A stretch of DNA of 64,000 nucleotides, from assembly GCF_009192765.1 (NCBI RefSeq), contig NZ_VOHQ01000008.1:62001-126000 (forward strand), written 5' to 3'. Both the position numbers and the translations under genes were made by a program. This document shows, in pieces, positions 1 through 64,000 of this stretch. This DNA comes from Agriterribacter humi (lineage in GTDB: Bacteria > Bacteroidota > Bacteroidia > Chitinophagales > Chitinophagaceae). Numbering within the stretch: the stretch's first letter is position 1; each line of letters opens with the position of its first letter. The notes below the pieces were generated by a model, which searched no databases, was not told the DNA's origin, and saw nothing but the letters and a program-made list of their open reading frames with translations.

Positions 1-272
1 TTTAACCTTTCACTTTCCGTTTTTCGCAACACATCAATAAGCGTTGTTTTAGCCATGCGAAATATCTGCGTGGAAAGCTGCCACTCTTCACTTAAACTTT
101 CGCGGTATTCCCATAACTTAATGAAAGTTAACTGGGTTACCTCTTTGGCATAATATGCAGAGCCTGTTTTCGTATATATAAAATTATGCAGTTTCGATTG
201 GTAAAAAGAAAATACAAATTTAAAAGCATCCAAAGAGCCCTGTTTTATGTCTTTGACAAGCAGCTGTTCCAT
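1..272 (-). CDS. ECF-type RNA polymerase sigma factor, N-terminal part (runs off the left edge)
   Basis: About 90 residues of the N-terminus are in the window, beginning with ATG at 272 (MEQLLVKDIKQGSLDAF). The sequence has the sigma-70 region 2 layout of Bacteroidota FecI/SigW-like factors: an initial helix with a 'QGSLDAFKFVFSFY' type segment, then a helix with 'AKEVTQLTFIKLWEYRES', the position where such factors carry the core-binding helix. Region 4 and its HTH would lie outside the window, so the class (for example FecI with a FecR partner) cannot be fixed. It would direct RNA polymerase to a small regulon, usually envelope or polysaccharide genes. Identification is from motif pattern only. 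Confidence 0.72.
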   Translation of the reverse strand, partial: MEQLLVKDIKQGSLDAFKFVFSFYQSKLHNFIYTKTGSAYYAKEVTQLTFIKLWEYRESLSEEWQLSTQIFRMAKTTLIDVLRKTESERL

Positions 273-333
273 TTAAATGAAGAATTTGAACTAAAGATAT
301 TTTTAGTTTGATCAAAAACCTAATTTTTAAAAT

Positions 334-700
334 TCACCGCCCAGATGGCATCATTGATCCAGGAAGCGATGAGTATTTAGTCACTTTCCTTTGAGGAGGG
401 CGCTTTTTCCGGTCTTTTTCCAAATAATTGAAATCACGCAGGTGCATATTGAAAAGGTATTCACTGTCCCTGGCGCGGAACCTAAAATCCACGCGATCAA
501 TCCTTTTAAGCTCGTTTAAGACCGGGTCACTGGATCAGCCAGAGGGATAGCTCGACGCTTCAAAAACCGGGATTGCAGTTTTCCCCGGACTGGTGAAACT
601 CTGGTTTGTAAACATGTAATCGTTCTTAAAATTGAAAGTCCCAAATTGTGGTCTCCAGTAAGGAGCTTTGCGCGTAAAGCACTGCCGCTTCCTTCAGCGC
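334..700 (-). pseudogene. Decayed coding remnant of unknown family
   Basis: The minus strand reads as protein-like sequence in one frame for about 90 codons (around positions 630 down to 334). It includes 'KNDYMFTNQSFTSPGK' and 'RARDSEYLFNMHLRDFNY', is interrupted by an in-frame TGA near 536-540, and has no intact start. Residue composition is protein-like, rich in D, E, K, R, F and Y, unlike the surrounding spacer. I do not recognise the family. It is most likely a relic of a gene lying between the sigma factor and the HhH protein. An alternative is a real gene with a sequencing error at the internal stop. Confidence 0.35.
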
Positions 701-703
701 ATT

Positions 704-2743
704 TTAAAACGTTGCATACAGCAGCACTCTTATCTCCGATTTTTTGTTCCCATTAATTTCATCCAACCCACTGCCAACGGAATCTTTATTGCTATAAATC
801 AGTTGCCCCCATTTAAGCCACACGCTCATGTATTTGTTTAGTTTATACCTGGCGTTGATATAATATCTTGATCCTTTGTTGTAAAACACAGGAACGGCAT
901 AATAGTAAAGCACGTCATTTTCATAGGCATATAACCTGGAATTGTAACTGTCACTTTCAAAATATTGCAGGCGCATATTAACACTGAGGCTGCTTTGAGG
1001 CGGCTTATAAAAAACATCAAAAAAGGCCAGGAAACCTTTTTCAGGATTTTCTTTCTCAGGATTGTACCACAATAATTCAAACCGCTGTCTTATGGAAAAT
1101 GTTTTGTTTACCTGGTGATTGATCTGCGTACGCCATGAACGGTTAAAAAAGGTAATTACTTCATTCATGGCGTTGGTTTCCATTGTTTGATTGATCGCTT
1201 TTTGACGACTCCTGTAGCGCGTATACATTTCAGTTTGTTTGGAAGGCTTGCAGCCAATCTGAACGAAATAATCCCTGCCATAAGATGGCGCATCTGTACG
1301 GTATTTCAACCAGGGAAACCGATAAACATCAGCATACAAATTAATATTCCATGCAGGGGCAGGCTTTAAAGAAAGTCCGGCAAACAAACCCTGTTCATTT
1401 GAAACCGATGTGTTTACTGTAAATGCATTACCATAAAAGGCCTGGTAGGATTTTGAAATGCTTCGGTGGAGCAGGGAAATATCTGCTTTGGGATGAACAC
1501 TGATCAATATGCCATTTATTGTTGCTTTATTAAATTGGTTATCTACAGCAAATTCTCCGAAAGCATGCATGTTTCTTAGCGTAAAGCCATAGTCTATACT
1601 GTAATTGCCGTTATCCTTTCCTTTTAACGCGTATAAGTTATACGGATCATCTTCTTTTTGAATCTTTTTGCTGAAATGATATCGCAGCATGTTTAAGCCC
1701 ACATTCCAATGGCGCTGCCTGTGCACGAGGCTCGCTCCATAGGCCAATTGACGCAGGCTTTGCCGGTCTCTTCTTTCGCTTTGTGTACGGTGGTATCCGG
1801 AAGTATGAATGGATGATATAAAATCTTCACCGTTTGCCGGATCCGGATTTATTCTGGCATCCAGTTTTCTCAGCGAAATAAAAGCAGTTCCCTGCCACTT
1901 GTTTTTTTCAACCGTGATAGCGGCGCCCCGGTGAAAATAGAAAGCGCCTGATGAGTTGTATGGACGTACGGCCGGAGCTTGTTTCTTTGTGTTCACTACA
2001 GTAGCGCCTTTTCCAAAAGCCAGGCCCTGCCAGTGAATAAGCCCCTGTCCCATATTTATTGTATAGTCGCCCAATGCCAAAGCTTTAACCACCCCTATAT
2101 TTCTTACAAAAAAATGAAAGGAATAAAAGTCAAAACCATCCGCTTTTTTAAGTATAGGCTCTCCTGCGTCTTTTGAAATGGTTAAACCGTATTGCAAAAG
2201 ATTTTTGTACTGGTATTTGTAGCGAAACATCAGTCTCACCGGATTGCCTGAATAAGAGCTGCGTGAACTGTCTTTTACGAGGTATCCTTTTGCTTTTTCC
2301 ATAACACGTGAGTACCGCATCACCAGGTAGTGGTTTCCCTTGTTAATCCGTTTCAATAGTTTCTCTTTTGTAAAAGCAGGTTCTGCAACAGTAATATAAG
2401 GCAATAGTTTTTGAATGAGTGGTATATCCCAGCCCGGTACCGATTGTAATTCATAGGTGCTGATCAGCCTGCCCAATATATTTCTGTAATTCATGAAATT
2501 ATTCATCTGCAAAGCAGATAGCAATTGCAATTCTGTAAGATCTGATGCCGTAGCGGTATTAAGATTGAGCGGGTCTTTTTTCCGGTATTCGAGGTGTTGC
2601 CACCAGCTGTCATCCGTGGTTTCAGCATCTTCAAGCCCTTCAGTTATATTTTCCAGTTGTTGTTCTGTTTCCGCCGTGGGCTCGTCCTGTGCCTGTAAAC
2701 ACAAAGGAAAAAGCAAACACATTATGGCAGTATACCGGTTCAT
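704..2743 (-). CDS. Exported helix-hairpin-helix (ComEA-like) outer-membrane protein
   Basis: 679 residues. A signal peptide (MNRYTAIMCLLFPLCLQAQ) is followed by an acidic linker. A ComEA/SLBB-type helix-hairpin-helix stretch at about residues 55-120 contains LNLNTATASDLTEL and later VPGWDIPLIQKLLPYI. The remaining ~550 residues are rich in alternating aromatic/polar segments and GQG turns ('MGQGLIHWQG'), typical of a beta-barrel. This architecture is common in Bacteroidota, but the role is unknown; DNA binding by the HhH part is possible but not shown. The start overlaps the stop of the upstream gene by 4 bases (ATGA at 2740-2743), so the two are translationally coupled and probably work together at the outer membrane. 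Confidence 0.75.
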   Translation of the reverse strand: MNRYTAIMCLLFPLCLQAQDEPTAETEQQLENITEGLEDAETTDDSWWQHLEYRKKDPLNLNTATASDLTELQLLSALQMNNFMNYRNILGRLISTYELQSVPGWDIPLIQKLLPYITVAEPAFTKEKLLKRINKGNHYLVMRYSRVMEKAKGYLVKDSSRSSYSGNPVRLMFRYKYQYKNLLQYGLTISKDAGEPILKKADGFDFYSFHFFVRNIGVVKALALGDYTINMGQGLIHWQGLAFGKGATVVNTKKQAPAVRPYNSSGAFYFHRGAAITVEKNKWQGTAFISLRKLDARINPDPANGEDFISSIHTSGYHRTQSERRDRQSLRQLAYGASLVHRQRHWNVGLNMLRYHFSKKIQKEDDPYNLYALKGKDNGNYSIDYGFTLRNMHAFGEFAVDNQFNKATINGILISVHPKADISLLHRSISKSYQAFYGNAFTVNTSVSNEQGLFAGLSLKPAPAWNINLYADVYRFPWLKYRTDAPSYGRDYFVQIGCKPSKQTEMYTRYRSRQKAINQTMETNAMNEVITFFNRSWRTQINHQVNKTFSIRQRFELLWYNPEKENPEKGFLAFFDVFYKPPQSSLSVNMRLQYFESDSYNSRLYAYENDVLYYYAVPVFYNKGSRYYINARYKLNKYMSVWLKWGQLIYSNKDSVGSGLDEINGNKKSEIRVLLYATF

Positions 2744-3570
2744 CCCTTTGTTTTTTTGTTAAGCTGGTACAACAATAACAGCCCCGGGGATGTGCCCAAT
2801 TGCTGATGGAAACCAACGGAGAAGTCCATACGCAGTTGCCTGTATAAATAACCTATTCCAAAATAGCAGGTGGAAGTACCTGTAAATATACCTGCCCGTG
2901 CAAACAATTGTTTTATTGGCCTGTACTGCAATCCTGCATGCACATTTACGTCTTTGTCTTTTTCTTTTATTACTTCCAGTTGTGTAAAAAAGGAAGCGGA
3001 TATCTCATACCCTAGTCCAACTTTATATACAGAAGCGATTTTTTCACCGGTGTTTTTTCCCAGCGGGCTGCTTAAAGGGTTGTATATGGATACACCGGTA
3101 TGCAACTGGTCGCTGATATGTATGATTGTTCCTAATTCAAAATTTATTGCGGAAGCCTTCAGGTATGAAGGAATGCGCAGACTATAATAATTGAATTTGG
3201 CCCCTATTCCCGCTTTGTTGCTCAGCGGTATGGCATAGGCAATACCAACCTGTGATTCATTGTATGCATCATAGCCGAAATAATCTGCCTGCAGGGCGAA
3301 ATTGCCGGAAGATGTGGGGATGGCAATAGCAGCTGTGTACAGGCTTGTTTCGTCCAGCATAAATTTTCTTTCTCCATATACACCGGCGCTAAAGTTGGTT
3401 AGTGCCGATAGTGCTGCAATATTGGAAGAAAGGGAAAATGCATCCGTAAAATTTTTACTGTAAGCGCCCGAAGAAGAATAATAAGATGCCACGGGCGTGT
3501 GTGTGGTTTGTGTGAAGCCATTAAAGGTTAGGCAAAGCAATGCCGCAGTAAGCAGGTTAGCGCTTTTCAT
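2740..3570 (-). CDS. PorV/PorQ-like outer-membrane beta-barrel protein
   Basis: 276 residues with a signal peptide (cleavage likely after the GFTQ region, residues ~18-21). The mature part is a continuous run of amphipathic strands (FALQADYFGYDAYNES, IGAKFNYYSLRIPS, RMDFSVGFHQQLG) with glycine/tyrosine-rich turns. This is the pattern of the small PorV/PorQ/UPF0164-like barrels of Bacteroidota. It is the first gene of a two-gene unit with the HhH protein, overlapping it by 4 bases. In Por secretion systems such barrels act as shuttles or anchors, but no other Por gene is nearby, so a specific secretion role is not supported. Confidence 0.6.
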   Translation of the reverse strand: MKSANLLTAALLCLTFNGFTQTTHTPVASYYSSSGAYSKNFTDAFSLSSNIAALSALTNFSAGVYGERKFMLDETSLYTAAIAIPTSSGNFALQADYFGYDAYNESQVGIAYAIPLSNKAGIGAKFNYYSLRIPSYLKASAINFELGTIIHISDQLHTGVSIYNPLSSPLGKNTGEKIASVYKVGLGYEISASFFTQLEVIKEKDKDVNVHAGLQYRPIKQLFARAGIFTGTSTCYFGIGYLYRQLRMDFSVGFHQQLGTSPGLLLLYQLNKKTKG

Positions 3571-3727
3571 TGTCCGGTGTTTGACAGTTAAGATAAAGAA
3601 AAATATTGAGCTGTGAAAATATTCAAATGGGTATTAAATATCGACTGAATTCCATACTGGCTAACGATAAAATTAATGATCAATAAATAGTTTGATTTTC
3701 GCTTTCACCTAACTTAGTTGTATCATT

Positions 3728-4885
3728 ATGCTGTCATCTATGGCTATACAATCACCGGCAAGGGCTGCCCGAATTGCCGTTAGCGCTTTCTTTTTTTTGG
3801 CTGGTTTTTGTTTTGCAAGCTGGGCTTCACGCATACCTGATATTCAGCAAAAATTGAACTTAAACGAGGCGGGCCTGGGAATGGTGCTGCTGTCCCTCCC
3901 CGTCGGCCTGATGGTTAGCCTGCCGGTATCGGGCTTTGTGGTGGCGCGTTATGGAAGCAGGCATACAGCTATTATTGCTGGCTTGTTGTATGCCATTTTA
4001 CTGCCTTTTTTAGGAATTGTTGCATTGGTGTGGCAACTGGTGATTATCCTGTTTCTTTTTGGCTTTGCCGGAAACTTGCTCAATATTTCTATGAATACAC
4101 AGGGTGTAAGCGTAGAAGCGTTATATGGCAGATCTATCATGGCCTCTTTTCACGGAGTATGGAGTGTAGCTGGTTTTAGCGGCGCCGCTGTTGGAACGCT
4201 CATGCTTTCCTCATCTATTTCTCCTTTTCTGCATTTTTGCATCATTACTATGCTGGTATGCTGCCTCGTTATGGTGGCGTATAAATATTTACTCGCAAAA
4301 GATATTCATTCAGACAGCAAGACACCGGTTTTTGCAAAACCGGACAGTGCACTGTTAAAATTAGGACTCATCGCTTTTTGTTGCATGGTATGCGAAGGCA
4401 CCATGTTCGACTGGAGCGGCATTTACTTCGTTAAGGAGGTGCAGGTTCCTAAATCGCTTACAACTTTGGGTTACGTAGCATTTATGACTACTATGGCGTG
4501 TGGTCGGTTTGCCGGCGACTGGATGTCTGTTAAAATAGGTAAGAAAAATATGATAAGAATGAGTGGTTTGCTTATTGCGGGCGGATTAATGCTTGCTGTT
4601 GTGTTACCATATATAGTGCCTGCTACCATCGGTTTTCTGATAACAGGCCTGGGCGTATCTTCTGTTGTTCCCCTGGTATACAGTACGGCCGGGAAATCGG
4701 GCAAAGTAGCTGCTGGCGTTGCACTTGCCGCCGTTTCCACCATTGGCTACCTGGGATTTTTGTTTGGTCCCCCAGCTATTGGATTGATAGCCGAGGCATT
4801 TAGTTTGAGATGGTCATTTGCCCTTATTGCCTTTCTGGGATTGGGCGTTACATTGCTTGCCGGATTTGCTAAGATTAAAGATTGA
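3728..4885 (+). CDS. MFS transporter, YbjJ/FucP-like
   Basis: 385 residues and about 12 predicted membrane segments. Features of the major facilitator fold: a short N-terminus, 'FASWASRIPDIQQKL' after TM1 and a 'ARYGSRHTAII' cytoplasmic loop equivalent to motif A. This resembles the YbjJ/sugar-porter-like branch in which the first loop carries an ASR-I-P-x-x-Q-x-x-L signature. The substrate cannot be read from sequence. It stands alone on the plus strand, divergent from 2740-3570 and convergent with 5019-5519. ATG at 3728 is used; the alternative ATG at 3740 would also leave a short cytoplasmic tail. Confidence 0.82.
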   Translation: MLSSMAIQSPARAARIAVSAFFFLAGFCFASWASRIPDIQQKLNLNEAGLGMVLLSLPVGLMVSLPVSGFVVARYGSRHTAIIAGLLYAILLPFLGIVALVWQLVIILFLFGFAGNLLNISMNTQGVSVEALYGRSIMASFHGVWSVAGFSGAAVGTLMLSSSISPFLHFCIITMLVCCLVMVAYKYLLAKDIHSDSKTPVFAKPDSALLKLGLIAFCCMVCEGTMFDWSGIYFVKEVQVPKSLTTLGYVAFMTTMACGRFAGDWMSVKIGKKNMIRMSGLLIAGGLMLAVVLPYIVPATIGFLITGLGVSSVVPLVYSTAGKSGKVAAGVALAAVSTIGYLGFLFGPPAIGLIAEAFSLRWSFALIAFLGLGVTLLAGFAKIKD

Positions 4886-4949
4886 GTAGCAAAAACGAAG
4901 GATATTGTTTTTATAGTCCCTTTTGTATTTCCGGTATTCTGATAAAATG

Positions 4950-4984
4950 AAAAACCAGGACATATATACCTGGCCTGGTTTTGA
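4950..4984. terminator. Bidirectional hairpin between convergent genes
   Basis: The arms AAAACCAGG (4951-4959) and CCTGGTTTT (4974-4982) pair perfectly over 9 bp. A/T tracts lie on both sides, so the hairpin can end transcription of the MFS gene (+) and of the PepSY-like gene (-). Confidence 0.6.
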
Positions 4985-5018
4985 ACGCTGCTTTTTAAGC
5001 GTATCCGCATAGTGCATC

Positions 5019-5519
5019 TTATTTCATCATTTCAAAAAAAGATACTTCTCCGTCTGGCTTTACCTGGAGGATTAGTGGCTCGCGCTGGTCATTCCTTTTT
5101 AATGATACAAAATAATTGATATTGCTTTCGTAAGGTACCAGTGGAAATAAGTCATTCAGGTTTTCTTCCCGATCATTGTAAACAATTGTTCTTTCGATAG
5201 TATAGTCTTTATACTGTTTTGCAATTGTTTTGCGTGCCGATTCAGGCAAATCGCTATACCTAACGTCATGAGTAGTGCCTGCGAGTTGGCCGTCCCAGTC
5301 GTAAAAAGCATGCATAAGGGTGCCATCCTTTGTAAATATGGCTTCGCTGTATTGCTGGTCCCTGCGCCATTGTACCGTTTTGATGTTGGGAAAATCGGAC
5401 TGGAAATCCTGTTTTGCCATAAAGGTTGCTTTTTGTTTATCTGCATTGTGGGAGTCATTGGCAAAGGAAACGGTGCAGATCAGTGCAGCCATCAGTATGG
5501 TCAATCCTGTCTTTTTCAT
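5019..5519 (-). CDS. Secreted PepSY-like (BLIP-like) small protein
   Basis: 166 residues with a signal peptide (MKKTGLTILMAALICTVSFA). The mature part resembles the PepSY-like fold common in Bacteroidota: a short helix 'KQDFQSDFPNIKTVQW' followed by strands ('YSEAIFTKDGTLMHAFYDWDGQL'), then a second helix-strand unit 'LPESARKTIAKQYKDYTI'. The two helix-plus-sheet halves fit this family's duplicated architecture. Function is unknown; such proteins are periplasmic and often stress-induced. It is a single gene, convergent with the MFS gene and ending just before a shared terminator. Confidence 0.62.
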   Translation of the reverse strand: MKKTGLTILMAALICTVSFANDSHNADKQKATFMAKQDFQSDFPNIKTVQWRRDQQYSEAIFTKDGTLMHAFYDWDGQLAGTTHDVRYSDLPESARKTIAKQYKDYTIERTIVYNDREENLNDLFPLVPYESNINYFVSLKRNDQREPLILQVKPDGEVSFFEMMK

Positions 5520-5630
5520 AACTGTTTTTTTTAAGATTATTAAATTCGGTTTACACGTATACCGACTGATGATTGGCTCGCAATGTTTATTGCTGCATTG
5601 TTAATCAGATGTTTTTACAGGCGATATGGC

Positions 5631-5670
5631 AATAAAAATCCCCGTTGCATTTGCAACGGGGATTTTTATT
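5631..5670. terminator. Near-perfect palindromic terminator
   Basis: A 40-base palindrome: AATAAAAATCCCCGTTGCA pairs with TGCAACGGGGATTTTTATT around a 2-base centre. The A-run before and the T-run after the GC stem make it an intrinsic terminator in both directions. It lies 14 bases beyond the stop of the DUF1573 gene at 5685-6131. Confidence 0.85.
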
Positions 5671-5684
5671 AATGAAGCAGCGTA

Positions 5685-6131
5685 TTATTTACTGCCTTTG
5701 TTTTTTTTCTTTTCAGACTCATATTTGGCGTATGCTTCGGCGCTCAGCACATTTCCCGTGATCCTTAATTCAAGGGGGATGTCTATGCCCTGCACCTTTA
5801 CATATACCGTTTTGTCGAATTCACCTGCAGCCGCAGCATTGAATCCTGCTTTAATAATATTGCTTTTTCCTTTGGCAACCGGCTGTTCAGGTTTGGTTGG
5901 TGTAGTACAGCCACAGGAAGCCCATGCATTTTCTATCACCACGGGTTTATCACTGGTGTTTTGAAAAGTAAAGTCGTAAGTAACAGGAACACCCTGTTTG
6001 ATCTTTCCAAAGTCGTGTTTCTTTTCTTTAAAACTGATCAGGTCTTCTGCTTTTTGTTTGCCTTCGGTTTTCTGTGCCACGGCCCAGGAAGTTATGGCAA
6101 ATGCTGCCATGGTAAATAACAGTTTCTTCAT
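5685..6131 (-). CDS. DUF1573 exported protein (second of a tandem pair)
   Basis: 148 residues with a signal peptide ending near 'SWAVAQ'. The mature domain has the DUF1573 pattern: an F/Y-D-F-G-K-I motif ('KHDFGKIKQGVPVTYDF'), 'ENAWASCGCTTPTKPEQPV' with the family CGCT motif, and a final beta strand. The fold is an immunoglobulin-like ASPM/SPD-2/Hydin relative. The C-terminus is a lysine-rich tail (KKKNKGSK). It follows its paralogue with a 2-base gap, so both come from one mRNA. Function is not established; these are periplasmic or surface proteins. Confidence 0.85.
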   Translation of the reverse strand: MKKLLFTMAAFAITSWAVAQKTEGKQKAEDLISFKEKKHDFGKIKQGVPVTYDFTFQNTSDKPVVIENAWASCGCTTPTKPEQPVAKGKSNIIKAGFNAAAAGEFDKTVYVKVQGIDIPLELRITGNVLSAEAYAKYESEKKKNKGSK

Positions 6132-6133
6132 AT

Positions 6134-6583
6134 TTAATGGTTTATATTTTTTAATAACTGTACACTTGCGTTAGCAGGAGCAGGGTCGGCAGGTGTTTGC
6201 CAAACTTCTCCCTTTATATACAATAGTTTTGTTTTCCCTGAGTTGTAAAAAACAGTAATCGCTTTTTCAAATTCTCCTTTAACGGCTGCATTATATCCTA
6301 CCGTAATTTTCTTTGATGCTCCCGGAGCTATACGGTCGTGGCTCCATTCAGGAGTGGTGCAACCACAGGATGCCTGAACATTTTCAATTTGAAGAGGTTC
6401 TTTCCCGGTGTTCACTACTTCAAAGATATGCGTTACCGGTTTTCCCTGTGGAATTTTTCCAAAATCATACCGCGTTTCCTTTACCGACAATACATCGCCG
6501 GCTTTCGCCTGGCTGGTGCTGTTCTGTGCCTGCACAAAAGAAGCCAAACCCAGTATAACTAAAAGTGTGTAAAGCTTTTGCAT
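6134..6583 (-). CDS. DUF1573 exported protein (first of a tandem pair)
   Basis: 149 residues with a signal peptide (MQKLYTLLVILGLASFVQAQ). It has the same DUF1573 layout as its downstream neighbour: 'RYDFGKIPQGKPVTHIF', 'NVQASCGCTTPEW' with the conserved CGCT motif, then 'ITVGYNAAVKGEFEKAITV'. The pair probably arose by tandem duplication and then diverged (the shared core motifs are the most alike). It starts the operon; the terminator at 5631-5670 ends it. Conserved cysteines may form a disulphide or bind metal in the periplasm, but this is inference. Confidence 0.85.
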   Translation of the reverse strand: MQKLYTLLVILGLASFVQAQNSTSQAKAGDVLSVKETRYDFGKIPQGKPVTHIFEVVNTGKEPLQIENVQASCGCTTPEWSHDRIAPGASKKITVGYNAAVKGEFEKAITVFYNSGKTKLLYIKGEVWQTPADPAPANASVQLLKNINH

Positions 6584-6743
6584 TGTGATTTCGTTTGCGT
6601 ATGCTGCTACAACGTTAATGCAAATCTACATATTGTTGGGCAAGAACGTTAAAATGCTGTTTAAACTGACATTTTTTTAACAAGCTTCTCCCTTAACTTG
6701 TGGTTTACATTTTCATTGCTATTTTTAATGAAAATTGAACAAA

Positions 6744-7241
6744 ATGCGATACTGGTCATTTCTGGTTCTTCTGTGCCTTTGCTGCAAACTAAGTATTGGG
6801 CAAAATGATACGTCCAAAACCAAGCCTTTGTATACCCAGTATCCTTTGCCACAATTTTCGATTTTGCTCACCGACAGTACCACATGGTATACCAAAAATG
6901 ATTTGCCCAAAAAAAAGAAGACCATTATCATGTTGTTTAGTCCGGATTGCGATCATTGCAAACATGAAACTGAACTGATAAAAAAGAACATAAAACAACT
7001 TGCCAATTCCCAGGTTGTAATGATAACAACCCTGCCTTTTGATAAGATGGTGCAGTTTTATAAAGACTTTGATCTGGCCAAATTTAAGAACATTACCGTA
7101 GGTCGCGATACCAGGTTTTTCTTTCCCAACTATTTTAAAATACACTACCTGCCTTTTCTGGCCATCTACGACAAAAAATACAAACTACTTAAAACTTTTG
7201 AAGGCACGCCCAAATGGGAGGATATGATGGAATATCTTTAA
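6744..7241 (+). CDS. Exported thioredoxin-fold protein with CxxC
   Basis: 165 residues from ATG at 6744; an in-frame TTG at 6735 is a less likely start because MRYWSFLVLLCLCCKLSIGQ is already a complete signal peptide. The thioredoxin active site is clear: 'MLFSPDCDHCKHETELI', C-D-H-C. Downstream are the cis-Pro-like 'YLPFLAIYDKKYKL' strand and a C-terminal helix. It is an AhpC/TSA-redoxin-like or TlpA-like periplasmic thiol protein, suited to disulphide reduction or methionine/cytochrome maturation. It stands alone between the DUF1573 pair and mdh. Confidence 0.75.
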   Translation: MRYWSFLVLLCLCCKLSIGQNDTSKTKPLYTQYPLPQFSILLTDSTTWYTKNDLPKKKKTIIMLFSPDCDHCKHETELIKKNIKQLANSQVVMITTLPFDKMVQFYKDFDLAKFKNITVGRDTRFFFPNYFKIHYLPFLAIYDKKYKLLKTFEGTPKWEDMMEYL

Positions 7242-7346
7242 CGCCATCTCTCTGCATTGTATATTTTGAGTTTCGCAAATCTAACATTCGTACAAATACC
7301 TTTATTTTGCCGAATAATATTCTTCATTTATTAAATACATTGACTA

Positions 7347-8276
7347 ATGAAAGTAACCGTTGTAGGTGCCGGAGCAGTAGGCGCCACCTGTGCTGATAAT
7401 ATTGCCCGTGCCGCTCTTTGTGAGGAACTGGTTTTGCTGGATATTAAAGAAGGTTTGGCTGAAGGCAAGACGACTGATATGATGCAGACTGCTGCACTGT
7501 TAAAATTTGATACAAAAATTATTGGAAGCACCAATGATTATACAAAAACAAAAGGCAGCGATGTGGTGGTGATCACTTCCGGTATTCCGCGTAAACCGGG
7601 AATGACACGTGAGGAGTTGATTGGCATCAATGCCGGGATCGTAAAAGGAGTTACACAAAATATTCTTCAGCACTCACCCGATGCCGTTTTCATTATAATA
7701 AGCAACCCTATGGACACGATGACCTATCTCGCCCTAACGTCGAGCGGTTTGCCAAAAAACAAAATCATTGGTTTGGGCGGCATATTGGACAGTGCGCGGT
7801 TTAAATACTACCTGAGCCAGGCCTTGTCTGTTTCATCCAACGATTTACACGGTATTGTAATTGGAGGTCACGGAGACACCACCATGATTCCGCTAACCCG
7901 GCTGGCTACGTACCAGGGCACACCTGTAAGTGCATATGCCGATGCCGAAACACTAAAAAAAGTTGCTGCAGATACAATGGTAGGCGGGGCAACACTCACA
8001 AAATTGCTGGGCACGTCGGCATGGTATGCCCCCGGCGCAGCAGGCGCCGACCTGGTTAAATCTGTTGTGAGGGACGAAAAACGGCTTATACCCTGTTCTG
8101 TGTACCTTGAAGGAGAATATGGCCAAAAAGATATTTGCCTTGGCGTTCCTGTAATTATTGGCAAAAACGGCTGGGAAAAAATTGTTGATTTCAACTTGAA
8201 TGAGGAAGAAAAAGCGCTGTTCAGCAAATCCGCCGATGCTGTACGAAATATGAATAATGTTTTGAATACATTATAA
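7347..8276 (+). CDS. mdh: Malate dehydrogenase (LDH-like, NAD-dependent)
   Basis: 309 residues catalysing malate + NAD+ to oxaloacetate + NADH in the TCA cycle. The N-terminal Rossmann motif is GAGAVGATCADNIA. The substrate-specificity loop is 'SGIPRKPGMTREELIGIN', with Arg where lactate dehydrogenases have Gln, which favours malate. Also present are the substrate-binding 'NPMDTMTYLA', 'LGGILDSARFKYYL' and the catalytic-His segment 'VIGGHGDTTMIPLT'. Length is typical of the tetrameric LDH-like MDH group. It is a single gene followed by its own terminator. Confidence 0.93.
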   Translation: MKVTVVGAGAVGATCADNIARAALCEELVLLDIKEGLAEGKTTDMMQTAALLKFDTKIIGSTNDYTKTKGSDVVVITSGIPRKPGMTREELIGINAGIVKGVTQNILQHSPDAVFIIISNPMDTMTYLALTSSGLPKNKIIGLGGILDSARFKYYLSQALSVSSNDLHGIVIGGHGDTTMIPLTRLATYQGTPVSAYADAETLKKVAADTMVGGATLTKLLGTSAWYAPGAAGADLVKSVVRDEKRLIPCSVYLEGEYGQKDICLGVPVIIGKNGWEKIVDFNLNEEEKALFSKSADAVRNMNNVLNTL

Positions 8277-8299
8277 ACATACCTGATTTTAATACCGAG

Positions 8300-8350
8300 A
8301 AGTCTCCCGTGCATGTTGTTTTAAAAGATGAAACACGGGAGACTTTTCTT
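8300..8350 (+). terminator. Intrinsic terminator of mdh
   Basis: Arms AAGTCTCCCGTG (8300-8311) and CACGGGAGACTT (8334-8345) are perfect complements over 12 bp around a 22-base loop, followed by a short T-rich tail. It starts 24 bases after the mdh stop. Confidence 0.8.
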
Positions 8351-8511
8351 AACTGAAGGCAAGGTTCGCACGCAAAATTCAAACGTACACGCTGTAATAG
8401 CATTTTTTTAAAATAGCATTTCTGGCTATATTTAAGTTTTCCAATACCTCTTGCAACCTTTAGTTATCATTCCTTATCCTTACTGTGTCTGGCAAACTTA
8501 AATCAACGCGT

Positions 8512-9072
8512 ATGAAGCTGATTTTACTTTTTACATTCGTTACCCTATCCTTATCCGCTTATACACAGGTTCCATTTAACAGGAATCCCCAGCTTAATAA
8601 AACCTTATCTCCGTTTTCCAATGAACGCATAAGTCCTGAAAAAAATTTGAAGATTAACCCGATGTTTAACTGGCACCTGAACCCTTATTCCAATGCTGCC
8701 ATCAATCCAACGAGTAATGCACTGATCAATCCAAAACTGAATACAAAGGTTAATCCACACTACAACGAAATACTGAACCCCCTTAGATCATTAAGTTTAA
8801 ATCCATTGATGAATGGCAACTGGGTGGGGTATTATTTGTTCGATAAAGAAGGCAATCATACAGGTTATTATGTGTGGGGAGATCAATTGGTGATGTTGTG
8901 TTTTGATCTGAAAGGAAAGTGGACGGGTTACCTCGTCCAAACAGACAATAAAACGTACAATTGTTTTGATTTGAATGATGAATGGACGGGTATGTTTGCC
9001 TGCACCGATTCGGACAGCGGCGTTAACCTGTTCAATAAGGAAGGTGCCTGGACGGGTGAATATGCCAAATAA
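8512..9072 (+). CDS. Secreted two-repeat-type protein (NP repeats, then WTG repeats)
   Basis: 186 residues from ATG at 8512; an in-frame GTG at 8485 would add nine residues before a complete signal peptide (MKLILLFTFVTLSLSAYTQ). The mature protein has two repeat zones. Residues ~30-100 hold short units ending in I/L-N-P followed by x-x-N (INPMFN, LNPYSN, INPTSN, INPKLN, VNPHYN, LNPLRS), period about 9-10. The C-terminal half holds about four units ending in W-T/V-G (NWVGYYLF, KWTGYLVQ, EWTGMFAC, AWTGEYAK) with F-D-x-x-G/D before the Trp. I do not recognise the family. Short regular repeats suggest a beta-solenoid or small-sheet surface protein. Confidence 0.7.
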   Translation: MKLILLFTFVTLSLSAYTQVPFNRNPQLNKTLSPFSNERISPEKNLKINPMFNWHLNPYSNAAINPTSNALINPKLNTKVNPHYNEILNPLRSLSLNPLMNGNWVGYYLFDKEGNHTGYYVWGDQLVMLCFDLKGKWTGYLVQTDNKTYNCFDLNDEWTGMFACTDSDSGVNLFNKEGAWTGEYAK

Positions 9073-9245
9073 TGGATTTATATCTCATCATCCGTTTATA
9101 GTAGCGGTATGAGCTTATGCAACTTAGGATTTTGGACTGTTGATTTATGATAATTTTCTGCAAATCACGTAGTTGTGCCATTGATTGTATGGAAGGGATT
9201 GAATAATTTTGACTATTCAGTTTTTTCATCCTGTATCCCTTGACC

Positions 9246-9524
9246 ATGACAAAATATCTTAATTCACCTTTGAAAGTTACCGGCAGTTTGCTCATGCTTG
9301 CCGGCTTATTTGTTGCAATATTTACATTCGACCAGTTCCTTTTTCTGGGGTTATCTGTTTTTTCTTTGGGTGTGCTCATCCAGGTAACCGCCGGCATTCT
9401 TTTTAAATCTCCAATGAAGTCGGGTGAGAAAAGATGGGGGGAAATAGCATTGGTGTTTTTCATCCTTGCATTCTTCGGTATCTTGTTGCTGGATTATTTG
9501 GGGGTAATAAAAATAATTTTATAA
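9246..9524 (+). CDS. Small integral membrane protein
   Basis: 92 residues from ATG at 9246 (a TTG two codons earlier is possible). Three hydrophobic segments are visible: VTGSLLMLAGLFVAIFTF, FLFLGLSVFSLGVLIQV and IALVFFILAFFGILLLDYLG, joined by a short charged loop (KSPMKSGEKRWGE). I recognise no family. It is tail to tail with the GT9 gene, 9 bases apart, and has no obvious operon partner. Confidence 0.6.
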   Translation: MTKYLNSPLKVTGSLLMLAGLFVAIFTFDQFLFLGLSVFSLGVLIQVTAGILFKSPMKSGEKRWGEIALVFFILAFFGILLLDYLGVIKIIL

Positions 9525-9533
9525 GTACTGCTT

Positions 9534-10526
9534 TCAGATTTTTTCCTTTACTTTCTCAACCATTTTAGCTATATCCTGCAAATGCATGCATTTAAAATGT
9601 TTTTTGGGACAATTTTTTGTTCCAAAATTAGAGCAGGGTTGACATGGCAGGTCAGGAACAATAAAATTGCTGTGTTTTTGCAGTAACCCGCTTCCATAAT
9701 AAGGTTCCACATCCAGTTTCGGTGAAGTGCCTCCCCAAATGGCCAGTACCGGTTTTTGAAAAGCGCAGGCAATGTACTGCAAACCCGTATCGTGCGAAAT
9801 AACCAGCTTCGCCTTTCTCGCAATATCAGCCGACTCATTCAGTGAAAACTTACCACAGGCATTATATATTTTTATCGGGTCAACGCTTGCAATGGCTGTT
9901 CCCGCTTCGCTGTCTTCTTTTCCGCCAAGCAGTACAACAGGGTGTTGTATTTGCAGGCAAAGCTCCTGTAATTTATATACCGGCAGCTTTTTTGTAAAGT
10001 AAGAACCTCCTATAACAATGGCGATATAACCCATTTGATGCGACAAAGGCAATTCGGTTATTTCAACTTCTTCTTCCTGGGGTATGAAATAGTCTAATCC
10101 CTTTCCATCATCTTTTACACCCAGCGGCAGCAATGTATTAAGACTTCTTTGCGATATATGAATGCCGGGCATCGTATTGATGCCCAGTTTGGTTAACAGG
10201 AATTTTTGTGCACTGAGCTTACGGTAGCTCAGCCACTTCGTTTTCATATCTGTTTCGAGGTATATACGGAGTGTCCGCCAATTTTTATGAAGATCAATAA
10301 TATAATCATACCGCTCCCATCGTATATCCCTTATCGTTTGTTTAATATCTTTATCAAAATAATGGAACTTGTCAATGTACGGATTGGCTACTGTAACAGC
10401 TTTGAATTTTGTTTTGGTAAGGAAATGCACCTCCGCGCCCGGAATTTGTTGTTTGAGACAACGGATAGCAGGGGTAGTTAATACGATATCGCCGATGGAA
10501 GAAAAACGAATGATGAGAAATTTCAT
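9534..10526 (-). CDS. Glycosyltransferase family 9 (heptosyltransferase-like)
   Basis: 330 residues from ATG at 10526, giving the classic GT9 start MKFLIIRFSSIGDIVLTTPA; a further upstream in-frame ATG would add a hydrophilic extension and is rejected. GT-B fold, with the C-terminal donor-binding domain showing 'KLVISHDTGLQYIACAFQKPV' and 'AIWGGTSPKLDVEPY'. Cysteines near the C-terminus (LPCQPCSNFGTKNCPKKHFKC) match the ADP-heptose:LPS heptosyltransferase group. It probably adds a sugar to lipopolysaccharide or another surface glycan at the inner leaflet of the inner membrane. No other LPS gene is adjacent. Confidence 0.85.
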   Translation of the reverse strand: MKFLIIRFSSIGDIVLTTPAIRCLKQQIPGAEVHFLTKTKFKAVTVANPYIDKFHYFDKDIKQTIRDIRWERYDYIIDLHKNWRTLRIYLETDMKTKWLSYRKLSAQKFLLTKLGINTMPGIHISQRSLNTLLPLGVKDDGKGLDYFIPQEEEVEITELPLSHQMGYIAIVIGGSYFTKKLPVYKLQELCLQIQHPVVLLGGKEDSEAGTAIASVDPIKIYNACGKFSLNESADIARKAKLVISHDTGLQYIACAFQKPVLAIWGGTSPKLDVEPYYGSGLLQKHSNFIVPDLPCQPCSNFGTKNCPKKHFKCMHLQDIAKMVEKVKEKI

Positions 10527-10630
10527 GGATGCTGCGTGGTTAGTTGGTCGGTTTATTGATTGGTCCATTCGTCAGGATAACAAGCTCTTTCGGTAATTTA
10601 TAACCCAATGTGACGGCTGATAGCTGATTG

Positions 10631-11857
10631 CTACTCTTCCACATAATTCAAATCTTTACCAAAGGTTTCTTTTGTAAGTATGATAGCTGCTGTGCCAATT
10701 GCCATAATTATTATTGCCGAAATCCATCCGCCAGTATAAAAATCCGTAACATTCCGCAAACCCTGGAACAATGGAAGAATAAAAATAGCCAGCATCCCCC
10801 TTATCATATTGGGTATGGTTGTAGCCGCCGTTGCCCTTATATTGGTACCAAACTGTTCTGCACCCATAGTTACAAATATGGCCCAAAAACCGGTACCAAA
10901 GCCAAGTCCGGCACATATCCAGTACATTTGGGATGCGGATCCATTCCATTGAATGGTAAAATAAAGGATCATGAAAAAGGCTGTAATGGCATAAAAAACA
11001 TACAGCGCCTTTTTGCGGCTTTTGAACCATTGACTTACAAATCCTATTATAATGTCTCCTAATGAAATGGCAACATAAGCAAACATGATTGATTTCCCGG
11101 GGTCAATTTTTTCGGTAATTCCCATATGCTTTCCGAACTCGCTCGAAAAAGTGACCAGCACGCCAATAACGAACCAGGTGGGAAGCCCTATCAGTATTGC
11201 AATCAAATATTTCTTAAACCGCTCTGCATTGCTGAAAAACATGAGGAGATTGCCGCGTTTTACGTTCATTTTTTTTACTTCGTGAAACATACCTGATTCA
11301 AAAACAGAAATGCGCAGCAAAAGCAATAAAAGCCCTAAACCACCGCCAATAAAATAGCAGGTTCGCCAGTGAAAATTTTCCTTAACAAAAAATGCGACTA
11401 CAGCACCCGTTAAACCAAGCCCTGCTACCATTGAAGTAGCAATGCCCCTTTTTTCTTTAGAAGTGAGCTCCGATACCAAGGTAATACCTGCACCCAATTC
11501 TCCGGCTAATCCTAAACCGGCAATAAAGCGTATGCATTTGTATTGGTCTACCGTTTGTACAAAGCCGTTAGCGATATTGGCTATGGAATATAAAATGATG
11601 GACCCAAACAGCACACTTATCCTTCCTTTTTTATCGCCCATTACGCCCCATATAATACCGCCAAGCAGCAGCCCCCACATCTGCCATTGCAAAATTGTTT
11701 CGCCATCGGTTAACAAGGCCGCTTCGTTAAGCCCCAGGTCCTTTAAGCTTTCTATCCGGATGATGCCAAAAAGAAGGAGATCGTATATATCAACAAAATA
11801 ACCCAAAGCCGCTACTATTACGGCAATATTAAAGACAGCGTTTTTTGGTTGGGTCAT
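10631..11857 (-). CDS. MFS transporter, metabolite/H+ symporter type
   Basis: 408 residues, about 12 membrane segments. MFS landmarks are 'GVMGDKKGRISVLFGSI' (motif A between TM2 and TM3), 'RFIAGLGLAGELGAGITLV' (TM4, motif B with Arg) and a central charged loop 'HEVKKMNVKRGN'. TM1 begins unusually near residue 10 and contains 'YFVDIYDLLLFGII', similar to the MHS (metabolite:H+) and sugar symporter groups. The substrate is unknown. The gene lies 13 bases downstream of the DedA gene and on the same strand, so it may be its operon partner. Confidence 0.83.
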   Translation of the reverse strand: MTQPKNAVFNIAVIVAALGYFVDIYDLLLFGIIRIESLKDLGLNEAALLTDGETILQWQMWGLLLGGIIWGVMGDKKGRISVLFGSIILYSIANIANGFVQTVDQYKCIRFIAGLGLAGELGAGITLVSELTSKEKRGIATSMVAGLGLTGAVVAFFVKENFHWRTCYFIGGGLGLLLLLLRISVFESGMFHEVKKMNVKRGNLLMFFSNAERFKKYLIAILIGLPTWFVIGVLVTFSSEFGKHMGITEKIDPGKSIMFAYVAISLGDIIIGFVSQWFKSRKKALYVFYAITAFFMILYFTIQWNGSASQMYWICAGLGFGTGFWAIFVTMGAEQFGTNIRATAATTIPNMIRGMLAIFILPLFQGLRNVTDFYTGGWISAIIIMAIGTAAIILTKETFGKDLNYVEE

Positions 11858-11870
11858 GGGGGTGTTGTAT

Positions 11871-12866
11871 TTATGCTGTTGTTTTTTTGGTTTTTTTGCC
11901 GGATAGTAGTTTCCAGGCTACAGGTAAAGTGGTTACCACTACAATAATAATAATGATCATTTCAAGATGATCTCTTAACTCAAAACCAAATTGTTTTCTT
12001 ACCCATATCTGCAAAAAATGCCCTGCGAATATCATGCTAACAACCCATGCCACACAACCCACTATATTATAAAACATGAATTTCTTTCGGTCCATCTGAA
12101 CAATACCCGCTACAATAGGCGCAAAAGTTCGTATGATGGGTAAAAACCGTGCAAATATGATGGCGCCACCACCGTGTTTTTCATAAAAATCATGTGCGTC
12201 ATTGAGGTATTTTCTTTTAAAAAGAAAGCGGTCTTTCCAATTATACATCGCAGGGCCTATTCTTCTTCCAAACCAATAACCCACCATGTTGCCGATAACG
12301 CCTGCCAGGGAAATAAGCGCTGTCATCAGCAAAAGGTCTATCCATTCATTCCGGATATGTCCAACACCAAACGTTTTAAAAAATTCATGCATCAGGCTGC
12401 TGCTGTATATTCCTGCAACAAAAAGCAAACTGTCGCCCGGAAGAAAAAAGCCTACGAATAAACCTGTTTCTGCAAACACGATAAACAATAACAGCCAAAG
12501 TCCCCCATTGATAATGTAAAACATAGGATTCATCAAATCCTTCCATGAAAAATCTTTATGAAGCGTAATTGTTTTTTTTTCTTTGAGAGCGGTGGCGGAA
12601 GAAGCGATATTGCTGTAACCGCTATGACTGATCACTACAGAGTCGGAGGGCGTTACCTTAATGGTAAAGAAGCCATTTTCATCGGCAAAATAATCTGTTG
12701 TTTTGCCAGCGTTGGTAATGGTGATATTATTCAGGGTTTCTTCATATTGATTGAGGAACTGGAGCCTGATATCCTCTTCCTGTGCAAATACCGAAAAGCT
12801 CACTATAAAGCAGATAGCCGTACCAATAATTCTTTTGAACATACTTGTGTTTTGAAGTTTTTCCAT
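11871..12866 (-). CDS. DedA-family membrane protein with exported carboxypeptidase-regulatory-like N-domain
   Basis: 331 residues. The N-terminus is a signal peptide (MFKRIIGTAICFIVSFSVFA; start could be ATG at 12842 instead of 12866). A ~75-residue beta domain follows (NITITNAGKTTDYFADENGF... VISHSGYSNI) that looks like the CarboxypepD_reg/TonB-plug-leader sandwich. Then comes a complete DedA/SNARE-associated domain: 'FVGFFLPGDSLLFVAGIY', 'GNMVGYWFGRRIGP', 'FYEKHGGGAIIFARFLPIIRTFAPIVAG'. DedA proteins are scramblase-like lipid carriers for undecaprenyl phosphate or phospholipids. The added periplasmic domain is unusual and should fold outside the cytoplasm before TM1. Upstream of the MFS gene, probably cotranscribed. 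Confidence 0.82.
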   Translation of the reverse strand: MEKLQNTSMFKRIIGTAICFIVSFSVFAQEEDIRLQFLNQYEETLNNITITNAGKTTDYFADENGFFTIKVTPSDSVVISHSGYSNIASSATALKEKKTITLHKDFSWKDLMNPMFYIINGGLWLLLFIVFAETGLFVGFFLPGDSLLFVAGIYSSSLMHEFFKTFGVGHIRNEWIDLLLMTALISLAGVIGNMVGYWFGRRIGPAMYNWKDRFLFKRKYLNDAHDFYEKHGGGAIIFARFLPIIRTFAPIVAGIVQMDRKKFMFYNIVGCVAWVVSMIFAGHFLQIWVRKQFGFELRDHLEMIIIIIVVVTTLPVAWKLLSGKKTKKTTA

Positions 12867-12958
12867 TTCGGTGGCAAAATTGCAGTATCTGCCGAAATAA
12901 ATTGCTGATTTTTGTAAGCTTTCTTAAAGGAATGCTAAAAGAAAAGGTTAAATTTCTT

Positions 12959-14335
12959 TTAATCCGGCTGAAATGCCATTGCTTTATTATCGTCAAATTC
13001 ACCTTCCCATCGTGCAACCACACAACTGGCCAATGTATTTCCAATTACGTTTACAGAGGTGCGTGCCATATCCATGAGCTCGTCAATACCATATATAGCC
13101 ATAATGGGCCATAGTGGAAAACCAAAAGTTGAAGCTGTAGCAATGAGGATCACCAAAGATGCTCTTGGCACGGCCGCCACTCCTTTGCTTGTGAGCATTA
13201 GCGAAAAGCCAATTATTAGTTGTTCTCCGATAGATAAATGAAGCCCTGCCGCCTGGGCTACGAACACCGACGCCAGGGAGAGGTATAAAGTTGTACCATC
13301 TAAATTAAAAGTATATCCTGTGGGTATAACAAAGGATACAATTTTTCGTGGTACACCAAATTTTTCCATGTTTTCCATGGCTATTGGAAGTGCCGAATCG
13401 GAGCTGGTAGTGGCAAAAGCAATGGAAACGGGTTCTTTTATGGCCTGGATAAACTTTTTAACGGGAATTTTTATGAATAATAAGATTGGTAAAAGTATAA
13501 ACAGCAAAAATGCGAATAGTGCTAAATATAATGTAAGCAGCAGCAGCAGCAGGTTTTTCAGGATGTCGAGGCCTAAATGCCCAACGGTTACCGAAATAGC
13601 GGCTCCTACGCCAAAAGGAGCAAAATACATAATGATATTAACAAACTTAAACATGGCTTCAGCCAGGCTTTCCGAAAATTCCAGCATAGGTTTTTTTCGG
13701 TTTGGGGCCAGTTTGGCAAGGGCGATTCCAAACAGCACGCTAAATACCACAATAGGCAATACATTGCCTTCGTAAATAGATTTTATAATATTTTCAGGGA
13801 AAATGTCTACAATATGATCCTGCCAGGTCTTTTCTATTGCAACGGGTAATTCTTTCAGTAAAGCGGGTGGTACCTGTATGCCCACACCGGCTTTTGTAAT
13901 ATTTATAAACAGCAGTCCGATAATTAACGCGAATGTTGTAACAACCTCAAAGTATAAGAGCGATTTCCAGCCCATTCGCCCCACTTGTTTGAGGTTGGAA
14001 TGGCTGGCAATGCCTACCACTAACGTAGAAAACAATAAAGGCGCTACAATGGTTTTTACAAGGCGCAAGAATATTGTACTTAGAAAACGCAGATGCTGTG
14101 AGAAGGCAGGAAAGTCCAGGCCTATTTCCACTCCGATAGCCATGGCAACAAATATCCAGGTAGTAAGCGATTTTTTAAACCAGGCATATAATACAAGGCT
14201 TCCAATCAAAAGCCACCTGCTGATAAATAATACGTTGTCCGGAATTGTTACCCAGTGTTCCAAATGAATAAGATGTAAAACAGCAATAATGGTGAAGAGG
14301 GATAGCGCCAATAATCCTGAACTGCGTTTATTCAT
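12959..14335 (-). CDS. Dicarboxylate/glutamate:cation symporter (DAACS)
   Basis: 458 residues with an extra N-terminal three-helix lead. The core is a DAACS carrier (GltP/DctA type): 'FLRLVKTIVAPLLFSTLVVGIA', the HP1 serine-rich loop 'SIAFATTSSDSALPIAMENM', TM7 'PTGYTFNLDGTTLYLSLASVF' with the NMDGT-like motif as NLDGT, and HP2 'LTSKGVAAVPRASLVILIAT'. TM8 'DELMDMARTSVNVIGNTLASCV' carries the substrate Arg and the D/N sodium ligands. It takes up aspartate, glutamate or C4-dicarboxylates with Na+ or H+. A lone gene. Confidence 0.9.
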   Translation of the reverse strand: MNKRSSGLLALSLFTIIAVLHLIHLEHWVTIPDNVLFISRWLLIGSLVLYAWFKKSLTTWIFVAMAIGVEIGLDFPAFSQHLRFLSTIFLRLVKTIVAPLLFSTLVVGIASHSNLKQVGRMGWKSLLYFEVVTTFALIIGLLFINITKAGVGIQVPPALLKELPVAIEKTWQDHIVDIFPENIIKSIYEGNVLPIVVFSVLFGIALAKLAPNRKKPMLEFSESLAEAMFKFVNIIMYFAPFGVGAAISVTVGHLGLDILKNLLLLLLTLYLALFAFLLFILLPILLFIKIPVKKFIQAIKEPVSIAFATTSSDSALPIAMENMEKFGVPRKIVSFVIPTGYTFNLDGTTLYLSLASVFVAQAAGLHLSIGEQLIIGFSLMLTSKGVAAVPRASLVILIATASTFGFPLWPIMAIYGIDELMDMARTSVNVIGNTLASCVVARWEGEFDDNKAMAFQPD

Positions 14336-14519
14336 ATAATACTAAACGGGTGTAAATTTCAAAACTAACAGAAAGTTTACGGTTAATGAAAAAGAAATCA
14401 TTTTTTTTGAACAGGCGGATATAAAATCGTTTAAGTTTCCCTTTGTTTGGGGAGAAATCACTACTTTTCAATCTCATTTTTGAAATACCTGTAAAATTAA
14501 CTTAAATACCACTGATGCT

Positions 14520-16163
14520 ATGAGCTTATTTGTAAAGAAACCCATTGCAGGATTAATTGCTGAAGCCCAGGAAACAGGCCCGGAAAGCTTAAAAAGAACA
14601 TTGGGCCCATGGGCGTTGGTAGCATTAGGTATTGGAGCTATTATAGGCGCCGGCTTATTTTCTATTACAGGTATTGCAGCAGCTAACCAGGCTGGTCCGG
14701 CTATTACCATCTCATTTATTGTAGCAGCATTGGGCTGTGCTTTTGCGGGATTATGCTATGCAGAGTTTGCATCAATGATACCGGTAGCCGGTAGTGCATA
14801 CACCTATAGTTATGCTACCATGGGCGAGTTTATCGCCTGGATTATAGGATGGGATCTTGTATTGGAGTATGCCGTTGGCGCGGCAACTGTAAGTATTAGC
14901 TGGAGCAGGTATCTGGCTAAATTTTTAGAAGGATTTGATATTGTTTTACCTGTTTCATTAACCGCAGGACCGTGGGATGGGGGATTGATTAACCTTCCGG
15001 CTGTGCTGATAGTGATTTTGGTGAGCTTGCTGCTGATAAGAGGAACACAGGAAAGCGCCTGGGTTAATACTGCTATTGTAGCGCTTAAAGTTGGAGTAGT
15101 GCTGGTTTTTATTGTTTTAGGCTGGCAATACATCAATAAAGAAAATTATGTTCCTTATATTCCTGACAATACGGGCAATTTTGGCGAATTTGGTTTTAGC
15201 GGGGTAATACGGGCGGCCGCAGTGGTGTTTTTCGCATACATTGGTTTCGATGCTGTGAGTACAGCAGCGCAGGAAGCGAAAAATCCCAAAAAGGATATGC
15301 CCATAGGTATTTTGGGTTCACTGGCTATTTGTACCGTATTGTATATACTTTTTGCCCATGTAATGACCGGTGTTACCAGTTATACCTCTTTCAGAGGACA
15401 GGATGGTATTGCCCCTGTAGCTGTAGCTATTGACCACATGGGGAAACCTGATAGTACAGGATTAATTCACCCGGATTATCCCTGGCTGAACCGTGCTATC
15501 ATATTAGCCATCCTGGGTGGATATGCTTCTGTTATATTGGTTATGTTAATGGGACAAAGCCGTGTATTTTATAGTATGAGCAAGGATGGCTTATTACCTA
15601 AAGTATTTTCCAATGTGCATCCTAAATTTAAGACGCCTGCCAAAAGCAATTTGATGTTTATGCTGCTGGTGAGTTTGTTCGCCGCTTTTGTGCCTGCAAG
15701 GGTAGTAGGCGAAATGACCAGCATTGGAACTTTGTTCGCATTTATATTGGTATGTATTGGAATATGGGTAATGCGTGTAAAAATGCCGGATGCTCCAAGG
15801 GGATTTAAAACGCCACTGGTTCCTCTTGTGCCGATTTTAGGTATTGTTACCTGCTTTTTTATGATGGCATTCCTTCCATTAGATACCTGGATCCGTTTAA
15901 TTGTATGGATGATCATAGGTTTTGATATTTACCTGTGGTATGGTGTTTACCATAGCAAGCTTTCGGGCGGGCAAGCTCAAACCCTAAAGCAGGGCAATAA
16001 AGTCGTGGGGTATTGCGGGTTGTCTTTATCGGTGAGCTTAATTGTAATAGCTTTTATACATCATAGTGTTACAGGCGGGGCGGATATTTTTATTTTCTAT
16101 TTTTCACTCATTTTTGCCGCTCTCCATGCCATATTATATATACTCAGAATAATGAAAAAATGA
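14520..16163 (+). CDS. APC-superfamily amino-acid permease (cationic amino acid transporter type)
   Basis: 547 residues, 12-14 membrane segments. The N-terminus begins MSLFVKKPIAGLIAEAQ and 'LKRTLGPWALVALGIGAIIG', the TM1 motif GIGAIIGAGLF of the CAT/YfnA subgroup, followed by 'AGLCYAEFASMIPVAGSAY' (TM2-3) and 'FFAYIGFDAVSTAAQEAKNPKKDMP' region (conserved after TM6). The C-terminal extra helices are typical of the CAT subgroup. Probably imports or exchanges amino acids across the inner membrane; the substrate is not determined. Single gene with a strong terminator. Confidence 0.9.
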   Translation: MSLFVKKPIAGLIAEAQETGPESLKRTLGPWALVALGIGAIIGAGLFSITGIAAANQAGPAITISFIVAALGCAFAGLCYAEFASMIPVAGSAYTYSYATMGEFIAWIIGWDLVLEYAVGAATVSISWSRYLAKFLEGFDIVLPVSLTAGPWDGGLINLPAVLIVILVSLLLIRGTQESAWVNTAIVALKVGVVLVFIVLGWQYINKENYVPYIPDNTGNFGEFGFSGVIRAAAVVFFAYIGFDAVSTAAQEAKNPKKDMPIGILGSLAICTVLYILFAHVMTGVTSYTSFRGQDGIAPVAVAIDHMGKPDSTGLIHPDYPWLNRAIILAILGGYASVILVMLMGQSRVFYSMSKDGLLPKVFSNVHPKFKTPAKSNLMFMLLVSLFAAFVPARVVGEMTSIGTLFAFILVCIGIWVMRVKMPDAPRGFKTPLVPLVPILGIVTCFFMMAFLPLDTWIRLIVWMIIGFDIYLWYGVYHSKLSGGQAQTLKQGNKVVGYCGLSLSVSLIVIAFIHHSVTGGADIFIFYFSLIFAALHAILYILRIMKK

Positions 16164-16183
16164 TCGCGATAATTTTGTGCTAC

Positions 16184-16215
16184 AACCGCTTCCTTACGGG
16201 AGGCGGTTTTTTTGT
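16184..16215 (+). terminator. Intrinsic terminator after the APC permease
   Basis: AACCGCTTCC, loop TTACG, GGAGGCGGTT, then a run of T. Nine to ten paired bases (one G-T wobble) and a T-tract; 20 bases after the stop codon. Confidence 0.88.
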
Positions 16216-16239
16216 GTTAATAGTTTAAATGAAACTCAT

Positions 16240-16335
16240 TTATTCTTTACACGGCACTTCTGTTAATACAATATTGCTGTCAAATTGAAGCGATGATCTA
16301 TCCTTAAAAGCCATATTGCTATTATTTTCCTCCAT
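16240..16335 (-). CDS. Possible 31-residue peptide upstream-reading on the minus strand
   Basis: ATG at 16335 to TAA at 16240 reads MEENNSNMAFKDRSSL and onward to VPCKE. Composition is protein-like and an ATGGAGG context is present, but there is no recognised family and the frame is short enough to arise by chance. It lies between the cdd gene and the APC terminator. A comparison of this spacer in related genomes would decide. Confidence 0.22.
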   Translation of the reverse strand: MEENNSNMAFKDRSSLQFDSNIVLTEVPCKE

Positions 16336-16337
16336 AA

Positions 16338-16374
16338 GGTGAGTAGTGGATAGTGGATAGTGCGTGGTGAGAAG
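16338..16374. repeat. Simple near-tandem intergenic repeat (GTGGATAGTGGATAGT)
   Basis: A stretch of imperfect 8-9 base words based on GTGGATA/GTGAG immediately after the cdd stop. The inverse-complement type of word (CCACTAATCACT) recurs at 20505-20550. It belongs to the low-complexity spacer sequence that recurs across this window. Confidence 0.5.
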
Positions 16375-16863
16375 TTAAGTCATATCTGATCCTGAAAAAT
16401 ATAAAGGGAGCAGGACTTTTGCATCGTCAATAACAAATATCTCCCCTTCCATTCCACCCAATAATAAGCGGATGGGTTGCTGCTGACGCAGTTCGTATTC
16501 CAGCAGGCTTTGCCTGCAAATACCACATGGCGCCAGAGGACGTTCACTTTTACCATTGTTTTTATTGAAATAGCTGATGGCGATAGTAAGCAATGGTATG
16601 CCTGGGTATAAGGAAGCAGCTGCGGACAATAGCACCCTTTCGGCACATATTCCCGCCGGGAAGGATGCATTTTCCTGGTTGGTTCCCGTAATCGTTTTTC
16701 CGTTTTGTAATACAGCAGCAGCACCTACAAAGAACCGGGAATAAGGTGCATAAGCAAGTTGGGTTACTTCCCTGGCTTTTTTAAATAGCTCCTGGTCGGC
16801 TTCGGGCAGCAACTCAACAGCATTCAATACTTCGTAAGAAAAAGAAATCTGCTCTTTTTTCAA
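16375..16863 (-). CDS. cdd: Cytidine deaminase
   Basis: 162 residues, hydrolysing cytidine/deoxycytidine to uridine in pyrimidine salvage. Zinc site residues are visible: 'SFPAGICAERVLLSAA' (C-A-E, with the catalytic Glu) and 'LAPCGICRQSLLEY' (P-C-x-x-C). Upstream are 'YAPYSRFFVGAA' and 'GTNQENASFPAG', the substrate loop. The start is TTG at 16863: reading back in frame, a stop is reached eleven codons upstream with no ATG. Length suits the homotetrameric class with a slightly long N-terminus. Single gene. Confidence 0.9.
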   Translation of the reverse strand: MKKEQISFSYEVLNAVELLPEADQELFKKAREVTQLAYAPYSRFFVGAAAVLQNGKTITGTNQENASFPAGICAERVLLSAAASLYPGIPLLTIAISYFNKNNGKSERPLAPCGICRQSLLEYELRQQQPIRLLLGGMEGEIFVIDDAKVLLPLYFSGSDMT

Positions 16864-16929
16864 CTGAAGAGTTTTTTGGTTAGATGATTCAGGTTAAAGG
16901 TTCATGCACTGATCACCTGTCACTTACTA

Positions 16930-18426
16930 CTATTTTATCGCCTTAAACAACCGGCTCCACCTGGGGCCGCCATCCCAACTGAACCATATCAGAGATGCTT
17001 TTCCTACCACATGATCTTCGGGTACATAGCCCCAGAACCTGGAGTCCTGCGAGTTGTGGCGGTTATCTCCCATCATCCAGAAATAATCCATGTTAAAAGT
17101 ATATTGGTTGGTTGGCTTACCGTTGATGATGAATTGGCCGTCTTTTTCTGCTAATGTATTGTGTTCGTAAACAGCAATGATCCTCCTGTAAAATGCAATA
17201 TTTTCCGGTGTAAGCGTAATGGTAGCTCCTTTTTTGGGAACCCATATTGGCCCGTAAAAATCTTCACTCCATTTGTAATGTGCTGTATCATTGGGAAACA
17301 CATTTGGATTAGATAGTTTTACATCTTTTGTCATGCTTTGTACATAGGGCAGTTTTTTCATCCGTTCCGCTTCCTCAGCGCTAAGATCAATCATATAATT
17401 CATATCATTGCCTACGAGCAGTTGCTGCCTTTCAGGGTCGGTTTCTACATGAAAATCCTCCTTTAATACATCTTCATCAAAATATTGCCCTTTGGTTTGC
17501 ACTCCATAAAAAGTTGCGGAAGCTTCGGGCACATATCCCGGTTTGCCATTTACATACAAAATTCCCTCTTTTAGCTGCAGGGTATCTCCCGGAATGCCTA
17601 CGCAGCGTTTAATAAAATTTTCTCTTTTATCTACAGGTCTTACTATTATATCATCTCTTTGAAGCAGGGCTTCGCGGTTGCCTCCATACTGGTCTCTCAG
17701 CACATCGTAATAATTGAGGTTCGACTGGTACTCGCCTATTACGGTATCGCCAACCGGGTAATTGAATACTACCACATCATTACGCTTTACCGGGGTTGTC
17801 CATAAACGTTTATAAGGAAGCTTAATCCATTCTAAATAAGATTTGCCGCCGGTTATGGGTGCGGTATGATGTACAAAAGGAATGGCCAGCGGGGTATTGG
17901 GAAGCCGTGGACCGTAGCTCATCTTGCTTACAAACAAAAAGTCATTTACCAGCAGCGTTTTTTCCATGCTGCCCGTTGGAATAACATAGGCTTCAAAAAT
18001 AAAAGTGCGTATGATGGTGGCTGCAACCACAGCAAAAACACCGGCGTCAATCCATTCCCTCGCAGAGGATTTTTTATAATTCTTTACCACGGCATTACCG
18101 GCATATCTTTCATTTTTCGAATATCCGAGGTAAGGTAAATATACAAAAGGAACAAAGACAGTTGCCGCGTGATGCAGCAATGAAAAACGGCCGAAATGCT
18201 CTACAAAACGGATAAATATCCAGATCGTAATGAACTGTCCAACAATGGGTATGAACTGCAAAAAAAACCAATATCTTTTCAAAGGCATTTTTTCCACCAT
18301 GCACCAGGTGTTGTAGAACGGAATCAATGCTTTCCAGGGCTCAATTCCAGCTTTTTTAAACATGCCATACAAACCAATAAGAGAACCAATCGTTGCTAAA
18401 ATAAAAAGGGTCCAGCCTAAACTCAT
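16930..18426 (-). CDS. lepB: Signal peptidase I, large Bacteroidota type
   Basis: 498 residues, much longer than E. coli LepB. Residues ~1-120 form several membrane helices (MSLGWTLFILATIGSLIGLYG onward, DUF5684-like), then a further anchor at ~128-148. The catalytic domain has box B 'IPTGSMEKTLLVNDFLFV' (nucleophile Ser near residue 152), the Lys box 'NFIKRCVGIPGDTLQLKEG' (near 271) and box E 'YFWMMGDNRHNSQDSRFWG'. A ~130-residue insertion lies between the Lys box and box E. It removes signal peptides at the outer face of the inner membrane. A lone gene upstream of cdd. Confidence 0.92.
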   Translation of the reverse strand: MSLGWTLFILATIGSLIGLYGMFKKAGIEPWKALIPFYNTWCMVEKMPLKRYWFFLQFIPIVGQFITIWIFIRFVEHFGRFSLLHHAATVFVPFVYLPYLGYSKNERYAGNAVVKNYKKSSAREWIDAGVFAVVAATIIRTFIFEAYVIPTGSMEKTLLVNDFLFVSKMSYGPRLPNTPLAIPFVHHTAPITGGKSYLEWIKLPYKRLWTTPVKRNDVVVFNYPVGDTVIGEYQSNLNYYDVLRDQYGGNREALLQRDDIIVRPVDKRENFIKRCVGIPGDTLQLKEGILYVNGKPGYVPEASATFYGVQTKGQYFDEDVLKEDFHVETDPERQQLLVGNDMNYMIDLSAEEAERMKKLPYVQSMTKDVKLSNPNVFPNDTAHYKWSEDFYGPIWVPKKGATITLTPENIAFYRRIIAVYEHNTLAEKDGQFIINGKPTNQYTFNMDYFWMMGDNRHNSQDSRFWGYVPEDHVVGKASLIWFSWDGGPRWSRLFKAIK

Positions 18427-18560
18427 GTAACTCTGTTTTTATGAAGTTGCCAAAAATAGTATAAATAGCTGATTATGGGGATATGTCGTTCATTATACCA
18501 AAATGTTACGACAATGAAATCCTTCTTTTGTTAATTAAAGCTTAACGGCTATGCCGCGTG

Positions 18561-19217
18561 TTAAATAATATCATTCAAAATATCGGATACTTCTTTGGGA
18601 TGCTGAAACACTAAAAAATGCCCGGCCGATGCGATGGTATGCGTTGGATGTGCCAGCGTGCATGGAAATATTTTATCGTTGCTGCCATGTAAATGAAACA
18701 GGTTTTCGGGTATCCATTCGTTTTTCCAGTTCAATACCTGGTGAACGGACCATTTCAGGTAATGGGGGTCTATGTTTTTCCTGTATTCGTGGGCTAACTT
18801 TTTTTCTTCTTCTGTTACGGCGCCCAAAAAATAATTTTCAACAGGCGAAAATAATTTTAACGGTCGAACAGCATGAAGGCGGCCTTTGGGTAGTATGGCA
18901 TCCAGGCTTAATTTACCGGAAGCCTTCATCCACCGTGGAATTTCATGATGCGTTTTTACACTGCTGATGAGGATTACTTTTTCAATCTCTATCAGCTTGG
19001 CAATCTCTATGCTTAATATCCCTCCAAAAGAAACCCCTACCAGGATGGCATCTTTTTCTGTGATCCTTTCACTCATACGCCGGGCATACGTTGTAAGATC
19101 TTCCCCGCGCCCGGGCATGAGCCAATGCAAATAATGCACATTTTTGCCACCCCAGTTCAGCTTGCTGAAGATCCTTTCATCGGAACCTAAACCACATATG
19201 CAATATATTGTTTTCAA
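18561..19217 (-). CDS. Alpha/beta-hydrolase fold protein
   Basis: 218 residues. The nucleophile elbow is 'ILVGVSFGGILSIEIAKL' (G-V-S-F-G); a late Asp lies in 'LHGSNDKIFPC' and the His in 'IASAGHFLVFQHP'. There is no signal peptide, so it is cytoplasmic. Substrate unknown. The start is TTG at 19217: the next in-frame codons upstream reach a stop without ATG. It lies 8 bases downstream of the NtrC-like regulator and is probably translated from the same mRNA. Confidence 0.75.
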   Translation of the reverse strand: MKTIYCICGLGSDERIFSKLNWGGKNVHYLHWLMPGRGEDLTTYARRMSERITEKDAILVGVSFGGILSIEIAKLIEIEKVILISSVKTHHEIPRWMKASGKLSLDAILPKGRLHAVRPLKLFSPVENYFLGAVTEEEKKLAHEYRKNIDPHYLKWSVHQVLNWKNEWIPENLFHLHGSNDKIFPCTLAHPTHTIASAGHFLVFQHPKEVSDILNDII

Positions 19218-19225
19218 ACCAAGGC

Positions 19226-20389
19226 TTACTTACCAGGAAGTACGTAACTATTTATATCTTCTGTGGTGATGTTTTTACCGGAAAGAATGACCAGCCTTTC
19301 CACTACATTTCGCAGTTCGCGTATATTGCCAGTCCAGTTGTTTTCCTGCAATGCTTTTAATGCATCATCGTCTATGTCTTTTGGGGCAATACCATAATCG
19401 GCGCATATATCTGTAAGAAATTTTTCCACCAGTAACGGAATATCATCTTTTCTGTCGTTAAGCGAAGGAACATGTATGATGATTACGCTTAAGCGATGAT
19501 AAAGGTCAAGACGGAATTGTTTTTCATCCACTTCCTGAAGCAGGTCTTTGTTGGTAGCGGCAATTACCCTTACGTCTACAGTAATATCTTTATCTCCGCC
19601 TACCCGGGTTATTTTTCCTTCCTGCAGAGCTCTTAATACTTTAGCCTGCGCATTCAGGCTCATATCCCCAATTTCATCCAGGAAGAGGGTTCCGCCATGT
19701 GCCTGTTCAAACTTCCCTATGCGTTGTTTTACTGCCGAAGTAAAGGAGCCTTTTTCGTGGCCGAATAATTCACTTTCGATGAGTTCTCCGGGAATGGCGG
19801 CACAGTTCACTTCAATGAGCGGACCCTTGTTGCGACTGCTTTTTTCATGTATCCAGCGCGCCACCAATTCTTTACCCACACCATTTTCACCCATGATCAT
19901 TATCCTTGCATCTGTTGGCGCTACTTTATCAATGGTTTCCCTGATTTTCAAAATCGGGGCCGATTCTCCGATCATTTCCTCTACCTTAATTACCTTCCGG
20001 CGAAGCACTTTTGTTTCGGTAACCAGGTCGGTTTTATCCATTGCATTGCGAATGGTGATCAGCAGCCTGTTCAGATCGGGCGGTTTTGAAACATAATCAT
20101 ATGCTCCCTTTTTTACGGCTTCTACTGCTGTCTCAATGGTGCCATGCCCGGATATCATTATAATGGGAACATCAGGATTTATTTCGCTGGCTTTATCCAG
20201 AAACTCAATGCCGTCTATCTTTGGCATTTTAATATCACAAAGCACTACATCGTAACTTTTTTCTTTAAACCTTTTCAGTCCCTCCTCGCCATCACCGGCC
20301 TCATCTATTTTATATCCTTCGTAGGAAAGGATCTCTCCCAAAGTTTTACGTATCGCTTTTTCATCGTCAATGATCAGAATGTTCGACAT
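19226..20389 (-). CDS. NtrC-family sigma-54 response regulator lacking the C-terminal HTH
   Basis: 387 residues. The receiver domain has D52 in 'VVLCDIKMPKIDGIEF' as the phosphate acceptor and K/T switch residues in 'IIMISGHGT' and 'DYVSKPPDL'. The AAA+ domain has Walker A 'MGENGVGKELVARW', Walker B 'GGTLFLDEIGDMS', and the sigma-54 contact loop in which canonical GAFTGA reads GSFTSA (about residues 214-219). The arginine finger region is 'RLDLYHRLSVIIIHVPSL'. The protein ends at 'RLVILSGKNITTEDINSYVLPGK', just after the sensor-2 region, so no Fis HTH follows. Phosphorylation should control it; DNA targeting is unclear. Heads an operon with the hydrolase. Confidence 0.88.
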   Translation of the reverse strand: MSNILIIDDEKAIRKTLGEILSYEGYKIDEAGDGEEGLKRFKEKSYDVVLCDIKMPKIDGIEFLDKASEINPDVPIIMISGHGTIETAVEAVKKGAYDYVSKPPDLNRLLITIRNAMDKTDLVTETKVLRRKVIKVEEMIGESAPILKIRETIDKVAPTDARIMIMGENGVGKELVARWIHEKSSRNKGPLIEVNCAAIPGELIESELFGHEKGSFTSAVKQRIGKFEQAHGGTLFLDEIGDMSLNAQAKVLRALQEGKITRVGGDKDITVDVRVIAATNKDLLQEVDEKQFRLDLYHRLSVIIIHVPSLNDRKDDIPLLVEKFLTDICADYGIAPKDIDDDALKALQENNWTGNIRELRNVVERLVILSGKNITTEDINSYVLPGK

Positions 20390-20427
20390 AGTTAGAATGA
20401 CTTTTAATTGCTCAAAAATAAGGAATT

Positions 20428-20550
20428 ATGAGAGGTTTCAGGTTTCAGGTCTCAGGTTTCAGGGTACAATGTTGCAGGTTGCAGTGTTGGAGGTTGAGGT
20501 TTCACACTCACCGCACTAACCACTTATCACTTGCCACTAATCACTACTTC
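20428..20550. repeat. Low-complexity intergenic repeat block
   Basis: Words based on AGGTTTCAGGT and GCAGGTTGCAG run for ~70 bases, then CCACTTATCACTTGCCACTAATCACTAC for ~40. Similar blocks (CCTGAAACCTGTA, CCTGCAACCTG) occur at 26526-26558, 38461-38520 and 39620-39665. There is no coding potential; it separates the NtrC-like gene from the small protein at 20680. Confidence 0.6.
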
Positions 20551-20607
20551 ACCCCTTTATCAAATGCTAAAATTCAATAATGCATTCGATGTTTTTCTTT
20601 AAAAACC

Positions 20608-20638
20608 TTGCACTTCATACCATTCACAGCTACATTTG
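20608..20638 (+). promoter_or_regulatory. Bacteroidota-type promoter
   Basis: TTG at 20608-20610 and TACATTTG at 20631-20638 (matches TAnnTTTG), separated by 20 bases as in the sigma-ABfr/primary sigma consensus. Transcription would start near 20645, about 35 bases before the ATG of the 48-residue membrane protein. Confidence 0.55.
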
Positions 20639-20679
20639 CGTTAATTAATCATTATCCTGTAAAACTAAATGAATCATCC

Positions 20680-20826
20680 ATGAAAACTCAAGTAATTAAA
20701 GCCAATCATGCCGTTGAAGTTCCTACCTGGAAATTGATCACTAAATTAGGTTTGTTAGCTGCTTTTTGTATGGGATTATGTTATCTTTTTGCAGTAGGCG
20801 TATCTTCTTTAGCTTCAATATTTTAA
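20680..20826 (+). CDS. 48-residue single-pass membrane protein
   Basis: MKTQVIKANHAVEVPTWKLI leads into one hydrophobic segment of about 25 residues (LGLLAAFCMGLCYLFAVGVSSL) and ends ASIF. It has a basic/polar N-terminus, so the N-terminus is probably cytoplasmic. A consensus promoter stands 42 bases upstream of the start. It lies tail to tail with the TonB-dependent receptor, whose stop is only 7 bases away. No recognised family; the good promoter and clean membrane helix favour a real gene. Confidence 0.6.
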   Translation: MKTQVIKANHAVEVPTWKLITKLGLLAAFCMGLCYLFAVGVSSLASIF

Positions 20827-20833
20827 ATTTTTA

Positions 20834-22915
20834 CTACAGATTTACAATTAGCCCTCCGTAATAATTTCGCCCGGGAGCGGGATTGTAAAACCTGTTGCCG
20901 TAGGCATTAATATCGTTTCCCAAACTGTATAACTGGTTCAATGCATTGTCTATTCCTGTAAAAAGTTCAATAGAAAATGCATTGAATTCCTTTTTCCAGC
21001 CCAGCCTGGCCAGCAGCACCTGGTAAGAGGGGGCATAAAAACCATTGGCATCGTTTAAAGGAAGCTTTGAAGTTTGGGTAAATGAGGTGTTTAAATACAA
21101 CCCGTATGCAGTGCTCATATCAAAGCCGCCCGACCAGATCGTTTTTGCCACACCTGTTAAGGCATTCCCCGAATAATCCTTATCATCAATGGAATAATCC
21201 GTAAAAGAAAAATCATTCAGTGTAATGCTCGTCCAGAGTTTTGCGGTTCGTACAAACGTAACGCTATTTTGCACCAGGATATATTCGGTAAATACTTCCA
21301 CTCCCTTTTGATCGGTTCCCCCGGCATTTACAAAATATTCTGCACCTGTATCATTGATCCTTCTAACAATAGCGTCCTGCAGTTTAAAATGGTAAGCTGT
21401 AATATCAAATAGCAAACGATTCTTCCAAAGCTTCCCGCGAAGCCCTATTTCACGGTTCCATCCGTATTCGGGTTGAAGGTTGCTGTAAAAACTCCCTTCA
21501 GACGGTCTTACTTCTGCTATGGCAGGAGGCGAAAATCCTTTGCTGACAGATGCATACAGGGATACATTGTCTGTTATGCGATACAATCCTGCCACCCGGG
21601 GTAATAACTGTTCATCCAGTCTCTTTTTCTTCTTCGAATCATCCAGATCCGTAAGACGCTGATAGTGGTAAACAAAGAAATTGGTGCCTAAGCCTGCCTG
21701 CAACTGGAATTTTTTGCCCAACTGCCATTCGCCTTGTAAAAAAGGTAATAGTTGTCTTGCCCAAATTTTGTCTCTGAACTGAATGGTATCCGCATTGCCC
21801 CGCTGGTTGCCATAATTATTGATAGCTGAATAATTATACAGCCACTCCATGCCTGCAATAAATTTCAAATCGTGCCTGCCGGTAACAGTGTGATATACCA
21901 TTTTGGTGCGTAAGCCCACATTGGTTTCCTTTCTTGCTTCGTAATTGGTAATAAAGGGATTTTTAAAATCGGTATAAGCCAGCATCAGGGAAGTGGTGTT
22001 GCTCCAGTGTTTATTGAATTTATACTGGTTGCTTAATCCGGCAAAAGGTGTTTTATTATAAATGGCGGCTTTTTGTTCTGCAGCGCCCGGCGCAGTTGGG
22101 GTAGCCGGCCTGGCCTGTCGGGGATCGGCCTGCATTTGCTGCAAGGTTAATCCGCCCGGTGTTTGGTAATACATATCCGCGTACATCAAAATCCAGTCAA
22201 GCTTATCCTTTTCAGATAACCGTGCCGATCCGTTCCATTGCAGTACATCCCTGCGCAACCGGGTGTTTTGCCTGTATCCGTCGGATTGCAGGTGACTTTG
22301 GGTTAGTGATGAACTGATGTTTTTATCCTGGTACTGCCATTGTACATTTTCACCAAACAGTCCGTATGAGCCTCCGTTAATCTGGGCCCGGAAATGATGT
22401 TTCTGAGCAATATTTTCCTGCAGGGGTGGTTCATCCGAATGAAGTATAACCACTCCACCGGTATTGGCTCCATACATGCTTCCTGCCGGTCCTTTCAATA
22501 TTTCAATTAGCCTGATGCTGTTCTGGTCAACCAGGTTGAAATATGTATTTCCGCCTGCATCTGTAAAAGGTATATCATTCCAGTACACTTTTACATTCCG
22601 AACTCCAAAAGGCGAACGAAGCAGGCTGCCCCTGATGCTTAAACGGTAGCTGCCGGGCGACCGCTCTTCCATTCTAACGCCCGGAACAATGTTTATTGCT
22701 GGTACCAGTGATGCATTGGAAAATCTTTGTATATCCCTCCGGCTAACAGTCCCCGCCGACACAGGGGTTTCCAGCAGGCGCTTATCGGATTCAAAGCCCT
22801 TAATTACTACTTCCGTCATGAGCTGAACGGTATCAGGTTTTGTAAACGGCACTTTTTGCTGCGCAACAGCAGATAGTGATATAAAGAGGAGGATGAGGTA
22901 TGTATTTTTTTTCAT
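20834..22915 (-). CDS. TonB-dependent outer-membrane receptor
   Basis: About 693 residues from ATG at 22915 (MKKNTYLILLFISLSAVAQQ signal peptide; an ATG at 22936 is less likely). The plug domain begins 'LLETPVSAGTVSRRDIQRF' and contains 'IPFTDAGGNTYFNLVDQNSI' and 'IEILKGPAGSMYGANTGGVVI', the classic plug signature. The rest is a 22-strand barrel ending in an aromatic/Leu strand (YYGGLIVNL). It lacks the CarboxypepD_reg leader of SusC and has no SusD neighbour, so it resembles siderophore/vitamin receptors (FecA/BtuB type). The ligand is unknown. Confidence 0.9.
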   Translation of the reverse strand: MKKNTYLILLFISLSAVAQQKVPFTKPDTVQLMTEVVIKGFESDKRLLETPVSAGTVSRRDIQRFSNASLVPAINIVPGVRMEERSPGSYRLSIRGSLLRSPFGVRNVKVYWNDIPFTDAGGNTYFNLVDQNSIRLIEILKGPAGSMYGANTGGVVILHSDEPPLQENIAQKHHFRAQINGGSYGLFGENVQWQYQDKNISSSLTQSHLQSDGYRQNTRLRRDVLQWNGSARLSEKDKLDWILMYADMYYQTPGGLTLQQMQADPRQARPATPTAPGAAEQKAAIYNKTPFAGLSNQYKFNKHWSNTTSLMLAYTDFKNPFITNYEARKETNVGLRTKMVYHTVTGRHDLKFIAGMEWLYNYSAINNYGNQRGNADTIQFRDKIWARQLLPFLQGEWQLGKKFQLQAGLGTNFFVYHYQRLTDLDDSKKKKRLDEQLLPRVAGLYRITDNVSLYASVSKGFSPPAIAEVRPSEGSFYSNLQPEYGWNREIGLRGKLWKNRLLFDITAYHFKLQDAIVRRINDTGAEYFVNAGGTDQKGVEVFTEYILVQNSVTFVRTAKLWTSITLNDFSFTDYSIDDKDYSGNALTGVAKTIWSGGFDMSTAYGLYLNTSFTQTSKLPLNDANGFYAPSYQVLLARLGWKKEFNAFSIELFTGIDNALNQLYSLGNDINAYGNRFYNPAPGRNYYGGLIVNL

Positions 22916-22935
22916 TGCGGTATCAAAATTATTCA

Positions 22936-22966
22936 AAAAAAATCCCGAAGCGCTGAACTCCGGGAT
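22936..22966 (-). terminator. Intrinsic terminator of pdhB
   Basis: On the minus strand ATCCCGGAG ... CTTCGGGAT forms a stem around TTCAGCG and is followed by TTTTTTTT. It lies 29-59 bases beyond the pdhB stop and just before the receptor's start region. Confidence 0.85.
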
Positions 22967-22994
22967 AATATGTTTTCTGAATCCAGAAAGACGG

Positions 22995-23984
22995 TTATTT
23001 TTTTATATACATAACCTCTTTTACCAGCTTTACTGTTCGGGGAACATCCGGCAGGTAAGCAGCCACCAGGTTGGGCGCGTAGTGCATAGGTGCATCGGCG
23101 CTTGTAATTCTGCGAACAGGTGCATCCAGATAGTCAAATGCTTCTTTTTGTATGCGGTATGCCAGTTCGGATGATACGGAAGCAAATGGCCACTGTTCTT
23201 CCACAATTACCAGGCGGTTGGTTTTCTTCACCGATTCAAAAACGGTGTGCCAGTCTAACGGGCGAATGGTGCGCAGATCAATTACTTCTGCACTGATATT
23301 TTCTTTTGCCAATTCCTCAGCGGCGCCCAGTGCTATCTTCATCATTTTATTGAACGAAACTATGGTAACATCCGTTCCGGCACGCTTTATATCGGCCTTG
23401 CCAATTGGTATCAGGTATTCTTCTTCGGGAACTTCCCCTTTTTCGCCATACATAACTTCACTTTCCATAAAAATAACAGGGTCATCATCTCTTATAGCGC
23501 TCTTTAGCAATCCCTTGGCATCATAAGGGTTTGAAACAGAGATCACCTTTAGTCCTGGTATATTGGCATATAAACTTTCAAATGCCGTGGAGTGCTGTGC
23601 ACCCAACTGACCGGCGGAACCATTGGGTCCGCGAAAAACAATAGGACAACCTACCTGTCCGCCACTCATAGCCAACATTTTGGAAGCCGTATTTAGAATC
23701 TGGTCAAGCGGCAGTACCGCAAAATTCCAGGTCATATATTCCACAATCGGGCGAAGTCCGTTTTGCGCTGCGCCTACAGCCACGCCTGTAAAGCCCAGTT
23801 CAGAAATAGGGGTATCAATCACTCTTTTGGGACCAAATTCATCGAGCATACCCTGGCTTACTTTATAAGCTCCATTGTATTCTGCTACTTCTTCTCCCAT
23901 TAAAAAAACCCTTTCGTCACGGCGCATTTCTTCGTTCATCGCCTCCCGTAAAGCTTCACGAAATTGTATAACACGGTTTGCCAT
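22995..23984 (-). CDS. pdhB: Pyruvate dehydrogenase E1 component, beta subunit
   Basis: 329 residues from ATG at 23984 (MANRVIQFREALREAMNEEM); an upstream ATG at 24011 would add nine residues that are not conserved in the family. Landmarks of the transketolase-like Pyr domain: 'ERVFLMGEEVAEYNGAYKVSQG', 'VIDTPISELGFTGVAVGAA', 'LRPIVEYMTWNF' and the C-terminal 'NRLVIVEEQWPFASVSSELAYRIQ'. With the alpha subunit (not in the window) it binds TPP and decarboxylates pyruvate. A lone gene here, which is common in Bacteroidota. Confidence 0.93.
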   Translation of the reverse strand: MANRVIQFREALREAMNEEMRRDERVFLMGEEVAEYNGAYKVSQGMLDEFGPKRVIDTPISELGFTGVAVGAAQNGLRPIVEYMTWNFAVLPLDQILNTASKMLAMSGGQVGCPIVFRGPNGSAGQLGAQHSTAFESLYANIPGLKVISVSNPYDAKGLLKSAIRDDDPVIFMESEVMYGEKGEVPEEEYLIPIGKADIKRAGTDVTIVSFNKMMKIALGAAEELAKENISAEVIDLRTIRPLDWHTVFESVKKTNRLVIVEEQWPFASVSSELAYRIQKEAFDYLDAPVRRITSADAPMHYAPNLVAAYLPDVPRTVKLVKEVMYIKK

Positions 23985-24057
23985 CTTATTTTCTTGGTTT
24001 GAGGAGAGCAAAAATATCAGTTGTAGGGCAGATAACCAAAAGGATATATCAAACGAA

Positions 24058-24092
24058 TTTAAGATTTAAGATTTCTGATTTAAGATTTTTTG
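24058..24092. repeat. ATTTAAGATTTCTGATT-type intergenic repeat
   Basis: Imperfect 9-10 base words (AAGATTTAAG, ATTTCTGATT, TAAGATTTTT) directly upstream of the DeoR-type gene promoter. Related blocks lie at 24888-24915, 26428-26515, 36745-36796, 38413-38457 and 61046-61100. Confidence 0.5.
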
Positions 24093-24105
24093 TATTTATT
24101 TCTTT

Positions 24106-24113
24106 TACTTTTG
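24106..24113 (+). promoter_or_regulatory. Candidate -7 box for the DeoR-type regulator
   Basis: TACTTTTG matches TAnnTTTG and sits 21 bases upstream of the ATG at 24134. No clear TTG at the expected -33 distance. Confidence 0.4.
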
Positions 24114-24133
24114 GGCAGAAACAAATTTAAAAA

Positions 24134-24883
24134 ATGCTCAAACGCGAACGACAGGCATTTATCCTTCACCAGGTCAATATTCACAATAAAGTGCTTTCTT
24201 CAGGTTTAAGTGAAGAAATGAAAGTATCGGAAGATACGATCCGGCGTGACCTCCAGGAATTATCCGATGAAGGCAAAATCATTAAAGTACATGGCGGCGC
24301 ATTATCCTGCTCATTCAGTCATGTAGGGTATCCTTCCGAAAAGATATATTCTCATACGCATAAAAAAATTATTGCCACCAAAGCGCTTAGTCTTATACAG
24401 GACGGCATGTTCATATTAACTACCGGGGGAACCACCATTGTAGAGCTGGCAAGGATATTACCGATGCAGTTGAGAGCTACTTTTGTATCGTGCAGCATAC
24501 CTGCCATACTTGAATATTCCAATCATCCGAATATTGATGTAATTGTTGTTGGTGATAAGCTCTCCAAGAACTCAAAGATTACGGTAGGCGGAGATGCCAT
24601 TGCTACGATTCGCCAGATCAAAGCAGATATTTGCCTGCTGGGCGTTAACTCAATTGATATTGAACATGGTGTTACAGACAGCGACTGGGAAGTGGTACAA
24701 ATTAAAAAAGCCATGATTGAGTCGGCAAAAAAAACGGTTTGTCTTACCATTTCCGAAAAGGTAAATACGGTTCAGCCTTTAAGGGTTTGTGGCTTACACC
24801 AGATTGATATACTGGCTACCGAATTACCCCCCGAAAATCCGCTTTTACAGCCCTACATTAATGCGGGGATACAGGTGTTGTAA
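24134..24883 (+). CDS. DeoR/GlpR-family transcriptional regulator
   Basis: 249 residues. N-terminal winged HTH: 'MLKRERQAFILHQV' then 'MKVSEDTIRRDLQELSDEGKI' and 'KVHGGAL', the family signature. The C-terminal DeoRC sensor domain (ISOCOT fold) has 'ILTTGGTTIVELARIL' and 'CLLGVNSIDIEHGVTDSDWEV', the phosphosugar-binding loops. It likely represses a sugar-phosphate gene set and responds to a phosphorylated sugar. The next gene downstream, an M28 peptidase, starts 77 bases later and is not an obvious target. Confidence 0.88.
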   Translation: MLKRERQAFILHQVNIHNKVLSSGLSEEMKVSEDTIRRDLQELSDEGKIIKVHGGALSCSFSHVGYPSEKIYSHTHKKIIATKALSLIQDGMFILTTGGTTIVELARILPMQLRATFVSCSIPAILEYSNHPNIDVIVVGDKLSKNSKITVGGDAIATIRQIKADICLLGVNSIDIEHGVTDSDWEVVQIKKAMIESAKKTVCLTISEKVNTVQPLRVCGLHQIDILATELPPENPLLQPYINAGIQVL

Positions 24884-24960
24884 GAGATTTGTGATTTGAG
24901 ATTTGAAATTTAAAATATCGCACTGGCATCGTCAATGCCTTCATATATTCTCGTTTAAGC

Positions 24961-26382
24961 ATGAAATATTTTTTGCTGTTCATTTCCTTGTTTTTTTATT
25001 CAGTTGTTTATTCGCAGACCTCCATTAAGGGCAAAAATATATTTAAGCATATTGAATATTTGTCGTCTGATGCATTTCAGGGCCGCTGGCCCGGAACGAA
25101 GGAAGGCAGCCTGGCCGGGCAATACATCAAAGCCGCTTTCTCAAAATCGGGTGTAGAGCCACTGCCTGAGCGATACGATCAGCCATTTGATGTGATCGTT
25201 AAACTGGATGCCCCAGAGGGCAGTAATTTTATCCGCGCAGCCAGCGTAGAAAGCCTGCTGTTGAATAAGCAATACAGCATTTTTCCTTTTTCAGGTTCTG
25301 CTAAGATAGAAGCTCCCATATTGTTTGCGGGTGATAACGCTATTGCTTTTGATGTGCAACAGCATGAAAAGCCATACTGGATAGTACTCTGGCGCCATAA
25401 AACAGCAGCCCCTGCAACAGACAGTTTATCGGATTATGCGTTAAGCGTAAAAGCGATGCATCATGGCACAGCTGGTGTAATACTAATTTCACCCGATAGC
25501 GTGGATAGTAAAGATGTGCTGGTACGCCTGCGTCCCAGAAAGGATAAGCCTATAGCCATTCCCGTTATACAGGTTACGCGAATGGCATGGCAGCAAATGC
25601 AGGCGAAATTATTTACACGGGCAACTGGTGATGATAAGAGCTATTATTTGTCTGCTGAGCCTTTATCGGGTTCGGTAAATATCGAACCGCAAAAAGTGGT
25701 TGCTAAAAATATAGTGGGGATAATAAAAGGCAGTGATTCGCAACTGCAAAATGAATATATTGTTCTCGGTGCTCACTACGATCATTTGGGCTATGGCGGT
25801 TTTGGCACCGGTTCATTAAAGCCGGATACCACTGCTATACACAATGGTGCAGACGACAATGCCTCGGGCACAGCCGCATTGCTGGAGATAGCAAAGGCTT
25901 TGCAACGCAATCAAAAACATTTAAAACGCAGCGTAATTGTGGTTGCTTTTGCGGCGGAAGAAGAAGGTTTGCTGGGATCGCAATATTTTGCAGCGCATCT
26001 TCCGGTACCACAATCTGCCATAAAAGTAATGCTCAATATGGATATGGTAGGACACCTGAATGCCGAAAATCAATTGTATATGGGTGGCGCCGGTACTTTC
26101 CCGGGAGGAGTGGATTTTATGAAAAGCCTGGGTGAAGGTTCAGGACTAAACTTGGTTGTGCATGCCGGGGGAGTAGGAGGGTCGGACCATGTTTCTTTTT
26201 ACCGCAAGGGTATATCATGCATCGGACTGCATACAGGCGGTCATCCGCAATATCATACACCCGCCGATGATGCGGTATTCATCAATGTTGCAGGGATTGA
26301 AAAAGTGGCGCGCTATATCTATAGTGCTGTATATGCACTTTCTGTGCGGGAAGGAGAGTGGAGATTTATTAAACAGGAGTAG
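24961..26382 (+). CDS. Exported M28-family metallopeptidase
   Basis: 473 residues with a signal peptide (MKYFLLFISLFFYSVVYSQ). A PA-like inserted domain occupies about 100-235. The M28 catalytic domain carries the zinc ligands: 'VLGAHYDHLGYGG' (H), 'HNGADDNASGTAALLEIA' (bridging D), 'AFAAEEEGLLGSQYF' (catalytic E, ligand E), 'NMDMVGHL' (D) and 'HTGGHPQYHTPADD' (last H). All ligands are present, so it should be an active periplasmic or outer-surface aminopeptidase. Not clearly in an operon. Confidence 0.92.
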   Translation: MKYFLLFISLFFYSVVYSQTSIKGKNIFKHIEYLSSDAFQGRWPGTKEGSLAGQYIKAAFSKSGVEPLPERYDQPFDVIVKLDAPEGSNFIRAASVESLLLNKQYSIFPFSGSAKIEAPILFAGDNAIAFDVQQHEKPYWIVLWRHKTAAPATDSLSDYALSVKAMHHGTAGVILISPDSVDSKDVLVRLRPRKDKPIAIPVIQVTRMAWQQMQAKLFTRATGDDKSYYLSAEPLSGSVNIEPQKVVAKNIVGIIKGSDSQLQNEYIVLGAHYDHLGYGGFGTGSLKPDTTAIHNGADDNASGTAALLEIAKALQRNQKHLKRSVIVVAFAAEEEGLLGSQYFAAHLPVPQSAIKVMLNMDMVGHLNAENQLYMGGAGTFPGGVDFMKSLGEGSGLNLVVHAGGVGGSDHVSFYRKGISCIGLHTGGHPQYHTPADDAVFINVAGIEKVARYIYSAVYALSVREGEWRFIKQE

Positions 26383-26427
26383 GAGTTTGATGAAGAACCC
26401 CAAAACAAATCATAAGAACCAAATAAA

Positions 26428-26558
26428 TCTCAAATGCTAAATTCGAAGGAAAATGCAATCTCAAACCCGCCTGCCGCACGGGCAGGTCTTGTATCTCAAA
26501 TTTCAAACCGGGAGTCTCACAACTGATTACCCCCCTGAAACCTGTACCCTGTAACACC
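26428..26558. repeat. Composite intergenic repeat block with a REP-like hairpin
   Basis: Contains AATCTCAAA/TCTCAAATTTCAAA words, the hairpin CCTGCCGCACGGGCAGG (26469-26485), and then CCTGAAACCTGTACCCTGTAA. It fills the space between two convergent genes. The same three ingredients recur in other spacers of this window. Confidence 0.55.
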
Positions 26559-27611
26559 CTACTTCCCCCCGACAGCCTCATCCACGGCGGCTTTAAATTG
26601 GGTATACATTTCTTTTCCCTGCTCGTCAGACTGCGGTTTTACAAATAAAATGGCGGCATAATTGTTTTTGCGGTCAATATAGGGCCAGGTGCCCACAAAA
26701 GAAGGGCCGCTTATTACCGTGCCTTTACCTTCAGCATTCTCTTCCATTAGCCAGGCGCCCAGGCCGTAGTGCAGGCCTTCTGTTCCTTTTGGGGTATACT
26801 TAACCGGCAGGTTTGCGAACTGTGCTTTTTCCATTTCTTCAATGGCTTTTTCACTCATGATCCGTTTACCTTCAAACATTCCGTTGTTTAACAGCATTAC
26901 AAGGAAGTTCATATAATCATTGGCGGTAGATTGTGCTCCCGCAGAAGGATTTACATATAAATTGTCGTAATTAAAAAAAGTAGTGGTTCTCATTTTTAAA
27001 GGGCGAAGCAGCTTTTCCTGCACCACACGGTCAAAGGTTTTGCGGCTCACCACTTCCAGCATGCGCCCCGCTATATTCATCCCAACATGGCTGTAAAAAA
27101 ATTCAGTTTGCGGATTGGTTACAATTTCTCTTTTCGTTGCAAAAAAATCCACCTCTTCTTCCAGGGATTCAAATTTTGATTTGGGCAGCAATTTGCCCAG
27201 TCCACCTTTTTCGGCTTCCAAACCTGTAGTATGTGTAAGACAATGCCTTAAATTGATATACCCTTTCATATACTTAGCCAGAATGGGAATTAATTTACCG
27301 GCTTTCGTGTCTAATGTTATCTTGCCTTCATCCGCATAAATCATGGAAACGGCAGCAACAAGCCATTGACCGCTGGCGCCAATAGCCACCTGTGTTTTGG
27401 CATTAAAATCCTCACCAATTTCTTTTTTGTAAACGATTTTACCATCCTTCCAAACCAATGCAACTGCATGCCTGCCTAAAGCTTTCTCGCTTTTTTGTAG
27501 CATATCATCCACACCAGCGAAATTATACTGCCCCATAACAGGCTGTAAGAATAACATGAAAACCCCTAATAAGCTGAAATACAGGCAGGTTGATATAACT
27601 TTATATGACAT
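26559..27611 (-). CDS. Beta-lactamase-fold (class C/serine hydrolase family) protein, probably inactive
   Basis: 350 residues with a signal peptide (...LQPVMGQ). The fold is clearly the beta-lactamase/D-Ala-D-Ala carboxypeptidase family: 'WLVAAVSMIYADEGKITLD', 'INLRHCLTHTTGLEAEK' and the terminal 'VGTWPYIDRKNNYAAILFV'. Yet the catalytic motifs are altered. Where relatives read S-x-x-K the protein has A79-S-G-Q82; Y-x-N is Y173-S-H; and the late H-x-G becomes 'SGPSFVG'. So it is likely a non-catalytic binder or regulator. Convergent with the M28 gene; no operon partner. Confidence 0.83.
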   Translation of the reverse strand: MSYKVISTCLYFSLLGVFMLFLQPVMGQYNFAGVDDMLQKSEKALGRHAVALVWKDGKIVYKKEIGEDFNAKTQVAIGASGQWLVAAVSMIYADEGKITLDTKAGKLIPILAKYMKGYINLRHCLTHTTGLEAEKGGLGKLLPKSKFESLEEEVDFFATKREIVTNPQTEFFYSHVGMNIAGRMLEVVSRKTFDRVVQEKLLRPLKMRTTTFFNYDNLYVNPSAGAQSTANDYMNFLVMLLNNGMFEGKRIMSEKAIEEMEKAQFANLPVKYTPKGTEGLHYGLGAWLMEENAEGKGTVISGPSFVGTWPYIDRKNNYAAILFVKPQSDEQGKEMYTQFKAAVDEAVGGK

Positions 27612-27694
27612 AATTGCTGTCTTTTGTTTTTGGATTGTGTTTTGTGCAACAGAGGTTAAAGTTATTTGAAAACGAATAAAGGAAAACTTAAAAT

Positions 27695-30340
27695 ATGAAC
27701 TTAAATAATTTCACCATTAAAGCACAGGAGGCGATGGCTAAATCGCAGCAGATTGCTTTCAATAACAATAACGCGAATATTGAAACTGAGCATTTTCTCA
27801 AGGCCTTGCTCAGTGATGATGATTCGCCTATTGAATTTTTGCTGAAGAAGAATAATGTGAATGTAAATTTTGTTGAAAGCAAATTAGACGAGAGCATTAA
27901 TAAATTGCCGAAAGTACAGGGCGGAGAGCCGGCCCAGGTTATTAGCCGCGATGCCAATAATGTAGTGCTGCGTACCGGTGCCTTGCTCAAAACCTTTAGC
28001 GATGAGTTTGTAAGTGTGGAACATATCCTGCTTGCTATTTTGCAGGGAACCGATAATAGCGCAAAGCTGCTTAAAGATGCGGGCCTAACAGAAAAGGGCT
28101 TAATTGCCGCTATTAAGGATTTGCGAAAAGGGTCTACCATTTCTTCGCAAACACAGGAAACCCAGTTTAATGTACTGAATAAGTATGCAAGGAATTTAAA
28201 TGAATTGGCCCGGCAGGGGAAATTAGATCCGGTAATAGGCAGAGATGAAGAAATAAGAAGAACATTACATATTCTTTCGCGGCGGAATAAAAACAACCCG
28301 ATGCTTGTGGGCGAGCCCGGCGTTGGTAAAACAGCCATAGCAGAGGGGTTGGCCATGCGTATTGTAAATGGCGACGTACCGGAAAATCTGAAAAGTAGAA
28401 TTATTTATGGTTTGGATATGGGGCAATTGATTGCCGGTGCAAAATATAAGGGGGAGTTTGAAGAAAGACTGAAAGGTGTGATCAATGAAGTTACAAAAAG
28501 CGATGGGCAGATCATTCTTTTTATTGATGAAATACATACGCTTATTGGTGCAGGGGGCGGTGAGGGCGCGATGGATGCGGCCAATATTTTAAAACCCGCA
28601 TTGGCAAGGGGCGAATTGAGAGCCATAGGCGCCACAACTTTAAATGAGTACCAGAAATACTTCGAAAAGGATAAAGCTTTAGAAAGAAGATTTCAAAAAG
28701 TGTTGATTGATGAGCCCGGTGTGGAAGATGCAGTTTCTATTTTACGGGGTATTAAAGACCGTTATGAAACCCATCATCATGTGCGCATTAAGGACCAGGC
28801 CATTATTGCTGCGGTTGAGCTTTCGCACCGTTATATCTCCGACAGGTTTTTGCCTGATAAGGCCATTGACCTGATTGATGAGAGCGCTGCAAAGCTGCGT
28901 CTCGAAATGAATTCCATGCCGGAAGAGCTGGATCAGTTGGAAAGACAGATTCGCCAGCTTGAAATTGAAAGGGAAGCCATTAAGCGGGAAAATGATGAAG
29001 AGAAACTGAAAGCGCTTGCAAAAGAGATTTCGCTGCATAGTGTGGAAAGGGATACGCTGAAAGCCAAGTGGCAGGAGGAGAAAGAGCTTGTTGAAAAAAT
29101 TCAGGCCGGCAAAGCGGGCATTGAAGCATTAAAAACAGAGGCTGAAAAAGCAGAACGCAATGGCGATTACGGAAGGGTAGCCGAGATCCGGTATGGAAAA
29201 ATTCAGGAAGAAGAGAAAAAGATAGAGCAGTTTACCGGAGAGTTGAATGAATTGGCTCCTGAAAAAAGATTATTAAAGGAAGAGGTAGATGCGGAAGATA
29301 TTGCCGAAGCGGTAGCTAAAGCCACAGGTATACCTGTGAGTAAGATGCTGCAGACTGAAAGAGAAAAACTGCTGAATCTGGAAGATGAATTGCACAAGCG
29401 GGTAATAGGGCAGGAGGAAGCGATAACCGCCGTTGCAGATGCCATCCGCCGCAGCCGTGCAGGATTGCATGATCCCAAAAAACCAATAGGTTCGTTTATA
29501 TTTCTGGGCACCACAGGAGTGGGAAAAACTGAACTGGCAAAGGCATTGGCAGAATACCTGTTTGATGATGACAATATGATGACGCGGATTGATATGAGCG
29601 AATACCAGGAAAAGCACACCGTTAGCCGTTTGGTGGGCGCTCCTCCGGGGTATGTGGGCTACGATGAAGGCGGCCAGTTAACCGAAGCCGTCAGGCGCAA
29701 ACCCTACAGCGTGGTATTATTAGATGAGATAGAAAAAGCGCATCCCGATGTGTTTAATGTGTTGCTGCAGGTATTGGATGATGGCCGCTTAACAGATAAT
29801 AAAGGCCGCGTGGTGAATTTTAAAAACACCATTATCATCATGACCAGCAATATGGGCAGCCAGGTAATACAGGATAATTTTGAAAACGTAACCGAAAGCA
29901 ATAAGGAAGAAGTAGTTGAGAATACCAAACGTGAAGTGTTGAATATACTGCGGCAAACCATTCGCCCGGAGTTTTTAAACCGGATTGACGATATCATTAT
30001 GTTTCAGCCGCTGATGAAGAGCGAAATACGTGGCATTATCAATATACAGCTCAACCATTTAAAAAACCTGGTGTCGCTGAACGGCATTACACTAGAATTC
30101 ACCGATTATGCGGTCGACTTTCTTGCCGAAAACGGTTATGATCCGCAATTTGGCGCCAGGCCATTGAAGCGGCTGATACAGAAAGAAATTGTGAACCAGT
30201 TAAGTAAAAGAATACTGGCAGGTGATATTGATAAAACAAACCCTGTTTTAGTAGATGTGTTTGATAATACCGTGGCGTTCAGGAATGAGAGTTCCGGTCC
30301 AACGTCTTCCGGTGAGAAGAGAAAGACTGCCGTTTCTTAA
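27695..30340 (+). CDS. clpB: ClpB disaggregase (Hsp100)
   Basis: 881 residues, full length. Clp_N repeats at ~1-145; first AAA+ domain with Walker A '[15 protein letters not shown]' (~206) and '[16 protein letters not shown]'; the M-domain coiled coil (~400-530, rich in E/K/L heptads '[19 protein letters not shown]'); second AAA+ domain with '[15 protein letters not shown]' (~604) and '[20 protein letters not shown]'; and the C-terminal D2-small domain. It threads aggregated proteins with DnaK. Monocistronic, with its own terminator. No CIRCE or sigma-32 box is obvious upstream. Confidence 0.96.
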
Positions 30341-30362
30341 TGCAGTGTCATTTTAATAGCAT

Positions 30363-30393
30363 AGCGTTATCCTTTTGGGTAGCGCTTTTTTTG
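30363..30393 (+). terminator. Intrinsic terminator of clpB
   Basis: AGCGTTATCC, loop TTTT, GGGTAGCGCT (two G-T wobbles), then TTTTTTTG. It lies 23 bases after the clpB stop and just before repeat copy 1. Confidence 0.85.
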
Positions 30394-30399
30394 TTTATT

Positions 30400-30515
30400 A
30401 AGTCGCGCTGCGGTCTTCATGAAAAGCCATTGCGGGTAGCAGACCCTGGAACTGAAGGATTCGCCTGGGGGCACTCTTCTCACAATTGCCTTGCTGTGGA
30501 GACCCGTTGGGACCC
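30400..30515. repeat. Family-I structured repeat, copy 1 (full length)
   Basis: Begins AAGTCGCGCTGCGGTC, then CTTCATGAAAAGCCATT, AGACCC, GGATTCGCC, CACTCTTCTCACAATTGCC and ends GGAGACCCGTTGGGAC. GGTCT...AGACC forms an outer stem; TTCATGAA is a palindrome. Same order of words as copies 2-5 (32145, 35231, 36797, 38242), all on the plus strand. It separates clpB from the S41 gene. Confidence 0.85.
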
Positions 30516-30633
30516 AAAACATTGGTGTTTGAAAAAGATAAATTCTCCTATCAAAAATTCATTTCCGATTTGATTGGAATTGATACGAAAGCTCATACAG
30601 ACAACTCCTCTTTTTGGCTCCATATTGAGATCC

Positions 30634-32079
30634 TTACTCTTTTTCTAAGTCAGCTTTTATATATTCTATCCACTGATGATGCGGTAAATGAGATAGATCA
30701 CTCTCAGGTATAAAGCCGGTTTTGTTTGTCGGCGCGGCATCTGTCCAGGGAGACTTCCTGTCGGGGATTAAAAGATAGTAATCATCAAAAGGCAATTTTG
30801 TTTGTTGGGATATTCCCATATAGTCCATCATACCTAAAGTATGCTCGCCATATCTTACTATTTTGCTACTCTGCTTTGAAATATAAAAGAAAAACTCTGT
30901 TGAACTTCCACCAAGATCATCAAAGATTAAGGCAATTTTTTGAGGTGTTTTTAATATCGAATCTGCATATAATGTCATAGTTGGCAGGGTGTAAAATGTA
31001 TTTTTCGAATGGGGGATTTCTTCATAGGCTTTTTTGTAAGCTGCAAGATATTCTGGAGTGTAAGACTTTTTCCATGCAGGATCTGTTGAGGGGTTTTCCG
31101 CCATCCATTTAATGCCGGGAAGATTAGCCTGGATATTCTCCGGAGATAATCTCAAATAGGTATGCCCCTGCTGTATAGGTTGGGTATAAAAATAAGGTAG
31201 GAGATACACCCAACCGGTATTGCCGCCGCCGTTTCCCCTTAAATCCACAATAAGGTTTTTTGTGCTCCTTATCAGGGAGTCATTTTTCTGAATGATCTCT
31301 TTTACCTTATCGTCATGATTAAACGACCCAATGGTTAGCAGCACATTATTATCATCAAGCTTTTTACAATTGAGCCCAAAATTGTAATGGCGCCAGGTAA
31401 GCAATTCGGATCTTTCGTCAGAAGTCATTGCATCGGGGTATACTTTGCCCCATATCTCAAAGTTCCAGATGTGTAACAGTCCGCCATGTTGCCTAACCGG
31501 AAAATCGGGTGTTAACCAATCGTACCTGTTAAACGTATACCCATCCTTATCTTTTGTAAGGGTGTAATACACGAGTCCGGTCCGGAGTTTGTTATCACTA
31601 CTCTGCACAATAACCGCCTTATAGGTTGTCGCATCCACCTTGTACACAGCCATCTTCACAGATGAATCAGGACTGATCCATAGTCCTTCTATAGCCTCTC
31701 TTTTTTTATTGGCGAAAGTTTTTACAAAACCAGACTCTGTGAGGCTGCTGTATTCAAATGCGGCGGTATCGGTTACGCTATATTCAAGATCGAAATGTTT
31801 GTCGTAAAAAAAGCCAACATATTCTTTCAGTATGGAAAAACATTTTTGCGGATCGGATCGTTTTATGGCATTTGCTCTTAGCTTTTTAATCAACTGTTTG
31901 TATTGCGATTGTGACTTTTTTGTAACCTTGTCAGGATAACCAACATAATTCAGTTCTGTTTTTTTAATGAGTGTATCCAAATTCTCAAGACAGTTGCAGG
32001 TTCGTTGGGCAATAATTTTTCCTGACAAAAATAAGAAGCTAAAGATCAAAAGAACTTTTGGTGTTGCTATATTTTTCAT
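30634..32079 (-). CDS. Exported S41-family (C-terminal processing/tail-specific-like) peptidase
   Basis: 481 residues from ATG at 32079 (MKNIATPKVLLIFSFLFLSG signal peptide, cleavage near IIAQ). The frame stays open upstream to an ATG at 32166, but that stretch is repeat-family sequence and is rejected as coding. The S41 domain shows 'NLIVDLRGNGGGNTGWVYLL' and the nucleophile region 'ALIFDDLGGSSTEFFFYISKQ', then 'VRYGEHTLGMMDYMGI'. The N-terminal ~150 residues resemble the non-PDZ leader seen in Bacteroidota S41 proteins. Flanked by family-I repeat copies 1 and 2. Confidence 0.85.
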   Translation of the reverse strand: MKNIATPKVLLIFSFLFLSGKIIAQRTCNCLENLDTLIKKTELNYVGYPDKVTKKSQSQYKQLIKKLRANAIKRSDPQKCFSILKEYVGFFYDKHFDLEYSVTDTAAFEYSSLTESGFVKTFANKKREAIEGLWISPDSSVKMAVYKVDATTYKAVIVQSSDNKLRTGLVYYTLTKDKDGYTFNRYDWLTPDFPVRQHGGLLHIWNFEIWGKVYPDAMTSDERSELLTWRHYNFGLNCKKLDDNNVLLTIGSFNHDDKVKEIIQKNDSLIRSTKNLIVDLRGNGGGNTGWVYLLPYFYTQPIQQGHTYLRLSPENIQANLPGIKWMAENPSTDPAWKKSYTPEYLAAYKKAYEEIPHSKNTFYTLPTMTLYADSILKTPQKIALIFDDLGGSSTEFFFYISKQSSKIVRYGEHTLGMMDYMGISQQTKLPFDDYYLLIPDRKSPWTDAAPTNKTGFIPESDLSHLPHHQWIEYIKADLEKE

Positions 32080-32144
32080 CCGGAATCTTTTTATTTGGTT
32101 ATTGGTGCAAATATAGCTGGAAAAGTTTTCGGTTTTAGCAGATT

Positions 32145-32221
32145 TAAGTCGCGCTGGGGTCTTCATGAATGGCCATTGTGGGCAGCTATGAGACCCTGGC
32201 GCTGAACAATATCGCCGTCAC
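32145..32221. repeat. Family-I structured repeat, copy 2 (short)
   Basis: Same opening AAGTCGCGCTGGGGTC and CTTCATGA; GCGCTGGGGTCT pairs with AGACCCTGGCGC over 12 positions (two wobbles). It ends after ATCGCCGTCAC and lacks the distal module. The stop codon of the 926-residue gene (TCA at 32218-32220) lies inside its last bases. Confidence 0.85.
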
Positions 32222-34998
32222 CTGATATTGCCAACACTATTTTTAGCGGTATCATGTTTTGTTTTGAGTGTATTGGAAATAGAACTGTATTGCTGGCCCA
32301 GGCTGCTGATTGAACCAAGCAAAACGGAAAAGCTGGTATCCACGGCAGCGATTGCTTTATCAACGTTGCTTTCGTTTTGAACAATTGTATTTCTAAGCTC
32401 ACGGCTGTTTTCTTTTGCCTTATGAATTGCATTTGCTGATGAAGTTTTATCGGCTGCCAACAACTGATCCAGTTCATCAAGCGTTACCAGGAAATCTTTG
32501 GTATTGCTTTTCGTAGTATTAACTATTGACTTCTCCTTAGTATCATCACCCGTGTTATGATCTACGATGCTGCTTGATTTATTGGAACGGGATGAATTAT
32601 GATCCTGGACACGGGGTTTAGTAGTAGTTCCATCTCCATCACAATCTTCATCTCTAATTGTTATCATTGTTTCGTCATCTAAATAATAATTTACTTCAGT
32701 AGCAATGCTGTAGTTTCCTTTTTCCATATTAGCAAATTCAAACGCTCCATGTTCATTTGTTTGTACAGCGCGCATTTGTCCTCCCGGGTTCTTGCCACCT
32801 TTTACTATGATGCCGCCAATAGGATTGCCAGGTCTGGCAAGCGCTGCTGAAGCAACAGCCCCCTCTGATGAAAATGCCTCACTATTGCCAATTAAAATTT
32901 CTGATATGCCATCGTCATCAATATCGCCAATAAGCACAGGGAAATTTTTTGTGTAAGATTGTGCGCAACCGCTATCTGCAATTACACCTGCGCCTGCCAT
33001 TCGCTCGTTTGTATTGTTTGATTGGGTCCTTTCTTTTTGAATAGTACTATTCCCTGTATTTAGTTCAATTGTCCAATGATCATCTGCTGTTTTTATTTCA
33101 CCAGCCATGTCTAAGTTTGCTTCGCTTTTAATTGTTACATCATAGTTTTTTGTTTTGCTAAAACCGCCGGTTACTTTTACCAGGTAGCTGGCTGCGGGTA
33201 CCCTGGCAAAAAAGAAATCGCCACAGGTTGTAGTTTTTGTAGTGGCTACTACCGCTCCGCTATTTATATCTATCAAAAAAACCGCTAACCCTTCAATACC
33301 ATCGCAATCATTATCTCCGCCCTTACTTAAGCTGCTCCTGCCTTCATACATTGGGTTTGTTCCCTGGTTTCCATTGTCACTATATAATGGATTTTTTATT
33401 CCCTGTGCTTGTTGTACGGTATGTGTCAATTCGTGCCCCAGCAACTTTACGGTAGCGGCACAGCCGTTACATTCGTTTATATCTCCTTCATTATATACAG
33501 GTGCATACTGTCTTTTGCCAGTGGCCATACCGCTGCCATGATCTCTTGCCGAACGTTTACCTGTTGCCATGCCACTACCGGCCTCTCTTGTATAGAAAGT
33601 AGCGGAAACACCTTGTGATGCTGTTGACGATGGCGCCATTCTTCCGGTTGCGGCATAAGAAGCTGCCGCCGCCCCACCACCAGCAAGATTACCAGCAGAA
33701 CCTACAGCATCCTGATTGGTTATAATACCAGATGAATTACCGCTACTCCAGCTTACAGTACCAGAGATAACAGCTCTTGAAGCTCCCTGCGACACTGCAC
33801 CGCCGGCGGCATGTAATCCCGCATTTACTTTTTCGCCAAATGTAGCTCCCTGTGTTTGTTTGGGTACGGTTACATTCATGCTAATGCGTTCATTATATGC
33901 TGCTGCATCGGCAGGACAGGCAAAAGTTTTTTCTTCTGTCGTTCCATCGGGGTTTGTTATTTTTTGTGTAACCGGACCGCAACTTTCATTGTTCATCATT
34001 CGGTTACCACCAGTTCCTGTTGTATTGATGGCATGATTTTGTGCAGACGGGATTACTCTTCCATTAGTTGCCCCTGTTCCCTTTGTATTGATGGCGTGTC
34101 TTTTTCCTGTTGCCATTCCGCCTGCAGCGTCTCTTTTTGACCCAAATGATTTTGTAATGCCCACGCCAACTGTAAACAATTTTACAACACGATCCTGTTC
34201 TATAGCCATATCCATACCCCGTTGGGGATCGTATAAGTTAATGGATGATTTTGTTTGCAGGTAACCTGTATTTAAAATAAACCGGGTGGAATTATTGATG
34301 GGATATGCCAAACCGATACTTCCGGAAAAACCGGGGAACAAGTTTTTTCCAGCTCCTTCAAAACGGTATAAGGAGCGAACAGCACCCGGCTGGCTAATAG
34401 TAATACTGCCCGGGTTGTTAATGAACATCCCGCCTTGCAATTCAGCGTTTACAATTACCCGCTCGCCAAATTTAAAAGAGGGACCAAACAAAAAATAGCT
34501 ATTGAAAGGATTAGATTTTGATATTTGGCCCTGTTGCCATTTTCGTTCTGTCAAAAACTTGTTGAGTACCGCGTTGTTGATAGCGCCGGCAACAATGCCG
34601 CTTGAAACGCCGATCCCTATATTTCCAAAATAGTATCGGCCAAACATTTGTGTGGCCATACCATTACCTCTAAACAGGCTGTTTTCATTACTTTTTCCTG
34701 CAAAAGAAACGCCACTGTTAATACCAAAAGTCCAGCCAGATGGTAAATAGCTTCGTTCCCCATTGCTCCCCTTTGTATTCCAGCCGCCATCATCTGATTG
34801 CGCCTGCATTCGCAACTTATTACTCCCTGATGAGTTCCAGTCGCTGCCATCCGGCGATATACTTGCAGTTTTATTGCTTCGCGATGAATTATGATCCTGG
34901 GCCCGGTTTGAATCGTGATTCGTAGTTCTTTGCTGTTGCGCATAGCCATTATAAACTACGCATAGCAAAACAAACAGAAACAATTGCTGTCTCATCAA
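32218..34998 (-). CDS. Large exported protein: N-terminal barrel, DUF4157-like HELTH motif, CNA-B-like domains
   Basis: 926 residues with a signal peptide (MMRQQLFLFVLLCVVYNGYAQQQ). Residues ~75-290 look like an outer-membrane barrel (GWTFGINSGVSFAGK ... LFTVGVGITKSFG). A low-complexity Ser/Gly/Thr region follows with repeated M-A-T-G-K-R (three copies) and HAINTKGTGA/HAINTTGTGG. Near residue 519 stands 'KLLGHELTHTVQQAQG', the zinc-site helix of DUF4157 (eCIS-associated metallopeptidase-like). Two Ig-like carboxypeptidase-regulatory/CNA-B segments follow (GIEGLAVFLIDINSG...; GAFEFANMEKGNYSIATEV), then an acidic 'GDIDDDGISEILIG'. QDHNSSRSNK occurs near both ends. Flanked by repeat copies 2 and 3. 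Confidence 0.72.
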   Translation of the reverse strand: MMRQQLFLFVLLCVVYNGYAQQQRTTNHDSNRAQDHNSSRSNKTASISPDGSDWNSSGSNKLRMQAQSDDGGWNTKGSNGERSYLPSGWTFGINSGVSFAGKSNENSLFRGNGMATQMFGRYYFGNIGIGVSSGIVAGAINNAVLNKFLTERKWQQGQISKSNPFNSYFLFGPSFKFGERVIVNAELQGGMFINNPGSITISQPGAVRSLYRFEGAGKNLFPGFSGSIGLAYPINNSTRFILNTGYLQTKSSINLYDPQRGMDMAIEQDRVVKLFTVGVGITKSFGSKRDAAGGMATGKRHAINTKGTGATNGRVIPSAQNHAINTTGTGGNRMMNNESCGPVTQKITNPDGTTEEKTFACPADAAAYNERISMNVTVPKQTQGATFGEKVNAGLHAAGGAVSQGASRAVISGTVSWSSGNSSGIITNQDAVGSAGNLAGGGAAAASYAATGRMAPSSTASQGVSATFYTREAGSGMATGKRSARDHGSGMATGKRQYAPVYNEGDINECNGCAATVKLLGHELTHTVQQAQGIKNPLYSDNGNQGTNPMYEGRSSLSKGGDNDCDGIEGLAVFLIDINSGAVVATTKTTTCGDFFFARVPAASYLVKVTGGFSKTKNYDVTIKSEANLDMAGEIKTADDHWTIELNTGNSTIQKERTQSNNTNERMAGAGVIADSGCAQSYTKNFPVLIGDIDDDGISEILIGNSEAFSSEGAVASAALARPGNPIGGIIVKGGKNPGGQMRAVQTNEHGAFEFANMEKGNYSIATEVNYYLDDETMITIRDEDCDGDGTTTKPRVQDHNSSRSNKSSSIVDHNTGDDTKEKSIVNTTKSNTKDFLVTLDELDQLLAADKTSSANAIHKAKENSRELRNTIVQNESNVDKAIAAVDTSFSVLLGSISSLGQQYSSISNTLKTKHDTAKNSVGNIR

Positions 34999-35230
34999 AA
35001 AAAGGTTTATATAGTTAATGATTGCATTAGGGCAGCTAAATCAGGTACGGAGTAATACCAAACAATGCAACAGGTCTCTAAAACGCAAAAAATTGTAAGT
35101 TGGTATTTTGATGGGTTACCGTTTATAAATTAATATTGGTCAATATTTTTTGAAGGGTGCTCGAAGAGTGAACCGCCCGTTGCATACTGATCATTTATCC
35201 TCCATCGGTGTCAATAAAGGCATCATTTCT

Positions 35231-35327
35231 AAGTCACGCTGGCTTTTTCATGAAAAGCCATTGCGGGTAGCAGACCCCGACACTGAACGATTCGATGGGT
35301 CACTTTTATCACAGTTGCCCTGTTGTA
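35231..35327. repeat. Family-I structured repeat, copy 3
   Basis: AAGTCACGCTGGC, TTCATGAAAAGCCATTGCGG, AGACCCCGACACTGAACGATTCG, GGGTCACTTTTATCACAGTTGCCCTGTTGT. The proximal module is most like copy 1 and the distal module is only partly kept. Lies between the 926-residue gene (-) and the LVIVD gene (+), in what would be the shared upstream region. Confidence 0.8.
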
Positions 35328-35430
35328 AATAAGAAAGCACCCGGATAGTTGTATTATACGATTAGAAAAGAATTGAACCCAAGTGCAACGCTTTCCTTTC
35401 CAACATTGTCAGTCGTTGAAAACGATTGCT

Positions 35431-36693
35431 ATGACAAAAAGAATCCCATCCTTGTTGCCGGCACTATTGGCAACAGGTTATATGCTTGTCTTTCTCTCCG
35501 GTTGCATAAAGGATAAAATAACTGCTACGCATACCTATACCTATACGATAATGACGCCTGTTTTGAAATCAAAAGCAGATGTTCTGGCGGCTATAAACGG
35601 AAACCCTGCCGAAACTGTTCAAAAAGCGGGAAAAATCTACATAAAGGATAAATTTATTTACCTGAATGAGGTAGATAAGGGAATTCATATTATTGACAAC
35701 AGCGATCCATCCCAACCTTCGCAGGTCGCTTTCCTGAACATTCCCGGTAACCGGGATATAGCTGTAAAAGGTAATACCCTGTATGCCGATATGTATAACG
35801 ATTTACTTGCAATAGACATCAGTAACCCGAAGCATGTTAATATCAGCAACCGGATTGCTAATTTTTTTATGGGCCGGATGTATGGTTATGGTTTAAATAT
35901 TGATGATAAATACATAGCTGTAGACTGGATTAAAAAAGATACCGTTGTAGCATTTACAGATAGAGTTTATCTGGGGGGCGATATATTCGCGTTAAATAAC
36001 GCCGCCAGTTCCGGAGGGGCAAAATCTAATGGTAACGGCACTGCCGGCTCAATGGCAAGCATGGTATTAATGAATGATTACCTGTATGCCATAAGAGAAC
36101 CGCACAGTGTAGGAATTGTGGATATTACCACTGCCGCCACTCCGCGGTTGGATACCACTTTCTATGCAGGTTTTGACCTGGAAACCATTTATCCTTTTGA
36201 AGACAAATTGTTTCTCGGTTCTTCTTCAGGTATGTTTATGTATGATCTTGCCAATCCCACATCTCCTGTGCAATTGGGTACATTTTCGCATGGCCGTGCC
36301 TGTGATCCTGTAGTAACTGATGGTGAGTATGCGTATGTTACGCTGCGCGGCGGCACTTCCTGTGGTGGAAATGACAATGAGCTGAATATTGTAGATGTAA
36401 AAGATCTTATGAACCCTGTATTGGTAAAAACCTATCCGCTTACCGGGCCAACCGGTCTCACTAAAGACGGCAACCTGCTTTTTGTATGTGATGGTACAAG
36501 CGGTGTAAGATTATACGATGCATCAAACCCCGGGGCAATAAAACAGCTAACACAAATAGACAGTGATGAACCATATGATGTAATTGCAGCCAATAAAAAA
36601 GCGATGATTGTTGGCAAAAATGGTTTGTATCAGTACGATTACAGTGACCTGAATAATATCCGCTTACTGAGTTTTTATTCATTGAAACAATAA
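35431..36693 (+). CDS. LVIVD-repeat outer-membrane-type lipoprotein
   Basis: 420 residues from ATG at 35431; an upstream ATG at 35383 is disfavoured because MTKRIPSLLPALLATGYMLV already starts a lipoprotein signal ending in the lipobox F-L-S-G-C. The mature part is a beta-propeller of LVIVD-type units: 'NEVDKGIHIIDNSDPSQPSQV', 'YNDLLAIDISNPKHV', 'HSVGIVDITTAATPRL', 'GMFMYDLANPTSPVQ', 'NELNIVDVKDLMNPVLV', 'SGVRLYDASNPGAI'. Each has a hydrophobic strand followed by D-x-S/N-x-P. Probably surface-bound, role unknown. Bounded by repeat copies 3 and 4. Confidence 0.82.
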   Translation: MTKRIPSLLPALLATGYMLVFLSGCIKDKITATHTYTYTIMTPVLKSKADVLAAINGNPAETVQKAGKIYIKDKFIYLNEVDKGIHIIDNSDPSQPSQVAFLNIPGNRDIAVKGNTLYADMYNDLLAIDISNPKHVNISNRIANFFMGRMYGYGLNIDDKYIAVDWIKKDTVVAFTDRVYLGGDIFALNNAASSGGAKSNGNGTAGSMASMVLMNDYLYAIREPHSVGIVDITTAATPRLDTTFYAGFDLETIYPFEDKLFLGSSSGMFMYDLANPTSPVQLGTFSHGRACDPVVTDGEYAYVTLRGGTSCGGNDNELNIVDVKDLMNPVLVKTYPLTGPTGLTKDGNLLFVCDGTSGVRLYDASNPGAIKQLTQIDSDEPYDVIAANKKAMIVGKNGLYQYDYSDLNNIRLLSFYSLKQ

Positions 36694-36695
36694 GA

Positions 36696-36796
36696 TATTT
36701 CAGATGCGGTCGGCACCCGATGTAAGGAGGGGCAGACGGCATCTTTGATTTCTGATTTCTGATTTTTGATTTTGAGATTTATGATTTGAGATTTAC
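36696..36796. repeat. Repeat unit F, copy 1
   Basis: TTTCAGATGCGGTCGGCACCCGA, then a GGAGGGGCAGACGGCATC stretch, then TTTGATTTCTGATTTCTG words. It parallels 38365-38460 word for word. Here it sits before family-I copy 4; at the other locus it sits after copy 5. Confidence 0.75.
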
Positions 36797-36862
36797 AAGT
36801 CGCGCCAAGGTCTTCATGAAAAGTCCATTGTGGGCAGCTATGACACCCTGGCGCTGAACAAA
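36797..36862. repeat. Family-I structured repeat, copy 4 (short)
   Basis: AAGTCGCGCCAAGGTC, CTTCATGAAAAGTCCATTGTG, ACACCCTGGCGCTGAAC. GCGCCA pairs with TGGCGC. The change GCGCT/GGCGC to GCGCC/GGCGC relative to copy 2 keeps the stem. The distal module is missing. Confidence 0.85.
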
Positions 36863-36986
36863 GCAACAATAGGGCGCTTGTTTTTCCGGGCAGCTTTATT
36901 TGTCCTTTGAAAGCTGGTGCCAGAGAGGGGTAATTATTATTAACAGGATAGTCTCCTGTAAGAAAATCAGCGGGTTGCTAACGGTA

Positions 36987-38090
36987 TCATGCAACAGCAC
37001 TGATAAATTTTTTCATTTCCTTCATTGTACCTACAGTAATTCGTGTCCATTTTCCCTGCTCCTCGTATATTCTTGTACCGATGATATTATTTTGCTTTAG
37101 TAAGGCGAAGTAATCCTTTTTATAATTATCAAGCGAAAAATATACAAAATTGGTATTGGAGGGAATACAGGTAAGACGCAGGCGTTCTAATTGTTCAATA
37201 GTATATTTACGTGTTAGCTGATTTAAGTTATAGTTTTCTTTTACAAATTTTTCATCACCCAGGGATGCTATAGCTGCTGCAGCAGATACTACACTAAGGC
37301 TGCCGGCAGGCCAGGATACCATCAGCGCGAGTTGCTCAATGGTGTCTTTATGCGCAATGGCATACCCTGTTCTTGCACCAGCAAGCCCATATATCTTAGA
37401 AAATGTTTTCGCTATTACAAGGTTTTTATTATACGGCACAAGATCGCACAGCGATTGCTGTTCTGTAAAGTCAATGTAGGCTTCATCTACAAGCACGATT
37501 GCTTTTTTTGTGGCTTCTTTTACAAAAGTCACCAATATATCTCTGTCACAAACAGTGCCAGTAGGGTTATTGGGATTGCATAGATAAATAAGATTTGTAT
37601 CGGGTTGCACGGCACAAAGCATTGCCTGGAGATCGTTTTTTTTATCTGCGGCCAGCGGTACGCCTATTTTCCTGAAACCAGATTTCTCTACAACATAAGT
37701 CCAGTAATCATATGTAGGCTGGGCGATAACAAAACTTCCTTTTTTTGAAGCGGAAAATCTTGCTGTAATATCCAGGATTTCGGTAGATCCTGCTCCCACC
37801 AGGATATTACCGGCAGTAACCTCGTGTTTCTTTGCAAGTGCTGCCACCAACACGCCGGTAAGTTCACCATTATACCTGTTACTGATACTTATGTGGTCGG
37901 CCATAGCTTTTCTTGCCAGGGGGGAGGGGCCATAGGGATTTTCATTTGCCACTAGTCTGACAGGTTTATCATCAATGGTATTATCCCAAAAAGGATTGCC
38001 GGGAGCAGCAATAGTTTCAAGACTCGAGGCGCCTATTCCTGCTGTTGCCAGGCCAACTTGTTTTAACCAGGTCCTTCTGCTTGTATACAT
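36987..38090 (-). CDS. Tat-exported PLP-dependent aminotransferase (HisC-like fold type I)
   Basis: 367 residues. The N-terminus MYTSRRTWLKQVGLATAGIG is a twin-arginine signal. The rest is a histidinol-phosphate aminotransferase-like enzyme: 'ANENPYGPSPLARKAMADH', 'LVGAGSTEILDITARF' (PLP phosphate loop), 'YLCNPNNPTGTVC' (Asn), 'VLVDEAYIDF' (Asp-Tyr), 'VIAKTFSKIYGLAGARTGYAI' (Schiff-base Lys) and 'WTRITVGTM' (C-terminal Arg). All PLP residues seem present. A Tat-targeted HisC-like enzyme would act in the periplasm. Its role cannot be histidine synthesis in the cytoplasm unless the signal is not used. Bounded by repeat copies 4 and 5. Confidence 0.85.
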   Translation of the reverse strand: MYTSRRTWLKQVGLATAGIGASSLETIAAPGNPFWDNTIDDKPVRLVANENPYGPSPLARKAMADHISISNRYNGELTGVLVAALAKKHEVTAGNILVGAGSTEILDITARFSASKKGSFVIAQPTYDYWTYVVEKSGFRKIGVPLAADKKNDLQAMLCAVQPDTNLIYLCNPNNPTGTVCDRDILVTFVKEATKKAIVLVDEAYIDFTEQQSLCDLVPYNKNLVIAKTFSKIYGLAGARTGYAIAHKDTIEQLALMVSWPAGSLSVVSAAAAIASLGDEKFVKENYNLNQLTRKYTIEQLERLRLTCIPSNTNFVYFSLDNYKKDYFALLKQNNIIGTRIYEEQGKWTRITVGTMKEMKKFISAVA

Positions 38091-38241
38091 ATTTTTATAT
38101 TTAGAATTTATGAGCGTTTAAACTACCTGTCGCTTATTTTTTGAAATGGTTACAATTTACAGCAAGTAAATCTTTTATGCCGTACAAACCCGAACGGCTT
38201 AATAAAACCGTGTTGTACAAAATGCGCCAGTCATCCTTTTT

Positions 38242-38360
38242 AAGTCGCGCCGGGGGGCTTCATGAAAAGTCCATTGTGAGCAGATATTAGACCCTGGCGC
38301 TAACGATTCGCCGGGGTCACTCTTCTCACAGTTGCCCTGTTGTGGAGACCCGTTGCGACA
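38242..38360. repeat. Family-I structured repeat, copy 5 (full length)
   Basis: AAGTCGCGCCGGGGGG, CTTCATGAAAAGTCCATTGTG, AGACCCTGGCGCTAACG, GATTCGCCGGGGTCACTC, TTCTCACAGTTGCCCTG, GTGGAGACCCGTTGCGAC. A first hairpin pairs GCGCC with GGCGC. A second pairs CGGGGTCAC with GTGGAGACCCG. With copy 1 it is the longest copy and marks the right end of the block, before accA. Confidence 0.85.
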
Positions 38361-38364
38361 AAAA

Positions 38365-38520
38365 GTACTTCAGATGAGGTCGGCGCCCGAGGCGAGGAGG
38401 GTCAAGCCGTATCTTTGATTTCTGATTTCTGATTTGAGATTTCTGATTTGAGATTGCTCCCGCAACAACCTGCAACATGTCCCTGTCCTTGTAACCTGCA
38501 ACCTGAACTTCACACCTCAT
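38365..38520. repeat. Repeat unit F, copy 2, plus simple-word block
   Basis: ACTTCAGATGAGGTCGGCGC, GAGGAGGGTCAAGCCGTATC, then TTTGATTTCTGATTTCTG words, then ACCTGCAACATG/GTAACCTGCAACCTG words. The first ~95 bases match 36696-36796. Noncoding. Confidence 0.7.
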
Positions 38521-38565
38521 TTTTCGCAGCACATATAATTCTGCCGGGGTTTCCTTTATAAATAT

Positions 38566-38573
38566 TATTTTTG
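38566..38573 (+). promoter_or_regulatory. Candidate -7 box for accA
   Basis: TATTTTTG matches TAnnTTTG and lies 22 bases before the accA ATG. The -33 TTG is not clear. Confidence 0.45.
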
Positions 38574-38595
38574 CCGTCTGCATATTTAACAGCTT

Positions 38596-39576
38596 ATGCC
38601 CCAATTTAAACAAAGACAGTTCCTGGAGTTTGAAAAACCGGTTAAAGAATTATTTGACCAGGTAGTGCAGTTGAAACAAATGGCCGAGAAAAATCCAAAG
38701 ATGGATTATACGGATACCATGCAACAACTCGAGCAATCCATTGTTGAAAAACGAAGGGAAATCACGCAGCATCTTACGCCCTGGCAACAGGTGCAGTTGA
38801 GCCGCCATCCGGATAGGCCGTATACCCATGCCTATATAAAAAGGATGTGCACCAACTATGTGGAATTGTATGGCGACAGGAATGTGAGGGACGACAAGGC
38901 AATAGTGGGAGGATTTGGGCAGTTAGATGGTCAAACGGTAATGATCATTGGTCACCAGAAAGGCATCAACACCAAAATGCGGCAATTGCGGAATTTTGGT
39001 ATGGCTAACCCCGAAGGCTACCGTAAAGCATTACGATTGATGAAACTGGCTGAAAAATTTAATAAACCTGTTGTTACACTCATTGATACACCGGGCGCAT
39101 TTCCCGGGGCGGAAGCAGAAGAACGCGGACAGGGAGAGGCCATTGCCCGTAATATTTATGAAATGATGCGTTTAAAAGTACCGGTTATTTGTGTGATTAT
39201 TGGTGAAGGCGCCAGTGGTGGAGCGCTTGGTATAGGAGTAGGCGACAGGGTGCTGATGCTGCAAAATACATGGTATACTGTTATATCACCCGAAAACTGC
39301 AGTTCCATTTTATGGCGTAGTTGGGAAAAGAAGGAGGTTGCTGCGGAGCAGTTAAAACTAACTTCCACCGATATGAAAGGGTTTGGGCTGGTTGACGATG
39401 TAGTGCCTGAGCCATGTGGGGGAGCGCACTGGAATTATGAAGAAACCTCGCAAACACTAAAATCATACCTAATCCCGCTTATTAAAGAATTGCAATCCAT
39501 TGACCCTGCGGTACGCGTGCAGCAACGCATTGAAAAGTACAGCAAAATGGGTTTCTGGGAAGAATTACCTCAATAA
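38596..39576 (+). CDS. accA: Acetyl-CoA carboxylase, carboxyltransferase subunit alpha
   Basis: 326 residues, standard length. Landmarks: the N-terminal coiled region, '[21 protein letters not shown]', '[20 protein letters not shown]', '[22 protein letters not shown]', '[22 protein letters not shown]' and '[21 protein letters not shown]' (crotonase-type oxyanion loop). With AccD it transfers CO2 from biotin to acetyl-CoA for fatty-acid synthesis. It marks the return to core genome after the repeat-delimited block; dapA follows 101 bases later. Confidence 0.96.
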
Positions 39577-39611
39577 ATCTCAAACAATAAACAAGCAAAA
39601 GGTGGAGATGC

Positions 39612-39665
39612 AAGTGGCAGTCAGTACTCCCGGCAACCTGAAACCTGTAACTTGCAACCAATAAC
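39612..39665. repeat. CCTGAAACCTGTAACTTGCAACC intergenic words
   Basis: A short block of the CCTGAAACC/CCTGTAAC word family between accA and dapA. No hairpin with a T-tract, so it is not a clear terminator, and transcription may continue into dapA. Confidence 0.5.
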
Positions 39666-39677
39666 CATATAAGCAGC

Positions 39678-40574
39678 ATGTCATTAAGAACACAACTCAG
39701 AGGAACAGGAGTAGCATTGATTACCCCATTTCAAAATGATTTCAGCATTGATTACGAAGCATTAGACGTTATGATTGATCACATGATCAATAATGGTGTG
39801 GAGTATATCGTGAGCATGGGCACAACGGGGGAAGCCCCAACGATCAGCAAAGAAGAGAAGAAAAATATAGTAGCACATACACTTGCGAAAGTAGCCGGCC
39901 GCGTGCCAGTGGTAGTGGGTATTGGCGGAAACAATACGGCTGAAACGGTGCATGAATTAAAAACATTTCCTTTGGATAAAGCGGTTGCGGTATTAAGCGT
40001 TAGCCCTTATTACAGCAAACCTTCGCAGGAAGGATTGTTCCAGCATTATAAAGCAGTGGCCGAAGCCTCGCCCAGGCCTGTAATATTGTATAATGTGCCG
40101 GGCAGAACAGGACGTAACCTGTCTGCAGCTACCACTATTCGCCTTGCCAGGGAAGTGCCCAATATTGCCGGCATAAAAGAGGCGGCAGGCGATATGCTGC
40201 AATGTATGCAGTTGCTCAAAAACAGGCCGGATGATTTTTTCGTATGCAGCGGCGATGATACCCTTGCATTACCCCAATTGGCCTGTGGTATGGATGGACT
40301 GATCAGTGTAATTGCCAACAGTATGCCCCGCAAATTTTCGGATATGGTACGTTTGGCTTTGGATGGAAAATTAAAAGAAGCAAAGGTTTTGAATGACGCC
40401 ATGCTGGAGACTTATGAATTGTTGTTTGCGGAAAACAATCCTGCCGGGGTAAAATCATTTTTATTTCACCTGGGGCTTATTGAAAATGTTTTGCGCCTGC
40501 CTGTTGTACCATTAAGTGAACCTTTGCATAAAAGAGCCAAACAATTGCTGGAAGCGGATATCACGCTGCGTTAA
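39678..40574 (+). CDS. dapA: 4-hydroxy-tetrahydrodipicolinate synthase
   Basis: 298 residues. TIM-barrel aldolase: 'GTGVALITPFQNDFSIDYEAL', the substrate loop 'YIVSMGTTGEAPTISKEEK', 'VSPYYSKPSQEGLFQHY', 'VILYNVPGRTGRNLSAATT' (catalytic Tyr) and 'PNIAGIKEAAGDM' (Schiff-base Lys). It condenses pyruvate and aspartate semialdehyde, the first step towards lysine and meso-diaminopimelate. Possibly cotranscribed with accA; otherwise isolated from other lysine genes. Confidence 0.95.
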   Translation: MSLRTQLRGTGVALITPFQNDFSIDYEALDVMIDHMINNGVEYIVSMGTTGEAPTISKEEKKNIVAHTLAKVAGRVPVVVGIGGNNTAETVHELKTFPLDKAVAVLSVSPYYSKPSQEGLFQHYKAVAEASPRPVILYNVPGRTGRNLSAATTIRLAREVPNIAGIKEAAGDMLQCMQLLKNRPDDFFVCSGDDTLALPQLACGMDGLISVIANSMPRKFSDMVRLALDGKLKEAKVLNDAMLETYELLFAENNPAGVKSFLFHLGLIENVLRLPVVPLSEPLHKRAKQLLEADITLR

Positions 40575-40673
40575 GCGTTACGCTTTTGTGAAGACATATT
40601 TTATATGAGCGCAAACTATAGCGTTGCTTTAATCGTTATAACACTCAGCGCCACTGCTGCTATAAACATCTTA

Positions 40674-40681
40674 TATATTTG
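40674..40681 (+). promoter_or_regulatory. Candidate -7 box for the Wzi-like gene
   Basis: TATATTTG (TAnnTTTG) 25 bases before the ATG at 40706. Confidence 0.45.
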
Positions 40682-40705
40682 TCAAAATATTAAAGACACA
40701 CCTCA

Positions 40706-42403
40706 ATGCAATTAATAAAAAAGCTACCGTTCACCGTTCTTTGCGTGGTATTATCCGCCACTGCATTTACACAATCTGACCGGATAAGTCTGGGCGACAA
40801 ACAATATCAATTGTTAGACAGGCTGGATATTAAACTACAAAATGATTCCGTTCTTTCTTTCTCCACGGTTAAGCCATATAACCGGAAAATGTATACCGGG
40901 CGGATAGCATATCTTGATTCTTTAGATCAGGCCGGTGAACTGCCTGTTGAGTTTTCTTCTGTTGACCGGTACAATATCCAGAGCCTGCTCATGAATAATT
41001 CCGACTGGACAAAAGACAGAGGCGAATCCTTTCATGTACGCAAGCCCATATGGAATACCTTTTTTAAAACACCGGCTCACTTATATGAAACGCATTCTGA
41101 TGATTTTACTTTAATTATTGATCCCGTACTGAACCTGCAGGCGGGCAAATCATCGGAAGTAGACCAGGCATTGTATGTAAATACCCGCGGATTTACCATG
41201 CGAGGGAATATTGGCAGAAAGCTCGGCTTTTATACAACACTCACCGATAACCAGGAAAGGGATCCTTTGTTTGTGCAGCAATATGTTACCAGGCACAGGG
41301 GAGTACCCAATGCAGGATATTATAAGGTGTTTAAAGGAAACGGGTATGATTATATTGATGCACGCGGGGGAATAGATTTCGCCGCTTCCAAATACATCAA
41401 TTTCCGTTTTGGCTACGATAAGCTTTTTGTTGGAAATGGTTACCGCAGCTTATTGCTCAGCGACTTCAGCAATAACTTTCTTTACCTGCAAATGGATGTG
41501 CAGTTGCGCAAATTCAGCTATAAAAGCATATATGCCGAAATCATCGCACCTTTTAACCCCGTGCCCAACAGGGATACCATACGGTATAAAAACTATATGG
41601 CCTTTCATCATTTGAGCATGCAGTTGACCAAATGGCTGAATATCGGGATATATGAGAATGTAGTATACAATGGAAGAAATGGTTTTGAGCTCAGCTATCT
41701 TAACCCGGTTATTTTTTACAGGGCTATAGAAATGCAGTTGGGCAGTGGCGGATCCAAAGCTACAGTAGGTATTGATTTTAAAGCCAACTTCCTTAAAAGC
41801 ATGCAATTGTACGGGCAACTGGCGATCAGCGAATTTGTATTTAAAGAAATAAGAAATTATAACCGGGGTAGCTGGATGAATAAACAGGCGCTTCAACTGG
41901 GAGCCAAATACATTGATGTGGCGGGTATAAACAACCTTGATCTGCAGGTGGAAATGAATCTCGTACGCCCGTTCATGTATACGCATAACGATAGCAATAC
42001 AGCCTTTGTACATTACAATAAAGAACTGGCGCATCCTTTGGGCGCCAATTTTGGTGAATATCTTGCAGTACTTAAATATCAGCCCATTCCGCGCCTGTAC
42101 CTTACCGGCAAATTAATGTATTATAAACAGGGGCTTGATTCTATGGGCGTTAATATGGGTAATAATCTTTTCAGGAGCTATCTCACCCGTCCCAGGGAAT
42201 ATGGCTTTCATATTGGAACAGGTATTTCCGCAAAACAATTGCTCGCCTCTTTTTCAGCTTCATATGAATTACTGCAAAACCTGTACATTGATCTGAACAT
42301 AGCGCAGCGTAATTATAACGTGCAGGCACAGCCGAAAAGAAATGAATTTTTCTTTACCGCAGGCGTGCGCTGGAATATTGGGAAAAGAGAGTTTGATTTT
42401 TAG
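40706..42403 (+). CDS. Wzi/RemB-like capsule-assembly-type outer-membrane beta-barrel
   Basis: 565 residues with a signal peptide (MQLIKKLPFTVLCVVLSATAFTQ). After ~115 residues it becomes a barrel of alternating strands with short turns ('RGFTMRGNIGRKLGFYTTLTDNQ', 'NFRFGYDKLFVGNGYRSLLLSDFS', 'LSYLNPVIFYRAIEMQLGSG'). The phrase L-N-P-V-I-F-Y and the G-N-G-Y-R-S-L-L-L-S strand resemble the Wzi family, to which RemB-type gliding adhesin helpers belong. It ends in a hydrophobic strand (VRWNIGKREFDF) with terminal Phe. Specific function unproven; no capsule genes adjacent. Confidence 0.65.
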   Translation: MQLIKKLPFTVLCVVLSATAFTQSDRISLGDKQYQLLDRLDIKLQNDSVLSFSTVKPYNRKMYTGRIAYLDSLDQAGELPVEFSSVDRYNIQSLLMNNSDWTKDRGESFHVRKPIWNTFFKTPAHLYETHSDDFTLIIDPVLNLQAGKSSEVDQALYVNTRGFTMRGNIGRKLGFYTTLTDNQERDPLFVQQYVTRHRGVPNAGYYKVFKGNGYDYIDARGGIDFAASKYINFRFGYDKLFVGNGYRSLLLSDFSNNFLYLQMDVQLRKFSYKSIYAEIIAPFNPVPNRDTIRYKNYMAFHHLSMQLTKWLNIGIYENVVYNGRNGFELSYLNPVIFYRAIEMQLGSGGSKATVGIDFKANFLKSMQLYGQLAISEFVFKEIRNYNRGSWMNKQALQLGAKYIDVAGINNLDLQVEMNLVRPFMYTHNDSNTAFVHYNKELAHPLGANFGEYLAVLKYQPIPRLYLTGKLMYYKQGLDSMGVNMGNNLFRSYLTRPREYGFHIGTGISAKQLLASFSASYELLQNLYIDLNIAQRNYNVQAQPKRNEFFFTAGVRWNIGKREFDF

Positions 42404-42528
42404 GGTTGAACCACTGAACCGTTGAACCACGGAAGCACAGGGGCAGAAGTTGCACAGAGATTTTTGGGTGATTGGTTTGTTTTCACTTGCGTTCGCTGCT
42501 TCTTTGCGTTCTCTGCGTGAAGTATTGA
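42404..42528. repeat. Family-III repeat, copy 1 (~125 bp)
   Basis: GAACCACTGAACCGTTGAACCACGGA, GTTGCACAGAGA, GGTTTGTTTTCACTTGCG, CTTCTTTGCGTTCTCTGCG and GTGAAGTATTGAATC. The same ordered words occur at 44743-44893. In translation such sequence yields meaningless 'HAENAKK'-type frames. It directly precedes a family-II copy. Confidence 0.7.
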
Positions 42529-42563
42529 ATCCATATGTTCTTCAGGGACTGCATCCCCGCAAA
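42529..42563. repeat. Family-II repeat, divergent copy
   Basis: CCATATGTTCTTCAGGGACT then CATCCCCGCAAAG. It matches the CATATGTTCTTCCGGGACT...GTCCCGCAAAATGATAA element found at 43782, 57554 and 58521, but the end is diverged. It opens the interval that holds the toxin-antitoxin pair. Confidence 0.55.
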
Positions 42564-42704
42564 GTTCGTAGATTTGATATAAAACTTTTGTGAAATGCAA
42601 GTGGGTGACCTTAGGTATACACTTTTGGATAAACTCTCGGCAAGCCAACAGATATTAAAGATGTCCGGGTGTCCCTTCCACAGGAATATACCCTCTTTTT
42701 TTGC

Positions 42705-42712
42705 TATATTTG
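42705..42712 (+). promoter_or_regulatory. Candidate -7 box of the toxin-antitoxin operon
   Basis: TATATTTG matches TAnnTTTG, with a T-rich track just upstream. It leaves a leader of about 120 bases before the antitoxin ATG, a space where an autorepressor could bind. Confidence 0.35.
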
Positions 42713-42839
42713 TTTGAAATTGATAGCAGTATATGCAATGCGAAGGGAAGGAAGGTGTTTCGGACGAAAAAAGACTTCACAGTACCACAGGTTCCGAAAA
42801 TAGCATGGCGGCTAATAAACAATGAAAACAATATATTGT

Positions 42840-43079
42840 ATGAATACTACGGCTATAAAACAGCAGCTACATGGTTATCTTGAAATTGCGGACGACAAGA
42901 AACTGAAAGCAATATATACAATGGTAGAAGATGAGATAAAGGAAACACAGGTTGACTATAGCGATGAATTTAAAGCTGAGCTTGACAAAAGAGTTACCTA
43001 TTACCTGAATGGTGGCAGGATGGTTTCACCTAATGAAATGAGTAAACGCCTGCAGGCAAAAAGGAATAAGAGAAAATAG
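42840..43079 (+). CDS. Type II antitoxin (ParD/RHH-like addiction module)
   Basis: 79 residues from ATG at 42840 (MNTTAIKQQLHGYLEIADDKKLKAIY). An ATG at 42822 is possible. Helical and highly charged (EIADDKKLKAIYTMVEDEIKE), with a C-terminal toxin-neutralising-type segment 'DEFKAELDKRVTYYLNGGRMVSPNEM' as in addiction modules whose partner is a ParE/RelE toxin. It ends two bases before the toxin start. Expected to repress its own promoter and mask the toxin. Confidence 0.78.
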   Translation: MNTTAIKQQLHGYLEIADDKKLKAIYTMVEDEIKETQVDYSDEFKAELDKRVTYYLNGGRMVSPNEMSKRLQAKRNKRK

Positions 43080-43081
43080 TA

Positions 43082-43399
43082 ATGGCGTACAAATACAGTT
43101 TTGATCCTATTGCAGCTAATGAATATGAGAAAGCGTTTGATTGGTATGAAGAAAAAAGTTCAATTGCTGCCGACGGGTTGATTGTGGCGGTTCAGGATGC
43201 TATAACCGCTATATGTGCCAACCCTAACAGATACCGCAATACATATAAAAACTTGCATGAAATAGCGCTCAAAAAATATCCCTACAACCTGGTTTACTAT
43301 ATTGATGAAAGCCGGAAACTCATTACAATCACGTCTCTCTATCATCACAAGCGGGATCCCAAAGGGAAATACAAAAAGCGAAAATCAGGGAAAAAATAA
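43082..43399 (+). CDS. ParE/RelE-family toxin
   Basis: 105 residues. Typical features: 'YSFDPIAANEYEKAFDWYEE' (first helix pair), 'VAVQDAITAICANPNRYRNTYKNLHEIALKKYPYNLVYYI' and the terminal 'LITITSLYHHKRDPKGKY' with the H-x-x-R-x-P type end of RelE/ParE toxins. It probably targets gyrase or ribosome-bound mRNA; which of the two cannot be told from sequence. Operon with the antitoxin, 2-base gap. Lies between family-II repeat copies. Confidence 0.85.
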   Translation: MAYKYSFDPIAANEYEKAFDWYEEKSSIAADGLIVAVQDAITAICANPNRYRNTYKNLHEIALKKYPYNLVYYIDESRKLITITSLYHHKRDPKGKYKKRKSGKK

Positions 43400-43403
43400 A
43401 ATC

Positions 43404-43602
43404 AGGTTTATTCATTCCCGGATAAGTCCATAAAAGCGTTGCCAGCTTTTCCGTGTTTTTCCATCGGATGATTTCATCTGGCATTACCGCATGGCTTGGC
43501 ATTTTTATCTTTTCTTCCGGCAAAGCATAAAATTGTTCATCTTCTTTTAGCTTGTAAAATTTCTGGTGCGTAAGCAGGACTCTGCGAGGTGGAGTACGAA
43601 TG
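43404..43602 (-). pseudogene. Possible gene fragment (unknown)
   Basis: The minus strand reads about 66 protein-like codons ('RRVLLTHQKFYKLKEDEQF', 'PSHAVMPDEIIRWKNTEKL') with no start codon in context, and its open frame runs on into the antisense of the toxin gene. Probably a decayed 3' part of an unrecognised gene. The remainder up to 43781 shows no gene. Confidence 0.3.
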
Positions 43603-43781
43603 TATCATAATATTCCTATGGATTCACAGATTTCTCGTACCCCAGAATACCAGGTAGAGAAACCCAGGTGAATTGCATTACTAATGTTGAACATAGCACC
43701 GCTGCTTGTCATGCCGACCAAAGGAGGCATCTGCTCAAACACTTCTCTGCTACTAAAAACGCTGATGGAAGTATTTCACGA

Positions 43782-43845
43782 TGACGAAGTCTCCAATTTC
43801 GTACACAGTATGTTCTTCCTGGACGCTGTCCCGTAAAATGATAAC
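43782..43845. repeat. Family-II repeat copy
   Basis: GACGAAGTCTCCAATTTCGTAC, CAGTATGTTCTTCCTGGAC, CTGTCCCGTAAAATGATAAC. The centre GGAC-GCT-GTCC is a short hairpin. It closes the interval that contains the toxin-antitoxin pair. Confidence 0.65.
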
Positions 43846-43911
43846 GCCAGGAAACCTAACCTACAACTGCTTAAGCTTGGTACAAAAGCATTGCATCTCT
43901 CCGATAATAGC

Positions 43912-44679
43912 TTATTGGGGTAATTGAAATATCAACGGCTGCCGCCTGAAGGCCTTAACGAGCTTGCCGTCCTGGTGTGCCGGCCGCCATTTGGGTGAAT
44001 CTTTTATAAGACGCATGGCTTCTTCATCGAGTGAATATTCAATGGACCTCAATATCGTGATATCGCTGGTGGTGCCATCGGTATTTACTACAAACTGGAG
44101 CAAAAGACTACCTTCTTTTTTCAAATTTCTTGCACGATCCGGGAAATTGATGTTTTTCTGAATATACTTCCCCCAGTCTTCTGTTCCTCCTTTAAACACT
44201 GCTTCCACTTCCCCCCAATGTTTTTCTGTTTCCGCTTTCTTCCTGTTTTCCTCTCTTTCCGCTTCTATTGAAGCCAGATCCATACGGGTAACCAGCTTAC
44301 CCATCTCATATTTTTCTTTCTTCCAAAGCGTAAAGGAATCCGTGTAATAATACCACCAATCATTCTTTTTACCTTCGAATGTGTAACCGGAAGAATCCAT
44401 TTGTCCATCCGCGCCATAGTATGTAAATGCACCATGCGGAATATTGGTTTCTTTGTCTTTGTAGGTTTCTATTGATAATAAAGGTCCGTCGAATTGATAA
44501 TATTTCCATTCATACGCAGTATCTCCAAGTTTTTGCTGACAGGCCAGGTACTTAGCTTCTTCCAGCTTACAGCCTTTCCAGTTCTGGTCAAAAACGTAAA
44601 GGGTCACATTCTTTTTGGATGTTTGGGCTTGGGAGGTGATAGCAGATAGTAAAAAAACGCAGATAAACAGTGCTTTCAT
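43912..44679 (-). CDS. Exported protein with C-terminal TonB domain
   Basis: 255 residues with a signal peptide (MKALFICVFLLSAITSQAQ). The middle has a MORN-like turn-rich segment ('NIPHGAFTYYGADGQMDSSGYTFEGKKNDWW'). The C-terminal ~85 residues are a TonB_C/energy-transducer domain: 'NINFPDRARNLKKEGSLLLQFVV', 'GTTSDITILRSIEYSLDEEAM' and 'SPKWRPAHQDGKLVKAFRRQPLIFQLPQ'. Unlike TonB there is no N-terminal membrane anchor; a cleavable signal replaces it, so it is a periplasmic TonB-like protein. Its start faces the histidine kinase across repeat-rich spacer. Confidence 0.8.
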   Translation of the reverse strand: MKALFICVFLLSAITSQAQTSKKNVTLYVFDQNWKGCKLEEAKYLACQQKLGDTAYEWKYYQFDGPLLSIETYKDKETNIPHGAFTYYGADGQMDSSGYTFEGKKNDWWYYYTDSFTLWKKEKYEMGKLVTRMDLASIEAEREENRKKAETEKHWGEVEAVFKGGTEDWGKYIQKNINFPDRARNLKKEGSLLLQFVVNTDGTTSDITILRSIEYSLDEEAMRLIKDSPKWRPAHQDGKLVKAFRRQPLIFQLPQ

Positions 44680-44742
44680 TCTTTATAATTATGAATGGCA
44701 ATTTAAATGATTTATTGTAATACCCGCTGCGTTAGCGCGAAA

Positions 44743-44893
44743 GTTTTGAACCACGGAGACCGAGAGGCACGGAGTTGCATGGATGGTTTTTTGAGCAATT
44801 AACTTGTTCCTTCTTTGCGCCCCTGCTCCATTGCGTTCTCCGCCTGCCCGAATGACGCGGTCGGGCGGGCGTGAAATATTGAATCATCTTTTG
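44743..44893. repeat. Family-III repeat, copy 2 with inserted REP-like hairpin
   Basis: Same ordered words as 42404-42528 (GAACCACGGAGACC, GTTGCATGGA, CTTCTTTGCG, TTGCGTTCTC, GTGAAATATTGAATC). Between TTCTCCGC and CGTGAAATATTGAATC it carries an extra ~27-base hairpin: CTGCCCGA, loop, TCGGGCGGG. The hairpin is absent from copy 1. Confidence 0.7.
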
Positions 44894-45055
44894 CGTCCCA
44901 CCCGCTATCCCGCAAATGATCCTGCCGTTTAAACCCGGCGTATAATTGTTTGAGCGTAGTATTATTGAAGCAGGATGAAATATATTTCACGATTTGCATT
45001 ATATTTAGTTACAGGTTTCCACAGCTTGCCGCGCTAACGTTGCATCACAACCACC

Positions 45056-46906
45056 ATGAATATTCATAAGGCCACCGCTCTTATTACGCTGTTATTTATT
45101 GCAGTTGTATCATCTTTTGCCCAGGAGCCATCTTTTTTTTCTGATAGCTTTTACTCTTTTTCTTCCCATATACCTCCGGGTGCCATTCATATAAATCCCT
45201 CAGATATTCATTATTCCAGTTATGATGGGCAAAAAATTGATTTTGGAATAGTAACGTACAATAAGTGGTGCTATATTGTAATAAAGGCCGGATCATCCTC
45301 CGGTCATGAAAGATATGTTTTGTCTGTTGATAATACCAGTCTCGACACTGTTTTGCTGTTCGGCCTAACAAGTGATGGCACAAAACAAATAGCATATAGC
45401 GGGGGAAACCTGGTGCCATACGATCGCAACAGGAAATATGTATGGCATACCATGTTACTTAGCCTGGATAAAGAGGACACATACTATCTTGCCGCATTTC
45501 AGGATCAGGGTAAAAATGTGAATGTGGGTTATAAAATAATGACCGCTGATAACCTGGATAAGTTATACGTAGGGTTTGACCGGCTTATCTGGTTCTACCT
45601 CGGCACAGTTTTTCTCATCATCATTGCAGTGTTATCTGGCTGGATTATTTTCAAAAATATCGCATTGGGTTATTATGCGCTGTATATCGTTAGCGTCACT
45701 TCATGGATACTCGCTCATTATGGCTATTTGTACCCCATGCTCTTTCCGGGGTTCCCTGTGCTTAATGGCATTATAAAGCCCTTATCCATTGTATGCGGAC
45801 TGCTGTCATTTTGCAGGCTTTTAGATTCACTGTTTAAGCGCATCCTGGATAATGATAAAATCAGTCAAACCATACTCAGGTGTATTACCTGGTCTGCTGT
45901 GGTTATGCCGGTCACATTGACCATCTATTATTTTTTACCTGGAATGACACTGCTGCCCGCGCTGTTCAATGTAGGATGGCATACTTATTTTGTTTTATCG
46001 TTTGCATGCATTTTACTGGTGCTAATACGATTGTTTGAAAAGAGCATCACTGTCCGGCTGTTTGCATTAGCTATGGGGGTTATGGTGATCATGGCGATAC
46101 AGCAGGTGTTGTCAAACGCAGGTTTTTTTTATGTTGCTCTTTTGAATGATCACGGCATGCTGCTCACGAGCATAGCAGAAATGCTGGTGCTTACCTGTGC
46201 CACTTTTTTGAATATATGGGAAGATAAAAAGCACGTAGCGGTGCATGTTGTACAATTGGAAGAAGCGCATTCCCGCACATTGGAACAATTGGTAACGGTG
46301 CAGGATAGTGAACGTAAAAGGATTGCCGGCGAACTGCACGACAGCATTGGCCCCATGCTGGCGGCTATAAAAATAAATTTTTTAAGGGTAGCCAAAGCAA
46401 GGCTCCGGAATGACGCCTCAGATTTGCTTGTAGCAAAAACGGAAGAGATAATTGATGGTTCTATGATGGAAATAAGGGACATGTCGCACCAGCTTATGCC
46501 CAAAGGACTTTCTTCGGAAGGGCTGGTAGTTTCTTTGTCTAAGTACTTCGAAAATCTTCAGGAGGCGTATAATATACCAGTTCAGTTTAAGCATGATATT
46601 ACTACATCGTTGCATACAGATGTTCAGTTGAACGTATACAGGATCATGTGCGAGCTGGTTTTAAATGCAGTAAAACACAGCGATGCCTCTCAAATTTCCG
46701 TGTCTATAGAAACCCCTGATGGTGCTATCGTTTCTATGGTAGAGGACAACGGTCGCGGATTTGATCCTTTGCAAATAAGCGATTCATCATTAGGATTGAA
46801 AAGCATTCGAAGCAGGGTGGATTACCTGAAGGGAGCAATGCAGATCGAATCTGCGGCCGGCAAGGGCGCTATTATTAAAATAATGATACCTGAAAAGAAT
46901 GATTAA
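45056..46906 (+). CDS. 7TMR-DISM sensor histidine kinase (NarL-type partner)
   Basis: 616 residues. Signal peptide, an extracellular beta-sandwich-like 7TMR-DISM domain (~25-170), seven membrane helices (~175-395), a short coiled coil (KKHVAVHVVQLEEAHSRTL), then HisKA_3 with 'RKRIAGELHDSIGPMLAAIK' (His428) and an HATPase_c with 'LNAVKHSDAS' (N box), 'EDNGRGFDPL' (G1) and 'GLKSIRSRVDYL' (G2). It should phosphorylate a LuxR-type regulator such as the convergent gene. Divergent from the TonB-domain gene; the stop shares bases with the response regulator's stop. Confidence 0.93.
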   Translation: MNIHKATALITLLFIAVVSSFAQEPSFFSDSFYSFSSHIPPGAIHINPSDIHYSSYDGQKIDFGIVTYNKWCYIVIKAGSSSGHERYVLSVDNTSLDTVLLFGLTSDGTKQIAYSGGNLVPYDRNRKYVWHTMLLSLDKEDTYYLAAFQDQGKNVNVGYKIMTADNLDKLYVGFDRLIWFYLGTVFLIIIAVLSGWIIFKNIALGYYALYIVSVTSWILAHYGYLYPMLFPGFPVLNGIIKPLSIVCGLLSFCRLLDSLFKRILDNDKISQTILRCITWSAVVMPVTLTIYYFLPGMTLLPALFNVGWHTYFVLSFACILLVLIRLFEKSITVRLFALAMGVMVIMAIQQVLSNAGFFYVALLNDHGMLLTSIAEMLVLTCATFLNIWEDKKHVAVHVVQLEEAHSRTLEQLVTVQDSERKRIAGELHDSIGPMLAAIKINFLRVAKARLRNDASDLLVAKTEEIIDGSMMEIRDMSHQLMPKGLSSEGLVVSLSKYFENLQEAYNIPVQFKHDITTSLHTDVQLNVYRIMCELVLNAVKHSDASQISVSIETPDGAIVSMVEDNGRGFDPLQISDSSLGLKSIRSRVDYLKGAMQIESAAGKGAIIKIMIPEKND

Positions 46907-47541
46907 AGCCTGATCAATCCCATATTGTTGGCTTTGAGTACTAAGCCGATACGGTTTTTGACATTAAATTTTTCAAAGAGCCTGCCACGGTAAGTATCTA
47001 CTGTGGATTCACTTAAAAACATTTTTTCAGCGATTGCTGTATAGCTTAGGTCAGTGCACATATATTGAAGTAATTCCTTCTCGCGGTCTTTCAGTTCCGG
47101 AATAGTGCTGGTATTTTTTTTTGATACCTGCTGGCTGATCTGTTTGGTGATGAGGGGTGTATAATAAAAGCCGTATTTTACCACCGCCTGCAATGCGTTC
47201 AATAACTCTTCGGCGCTCACACTCTTCAGCAGGTATCCCTTAACACCGTATTGAAGCATTTTAATAATGCTGTTATCATCATTCTCCATCGTAAGAGCAA
47301 GCACATTTGCTGGCATATTGTTTTGAAACAGCCATTCGGCTACTTCAATACCATTTTTGCCGGGCATATTGATATCAAGCAGTAAAATTTGCGGTTGATT
47401 ATCTTTTTGCTTAAGTATCTCAATGGCTTTGTCTCCATCCTGGGCAGTCCAGGTAACGCTGAACCCTTCAAAGTCGTTAATGAGCGCTTCCAGGGAGTCA
47501 CAGAATATTTTATGGTCGTCTGCAATAGCTACGGTAGTCAT
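46903..47541 (-). CDS. NarL/FixJ-type response regulator
   Basis: 212 residues from ATG at 47541 (MTTVAIADDHKIFCDSLEALI). The frame is open upstream to 47730 but those residues do not belong to a receiver domain. Receiver: 'VAIADDHK', phosphoacceptor Asp in 'ILLLDINMPGKNGIEVAE', and 'YLLKSVSAEELLNALQ'. C-terminal LuxR HTH: 'LKDREKELLQYMCTDLSYTAIAEKMFLSESTVDTYRGRLFEKFNVKNRIGLV'-like segment, beginning 'PELKDREKEL' and ending 'LVLKANNMGLIRL'. It regulates transcription after phosphorylation, most likely by the kinase at 45056-46906. The two genes converge. Confidence 0.93.
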   Translation of the reverse strand: MTTVAIADDHKIFCDSLEALINDFEGFSVTWTAQDGDKAIEILKQKDNQPQILLLDINMPGKNGIEVAEWLFQNNMPANVLALTMENDDNSIIKMLQYGVKGYLLKSVSAEELLNALQAVVKYGFYYTPLITKQISQQVSKKNTSTIPELKDREKELLQYMCTDLSYTAIAEKMFLSESTVDTYRGRLFEKFNVKNRIGLVLKANNMGLIRL

Positions 47542-47699
47542 TTGTATAGCAATAGGTATTAAAGATAAAGAAGATTGTAAAAGGGAAAGCCTGAAAGATA
47601 TCATGGTTTTTCCTGATGGAATTTGGAGGTTATTCATGAAGAAAGCGTTTAAATGGGGGAGTAGCTTTGGTAAGACAAAAGCGCTCTCCCTGAAATAGC

Positions 47700-48181
47700 A
47701 ATTGATAAAGAGCTTTCCTTCAAAAGACAATATCCTCTACAATTCCTGCCGTACCCCCCAATGCCCGTTTAAAAACGGTAAATATCCCGTAGCCACACTT
47801 AATAGTCATTTTATTTTTACTTTGTCAGATAAGAAAGAAACACAGCATGGGACGTTTACGCCCCTTGGGTTTTCTTCCTGGGTTTCTTACGCCCAGTTAA
47901 CTTATGGATTACATTATAACGGGTATGAATGTTATGCAGATGAAGGAAATAACCAAAGCAATCTCTTTAGGCTTGATAGTGGCAGATGCTTTGATAACTA
48001 AGGTATACGAACAAGTATTGGTACTACGAAATGGTATGGCTTTTTCGGCTTTTCGGTTGATTGATTAAACGCTAAAATTCCCACGGCTTATTACCTGCAG
48101 CAAAACGGGCAACCTGAAATTACAGGAACAGAGAAGCTGCCGTATAAGAATTTTCAGGTTAAGATAAATTTTGCGCTGTAG
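47700..48181 (+). pseudogene. Degraded 3' part of an outer-membrane-barrel gene
   Basis: Noncoding spacer of 810 bases lies between the response regulator and the membrane protein. Near its end, 48088-48181 reads on the plus strand 'AYYLQQNGQPEITGTEKL' then 'YKNFQVKINFAL' and a stop, the look of a last barrel strand with a hydrophobic end. Earlier segments read 'FTPLGFSSWVSYAQLTYG' in another frame. Several stops and frame changes are needed to link them, so this is a relic, not an active gene. Confidence 0.35.
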
Positions 48182-48351
48182 GGTATAGGTAAGTAAAAGT
48201 AAGGCACGTGTCTGACTATGCACAAACCAAACGCGGCCAAACCTGTGCCAGCGAGGGGTTCCTTGAAGCTCGAGAAAATTATTTTTGAATTAGTTGAAAC
48301 GTCCTTATCCTTTCAATTGCCTCAGTTGTTGTAATCTCAAAACTTTCTACT

Positions 48352-49863
48352 ATGTTCAACAATGTAGCTTTAGATGTTTTTATAGGATTGGTATTTGTGT
48401 TCCTGCTGTATAGCCTGATGGCTACAATCATACAAGAGATAATTGCTACACGATTTGCATTTCGAGCCAAAGTGTTGGAAAAGGCAATCCTTAGAATGCT
48501 GGAGGATGGGAAAACAGCGAAGGACATTCCTTATATGGACAGGATTGTCGGAATTCTGCATCTTTTTAATCTTAAAAGTATACTTAAAAACAAAAAAGTA
48601 GCTCCCTGGTTTTATGCCCATCCTTTGATCAAATACCTGGCAGAGGACAATTGGTACAGTAAGCCGGCTTACATTACCTCAGCTAATTTTGCCAAGGTAA
48701 TGCTTGATCTGCTGAAAGGGTTTGACCAGCCGGCCTCGCAAAGCCTTCAGGCAATTCATGATTCTGTCATGGCGGGTGTGATACATAAATTACCTATCAG
48801 TTTGAGCGACATTGCTAACCCTGCCATAAAGAAAATCATAAATACCACTGCAGAAACAACTGGAGAAACCATAGAAATCAATCAAAGCACAGCGCTTTTT
48901 CTTAAATCGCTCTGGGAAGATTCCGGTGCAGACATAACTGTTTTCCAGGGAAAGCTGGAGCAATGGTTTAATGATATGATGGAGCGTGCCACCGGCTGGT
49001 TTAAAAAATATACCCGGATAGTACTTTTCGTCATTGGTTTTGCACTTGCCTATTTCTTTAATGTTGATTCATTAGCCATTCGCCGGATCCTTACCACCAA
49101 CCGCACTGCGCGGGAACAGATGGTACAAATGGCTATTGCCAGCCAGGAGCATTTAAATCCGGATAAATTATTAACAGGAGATAGCAGCCGCCTGGATTCT
49201 ACTTATAATCTGGTAGCTGCAGATGCAGCGAGGGCAAATGATGTGTTGGGCCTGGGAAGACCCTGGAAAGATACCATGAGTATGTGGAAAGACAGCCTGA
49301 AATGTGGTGATTTTAAAAACAGGTTAGCGGCTTTGGAACAGGTAATTGCTGTAACGCAGGATACCATTGATCAAATGAATAATAAACTGGATAATTCAAA
49401 ACGGTTGGTAAAGGCTCTTTTATTAAAAAAAGATACCTTAAAAAATACGGCTGACAGTATTCGTATAGTTGACAGTATTGGTTTACTTCAACAGTCCATC
49501 CAAAGCGACAATGCAACGCTTACAAAGGTTTCAGCCCCACTGGTGGAATATAACCGGATGAAATTTTTTAAAGAGCGAAGTGAATATATCCAAAATACAA
49601 TAGGCGATAAATGGAATTTTTACAGTCCCAACCAGGCGGGCGGCTGGGAAACCTTCTTCGGCTGGATCATCACAGCCCTGGCCATTATGCTTGGCGCACC
49701 CTTCTGGTTTGACCTGTTGAGTAAACTGATTAGTCTGAGAGGCACGGGTACTAAAATAGATTCTGAAAATAGTGGACAACCCAAACCCCTTATTGCAACC
49801 ACACCTGCCAGTACAGCAAGCCCTTCTACTAACAATAATGCAGACCAGGAGGCTGTAGGATAA
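48352..49863 (+). CDS. Uncharacterised integral membrane protein with central coiled coil (accessory operon, gene A)
   Basis: 503 residues. One membrane helix at the N-terminus (VALDVFIGLVFVFLLYSLMATII), then 'QEIIATRFAFRAKVLEKAILRML' and a long soluble part. A second helix near 225-240 (IVLFVIGFALAYFFNVDSLAI) is followed by a ~170-residue region with heptad-like 'ITQDTIDQMNNKLDNSKRL...' character. A last pair of hydrophobic segments carries 'WETFFGWIITALAIMLGAPFWFDLLSKLISLRG', and there is a Ser/Thr/Ala-rich tail. From memory, the motif GAPFWFDLL-x-K-L-x-x-L-R-G-x-G is seen in many uncharacterised bacterial membrane proteins. Gene B begins 3 bases after its stop. Confidence 0.7.
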   Translation: MFNNVALDVFIGLVFVFLLYSLMATIIQEIIATRFAFRAKVLEKAILRMLEDGKTAKDIPYMDRIVGILHLFNLKSILKNKKVAPWFYAHPLIKYLAEDNWYSKPAYITSANFAKVMLDLLKGFDQPASQSLQAIHDSVMAGVIHKLPISLSDIANPAIKKIINTTAETTGETIEINQSTALFLKSLWEDSGADITVFQGKLEQWFNDMMERATGWFKKYTRIVLFVIGFALAYFFNVDSLAIRRILTTNRTAREQMVQMAIASQEHLNPDKLLTGDSSRLDSTYNLVAADAARANDVLGLGRPWKDTMSMWKDSLKCGDFKNRLAALEQVIAVTQDTIDQMNNKLDNSKRLVKALLLKKDTLKNTADSIRIVDSIGLLQQSIQSDNATLTKVSAPLVEYNRMKFFKERSEYIQNTIGDKWNFYSPNQAGGWETFFGWIITALAIMLGAPFWFDLLSKLISLRGTGTKIDSENSGQPKPLIATTPASTASPSTNNNADQEAVG

Positions 49864-49866
49864 ATT

Positions 49867-50766
49867 ATGGCACAACTGAAAGTTATAGTAAATAAACTCA
49901 ACAGAAGGAGAACGCCAATAGTTGATTTTGGTGAAAAAGCAAACATTAGTGGTACCGTATCCAAAGGTTATTTATTTGTGAGTGTACAGGAGATAACAAA
50001 CGACCTGGGCAAATGGTATATGGATAGAGATGGCTATTATTATTGGGGCGGCGGCGTTACGATCATCAGCCTTAATGACCCTGTAGTTCCCCAGGATAAT
50101 TCTGCAAACAGGGTAGCGGGGAAAGCAGTAATTCCTCTGCCTCATACTACCCCTCAGGAACTTCCTTTGAGTCGCAATAAATGTTTACTAACAGCCGAAT
50201 GGCTGCAACAACATTATGGTGATAAATGCCAGGCCGTTACCGAGGAGACGCCATTTACCAAAGAACTTTTATACGCCATTGCCTGCCAGGAAACCGCCAT
50301 TTATTTTTATGACTGGACCAAAGACCATACCCCTGACGAAGTGTTGGGTAGGTGCGTATTTGATGCATCAGGAGATGTCAATGGAACCCGGCGGGCTTTT
50401 CCTAAAAACACCCCGGAATTTATAGCACGCTATGGACAAGACACAGCCAACATGTTAATAGCAGAAGCCAATAAAACCCGTGCTATGCGGGGCTTTGGCC
50501 CCAAGCACTGGGTGTATGCCGGGTATGGTTTGTTTCAGTATGATTTGCAATATATCCAAACGGATGAAACTTTTTTTACGCAAAAGCAATGGTATCAAAT
50601 GGATCATTGCCTCGAAAAAGTAATAAAGGAATTAAAAAGTAAATGGGCTGCCCATCCCAACGACCTTTTTCAAACGGTGAAGGCCTACAATGGAAGTGGC
50701 CCAAGGGCAGAAAATTATGCCAACAATGTGTTGCAATTCCTTGCATGGATTAGGCAGAGAACATAA
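49867..50766 (+). CDS. SH3b-like domain plus lysozyme-superfamily (lytic transglycosylase-like) domain (gene B)
   Basis: 299 residues, no signal peptide. Residues 1-70 are SH3b-like ('LKVIVNKLNRRRTPIVDFG', 'NDLGKWYMDRDGYYYWG'). They are closely similar to the N-terminus of gene C. The C-terminal ~200 residues resemble a goose-lysozyme/SLT fold: 'KELLYAIACQETAIYFY' (catalytic-Glu position), 'VYAGYGLFQYDLQYIQTD' (equivalent of A-M-G-L-M-Q) and 'FQTVKAYNGSGPRAENYANNVLQFL' (A-Y-N-x-G segment). Likely a peptidoglycan hydrolase. The lack of export signal means it must leave by another route or act on incoming cells or phage. Confidence 0.68.
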   Translation: MAQLKVIVNKLNRRRTPIVDFGEKANISGTVSKGYLFVSVQEITNDLGKWYMDRDGYYYWGGGVTIISLNDPVVPQDNSANRVAGKAVIPLPHTTPQELPLSRNKCLLTAEWLQQHYGDKCQAVTEETPFTKELLYAIACQETAIYFYDWTKDHTPDEVLGRCVFDASGDVNGTRRAFPKNTPEFIARYGQDTANMLIAEANKTRAMRGFGPKHWVYAGYGLFQYDLQYIQTDETFFTQKQWYQMDHCLEKVIKELKSKWAAHPNDLFQTVKAYNGSGPRAENYANNVLQFLAWIRQRT

Positions 50767-50822
50767 GAGCAGATAAACTTTTTAATAACAAATTGTATGG
50801 ATCATTTTACACAAACTGTACC

Positions 50823-51857
50823 ATGGCAACATTAAAAGTCACTGTCAATAAACTGAACCTGCGCAGCAGCCCGGTTAAGGATTTTGCAAATAAGGAAAAC
50901 GTGGTAGGCGTACTTCATAAGGATGCAGTATTTGAGAGTGTGGGGGTGATAGAGAATGAATTGGGCAAATGGCATGTGGGGAAGGATGGGCATTGTGTGT
51001 CGGACAAGTGGGTTGGGGCTGCTATTAGCCAATTAGGTCTTCCTGAAATAGATTTTAACCAATTTGTTGCCGCTTATAATTTCGATTGGTTTAAGACAAA
51101 TGGAGCAGGCACAACAATTGGGCTTATTGATACGGGGATCACAGTTAGTACCTCATACTATAACAATCCTACTGAAGAAATTCTTTCTAATAGTAATAGA
51201 GATCTGCATCATGGTAATTTTATCGCAGGAATACTTTGTGGAAAAAAAATTGTTCAGGGTATAGCCAAGGATATTATTCTATATTCTATAAAATATAAGT
51301 CTGATAGTGAAGATATTTCTATTCAACTAACCAACTTTATTCAAGCTCTTACAAGGATGCTAAATGTTGATGGTCCTTTAATAGTAAACATCAGTCAAGG
51401 TTTTAATGCTCAAACTATCAGAGATAAATTTCAAAATCAGGGACAGCAGATAATTGATTTGATTAAACAAATTAGTGCACAAAAAAGAAAATTAATTATA
51501 TGTGCTGCTGGTGATAATTCTGCGATTAATGACGTTTTATTTCCAGCTAACGAGAACGAATGCGTATCAGTTGGCTGTATTGATGAATTTTCCACTGATC
51601 TTTTAATAAAGGTCAAACTTGACATATTAACACCGATGGTTGTTTGTACCTCCTTTGATAATGCTTTTAATAAAGTGAAAGATTCAGGAAGTAGTTTTTC
51701 AACAGCAATGATTTCAGCTTTGGCTGCATGCTTTTTGGCCAAATACCGGTCTATTGCAAAGCAAAATTTTCTTGAGGAACTGAAAAGATTCTCAATACAA
51801 AAAAGTTCTTTTAACTATGGAGCAATTAAATTATTTCAGTATCAAATAATTCAATAA
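50823..51857 (+). CDS. SH3b-like domain plus S8 subtilisin-like protease (gene C)
   Basis: 344 residues from ATG at 50823 (MATLKVTVNKLNLRSSPVKD); the frame is open to 50793 but the SH3b domain begins here. Residues 1-65 match the SH3b domain of gene B. The subtilase domain has the triad: D103 in 'IGLIDTGI', H130 in 'LHHGNFIAGIL' and S291 in 'SGSSFSTAMISALAAC'. At the oxyanion position the usual A-A-G-N is 'AAGD' (D231). No signal peptide. It follows gene B by 57 bases and overlaps gene D by one base (TAATG), so all are cotranslated. Base composition is more AT-rich than upstream. Confidence 0.78.
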   Translation: MATLKVTVNKLNLRSSPVKDFANKENVVGVLHKDAVFESVGVIENELGKWHVGKDGHCVSDKWVGAAISQLGLPEIDFNQFVAAYNFDWFKTNGAGTTIGLIDTGITVSTSYYNNPTEEILSNSNRDLHHGNFIAGILCGKKIVQGIAKDIILYSIKYKSDSEDISIQLTNFIQALTRMLNVDGPLIVNISQGFNAQTIRDKFQNQGQQIIDLIKQISAQKRKLIICAAGDNSAINDVLFPANENECVSVGCIDEFSTDLLIKVKLDILTPMVVCTSFDNAFNKVKDSGSSFSTAMISALAACFLAKYRSIAKQNFLEELKRFSIQKSSFNYGAIKLFQYQIIQ

Positions 51858-53812
51858 TGCAATTAAAATTACCAGGTATGAAAAAAATATTATGTTTAAG
51901 CTTGCTTGTTTTTAGCTTAATGGTAAAAGATCAAGCAAATGCACAATCAGCATATTATGATGCTAAAGAGTTAAAAAGTTTGATTGATACGGCTGGAAAA
52001 TGGAAGGAAACTGATAAGGGGAAAATAGCCGATATTTTATCACATTATTGCAAAAAATCTGATGTTACTTCTTTGTTTTTTAATAATAATCTATTTATAA
52101 AGGATTTCACGGAAAACTGGTCTGATAAAGCTGGATTAACCGGTCCATTTAACAATCCACTTTTGCCAAGTATAGGCAACCTCAATGTCACCTCCATCGC
52201 AGATGGCCTCGCCCGCTTTTTAATTAAAAGAGGAAAAGAAGAATTGAGCGTTGCTTTTTTCAACCAGTTTAAAGAGTTTCTAAACAAACATGAAGAATGC
52301 AAAATACTTTTTCCAAAAACAGTTGAACTTCTAAAAGGAATTGATTCTTATAAATATGCCACTTTTTTAGAAAATCTGAGGAATGATTTTCATACGGATT
52401 TAAGCAATCTAATCATTCATTTAAACCAGGTTATTGATTTGCCAAAATATGAAATGTTGATCGCTAACCATAGTGAAATAAAATTAGTAGTAGGCACTGC
52501 TAATATAGTCAGCGAATTATCCCAATCCGGAAATAGTATCATGCCGGATAGTGTCATAAAGCAGCTAGCTGTTTTGCCATGGGGGAAGGTTAGTAAGAAC
52601 CTGGAGAATTCCTTTAAATTTCTAAATATAATATCTCAAAGCATCAGGGCAGATACTTCACAGCATCAAAGCTGGGTTCAATTAAGTGAACTGAATAAAA
52701 ACCTTTTTACCGATAGCCTTACACTTCGGATCTATTTTGGACTGCTATACCAGCAAGCAAGCTCACAAAACATAACATTTTATGGGAAGAATAAGGATTC
52801 AATTAGAATAGATACACTCTTAGCCAGGCAAAAAGATCACATTTTCAGGCTTTCAGGTTTAATTGAAAACTTTTCATTATTAGCAGATGATGTTCAAAAT
52901 ACTATCGAAGATTTCAAAACAAAAAAAGAAGAAGGGGCATTGAGCAACGATGACTATTACACGTATATTAATAAGTCAATAAATATTATTGACTATGGTT
53001 TTAAACTGGTGAACACTTTCAAAATTCCTGAGGCTCTTAAAACTGATGTTATCCATGATAAATACATTGATGTAGCAAGAAATGCCAACTACCTGTATAA
53101 GAATATCTATACAAAAAATTATAATAGCGCAGTAATGAATATTTGCAACATTCTGGACTCATTGCTGCCAGGTGATTCTGCAAAAAAAATAATTCCACGT
53201 GTTTTGAAATATGGAAATTTTATGGCCTCAGTAGTTAAAGCTGAATCACCTGAAGATGTTCAATCAGCTATCGAAGCAGCTGCACTACCCACAGGAAGTT
53301 CATCGATTAAAAAGAATAGCGCATTCAACGTTTCCTTAAATGCATATATAGGTGGCTATTTTGGCAAACATGTAGGCGAATCCGACGAAACAGATGGCAA
53401 TAATTCAAAGATAGGAGTAACGGCACCGATTGGAATAGCATTTAATCTCGGCCTAGGTCACTATAAAAATGGATCCCCCATCGGCGCCCTTAGTTTATTC
53501 GGCACCATAATAGACATAGGGGCCATTGCAGGTTACAGGTTGAATGATGACAGTACTGCGCTTGACCAAAAAGTTACATTGAATGACATCTTTACTCCCG
53601 GTGGTTATTTGGTATATGGCATTGGAGTACCTTTTAAAGGATTGTCTTATGTGCCATTGTCCATTGGTTATGGTTGGCAATATGGTTCCAAATTGTATAA
53701 TAAGAAAGATGGCAAACTTGAAATTTCTGACAAATCAAGATGGAGGAGCAATTGGTTTATAACAATTGATATTCCATTGGCAAATTTCTGGACGAAAAAT
53801 TATAAGAAGTAG
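51857..53812 (+). CDS. Large exported protein, helical N-part and barrel-like C-part (gene D)
   Basis: 651 residues starting at ATG 51857 within the TAATG overlap; the signal peptide proper begins at the internal Met (MKKILCLSLLVFSLMVKDQ, cleavage after NAQ). Residues ~30-480 are alpha-helical and polar with no known domain. The last ~160 residues are strand-rich with barrel-like alternation ('AFNVSLNAYIGGYFG', 'IGALSLFGTIIDIGAIAGYRL', 'GLSYVPLSIGYGWQYGSKLY', 'SNWFITIDIPLANFW'). I know no family. It could be an outer-membrane-bound export or docking component for genes B and C; this is inference from operon position. Confidence 0.6.
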   Translation: MQLKLPGMKKILCLSLLVFSLMVKDQANAQSAYYDAKELKSLIDTAGKWKETDKGKIADILSHYCKKSDVTSLFFNNNLFIKDFTENWSDKAGLTGPFNNPLLPSIGNLNVTSIADGLARFLIKRGKEELSVAFFNQFKEFLNKHEECKILFPKTVELLKGIDSYKYATFLENLRNDFHTDLSNLIIHLNQVIDLPKYEMLIANHSEIKLVVGTANIVSELSQSGNSIMPDSVIKQLAVLPWGKVSKNLENSFKFLNIISQSIRADTSQHQSWVQLSELNKNLFTDSLTLRIYFGLLYQQASSQNITFYGKNKDSIRIDTLLARQKDHIFRLSGLIENFSLLADDVQNTIEDFKTKKEEGALSNDDYYTYINKSINIIDYGFKLVNTFKIPEALKTDVIHDKYIDVARNANYLYKNIYTKNYNSAVMNICNILDSLLPGDSAKKIIPRVLKYGNFMASVVKAESPEDVQSAIEAAALPTGSSSIKKNSAFNVSLNAYIGGYFGKHVGESDETDGNNSKIGVTAPIGIAFNLGLGHYKNGSPIGALSLFGTIIDIGAIAGYRLNDDSTALDQKVTLNDIFTPGGYLVYGIGVPFKGLSYVPLSIGYGWQYGSKLYNKKDGKLEISDKSRWRSNWFITIDIPLANFWTKNYKK

Positions 53813-54110
53813 AATTGGATCAGGGGCTTACTTCAGTGTTTATCACCGACCAACATAAAGAACATGATTTCTAAAAATAGAAGGTTTCAAAGAAATCTTA
53901 GCCATACAGAAAAGTGAATTAGCTTTTTTGTGCCTGCAGAGAGAAATGAACTATGATAATAAAAAAGGTAAAAAGAAAAAAAGAAAGGGAACAAAAAAAT
54001 GAGTAGAAAAATGATTGAAAATATTTTGAACGTAATAAAGGGGAATAAAAGATGTTCCGTAATTATTTAAAGAACGCTGATTAAAATTGTAACATTCTAA
54101 AAATCGACTT
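53813..54110. other. AT-rich spacer without a gene
   Basis: Poly-A/purine-rich stretch (AAAAAGGTAAAAAGAAAAAA) and no convincing reading frame. It separates the A-D operon from the double-hydrolase gene, so a separate promoter for the latter is likely; I see no clear TAnnTTTG box. Confidence 0.5.
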
Positions 54111-55856
54111 GTGGAAAAACAAAAAGTTAGTCCTCCTATAGTCCTGATTATACATGGGTTTGCATCCCACAAGGAAAAGTATGCAGAATTAAAAGAGATA
54201 GTTGAAAAATCCTATCCCGGCTGCGATCCAATAATCCCATACTTTCCACTGCCACTATTTTCGACAATCCAACCAAATAAAATTGTTAATGATTTATTGC
54301 AGGTTCTTGACAAGGCATGGAAAGAATATTTATTAATCAGTTATCCTGAAGATCTACCACCTGAAATAATTATCGTAGGCCATAGTGCTGGATGCTTGTT
54401 GGCGAGAAAATTGTACATAGTCGCATGTGGAGAAACCGAAAACTGTCTCTTCGAGCATGATGTAAATAACAAGCAGCCGAAAGAATGGGCAAAGCATGTA
54501 TCAAGAATAATTTTACTTGCAGGGGTTAATAATGGTTGGACAACGACCCATCATCTTAATAATAAGAAAGCCATTAGCATCGGAATAGGTATACTATTGG
54601 GTCATATAGTTGAATTCTTTTCCCCTAAAAAGCTTTTTGCATTTCAAATTCGTAAGGGAAGTCCATTTATTTCAAATCTTCGCTTGCAATGGATATGGAT
54701 GAAGAAAGAATCCAAGGCTAGGAATATCCCGGAACCACTTACAATCCAACTTTTAGGGACGATTGATGACATAGTACCTCCTGATAACAATATTGATATT
54801 TACAGCGGATCAAACTTTATTTATCTTGAAGTACCCAATTCAGGTCATATCAATATTTTGGAGTTGAACGATTCCATCAAGGGTCTAAGTAATGATGAAA
54901 TTGAAAAAAGAAATTTAAGAGCAGCAGTTGTGAAAAATGCGTTATTGAAAAATAGAAATGAATTATTGGAAGAGCAAAAAGTAACAGTCGGTGAAATCTC
55001 GGCTAAAGAACAGTCTGACATAACAGATGTAGTATTCGTAATTCATGGTATTAGAGATACTGCCTATTGGACTGAAAAAATGGCCAACAGGATAAAAGCT
55101 TATGGTTACACCCAAGGTCGAAAATTTGCAACAGAGACTTCTTCATACGGGTATTTTTCAATGCTTCAATTTCTTCTTTTAGGGAGACGCACAGCTAAAA
55201 TGGAATGGCTGGTAGATCAATATATAGAAAACCTGGCACTTTATCCTAACGCTCAAGATAATTTTTCATTTTTTGGGCACAGCAACGGTACCTATCTTTT
55301 AGCAGCTGCGTTTAAGAAGTACCCCGCTATAAAATTTAAAAATGTAGTTCTTGCAGGAAGTGTTGTACAAAAAAGCTTTGCGTGGGATAATTTAAAAAAC
55401 CAGAAAAGAATCACCAATTATTTTAATCTTACAGCAACTGACGACTGGGTAGTTGGGATTTTTCCCAAAGCATTTGAAAAGTTACCTTTTATAGATTTAG
55501 GCTCTGGCGGGTTCGATGGTTTTAGAAACATGCCTGCAAATAGTCAATTAAAATATTTAAAAGGTGGGCATGGCGAAGGAACTACAGAAAAATACTGGAA
55601 TGAAATTGCTTACTTTATGGTACATGGGAATGTGACAAATAATGCTTCGGCATTTGTGCCTTTTAAAAGACCTCTTTTCTGGAAAATAATTGGTTTTTTA
55701 GCCCCTATACCATTTTTAGTGGGAATATCTATTCTTATCGTAATAGGTGTTTTTATATTTGAATGGTTACCTGATAGCAAATTCAACTTGGAGAATAAAA
55801 TTCTAATAGAATTATTATACATCTATGTAATATGGAAATTAATTTCAAAATTTTGA
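54111..55856 (+). CDS. Tandem alpha/beta-hydrolase protein with C-terminal membrane anchor (gene E)
   Basis: 581 residues, GTG start at 54111 (MEKQKVSPPIVLIIHGFASH). Domain 1 (~10-290): 'PIVLIIHGFASH', nucleophile 'IIIVGHSAGCLLARKLYI' (G-H-S-A-G), acid 'LGTIDDIVPPD', His 'VPNSGHINILEL'. Domain 2 (~310-510): 'DVVFVIHGIRDTAYW', 'FSFFGHSNGTYLLAAAF' (G-H-S-N-G), 'TATDDWVVG', 'LKGGHGEG'. Both triads look complete. Residues ~525-581 hold two hydrophobic segments (IGFLAPIPFLVGISILIVIGVFIF; ILIELLYIYVIWKLI), so it is membrane-anchored. It resembles DUF676/PGAP1-like lipases or thioesterases. Duplicated hydrolase domains in one chain are uncommon. Confidence 0.75.
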   Translation: MEKQKVSPPIVLIIHGFASHKEKYAELKEIVEKSYPGCDPIIPYFPLPLFSTIQPNKIVNDLLQVLDKAWKEYLLISYPEDLPPEIIIVGHSAGCLLARKLYIVACGETENCLFEHDVNNKQPKEWAKHVSRIILLAGVNNGWTTTHHLNNKKAISIGIGILLGHIVEFFSPKKLFAFQIRKGSPFISNLRLQWIWMKKESKARNIPEPLTIQLLGTIDDIVPPDNNIDIYSGSNFIYLEVPNSGHINILELNDSIKGLSNDEIEKRNLRAAVVKNALLKNRNELLEEQKVTVGEISAKEQSDITDVVFVIHGIRDTAYWTEKMANRIKAYGYTQGRKFATETSSYGYFSMLQFLLLGRRTAKMEWLVDQYIENLALYPNAQDNFSFFGHSNGTYLLAAAFKKYPAIKFKNVVLAGSVVQKSFAWDNLKNQKRITNYFNLTATDDWVVGIFPKAFEKLPFIDLGSGGFDGFRNMPANSQLKYLKGGHGEGTTEKYWNEIAYFMVHGNVTNNASAFVPFKRPLFWKIIGFLAPIPFLVGISILIVIGVFIFEWLPDSKFNLENKILIELLYIYVIWKLISKF

Positions 55857-56344
55857 GAAGTGTAATTTTGGGAATATTTAACCTGCGGTAACCCCACGCT
55901 GGCCTTGGCTTTTATCCTTGTTTTCTTGTGAGTTTAGTTACAAAACCCGCCATTGCAGGATTTAACTGATATACTCTCACATCTTATCAAACATTTCCTG
56001 ATCTTTTATCTCTAATGGTTTTTTAAGGATCCAACACGCCATGGATTTTTACAAAAAAAATTATAGTGGTTTTCCATGAAGGAAATGAGGCTTTTCCTCT
56101 ATTAAAGTGTGATTTGAAGGAGTAGCTTTGGATTGAATTGCTTTAAGAGAATTCATTAACAAGGGGAAGTATTCAAAGATGTAAATCAGATTGTATAAAC
56201 AACAATTAAAATGCATATCGCGGTTATGTTGATTGTCAAGGAAGATATTTTTGAGGAAACACTTCTTATAACATCAACGCTAAGTGTGTCATGCGCCATT
56301 TTGAAGTCTTCAATCATGAAAATATAATTATAGAAATTTAGAAA
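55857..56344. other. Gene-free spacer
   Basis: About 490 bases without convincing coding sequence. The longest frame is 38 codons (ATG at 56211) with no RBS-like context or similarity. No clear terminator hairpin with T-tract after the double-hydrolase gene. Confidence 0.5.
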
Positions 56345-57217
56345 ATGAAAAAGGTAGCCTTTGTTCTTCTAATTTTATTGATTGTAATTACATCAATTTT
56401 CTTTTATAAAGACGCTTATAATATTAATTCAATCGTTTACAATTATCCTTCTGACAGACAGGACACTTCCGCTTTATTTTTTTATCCTCAATCAGAATAT
56501 TTGATTGAAATTAACGACCTTAAACAGCGACAGTTCCAATGCAATATATGGTTAAAAGACTTTAACTTTTTCTATCTTAATAGAGAAAAATCATTTTTTG
56601 ACAGTACAAAATTCGGGAACCTATTGCTTAGGTCATATATTTTTGATAGTACACTTAAATACCCAAACAAAATAGATTGGATTGTAACTTTTCTAGAAAA
56701 TAAGGAAGGCAGTTATTGTTATGAGATACCTTCTTTTATTGAAACACTACCTTCTAAAAGTGTATCTTGGACACCTAATATAGAAACATCTATTTTCTAT
56801 CCTTTTGACTATTACAAATTCCATCTGGATTTTGAAGAACAAGCATCTTACATTGGAATGGTTACTAATATATCGCCAGAAAAAATTACAGTTAATTGTA
56901 AAGCACCAAATTTCATAATCACAAAAAATGGTCTTGGTGATTTTGAACTTAGCAGGTCATGGACATTTAAAACTATTGCTATCGTTTTTTTAGTATTAAT
57001 TAGTTTTTATACAATTTATCTTTGGAGTAATAAATCAAAAACTGATGTTTTAGCACAATCAATTGGGTTGTTTACTGGGGTTTGGTCAATAAGAACAATT
57101 ATAAGCACAAATGCTCCAGTCTTTCCAACAATTATTGACTATTTCACCTTACTTATTTTTATAGCTTTAGGGACTTTGCTAATCTTTAAAACCGTAGACA
57201 AGAAAAGCGACACATAA
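56345..57217 (+). CDS. Membrane protein, DUF4436-like layout
   Basis: 290 residues. An N-terminal membrane anchor (VAFVLLILLIVITSIFFYK) is followed by a ~180-residue extracytoplasmic domain with 'FYPFDYYKFHLDFEE', a P-F-D-x-Y pattern like that of DUF4436. Three C-terminal membrane segments come next; the loop 'GVWSIRTIISTNAPVFPTIIDYFT' has the R-x-x-x-x-x-x-x-P...P-x-x-x-D order of that family. The role is unknown. AT-rich and isolated between large spacers, suggesting an acquired orphan. Confidence 0.5.
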   Translation: MKKVAFVLLILLIVITSIFFYKDAYNINSIVYNYPSDRQDTSALFFYPQSEYLIEINDLKQRQFQCNIWLKDFNFFYLNREKSFFDSTKFGNLLLRSYIFDSTLKYPNKIDWIVTFLENKEGSYCYEIPSFIETLPSKSVSWTPNIETSIFYPFDYYKFHLDFEEQASYIGMVTNISPEKITVNCKAPNFIITKNGLGDFELSRSWTFKTIAIVFLVLISFYTIYLWSNKSKTDVLAQSIGLFTGVWSIRTIISTNAPVFPTIIDYFTLLIFIALGTLLIFKTVDKKSDT

Positions 57218-57553
57218 TAAAAGGATTGCTGCAAGTGGGGCTGTACGTTGAAACATCGGGCTGCAAATCACTATCAGCAATAGTTCCAGCCGACGAACAA
57301 AGCCAAGCAAAAATTCTTATCCTTAATCTTTTAAAACAATACTGAGCTATGGGCCTACGACTCTGCAAAAATGCCAGTTTTGAACGAAAACTTTTGTGAT
57401 AATGGTTGTGAGCCTGTTGCATAAAAAGAATGCTGCGAACAATATGCAGACATTATTATCACCAATAACCCCTTTTAATTTTAAAAAAAATAAGACTCAT
57501 GTCCTCACCCCAAACCCCAATCCCACTTTTCATATCGGCCCCACGCTGTACGA
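57218..57553. other. Spacer with a possible coding relic
   Basis: From about 57207 to 57343 one plus-strand frame reads 'GLLQVGLYVETSGCKSL' then 'QSQAKILILNLLKQY' and a stop, but it begins out of frame within the upstream gene and has no start. Probably a remnant of a truncated gene. The rest shows nothing recognisable. Confidence 0.35.
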
Positions 57554-57607
57554 TGTCTCCTTCGTACTCCATATGTTCTTCCGGGACTTTGTCCCGCAAA
57601 ATGATAA
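57554..57607. repeat. Family-II repeat copy, left of the ERCC4 nuclease
   Basis: GTCTCCTTCGTACTCCATATG, TTCTTCCGGGACTTTGTCCC, GCAAAATGATAA. GGGAC-TTT-GTCCC is a perfect short hairpin. With the copy at 58521 it flanks the nuclease gene, in the same orientation. Confidence 0.75.
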
Positions 57608-57722
57608 TTTCTGTAAAGGCAGATAGCGCCTATTATCTGGGGTTTCGCTTTCGGCTGGCTTTTATCTCACAAAACTTTTGCTTAAGTTTAATGCACATTG
57701 GATTCATTACAACTGCTTTCCT

Positions 57723-58376
57723 ATGCTTATTTCCATACAGGCAGACTATAGAGAAAACCCTTCCGGTATCCCGAAGCTTCTTACCGAAAATGCAGGGGTA
57801 TCACTGCTTGTTTCTTCCTTACCTGCGGGTGATTATATTATTAATGAAACCATTGGGATAGAACGTAAATCAGCGGAAGATTTTGTGCAGAGTATTATAG
57901 CCAATCGCCTGTTTGATCAGATAGCCAGGCTGAAACGGTCGGTGCCACGCTTGTTGCTGATTGTGGAAGGCAATCCTTACATGACTGATCATAAAATTCA
58001 GGACTGTGCTATTCGTGGTGCGGTGTTGTCTGTTTTAGTCTCCTGGCAGGTGCCTGTAATATTTTCAAAAAGCAGGGAAAATACTGTTGCGTTACTGTTA
58101 ATGGCAGCCAGACAAGATACTACCGCAATATCACAACTTGCAGCTACTAAAAACTATCGCCCTAAAAAACTCAGAAACCGGCAATTGTTTTTTCTACAGG
58201 GAATACCCGATGTTGGTCCGGTATTAGCTACCCGCCTGTTAAAAAAAATCGGCAGTTTGAAAGCGGTTATCAATGCCACAGAGGAGGAGTTAAAACAAGT
58301 GGAAGGCATAGGCGGAAATAACGCGAAGAAGATTTCTGAATTTGTGAGTGCGCAATTCCCGGGTAACACCGGGTGA
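57723..58376 (+). CDS. Solitary ERCC4-type (XPF/Hef-like) nuclease with tandem HhH
   Basis: 217 residues from ATG at 57723 (MLISIQADYRENPSGIPKLL); the frame is open further upstream but the ERCC4 domain starts here. Nuclease motifs are intact: D8-Y-R-E, 'LPAGDYII' (G-D-Y) and 'IGIERKSAEDFVQSI' (E-R-K-x-x-x-D, E47-D53). The C-terminal 60 residues are a double helix-hairpin-helix: 'FLQGIPDVGPVLATRLLKKIG' and 'LKQVEGIGGNNAKKISEF'. In archaea and eukaryotes such domains cut branched DNA. Here a helicase part is absent. It is flanked by family-II repeats and may act in repair or defence. Confidence 0.88.
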   Translation: MLISIQADYRENPSGIPKLLTENAGVSLLVSSLPAGDYIINETIGIERKSAEDFVQSIIANRLFDQIARLKRSVPRLLLIVEGNPYMTDHKIQDCAIRGAVLSVLVSWQVPVIFSKSRENTVALLLMAARQDTTAISQLAATKNYRPKKLRNRQLFFLQGIPDVGPVLATRLLKKIGSLKAVINATEEELKQVEGIGGNNAKKISEFVSAQFPGNTG

Positions 58377-58520
58377 TGTATCGTTTATAAAAATGTTGCC
58401 ATCCTCTCTATTACAATATCCTGGAGAAAACACCCCGGGAAGATGGCGAAGATATGGGGCGGGTTTAAAGAAGTTTTTTAACTATTAAGTAAGGTAAATA
58501 ATGAAAAATTTTGAAGGAAG

Positions 58521-58576
58521 ATTTCCAACTTCGTACCCCATATGTTCTTCCGGAACTCTGTCCCGCAAAATGATAA
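58521..58576. repeat. Family-II repeat copy, right of the ERCC4 nuclease
   Basis: GATTTCCAACTTCGTACCCC, ATATGTTCTTCCGGAACTC, TGTCCCGCAAAATGATAACC. Nearly identical to 57554-57607 apart from a few changes; hairpin weakened by GGAAC. Lies in the 326-base spacer before the GH92 gene. Confidence 0.75.
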
Positions 58577-58702
58577 CCTTTTTAAATAATTTTAAACGAT
58601 AAGCTCATTCCAGCGGCGTAAGCCATATCCCCATTCTTCTGCTTTATACAGTTTTTATTTTCCACTTCCGGTATATTCGCAGAACAAATACATAACACAG
58701 TT

Positions 58703-61012
58703 ATGAAAAAAGTTATATTATTTGTTTTGTTCGGCTGTATTACATCTGTTTCCATGGCCCAAATGGTAACAAAAGTAACCGATCCTGTAGACTGGGTAAA
58801 TCCTTTAATGGGTACAGACTCCAAACACAGCCTGTCTAACGGCAATACCTACCCTTCCATCGCTTTGCCCTGGGGTATGAATGTGTGGACGCCGCAAACC
58901 GGCAAAATGGGCGATGGCTGGCAATACCAGTACAGCGCCGATAAAATAAGAGGGTTTAAGCAAACACACCAGCCCTCGCCCTGGATGAACGATTACGGGC
59001 AGTTCAGCATCATGCCGGTAACCGGTTCATTGCGGTTTAAAGAAGATGACCGCGCCAGTTGGTTTAGCCATAAGTCGGAAACGGTAATGCCTTACTATTA
59101 CAGCGTATATCTTGCCGATTATGATGTTACCACCGAAATAACACCAACAGAAAGAGCCGCCCGGTTCCGGTTTACGTTTCCCAAAACCGACAGTGCATTT
59201 GTAGTGGTGGATGCTTTTGATAAAGGCTCCTATGTAAAGATCATCCCGGCTCAGCATAAGATCATTGGTTATTCCACCCGGAACAGCGGGGGAGTGCCTG
59301 ATAATTTAAAAAACTATTTCGTTATTGAGTTCGATCATCCTTTCAGTAATGTAGCCACTTTTAACGGGGATAACCTGGATCTTACCCGCATGGAAGTGGA
59401 AGACAATCATGCCGGCGCGGTAGTGTCGTTCAAAATTTTTAACAAAGGAGAACGTGTTAACGCAAAAGTAGCTTCCTCATTTATCAGCTATGAACAGGCA
59501 GAGCTCAATTTACAGGAGATTGGCAATAATCCTTTTGAAACGGTTAAACAAAATGGACGCGACACCTGGAACAATACGCTCAGCCGTATTCTGGTGGAAG
59601 GCGGAACCGTAGACCAGATGCGTACTTTTTACTCTACCTTATACCGTATGGTTTTTTTTCCCAACAAGCTGTATGAAAAAGATGTGAATGGTAATATTGT
59701 TCATTACAGTCCGTATAATGGAAAAGTATTACCGGGCTATATGTTTGGCGGCACGGGCTTTTGGGATACTTTCAGGGCCTTATATCCTTTTCTCAACCTT
59801 ATGTTTCCTTCCATTAATAAAGAAATGCAGGAAGGTCTTATCAACGATTATAAAGAAAGTGGCTTTTTACCGGAGTGGTCGAGTCCTGGTTTGAGAAATG
59901 TAATGGTGGGCAATAATTCGGCTTCCGTGGTATCGGACGCTTATATAAAAGGCTTGCGCAATTACGATATCAACACCTTATATGAAGCTTTGCTGCATGG
60001 CGCTAATAACGAAGGTCCACTGACCGCTGTGGGAAGAAAAGGAGTTGAATATTATAACAGTCTCGGCTACGTGCCCTACGATGTAAAGATCAATGAAAAT
60101 GCAGCCCGTACGCTGGAATATGCCTACGACGACTTTACCATATATCAACTGGCAAAAGCGCTTAACCGTCCCTTGGAAGAACAGAAATTGTATGCCCGGC
60201 GGAGCCAGAATTACCGTCACCTGTTTGATCCTGAAACCAAACTCATGCGGGGAAAGAATAAGGATGGCAGTTTTCAAAAACCATTTAACCCTTTAAAGTG
60301 GGGAGATGCTTTTACGGAAGGCAATAGCTGGCATTATTCATGGAGCGTATTTCATGATGTTAAAGGACTGTCGGACCTGATGGGCGGCAGAGCGAATTTT
60401 GTAAAGATGCTTGACTCGGTATTTATAATGCCACCGTTATTTGATGACAGTTATTATGGTGGCGTTATTCACGAGATACGTGAAATGCAGATTGCCAATA
60501 TGGGTCAGTACGCACATGGCAACCAGCCCATACAGCATATGACTTACCTGTACAACTATGCAGGTGAGCCCTGGAAAACCCAATACTGGGTCAGGGAAGT
60601 CATGAACAGGATGTATAAGCCAACACCGGATGGCTATTGCGGTGATGAAGATAACGGGCAAACATCTGCATGGTATGTTTTTTCTGCGCTGGGGTTTTAT
60701 CCCGTTTGTCCGGCTACGGATCAATATGTGCTGGGTGCGCCTTTATTTAAAAAAGCCACTTTGCAGTTAGAGAATGGTAAACAGTTTGTTATCAACGCCC
60801 CCGGCAACAGCGAACTGGCCAAATATGTTCAGTCAGTGCAGCTCAATAGAAAAAAGTATGAAAACAACTGGATCGGCCATTCTGATATAGAGAAAGGCGG
60901 CAGTTTCAATGTTACGATGGGTGCCGCTCCCAATAAAGAGCGTGGCGTCAAACAAAGCAGTTATCCCTATTCTTTTTCTTCCAGTGCTGATGCGGATATA
61001 TTAAAGGAGTAA
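58703..61012 (+). CDS. GH92 family alpha-1,2-mannosidase
   Basis: 769 residues with a signal peptide (MKKVILFVLFGCITSVSMAQ). GH92 landmarks: 'VDWVNPLMGTDSKHSLSNGNTYPSIALPWGMNVWTPQTG' region (N-terminal beta-sandwich), 'GWQYQYSADKIRGFKQTHQPSPWMNDYGQFSIMPV' region, 'YMFGGTGFWDTFRALYPFL', 'LPEWSSPG', 'EGNSWHYSWSVFHDVKGL' and 'GYCGDEDNGQTSAWYVFSALGFYPVCPATDQYVLGAP', whose D-N-G-Q-T-S-A-W motif is a family hallmark. A Ca-dependent inverting exo-mannosidase, probably acting on N-glycan-like or fungal mannans. Not next to SusC/SusD genes, so not a classic PUL. Confidence 0.95.
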   Translation: MKKVILFVLFGCITSVSMAQMVTKVTDPVDWVNPLMGTDSKHSLSNGNTYPSIALPWGMNVWTPQTGKMGDGWQYQYSADKIRGFKQTHQPSPWMNDYGQFSIMPVTGSLRFKEDDRASWFSHKSETVMPYYYSVYLADYDVTTEITPTERAARFRFTFPKTDSAFVVVDAFDKGSYVKIIPAQHKIIGYSTRNSGGVPDNLKNYFVIEFDHPFSNVATFNGDNLDLTRMEVEDNHAGAVVSFKIFNKGERVNAKVASSFISYEQAELNLQEIGNNPFETVKQNGRDTWNNTLSRILVEGGTVDQMRTFYSTLYRMVFFPNKLYEKDVNGNIVHYSPYNGKVLPGYMFGGTGFWDTFRALYPFLNLMFPSINKEMQEGLINDYKESGFLPEWSSPGLRNVMVGNNSASVVSDAYIKGLRNYDINTLYEALLHGANNEGPLTAVGRKGVEYYNSLGYVPYDVKINENAARTLEYAYDDFTIYQLAKALNRPLEEQKLYARRSQNYRHLFDPETKLMRGKNKDGSFQKPFNPLKWGDAFTEGNSWHYSWSVFHDVKGLSDLMGGRANFVKMLDSVFIMPPLFDDSYYGGVIHEIREMQIANMGQYAHGNQPIQHMTYLYNYAGEPWKTQYWVREVMNRMYKPTPDGYCGDEDNGQTSAWYVFSALGFYPVCPATDQYVLGAPLFKKATLQLENGKQFVINAPGNSELAKYVQSVQLNRKKYENNWIGHSDIEKGGSFNVTMGAAPNKERGVKQSSYPYSFSSSADADILKE

Positions 61013-61039
61013 GCGGTAGCGGGTATCCGAAACGGATCA

Positions 61040-61100
61040 ATAAAATCTCAAACCGGCCTGCCGGCAGGCAGATTTGAAATTTCAAATCCCAAATCTCACC
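61040..61100. repeat. Intergenic repeat block with CCTGCCGGCAGG palindrome
   Basis: AATCTCAAACCGGCCTGCC, the palindrome CCTGCCGGCAGG, then TTTGAAATTTCAAATCCC words. Same components as the block at 26428-26558. Confidence 0.6.
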
Positions 61101-61135
61101 AGATGTTCTTACCTTAATGCAAAATTTCATAAACG

Positions 61136-62581
61136 ATGAGCCAAAAATTAAAATCAAAGTCCAAAGGTTCCCGCAGAAAATTTCTGCGCAATGCATCCCT
61201 TGCCGCAGCAGGTTATTTTATTGTACCCCGCCATGTACTGGGCAAAGGATTTGTAGCCCCCAGCGATAAATTAAATATTGCAGGTATTGGTGCAGGTGGA
61301 AAAGGAGAAAGCGATCTTCACGAATTCTCTAAAAGCCCTAATGTTAATATTGTTGCATTGGTTGACGTAGATGATCGCCAGGCTGTAAAATCAAGGCAAA
61401 GGTTCCCTAAAGCAAAATATTATAAAGATTTCAGGGAAATGCTGGCAAAAGAAAAGAACAATATTGATGCCTGTTCTGTTTCCACACCCGATCACACCCA
61501 TGCGGTTGCTACAATGGCGGCAATGCAACTGGGCAAACATGTGTACACGCAAAAGCCTTTAACACATGATATTTATGAGGCCAGGATGATTACAGAGGCG
61601 GCAAAAAAATATAAGGTTGTAACTCAAATGGGCAACCAGGGAGGTTCCGGCGATGGCGTTAGAAGGATGAAAGAACTATATGATGCGGGTTTAATTGGTG
61701 AAGTGCATAGTGTAGACTCCTGGACCAATCGTCCTGTATGGCCGCAGGGTATTGCTTCACCAACAGGCAAGTTTGATATACCAAAGGAATTAGACTGGAA
61801 TTTATGGCTGGGAACTGCCCCTATGATGGATTATAACCCCGGCTACCTGCCATTTAACTGGCGCGGATGGTGGCGTTTTGGCACAGGTGCTTTGGGCGAT
61901 ATGGCTTGTCATATCATGGATCCTATCTATAGAATTCTTCCTATTGATTATCCTACTTCCGTTGAATGTAGTGTAGCCAATAGCTGGAGTGGATTTTTCC
62001 AGGAAACCGACAATCCGGAAAGCGCTCCCGCAGCATCGGCTATCCATTTAAGTTATCCGCGTACAGACGGTAAGGGAACCATTAAAGTAAGCTGGTATGA
62101 TGGCGGTATAATGCCTGAAAGGCCGGATGAACTGGAACCGGGTGAACCATTTGGTAACTGGGACGGCGGTGTACTGTTCATAGGAACAAAGGGTAAATTA
62201 TTAGCCGATTGTTATGGCGCCAATCCAAGATTGTTACCGCTTTCTAAAAATGAAAGTGCCAAAGCCGTAAAAGAAACCATCAAACGCGTACCCGAAGGGC
62301 ATTATCTGCAATGGGTGAACGCATGTATAGCCGGTTATGGCAAAGCAGAAACCAGTTCCAATTTTGCTTATGCGGGTCCTTTCGTTGAAAGTATTCTTAT
62401 AAGTAACCTGGCGTTGCGTAGCTACAGTTTAAAGAATCCTTCCGGTAAAGGTTGGGATGATAAGTATCTTGGCAGAAAGAAACTGTTGTGGGATGCCAAA
62501 AATATGAAGATCACTAATTTTGATGAGGCCAACCAGTTCGTTAAGCGTGAATACCGCGATGGATGGAGCCTGAATGTGTAA
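61136..62581 (+). CDS. Tat-exported Gfo/Idh/MocA-family oxidoreductase
   Basis: 481 residues. Twin-arginine signal at the N-terminus (SKGSRRKFLRNASLAAAGYF). NAD(P)-binding Rossmann domain: 'LNIAGIGAGGKGESDLHEF', 'VALVDVDDRQAVKSRQRFP' and 'SVSTPDHTHAVATMAAMQLGKHVYTQKPLTH', which holds the conserved K-P dyad. The C-terminal dimer domain has 'WGTGALGDMACHIMDPIYR'-like substrate residues ('FGTGALGDMACHIMDP'). It resembles glycosyl-hydrolase-type or inositol-dehydrogenase-type exported Bacteroidota members, probably acting on sugars released by the GH92 enzyme 124 bases upstream. Own terminator. Confidence 0.92.
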   Translation: MSQKLKSKSKGSRRKFLRNASLAAAGYFIVPRHVLGKGFVAPSDKLNIAGIGAGGKGESDLHEFSKSPNVNIVALVDVDDRQAVKSRQRFPKAKYYKDFREMLAKEKNNIDACSVSTPDHTHAVATMAAMQLGKHVYTQKPLTHDIYEARMITEAAKKYKVVTQMGNQGGSGDGVRRMKELYDAGLIGEVHSVDSWTNRPVWPQGIASPTGKFDIPKELDWNLWLGTAPMMDYNPGYLPFNWRGWWRFGTGALGDMACHIMDPIYRILPIDYPTSVECSVANSWSGFFQETDNPESAPAASAIHLSYPRTDGKGTIKVSWYDGGIMPERPDELEPGEPFGNWDGGVLFIGTKGKLLADCYGANPRLLPLSKNESAKAVKETIKRVPEGHYLQWVNACIAGYGKAETSSNFAYAGPFVESILISNLALRSYSLKNPSGKGWDDKYLGRKKLLWDAKNMKITNFDEANQFVKREYRDGWSLNV

Positions 62582-62623
62582 GAAGCGGTCTGAAATTAAT
62601 TTTAATGACGCGCTTAGTTCTTT

Positions 62624-62670
62624 TGCCGCAGATTCGCAGATAAAATCTGCGAATCTGCGGCATTTTTTAT
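62624..62670 (+). terminator. Perfect 17-bp-stem intrinsic terminator
   Basis: TGCCGCAGATTCGCAGA (62624-62640), loop TAAAA, TCTGCGAATCTGCGGCA (62646-62662), then TTTTTTATT. It ends transcription of the oxidoreductase 43 bases after its stop. Confidence 0.92.
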
Positions 62671-62717
62671 TGCGGTCTTTTAATGTATTACACGGTGAAG
62701 TATCATGTGAGGTGAAA

Positions 62718-62749
62718 CAAAAAGCCCGGATAATGTACCCGGACTTTTT
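62718..62749. terminator. Second hairpin (AAAAAGCCCGG...CCGGACTTTT)
   Basis: AAAAAGCCCGG and CCGGACTTTTT pair with one mismatch. A/T tracts on both sides suit either strand. It may be a back-up terminator for the oxidoreductase. Confidence 0.55.
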
Positions 62750-62797
62750 ACCCTAAACCCTGGAGAACCGGATACCAATATAATACATTATTTTGAT

Positions 62798-62834
62798 AAA
62801 AAAAGCCCAAAGAAGATGACTCCTCCGGGCTTAC
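62798..62834 (-). terminator. Hairpin terminator reading leftward
   Basis: On the minus strand AAGCCC, an 18-base loop, GGGCTT then TTTTTTT. It is about 200 bases downstream of the esterase-like gene's stop (63030). The space between (62835-63029) shows nothing else. Confidence 0.55.
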
Positions 62835-63029
62835 ATCAATCCTTTTATCATTACAATCTTAGTCAATAAAAGCAATTATTCCGGTAAAAAACAGGGATTT
62901 ACAAGGTCGTAAGTGTAAAACCCGCAAAGCTGTAATGTATTCCTCTTATCCTATTTTACAAACTTGCACAGACTATATTTGAAACCCATAATCCAAACTC
63001 AAAAATGGAAATGCGATTAAATTTTTCAC

Positions 63030-63884
63030 CTATCTTCCAAATGCCCGGCATAAAAAATCGGGAAAGGCTTGCTGCCAGGCTTTGCTATTATTGGTAGCTC
63101 CTTTGCTATAAACCATATCGCCTTCAGTAATAAAGCTCTTATCTTCCAAAAGCTGTATAACAGCATATGTAGCAGCTGCAATATGTTCCGCATCATCTTT
63201 TGCAATATCTGTAACGCCACTGGCGCCTGCATAAAACCAGTATTGGAGGCGGGGTCGCTTTCTAGAATTTTTCAACTTTTCGTACATCATTCCCTGAGCA
63301 AGAGAGTCTAACGCGGGATTATCTTTTTCCTTTCTCGAAAAAGAACCGGAAAATACAGCCACACTGCTGACCTTGTCGGGGTGGTTCCATGCTATATCCA
63401 GCGCTGATAATCCTCCGGCGCCAAAGCCGGCAATGGCCACAGATCTAAATTTTCTTACCCCTGCCTTTTTCTTTGCATAAGGATACAGCTCATTATTGAA
63501 GAAGCTGTCGTAATGATCAGCTTTTCCGCCCGCAACTGCTTTGCCCGATTTTTCCGATACGCCATATTCCTCCAAACGGTTGCCCGCATGAACACCCACG
63601 ATTACCAATGGCAAAAGGAGTTTCTTCCTGTAAAGGCTGTCTGCGATGGCTTTTATATTCAACTGATCAAACAACTGTCCATCGTTACAAACCAGCAGGT
63701 TAATCTCCGCATTGTTATCGGGCATGGGTGTACTGATTACCGTTAGCATTACCTTGCGCTGGAGATGCCGGGAATACAATTCATCTTCCTGCTGCTTAAC
63801 TCCCTTTTTGCAGGCCGGCAGGCAGCAAAGTGTAAGCGCCAGCATGGATGCACCGTATACGTAATGCAATAAACGGGGATTCAT
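63030..63884 (-). CDS. Esterase-D/alpha-beta-hydrolase-fold lipoprotein, nucleophile lost
   Basis: 284 residues. N-terminal lipobox 'ALTLCCLPAC' with Cys25 as acceptor. The esterase (Esterase_phd/Fes-like) layout is clear: 'INLLVCNDGQLFDQLN', 'LPLVIVGVHAGNRLEEYGVS', 'FFNNELYPYAKKKAGV', 'VAIAGFGAGGLSALDIAWNHPDKVSSVAVFSGSF' region, 'PRLQYWFYAGASG' and 'KAWQQAFPDFL'. The nucleophile elbow reads G-F-G-A-G (Ser replaced by G155), and the usual late G-G-H-x-W is 'GATNNSKAW' with no His. It is therefore likely a non-catalytic carbohydrate or siderophore binder on the outer membrane. Confidence 0.85.
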   Translation of the reverse strand: MNPRLLHYVYGASMLALTLCCLPACKKGVKQQEDELYSRHLQRKVMLTVISTPMPDNNAEINLLVCNDGQLFDQLNIKAIADSLYRKKLLLPLVIVGVHAGNRLEEYGVSEKSGKAVAGGKADHYDSFFNNELYPYAKKKAGVRKFRSVAIAGFGAGGLSALDIAWNHPDKVSSVAVFSGSFSRKEKDNPALDSLAQGMMYEKLKNSRKRPRLQYWFYAGASGVTDIAKDDAEHIAAATYAVIQLLEDKSFITEGDMVYSKGATNNSKAWQQAFPDFLCRAFGR

Positions 63885-63916
63885 TTCTATTCGTTTAAAG
63901 AGATGAGGCAGGACAT

Positions 63917-63956
63917 ATAAAAAGGTGAAAGTAGTTTAATCCTTCACCTTTTTTTA
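63917..63956 (-). terminator. Intrinsic terminator of the gene entering from the right
   Basis: AAAGGTGAA and TTCACCTTT pair over nine bases around a 13-base loop, with T-runs on both strands. It lies 18-57 bases after the stop at 63974 (minus strand). Confidence 0.7.
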
Positions 63957-63973
63957 TAATAGCATAACAATCA

Positions 63974-64000
63974 TTAAGCATTCACAGCCTTATTCACCAG
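63974..64000 (-). CDS. C-terminal tip of a gene beyond the right edge
   Basis: The minus strand ends ...LVNKAVNA followed by TAA at 63974-63976, just before a good terminator. Eight residues only; family cannot be told. Confidence 0.4.
   Translation of the reverse strand: MVNKAVNA

Follow-up and report, generated by a model that had tools for sequence, protein, structure and literature searches.

Between clpB and accA of Agriterribacter humi, five structured repeats (R1 to R5) alternate with four unrelated genes, and the question that the locus raises is whether this interval was built from single-gene modules inserted at or with the repeat. In the window, by which we mean the whole 64-kb stretch of DNA analysed, a profile made from the five copies recovers exactly R1 to R5 (E 3.8e-29 to 4.9e-20, all on the + strand), the next match standing at E 0.047, and nine of the ten repeat pairs align at E 6e-8 or better by pairwise BLAST, the exception being R3 with R4. 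The positions, the common orientation and the presence of exactly one gene per gap, all of which the original prediction had described, are confirmed (Table 1). Of the six ordered words quoted, however, R1 and R5 contain the full set, whereas exact matches number three in R2, two in R4 and zero in R3; likewise, the division into full outer and shortened inner copies stands for the outer doublets, but the inner three differ among themselves, R2 and R4 being single arms of about 65 nt and R3 a degraded 99-nt doublet.

Table 1. Genes and repeats of the clpB-accA interval (window coordinates; z, DNA fold score; G006, sister genome; L135, a G006 sequence; G010, a further relative)
Feature	Position	Strand	Remarks
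clpB, left fixed neighbour	27695..30340	+	ORF 881 aa; syntenic in G006, G010
R1, doublet (REPIN-like)	30399..30516	+	positional counterpart G006 L135:10040-10161, 81%; fold no better than shuffles (z 0.47)
S41-family peptidase gene	30634..32079	-	PF03572 E 1.3e-7; listed ORF extends to 32166; 32079 (second ATG) is the preferred start because the longer ORF enters R2
R2, single hairpin arm	32145..32209	+	missing from G006 with the S41 gene; homology resumes at 32209; z -4.57
HELTH-motif large protein gene	32218..34998	-	CarboxypepD_reg and SdrD_B domains; same place in G006
R3, degraded doublet, conserved position	35230..35328	+	inside sequence aligned to G006; z -2.62
LVIVD-repeat protein gene	35431..36693	+	PF08309 E 1e-13; ORF listed from 35383, ATG at 35431
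X1, copy of X, a different intergenic repeat	36696..36772	+	83% to X2; single X copy at G006 counterpart
R4, single hairpin arm	36796..36860	+	profile match; z -1.80
HisC-like aminotransferase gene	36987..38090	-	PF00155 E 1.4e-49; twin-arginine-like start (by eye)
R5, doublet (REPIN-like)	38242..38360	+	profile match; forms a single long hairpin; z -2.65
X2, second copy of X repeat	38366..38442	+	paired with X1
accA, right fixed neighbour	38596..39576	+	ORF 326 aa; used to locate the interval in relatives

R1 to R5 belong to a dispersed family whose unit is a 58-nt hairpin arm, single in R2 and R4 and doubled in inverted order in R1 and R5. Across the arm alignment (37 arms, hand-chosen from 70 elements plus those of a further search), 91.1% of pair cells are paired over 35 distinct arms, compared with 37-43% when slid, and six pair cells carry double changes against 2.0 in shuffles, a value matched by 2 of 500 shuffles; two of the five measures were matched by 102 and 137 of the 500, and RNAalifold alone proposed no pair on this alignment. 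The two inverted arms of R5 pair along the whole length of the element, the profile hits several full copies on both strands, and plus-minus doublets occur in the sister genome (G006) and in G010. The arms start with AGTCGCGCC or similar; the GT[AG]G tetranucleotide at the hairpin foot is absent, as it is from Bacteroidetes subclass 2.6 (PMC6006769), and we therefore name the family REP/REPIN-like. None of the 12 full elements tested, with ends set by hand, showed a significant target duplication, an absence that fits an HUH enzyme and proves nothing. A known RNA family was rejected as an identity for the repeats, Rfam giving no matches at E up to 1 between window positions 30,000 and 39,000, as was a terminator reading, the five gaps being convergent, tandem and divergent.

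RAYTs are credited with spreading their own hairpins. A RAYT gene lies among copies of this family at C1:60,036-60,740 of the A. humi genome (G000, 5.69 Mb; C numbers denote contigs). Its product carries an HUH Y1 domain of the REP transposase type (NF047646, 84.6 bits against a cut-off of 80; Y1_Tnp 22.1 bits, slightly below Pfam's 23) with NHMH and YIHYNP motifs, and it matches TnpA-REP (PDB 4er8) weakly, at a whole-sequence E of 0.00095. The gene is flanked by copies at C1:60,008-60,063, which overlaps the start of the listed ORF, and 60,756-60,813, and an 82% relative on C2 of G006 likewise sits among repeat copies. The distribution takes in the own genome and five of the 37 other genomes searched, all five of the same genus. 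This RAYT is the likely cognate of the repeat family. As the family is REP/REPIN-like and flanks a RAYT gene, the claim that the repeats are unlike any element that could be named has not been borne out.

With the REP/REPIN and RAYT (TnpA-REP) systems (PMC3116915, PMC2817692), the family has in common short extragenic hairpins, inverted doublets, a copy-flanked RAYT and an occurrence in related genomes only; it differs in its longer, 58-nt arms, its want of GT[AG]G, the small number of copies found and their clustering in one orientation. Bacteroidetes TnpA-Y1 subclass 2.6 (PMC6006769) shares the phylum, atypical hairpins without GT[AG]G, and copies both around the gene and elsewhere; the likeness is one of features, and the RAYT motif is YIHYNP here and YIH[QN]NP in that paper's table for the subclass. 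At the O157-antigen locus of Escherichia coli (PMC3158064), REPs also lie at junctions of exchanged sequence, with several same-orientation REPs per gap, but there a whole antigen cluster was exchanged, whereas here unrelated single genes accumulate stepwise. REPIN clusters are also described as changing size locally, five copies having been deleted from a tandem cluster of six (PMC8049555); the local change is the likeness, although those REPINs are tandem repeats in one gap and the copies here are spread over several genes. The RAYT experiments described in the consulted part of PMC8266576 concern Proteobacteria; in vitro cleavage and strand-transfer assays are reported there for three TnpA-REP/REP pairs.

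The placement of the copies is not random. Doublets are reported to be randomly distributed in extragenic space (PMC3116915), whereas here the copies are clustered, with one orientation per cluster: of 21 BLAST matches in G000, a count that misses a diverged cluster at C8:0-20 kb, five fall within an 8-kb part of the window and 11 within C1:33.9-78.2 kb. In the regions fetched, neighbouring elements within 20 kb share orientation in 27 of 27 cases in G000 and 14 of 15 in G006. Cluster-mates, in clusters defined by the analyst, are more alike than copies elsewhere, both in G000 (85.8% vs 78.5%, P 0.001, 20 of 36 elements used) and in G006 (92.2% vs 84.3%, P 0.0005, 14 of 32 elements used), and R2, R4 and R5 all have as their nearest copy the one that occupies the position of R3 in G006 (91, 91 and 89%; the arm tree has 58 columns and low support). 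Among the seven repeat-bearing regions with an absolute z above 2.5, to which the comparison is confined, five agree fully in orientation with the inferred leading strand; the exceptions are G006 C98 (2/3) and C103 (0/2). Clustering, same-orientation neighbours and similar cluster-mates are unusual for REPINs.

Comparison with relatives shows that genes were added to the clpB-accA interval one at a time. Two congeners (G002 and G004) have neither genes nor family copies there, G010 has the LVIVD gene and another single gene, G006 has the HELTH and LVIVD genes, and G000 adds the S41 gene with R2 and the aminotransferase gene with R4 and R5. Two differences from G006 each comprise one gene plus one or more repeats, S41 with R2 and R4-aminotransferase-R5. 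Among the 12 genomes of the genus, the S41 gene was found in the own genome alone, and the aminotransferase has no match at E 1e-30 in G006, G010, G009, G001 or G011, absence being judged on draft genomes (G010 88% and G001 95% complete). Loss from G006 by recombination between R1 and R2 was rejected, since this should have left a short R2-like copy, and the doublet in G006 is complete.

The repeats sit where genes have been gained and lost. The S41-R2 gap edge lies 3 bp from the R2 arm, R5 bounds the aminotransferase block, and a melibiase gene of G000, absent at the G006 counterpart, ends 10 bp from a shared REP; overall, the distance between repeat arms and the gap edges at S41 and melibiase is 3 to 12 bp. 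Duplications within the arrays, of a cupin module and of a 3' fragment of the RAYT gene, include REPs. In the collinear comparison (HSPs under 200 bp or 72% identity and single-HSP blocks under 1.5 kb dropped), gene-scale indels occur at three of six repeat sites and at eight of 86 other sites (Fisher P 0.021), an enrichment that rests on those six sites. The regions were fetched as copy-bearing or to pair with copy-bearing ones, so densities and turnover counts do not represent the genome as a whole. The refuting condition named in the original prediction thus receives a mixed answer: the copies are not randomly placed, but their association with gene gain is moderate. The predicted growth by single-gene modules holds for the stepwise growth and the two repeat-bearing units, but gene and repeat do not always occur jointly: the LVIVD gene adjoins clpB in G009, where no family copy was found, eight of the 11 gene-scale indels in collinear sequence lack a family repeat at their edges (within 150 bp), and at C8:50,396-50,635 of G000 a repeat has been inserted alone, the G006 site being cleanly empty.

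We favour, at a probability of about one half (0.52), the reading that these are REPs and REPIN-like doublets of a RAYT system of Bacteroidota, whose spreading, local and strand-biased, makes the repeats favoured junctions for gene turnover. At replication forks, the RAYT would nick and copy REPs in single-stranded form, for the most part over short distances and into one strand, giving rise to same-orientation arrays; hairpins or nearby direct copies would then act as preferred junctions (by slippage, template switching or recombination), at which single genes may come, go or be duplicated, frequently together with one repeat. The genes of the interval would be unrelated cargo of a turnover hotspot. 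The sequence data contained no transposition intermediate or sign of activity.

The repeats might instead be bystanders, with REPs and REPINs inserting singly in extragenic space, the fork alone setting their orientation, and clpB-accA being a hotspot for unrelated reasons; on this account, which we consider unlikely, repeats delimit single genes because they avoid coding sequence. The repeat-only insertion on C8, the LVIVD gene beside clpB in G009 and the indels with no family repeat at their edges all suit it, as do the conservation of R3 without gene change, the orientations in C33 (6/6) and C1 (15/15), all of which follow the inferred leading strand, and the C23/C38 pair, where the same gene pair encloses this family in G006 and another repeat family in G000. 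The second G010 copy, flanked on both sides by an exact 15-bp direct repeat (found by eye), also looks as if inserted alone. Against this stand the greater similarity of cluster-mates, the closeness of the S41 and melibiase gap edges to repeat arms, and the modules duplicated along with REPs.

Less probable still is that the RAYT mobilises in trans a gene with one REP, or a gene between two same-orientation REPs, and adds it beside a resident REP, the whole resembling an IS200/IS605-type element with a same-strand hairpin at either end. The two units of the interval are present or absent whole, as this would predict, and in G010 two 148-bp direct repeats, 95% identical, enclose a different single gene, whose 180-aa product is lipoprotein-like; two neighbouring C1 modules are alike at both ends (84 and 72%) and encode unrelated proteins (BLASTP E 0.23). 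The REP-adjacent gene C1:51,102-51,794 has an 87% counterpart in G006 across the RAYT gene, beside REPs, on a contig that is an 11.9-kb draft piece. However, of 55 G000 genes lying within 400 bp of a REP, 17 find any homologue at E 1e-15 in the fetched regions, and the close homologues are positional counterparts or the RAYT fragment, save the rearranged C1:51,102-51,794. Repeat-only insertions and the seemingly independent second G010 copy also argue against it, and the parts of the RAYT literature examined contain no account of a RAYT moving genes. If true, a domesticated single-strand transposase of this Chitinophagaceae genus would move single genes, each along with one REP hairpin of the same strand, and so assemble integron-like arrays without an integrase, and the clpB-accA block, C1:60-78 kb, C8 and G010 C25 would be RAYT-driven cassette arrays.

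Integron gene-cassette arrays, too, consist of single genes between same-orientation structured sites, but the repeats are most improbably attC-type sites of a tyrosine integrase, as the own genome has no integrase over the TIGR02249 cut-off (0/1, weak matches being present in all 14 control genomes as well), the genes point both ways and the family flanks a RAYT gene instead.

On the favoured reading, the locus would represent a Bacteroidota version of the REP system in which arrays of same-orientation copies run between single genes where gene content has grown stepwise. Local, strand-biased REP copying could be tested directly here, and so could the influence, if any, of a domesticated single-strand transposase on which genes a genome contains.

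Five copies of one repeat (R1 to R5) lie, as the original prediction held, on the forward strand between clpB and accA, with one gene in each gap. The identities proposed for the S41 peptidase, the LVIVD protein and the class I/II aminotransferase are upheld, and the HELTH protein carries CarboxypepD_reg and SdrD_B domains. The full set of quoted sequence words occurs in R1 and R5 only, R3 having none exactly, and a profile built from R1 to R5 picks out no further copy in the window (next match E 0.047).

The unit of the repeat is a 58-nt hairpin arm (REP). Across 35 distinct arms, 91.1% of pair cells are paired, vs 37-43% when the pairing is slid, and 6 double-changed pair cells are observed vs 2.0 in shuffles; counting against the hairpin, RNAalifold alone proposes no pair for the arm and the R1 fold is not better than shuffles. 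R2 and R4 each consist of one arm. R1 and R5 are doublets, having two arms of which the second is inverted as it is in REPINs, and R3 is a doublet that has degraded. A BLAST search with R5 of its own 5.69-Mb genome (G000) gives 21 matches (5 in the clpB-accA block, 11 in contig C1 at 33.9-78.2 kb, all minus-strand, and 5 elsewhere), and the single-arm profile finds 36 elements in the 0.54 Mb fetched from this genome and 32 in the 0.59 Mb fetched from its sister genome (G006). The repeat occurs in 5 of 37 other genomes searched, all among the 11 congeners.

Locations of the repeats and related features (window positions unless a contig or fetched stretch is named)
Feature	Position	Strand
R1	30399-30516	+
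R2	32145-32209	+
R3	35230-35328	+
R4	36796-36860	+
R5	38242-38360	+
Unrelated repeat, three copies	43777-43845; 57542-57607; 58524-58577	
13-kb block	44717-57701	
0.65-kb block	57870-58523	
REP-associated transposase (RAYT) gene	C1:60,036-60,740	
C1 array	C1:60,001-78,240 (L025 1-18240)	
RibD-like ORF	L025 13394-14002	
C8 array	C8:1-20,000 (L225)	
G010 array	C25:89,990-96,885 (L240)	

accA is present in 10 of the 11 congeners (none was found in G011), and the region around it was retrieved from each of these ten genomes, the G001 contig spanning just 3.5 kb. clpB lies directly upstream of accA in G006, G010, G004 and G002, on the opposite side in G007, and is absent from the fetched accA stretch in G009, G005, G003 and G008. 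The gap of about 190 bp in G002 and about 450 bp in G004 holds neither a gene nor a copy of the family; that of G010 holds a gene for a 180-aa lipoprotein-like product, flanked by two 148-bp direct repeats (95% identical, each with a REP of the R1-R5 family inside), and then LVIVD; that of G006 reads REPIN, HELTH, REPIN, LVIVD. In G009 LVIVD adjoins clpB, and no repeat copy was found there. Among the 12 genomes of the genus, the S41 gene occurs in 1, the HELTH gene in 3 (one match weak) and the aminotransferase gene in 7, including none of the 4 with the closest accA. From these differing contents and distributions it follows that the block was built up by one gene after another, as had been predicted; gain accounts for the differences more simply than loss, but this is no proof.

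Several differences from the sister genome fall at repeat edges. The S41 gene and R2 are missing there, homology reaching R1 and resuming at 32209, the end of R2; R4, the aminotransferase gene and R5 are not in its interval; and a 77-bp second repeat, single there, is doubled around this R4-R5 segment in G000. A melibiase gene of G000 that is missing at the corresponding site of G006 ends 10 bp away from a REP common to both, and one REP-adjoining gene is found to one side of the RAYT gene in G000 and to the other side in G006. The C1 array holds a partial duplication of a cupin gene with its REPs, a duplicated 3' fragment of the RAYT gene, its REP included, and two adjacent modules alike at both ends (84 and 72%) whose proteins lack BLASTP similarity (E 0.23). 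Gene-scale indels occur at 3 of 6 repeat sites vs 8 of 86 others (Fisher P 0.021; 0.034 if one repeat is counted twice), so the predicted link of copies to gene gain or loss holds in part, 8 of the 11 collinear indels having no family repeat at their edge.

That last count also speaks against a strict cassette, in which repeat and gene would always be inserted as a unit. Moreover, a 240-bp insertion on C8 of G000, where the G006 site is empty, consists of repeat without gene; on C23/C38 the same genes bracket different repeat families in the two genomes; R3 is conserved, with no change of genes; and the second G010 copy has identical 15-bp direct repeats at its two ends, suggesting that it was inserted alone.

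The C1 and C8 arrays consist mostly of small genes between same-orientation REPs. Repeated stretches of the former are spaced about 2,042, 1,440 and 1,542 bp, and its RibD-like ORF contains a stretch, AGLPAGQAGL, that by eye resembles the in-frame translation of another repeat lying within a gene. A third genome, G010, has an array too: its 7 kb contain five arms, all in one orientation, and the genes that separate them include one that looks PIN-like by eye. The fetched G006 contigs C2, C5, C45, C76, C121 and C129 each have a copy no more than about 300 bases from one of their ends, and draft assemblies of the genus may therefore break at these arrays. An unrelated repeat in the window, its three same-orientation copies 81-85% identical, lies near the edges of two more differences from G006: a 13-kb block missing from the corresponding place there (ORFs, named by eye, resembling a sensor histidine kinase, a LuxR-type regulator, a subtilisin and a hydrolase) and a 0.65-kb block after which G006 homology picks up again exactly at the third copy.

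A 234-aa ORF on C1 has one repeat copy on each side, one overlapping the ORF start as listed. It scores 84.6 bits against the NCBIfam cut-off of 80 for REP-associated tyrosine transposase, matches the solved TnpA-REP structure 4er8 weakly (E 0.00095) and contains the motifs NHMH and YIHYNP; an 82% relative in G006 likewise lies among repeat copies. The family agrees with the description in PMC6006769 of Bacteroidetes subclass 2.6 enzymes, whose atypical hairpins lack GT[AG]G and to which the protein may belong. More distant RAYT-like ORFs occur on C34, C31 and C23 of G000, and because that on C34 has a copy some 1.2 kb away, the pairing of the family with the C1 gene is likely rather than proven.

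Whereas REPINs are reported to be placed at random in extragenic space (PMC3116915, in excerpt), the present family is clustered in one orientation. Taking orientation from the stronger arm, neighbours within 20 kb agree in 27/27 cases in G000 and 14/15 in G006, and on G010 C25 every arm is + except, in two doublets, the second and weaker one. Orientation follows the leading strand, by fourfold-site GC skew, in C33 (6/6, z 4.5) and C1 (15/15, z -4.3), the two regions sampled best; this agreement fails in G006 C103 (0/2) and is partial in C98 (2/3). Copies are more alike within clusters than between them (P 0.001 for 20 G000 copies, P 0.0005 for 14 G006 copies), and the G006 copy in the position of R3 is the one most similar to R2, R4 and R5. 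Short-range copying on one strand would account together for clustering, orientation and cluster-specific sequence.

Beyond the observed identity, structure, location, history and edges of the repeats, we infer that the RAYT would copy REP hairpins locally and coupled to the fork, and that genes may be gained via junctions at the hairpins or direct repeats so produced. A precedent is the E. coli O157 locus, where REPs lie at points of recombination (PMC3158064, in excerpt). We conclude that the repeats form a REP/REPIN-like family of Bacteroidota, accompanied by a RAYT, unusual in its local, same-orientation distribution and situated at sites of single-gene turnover. Literature listings on RAYT, REP or REPIN with gene cassettes, horizontal transfer, Chitinophaga or Bacteroidetes, and on Chitinophagaceae integrons, yielded no report of a RAYT carrying genes as cassettes, and such an element would, if true, be new.
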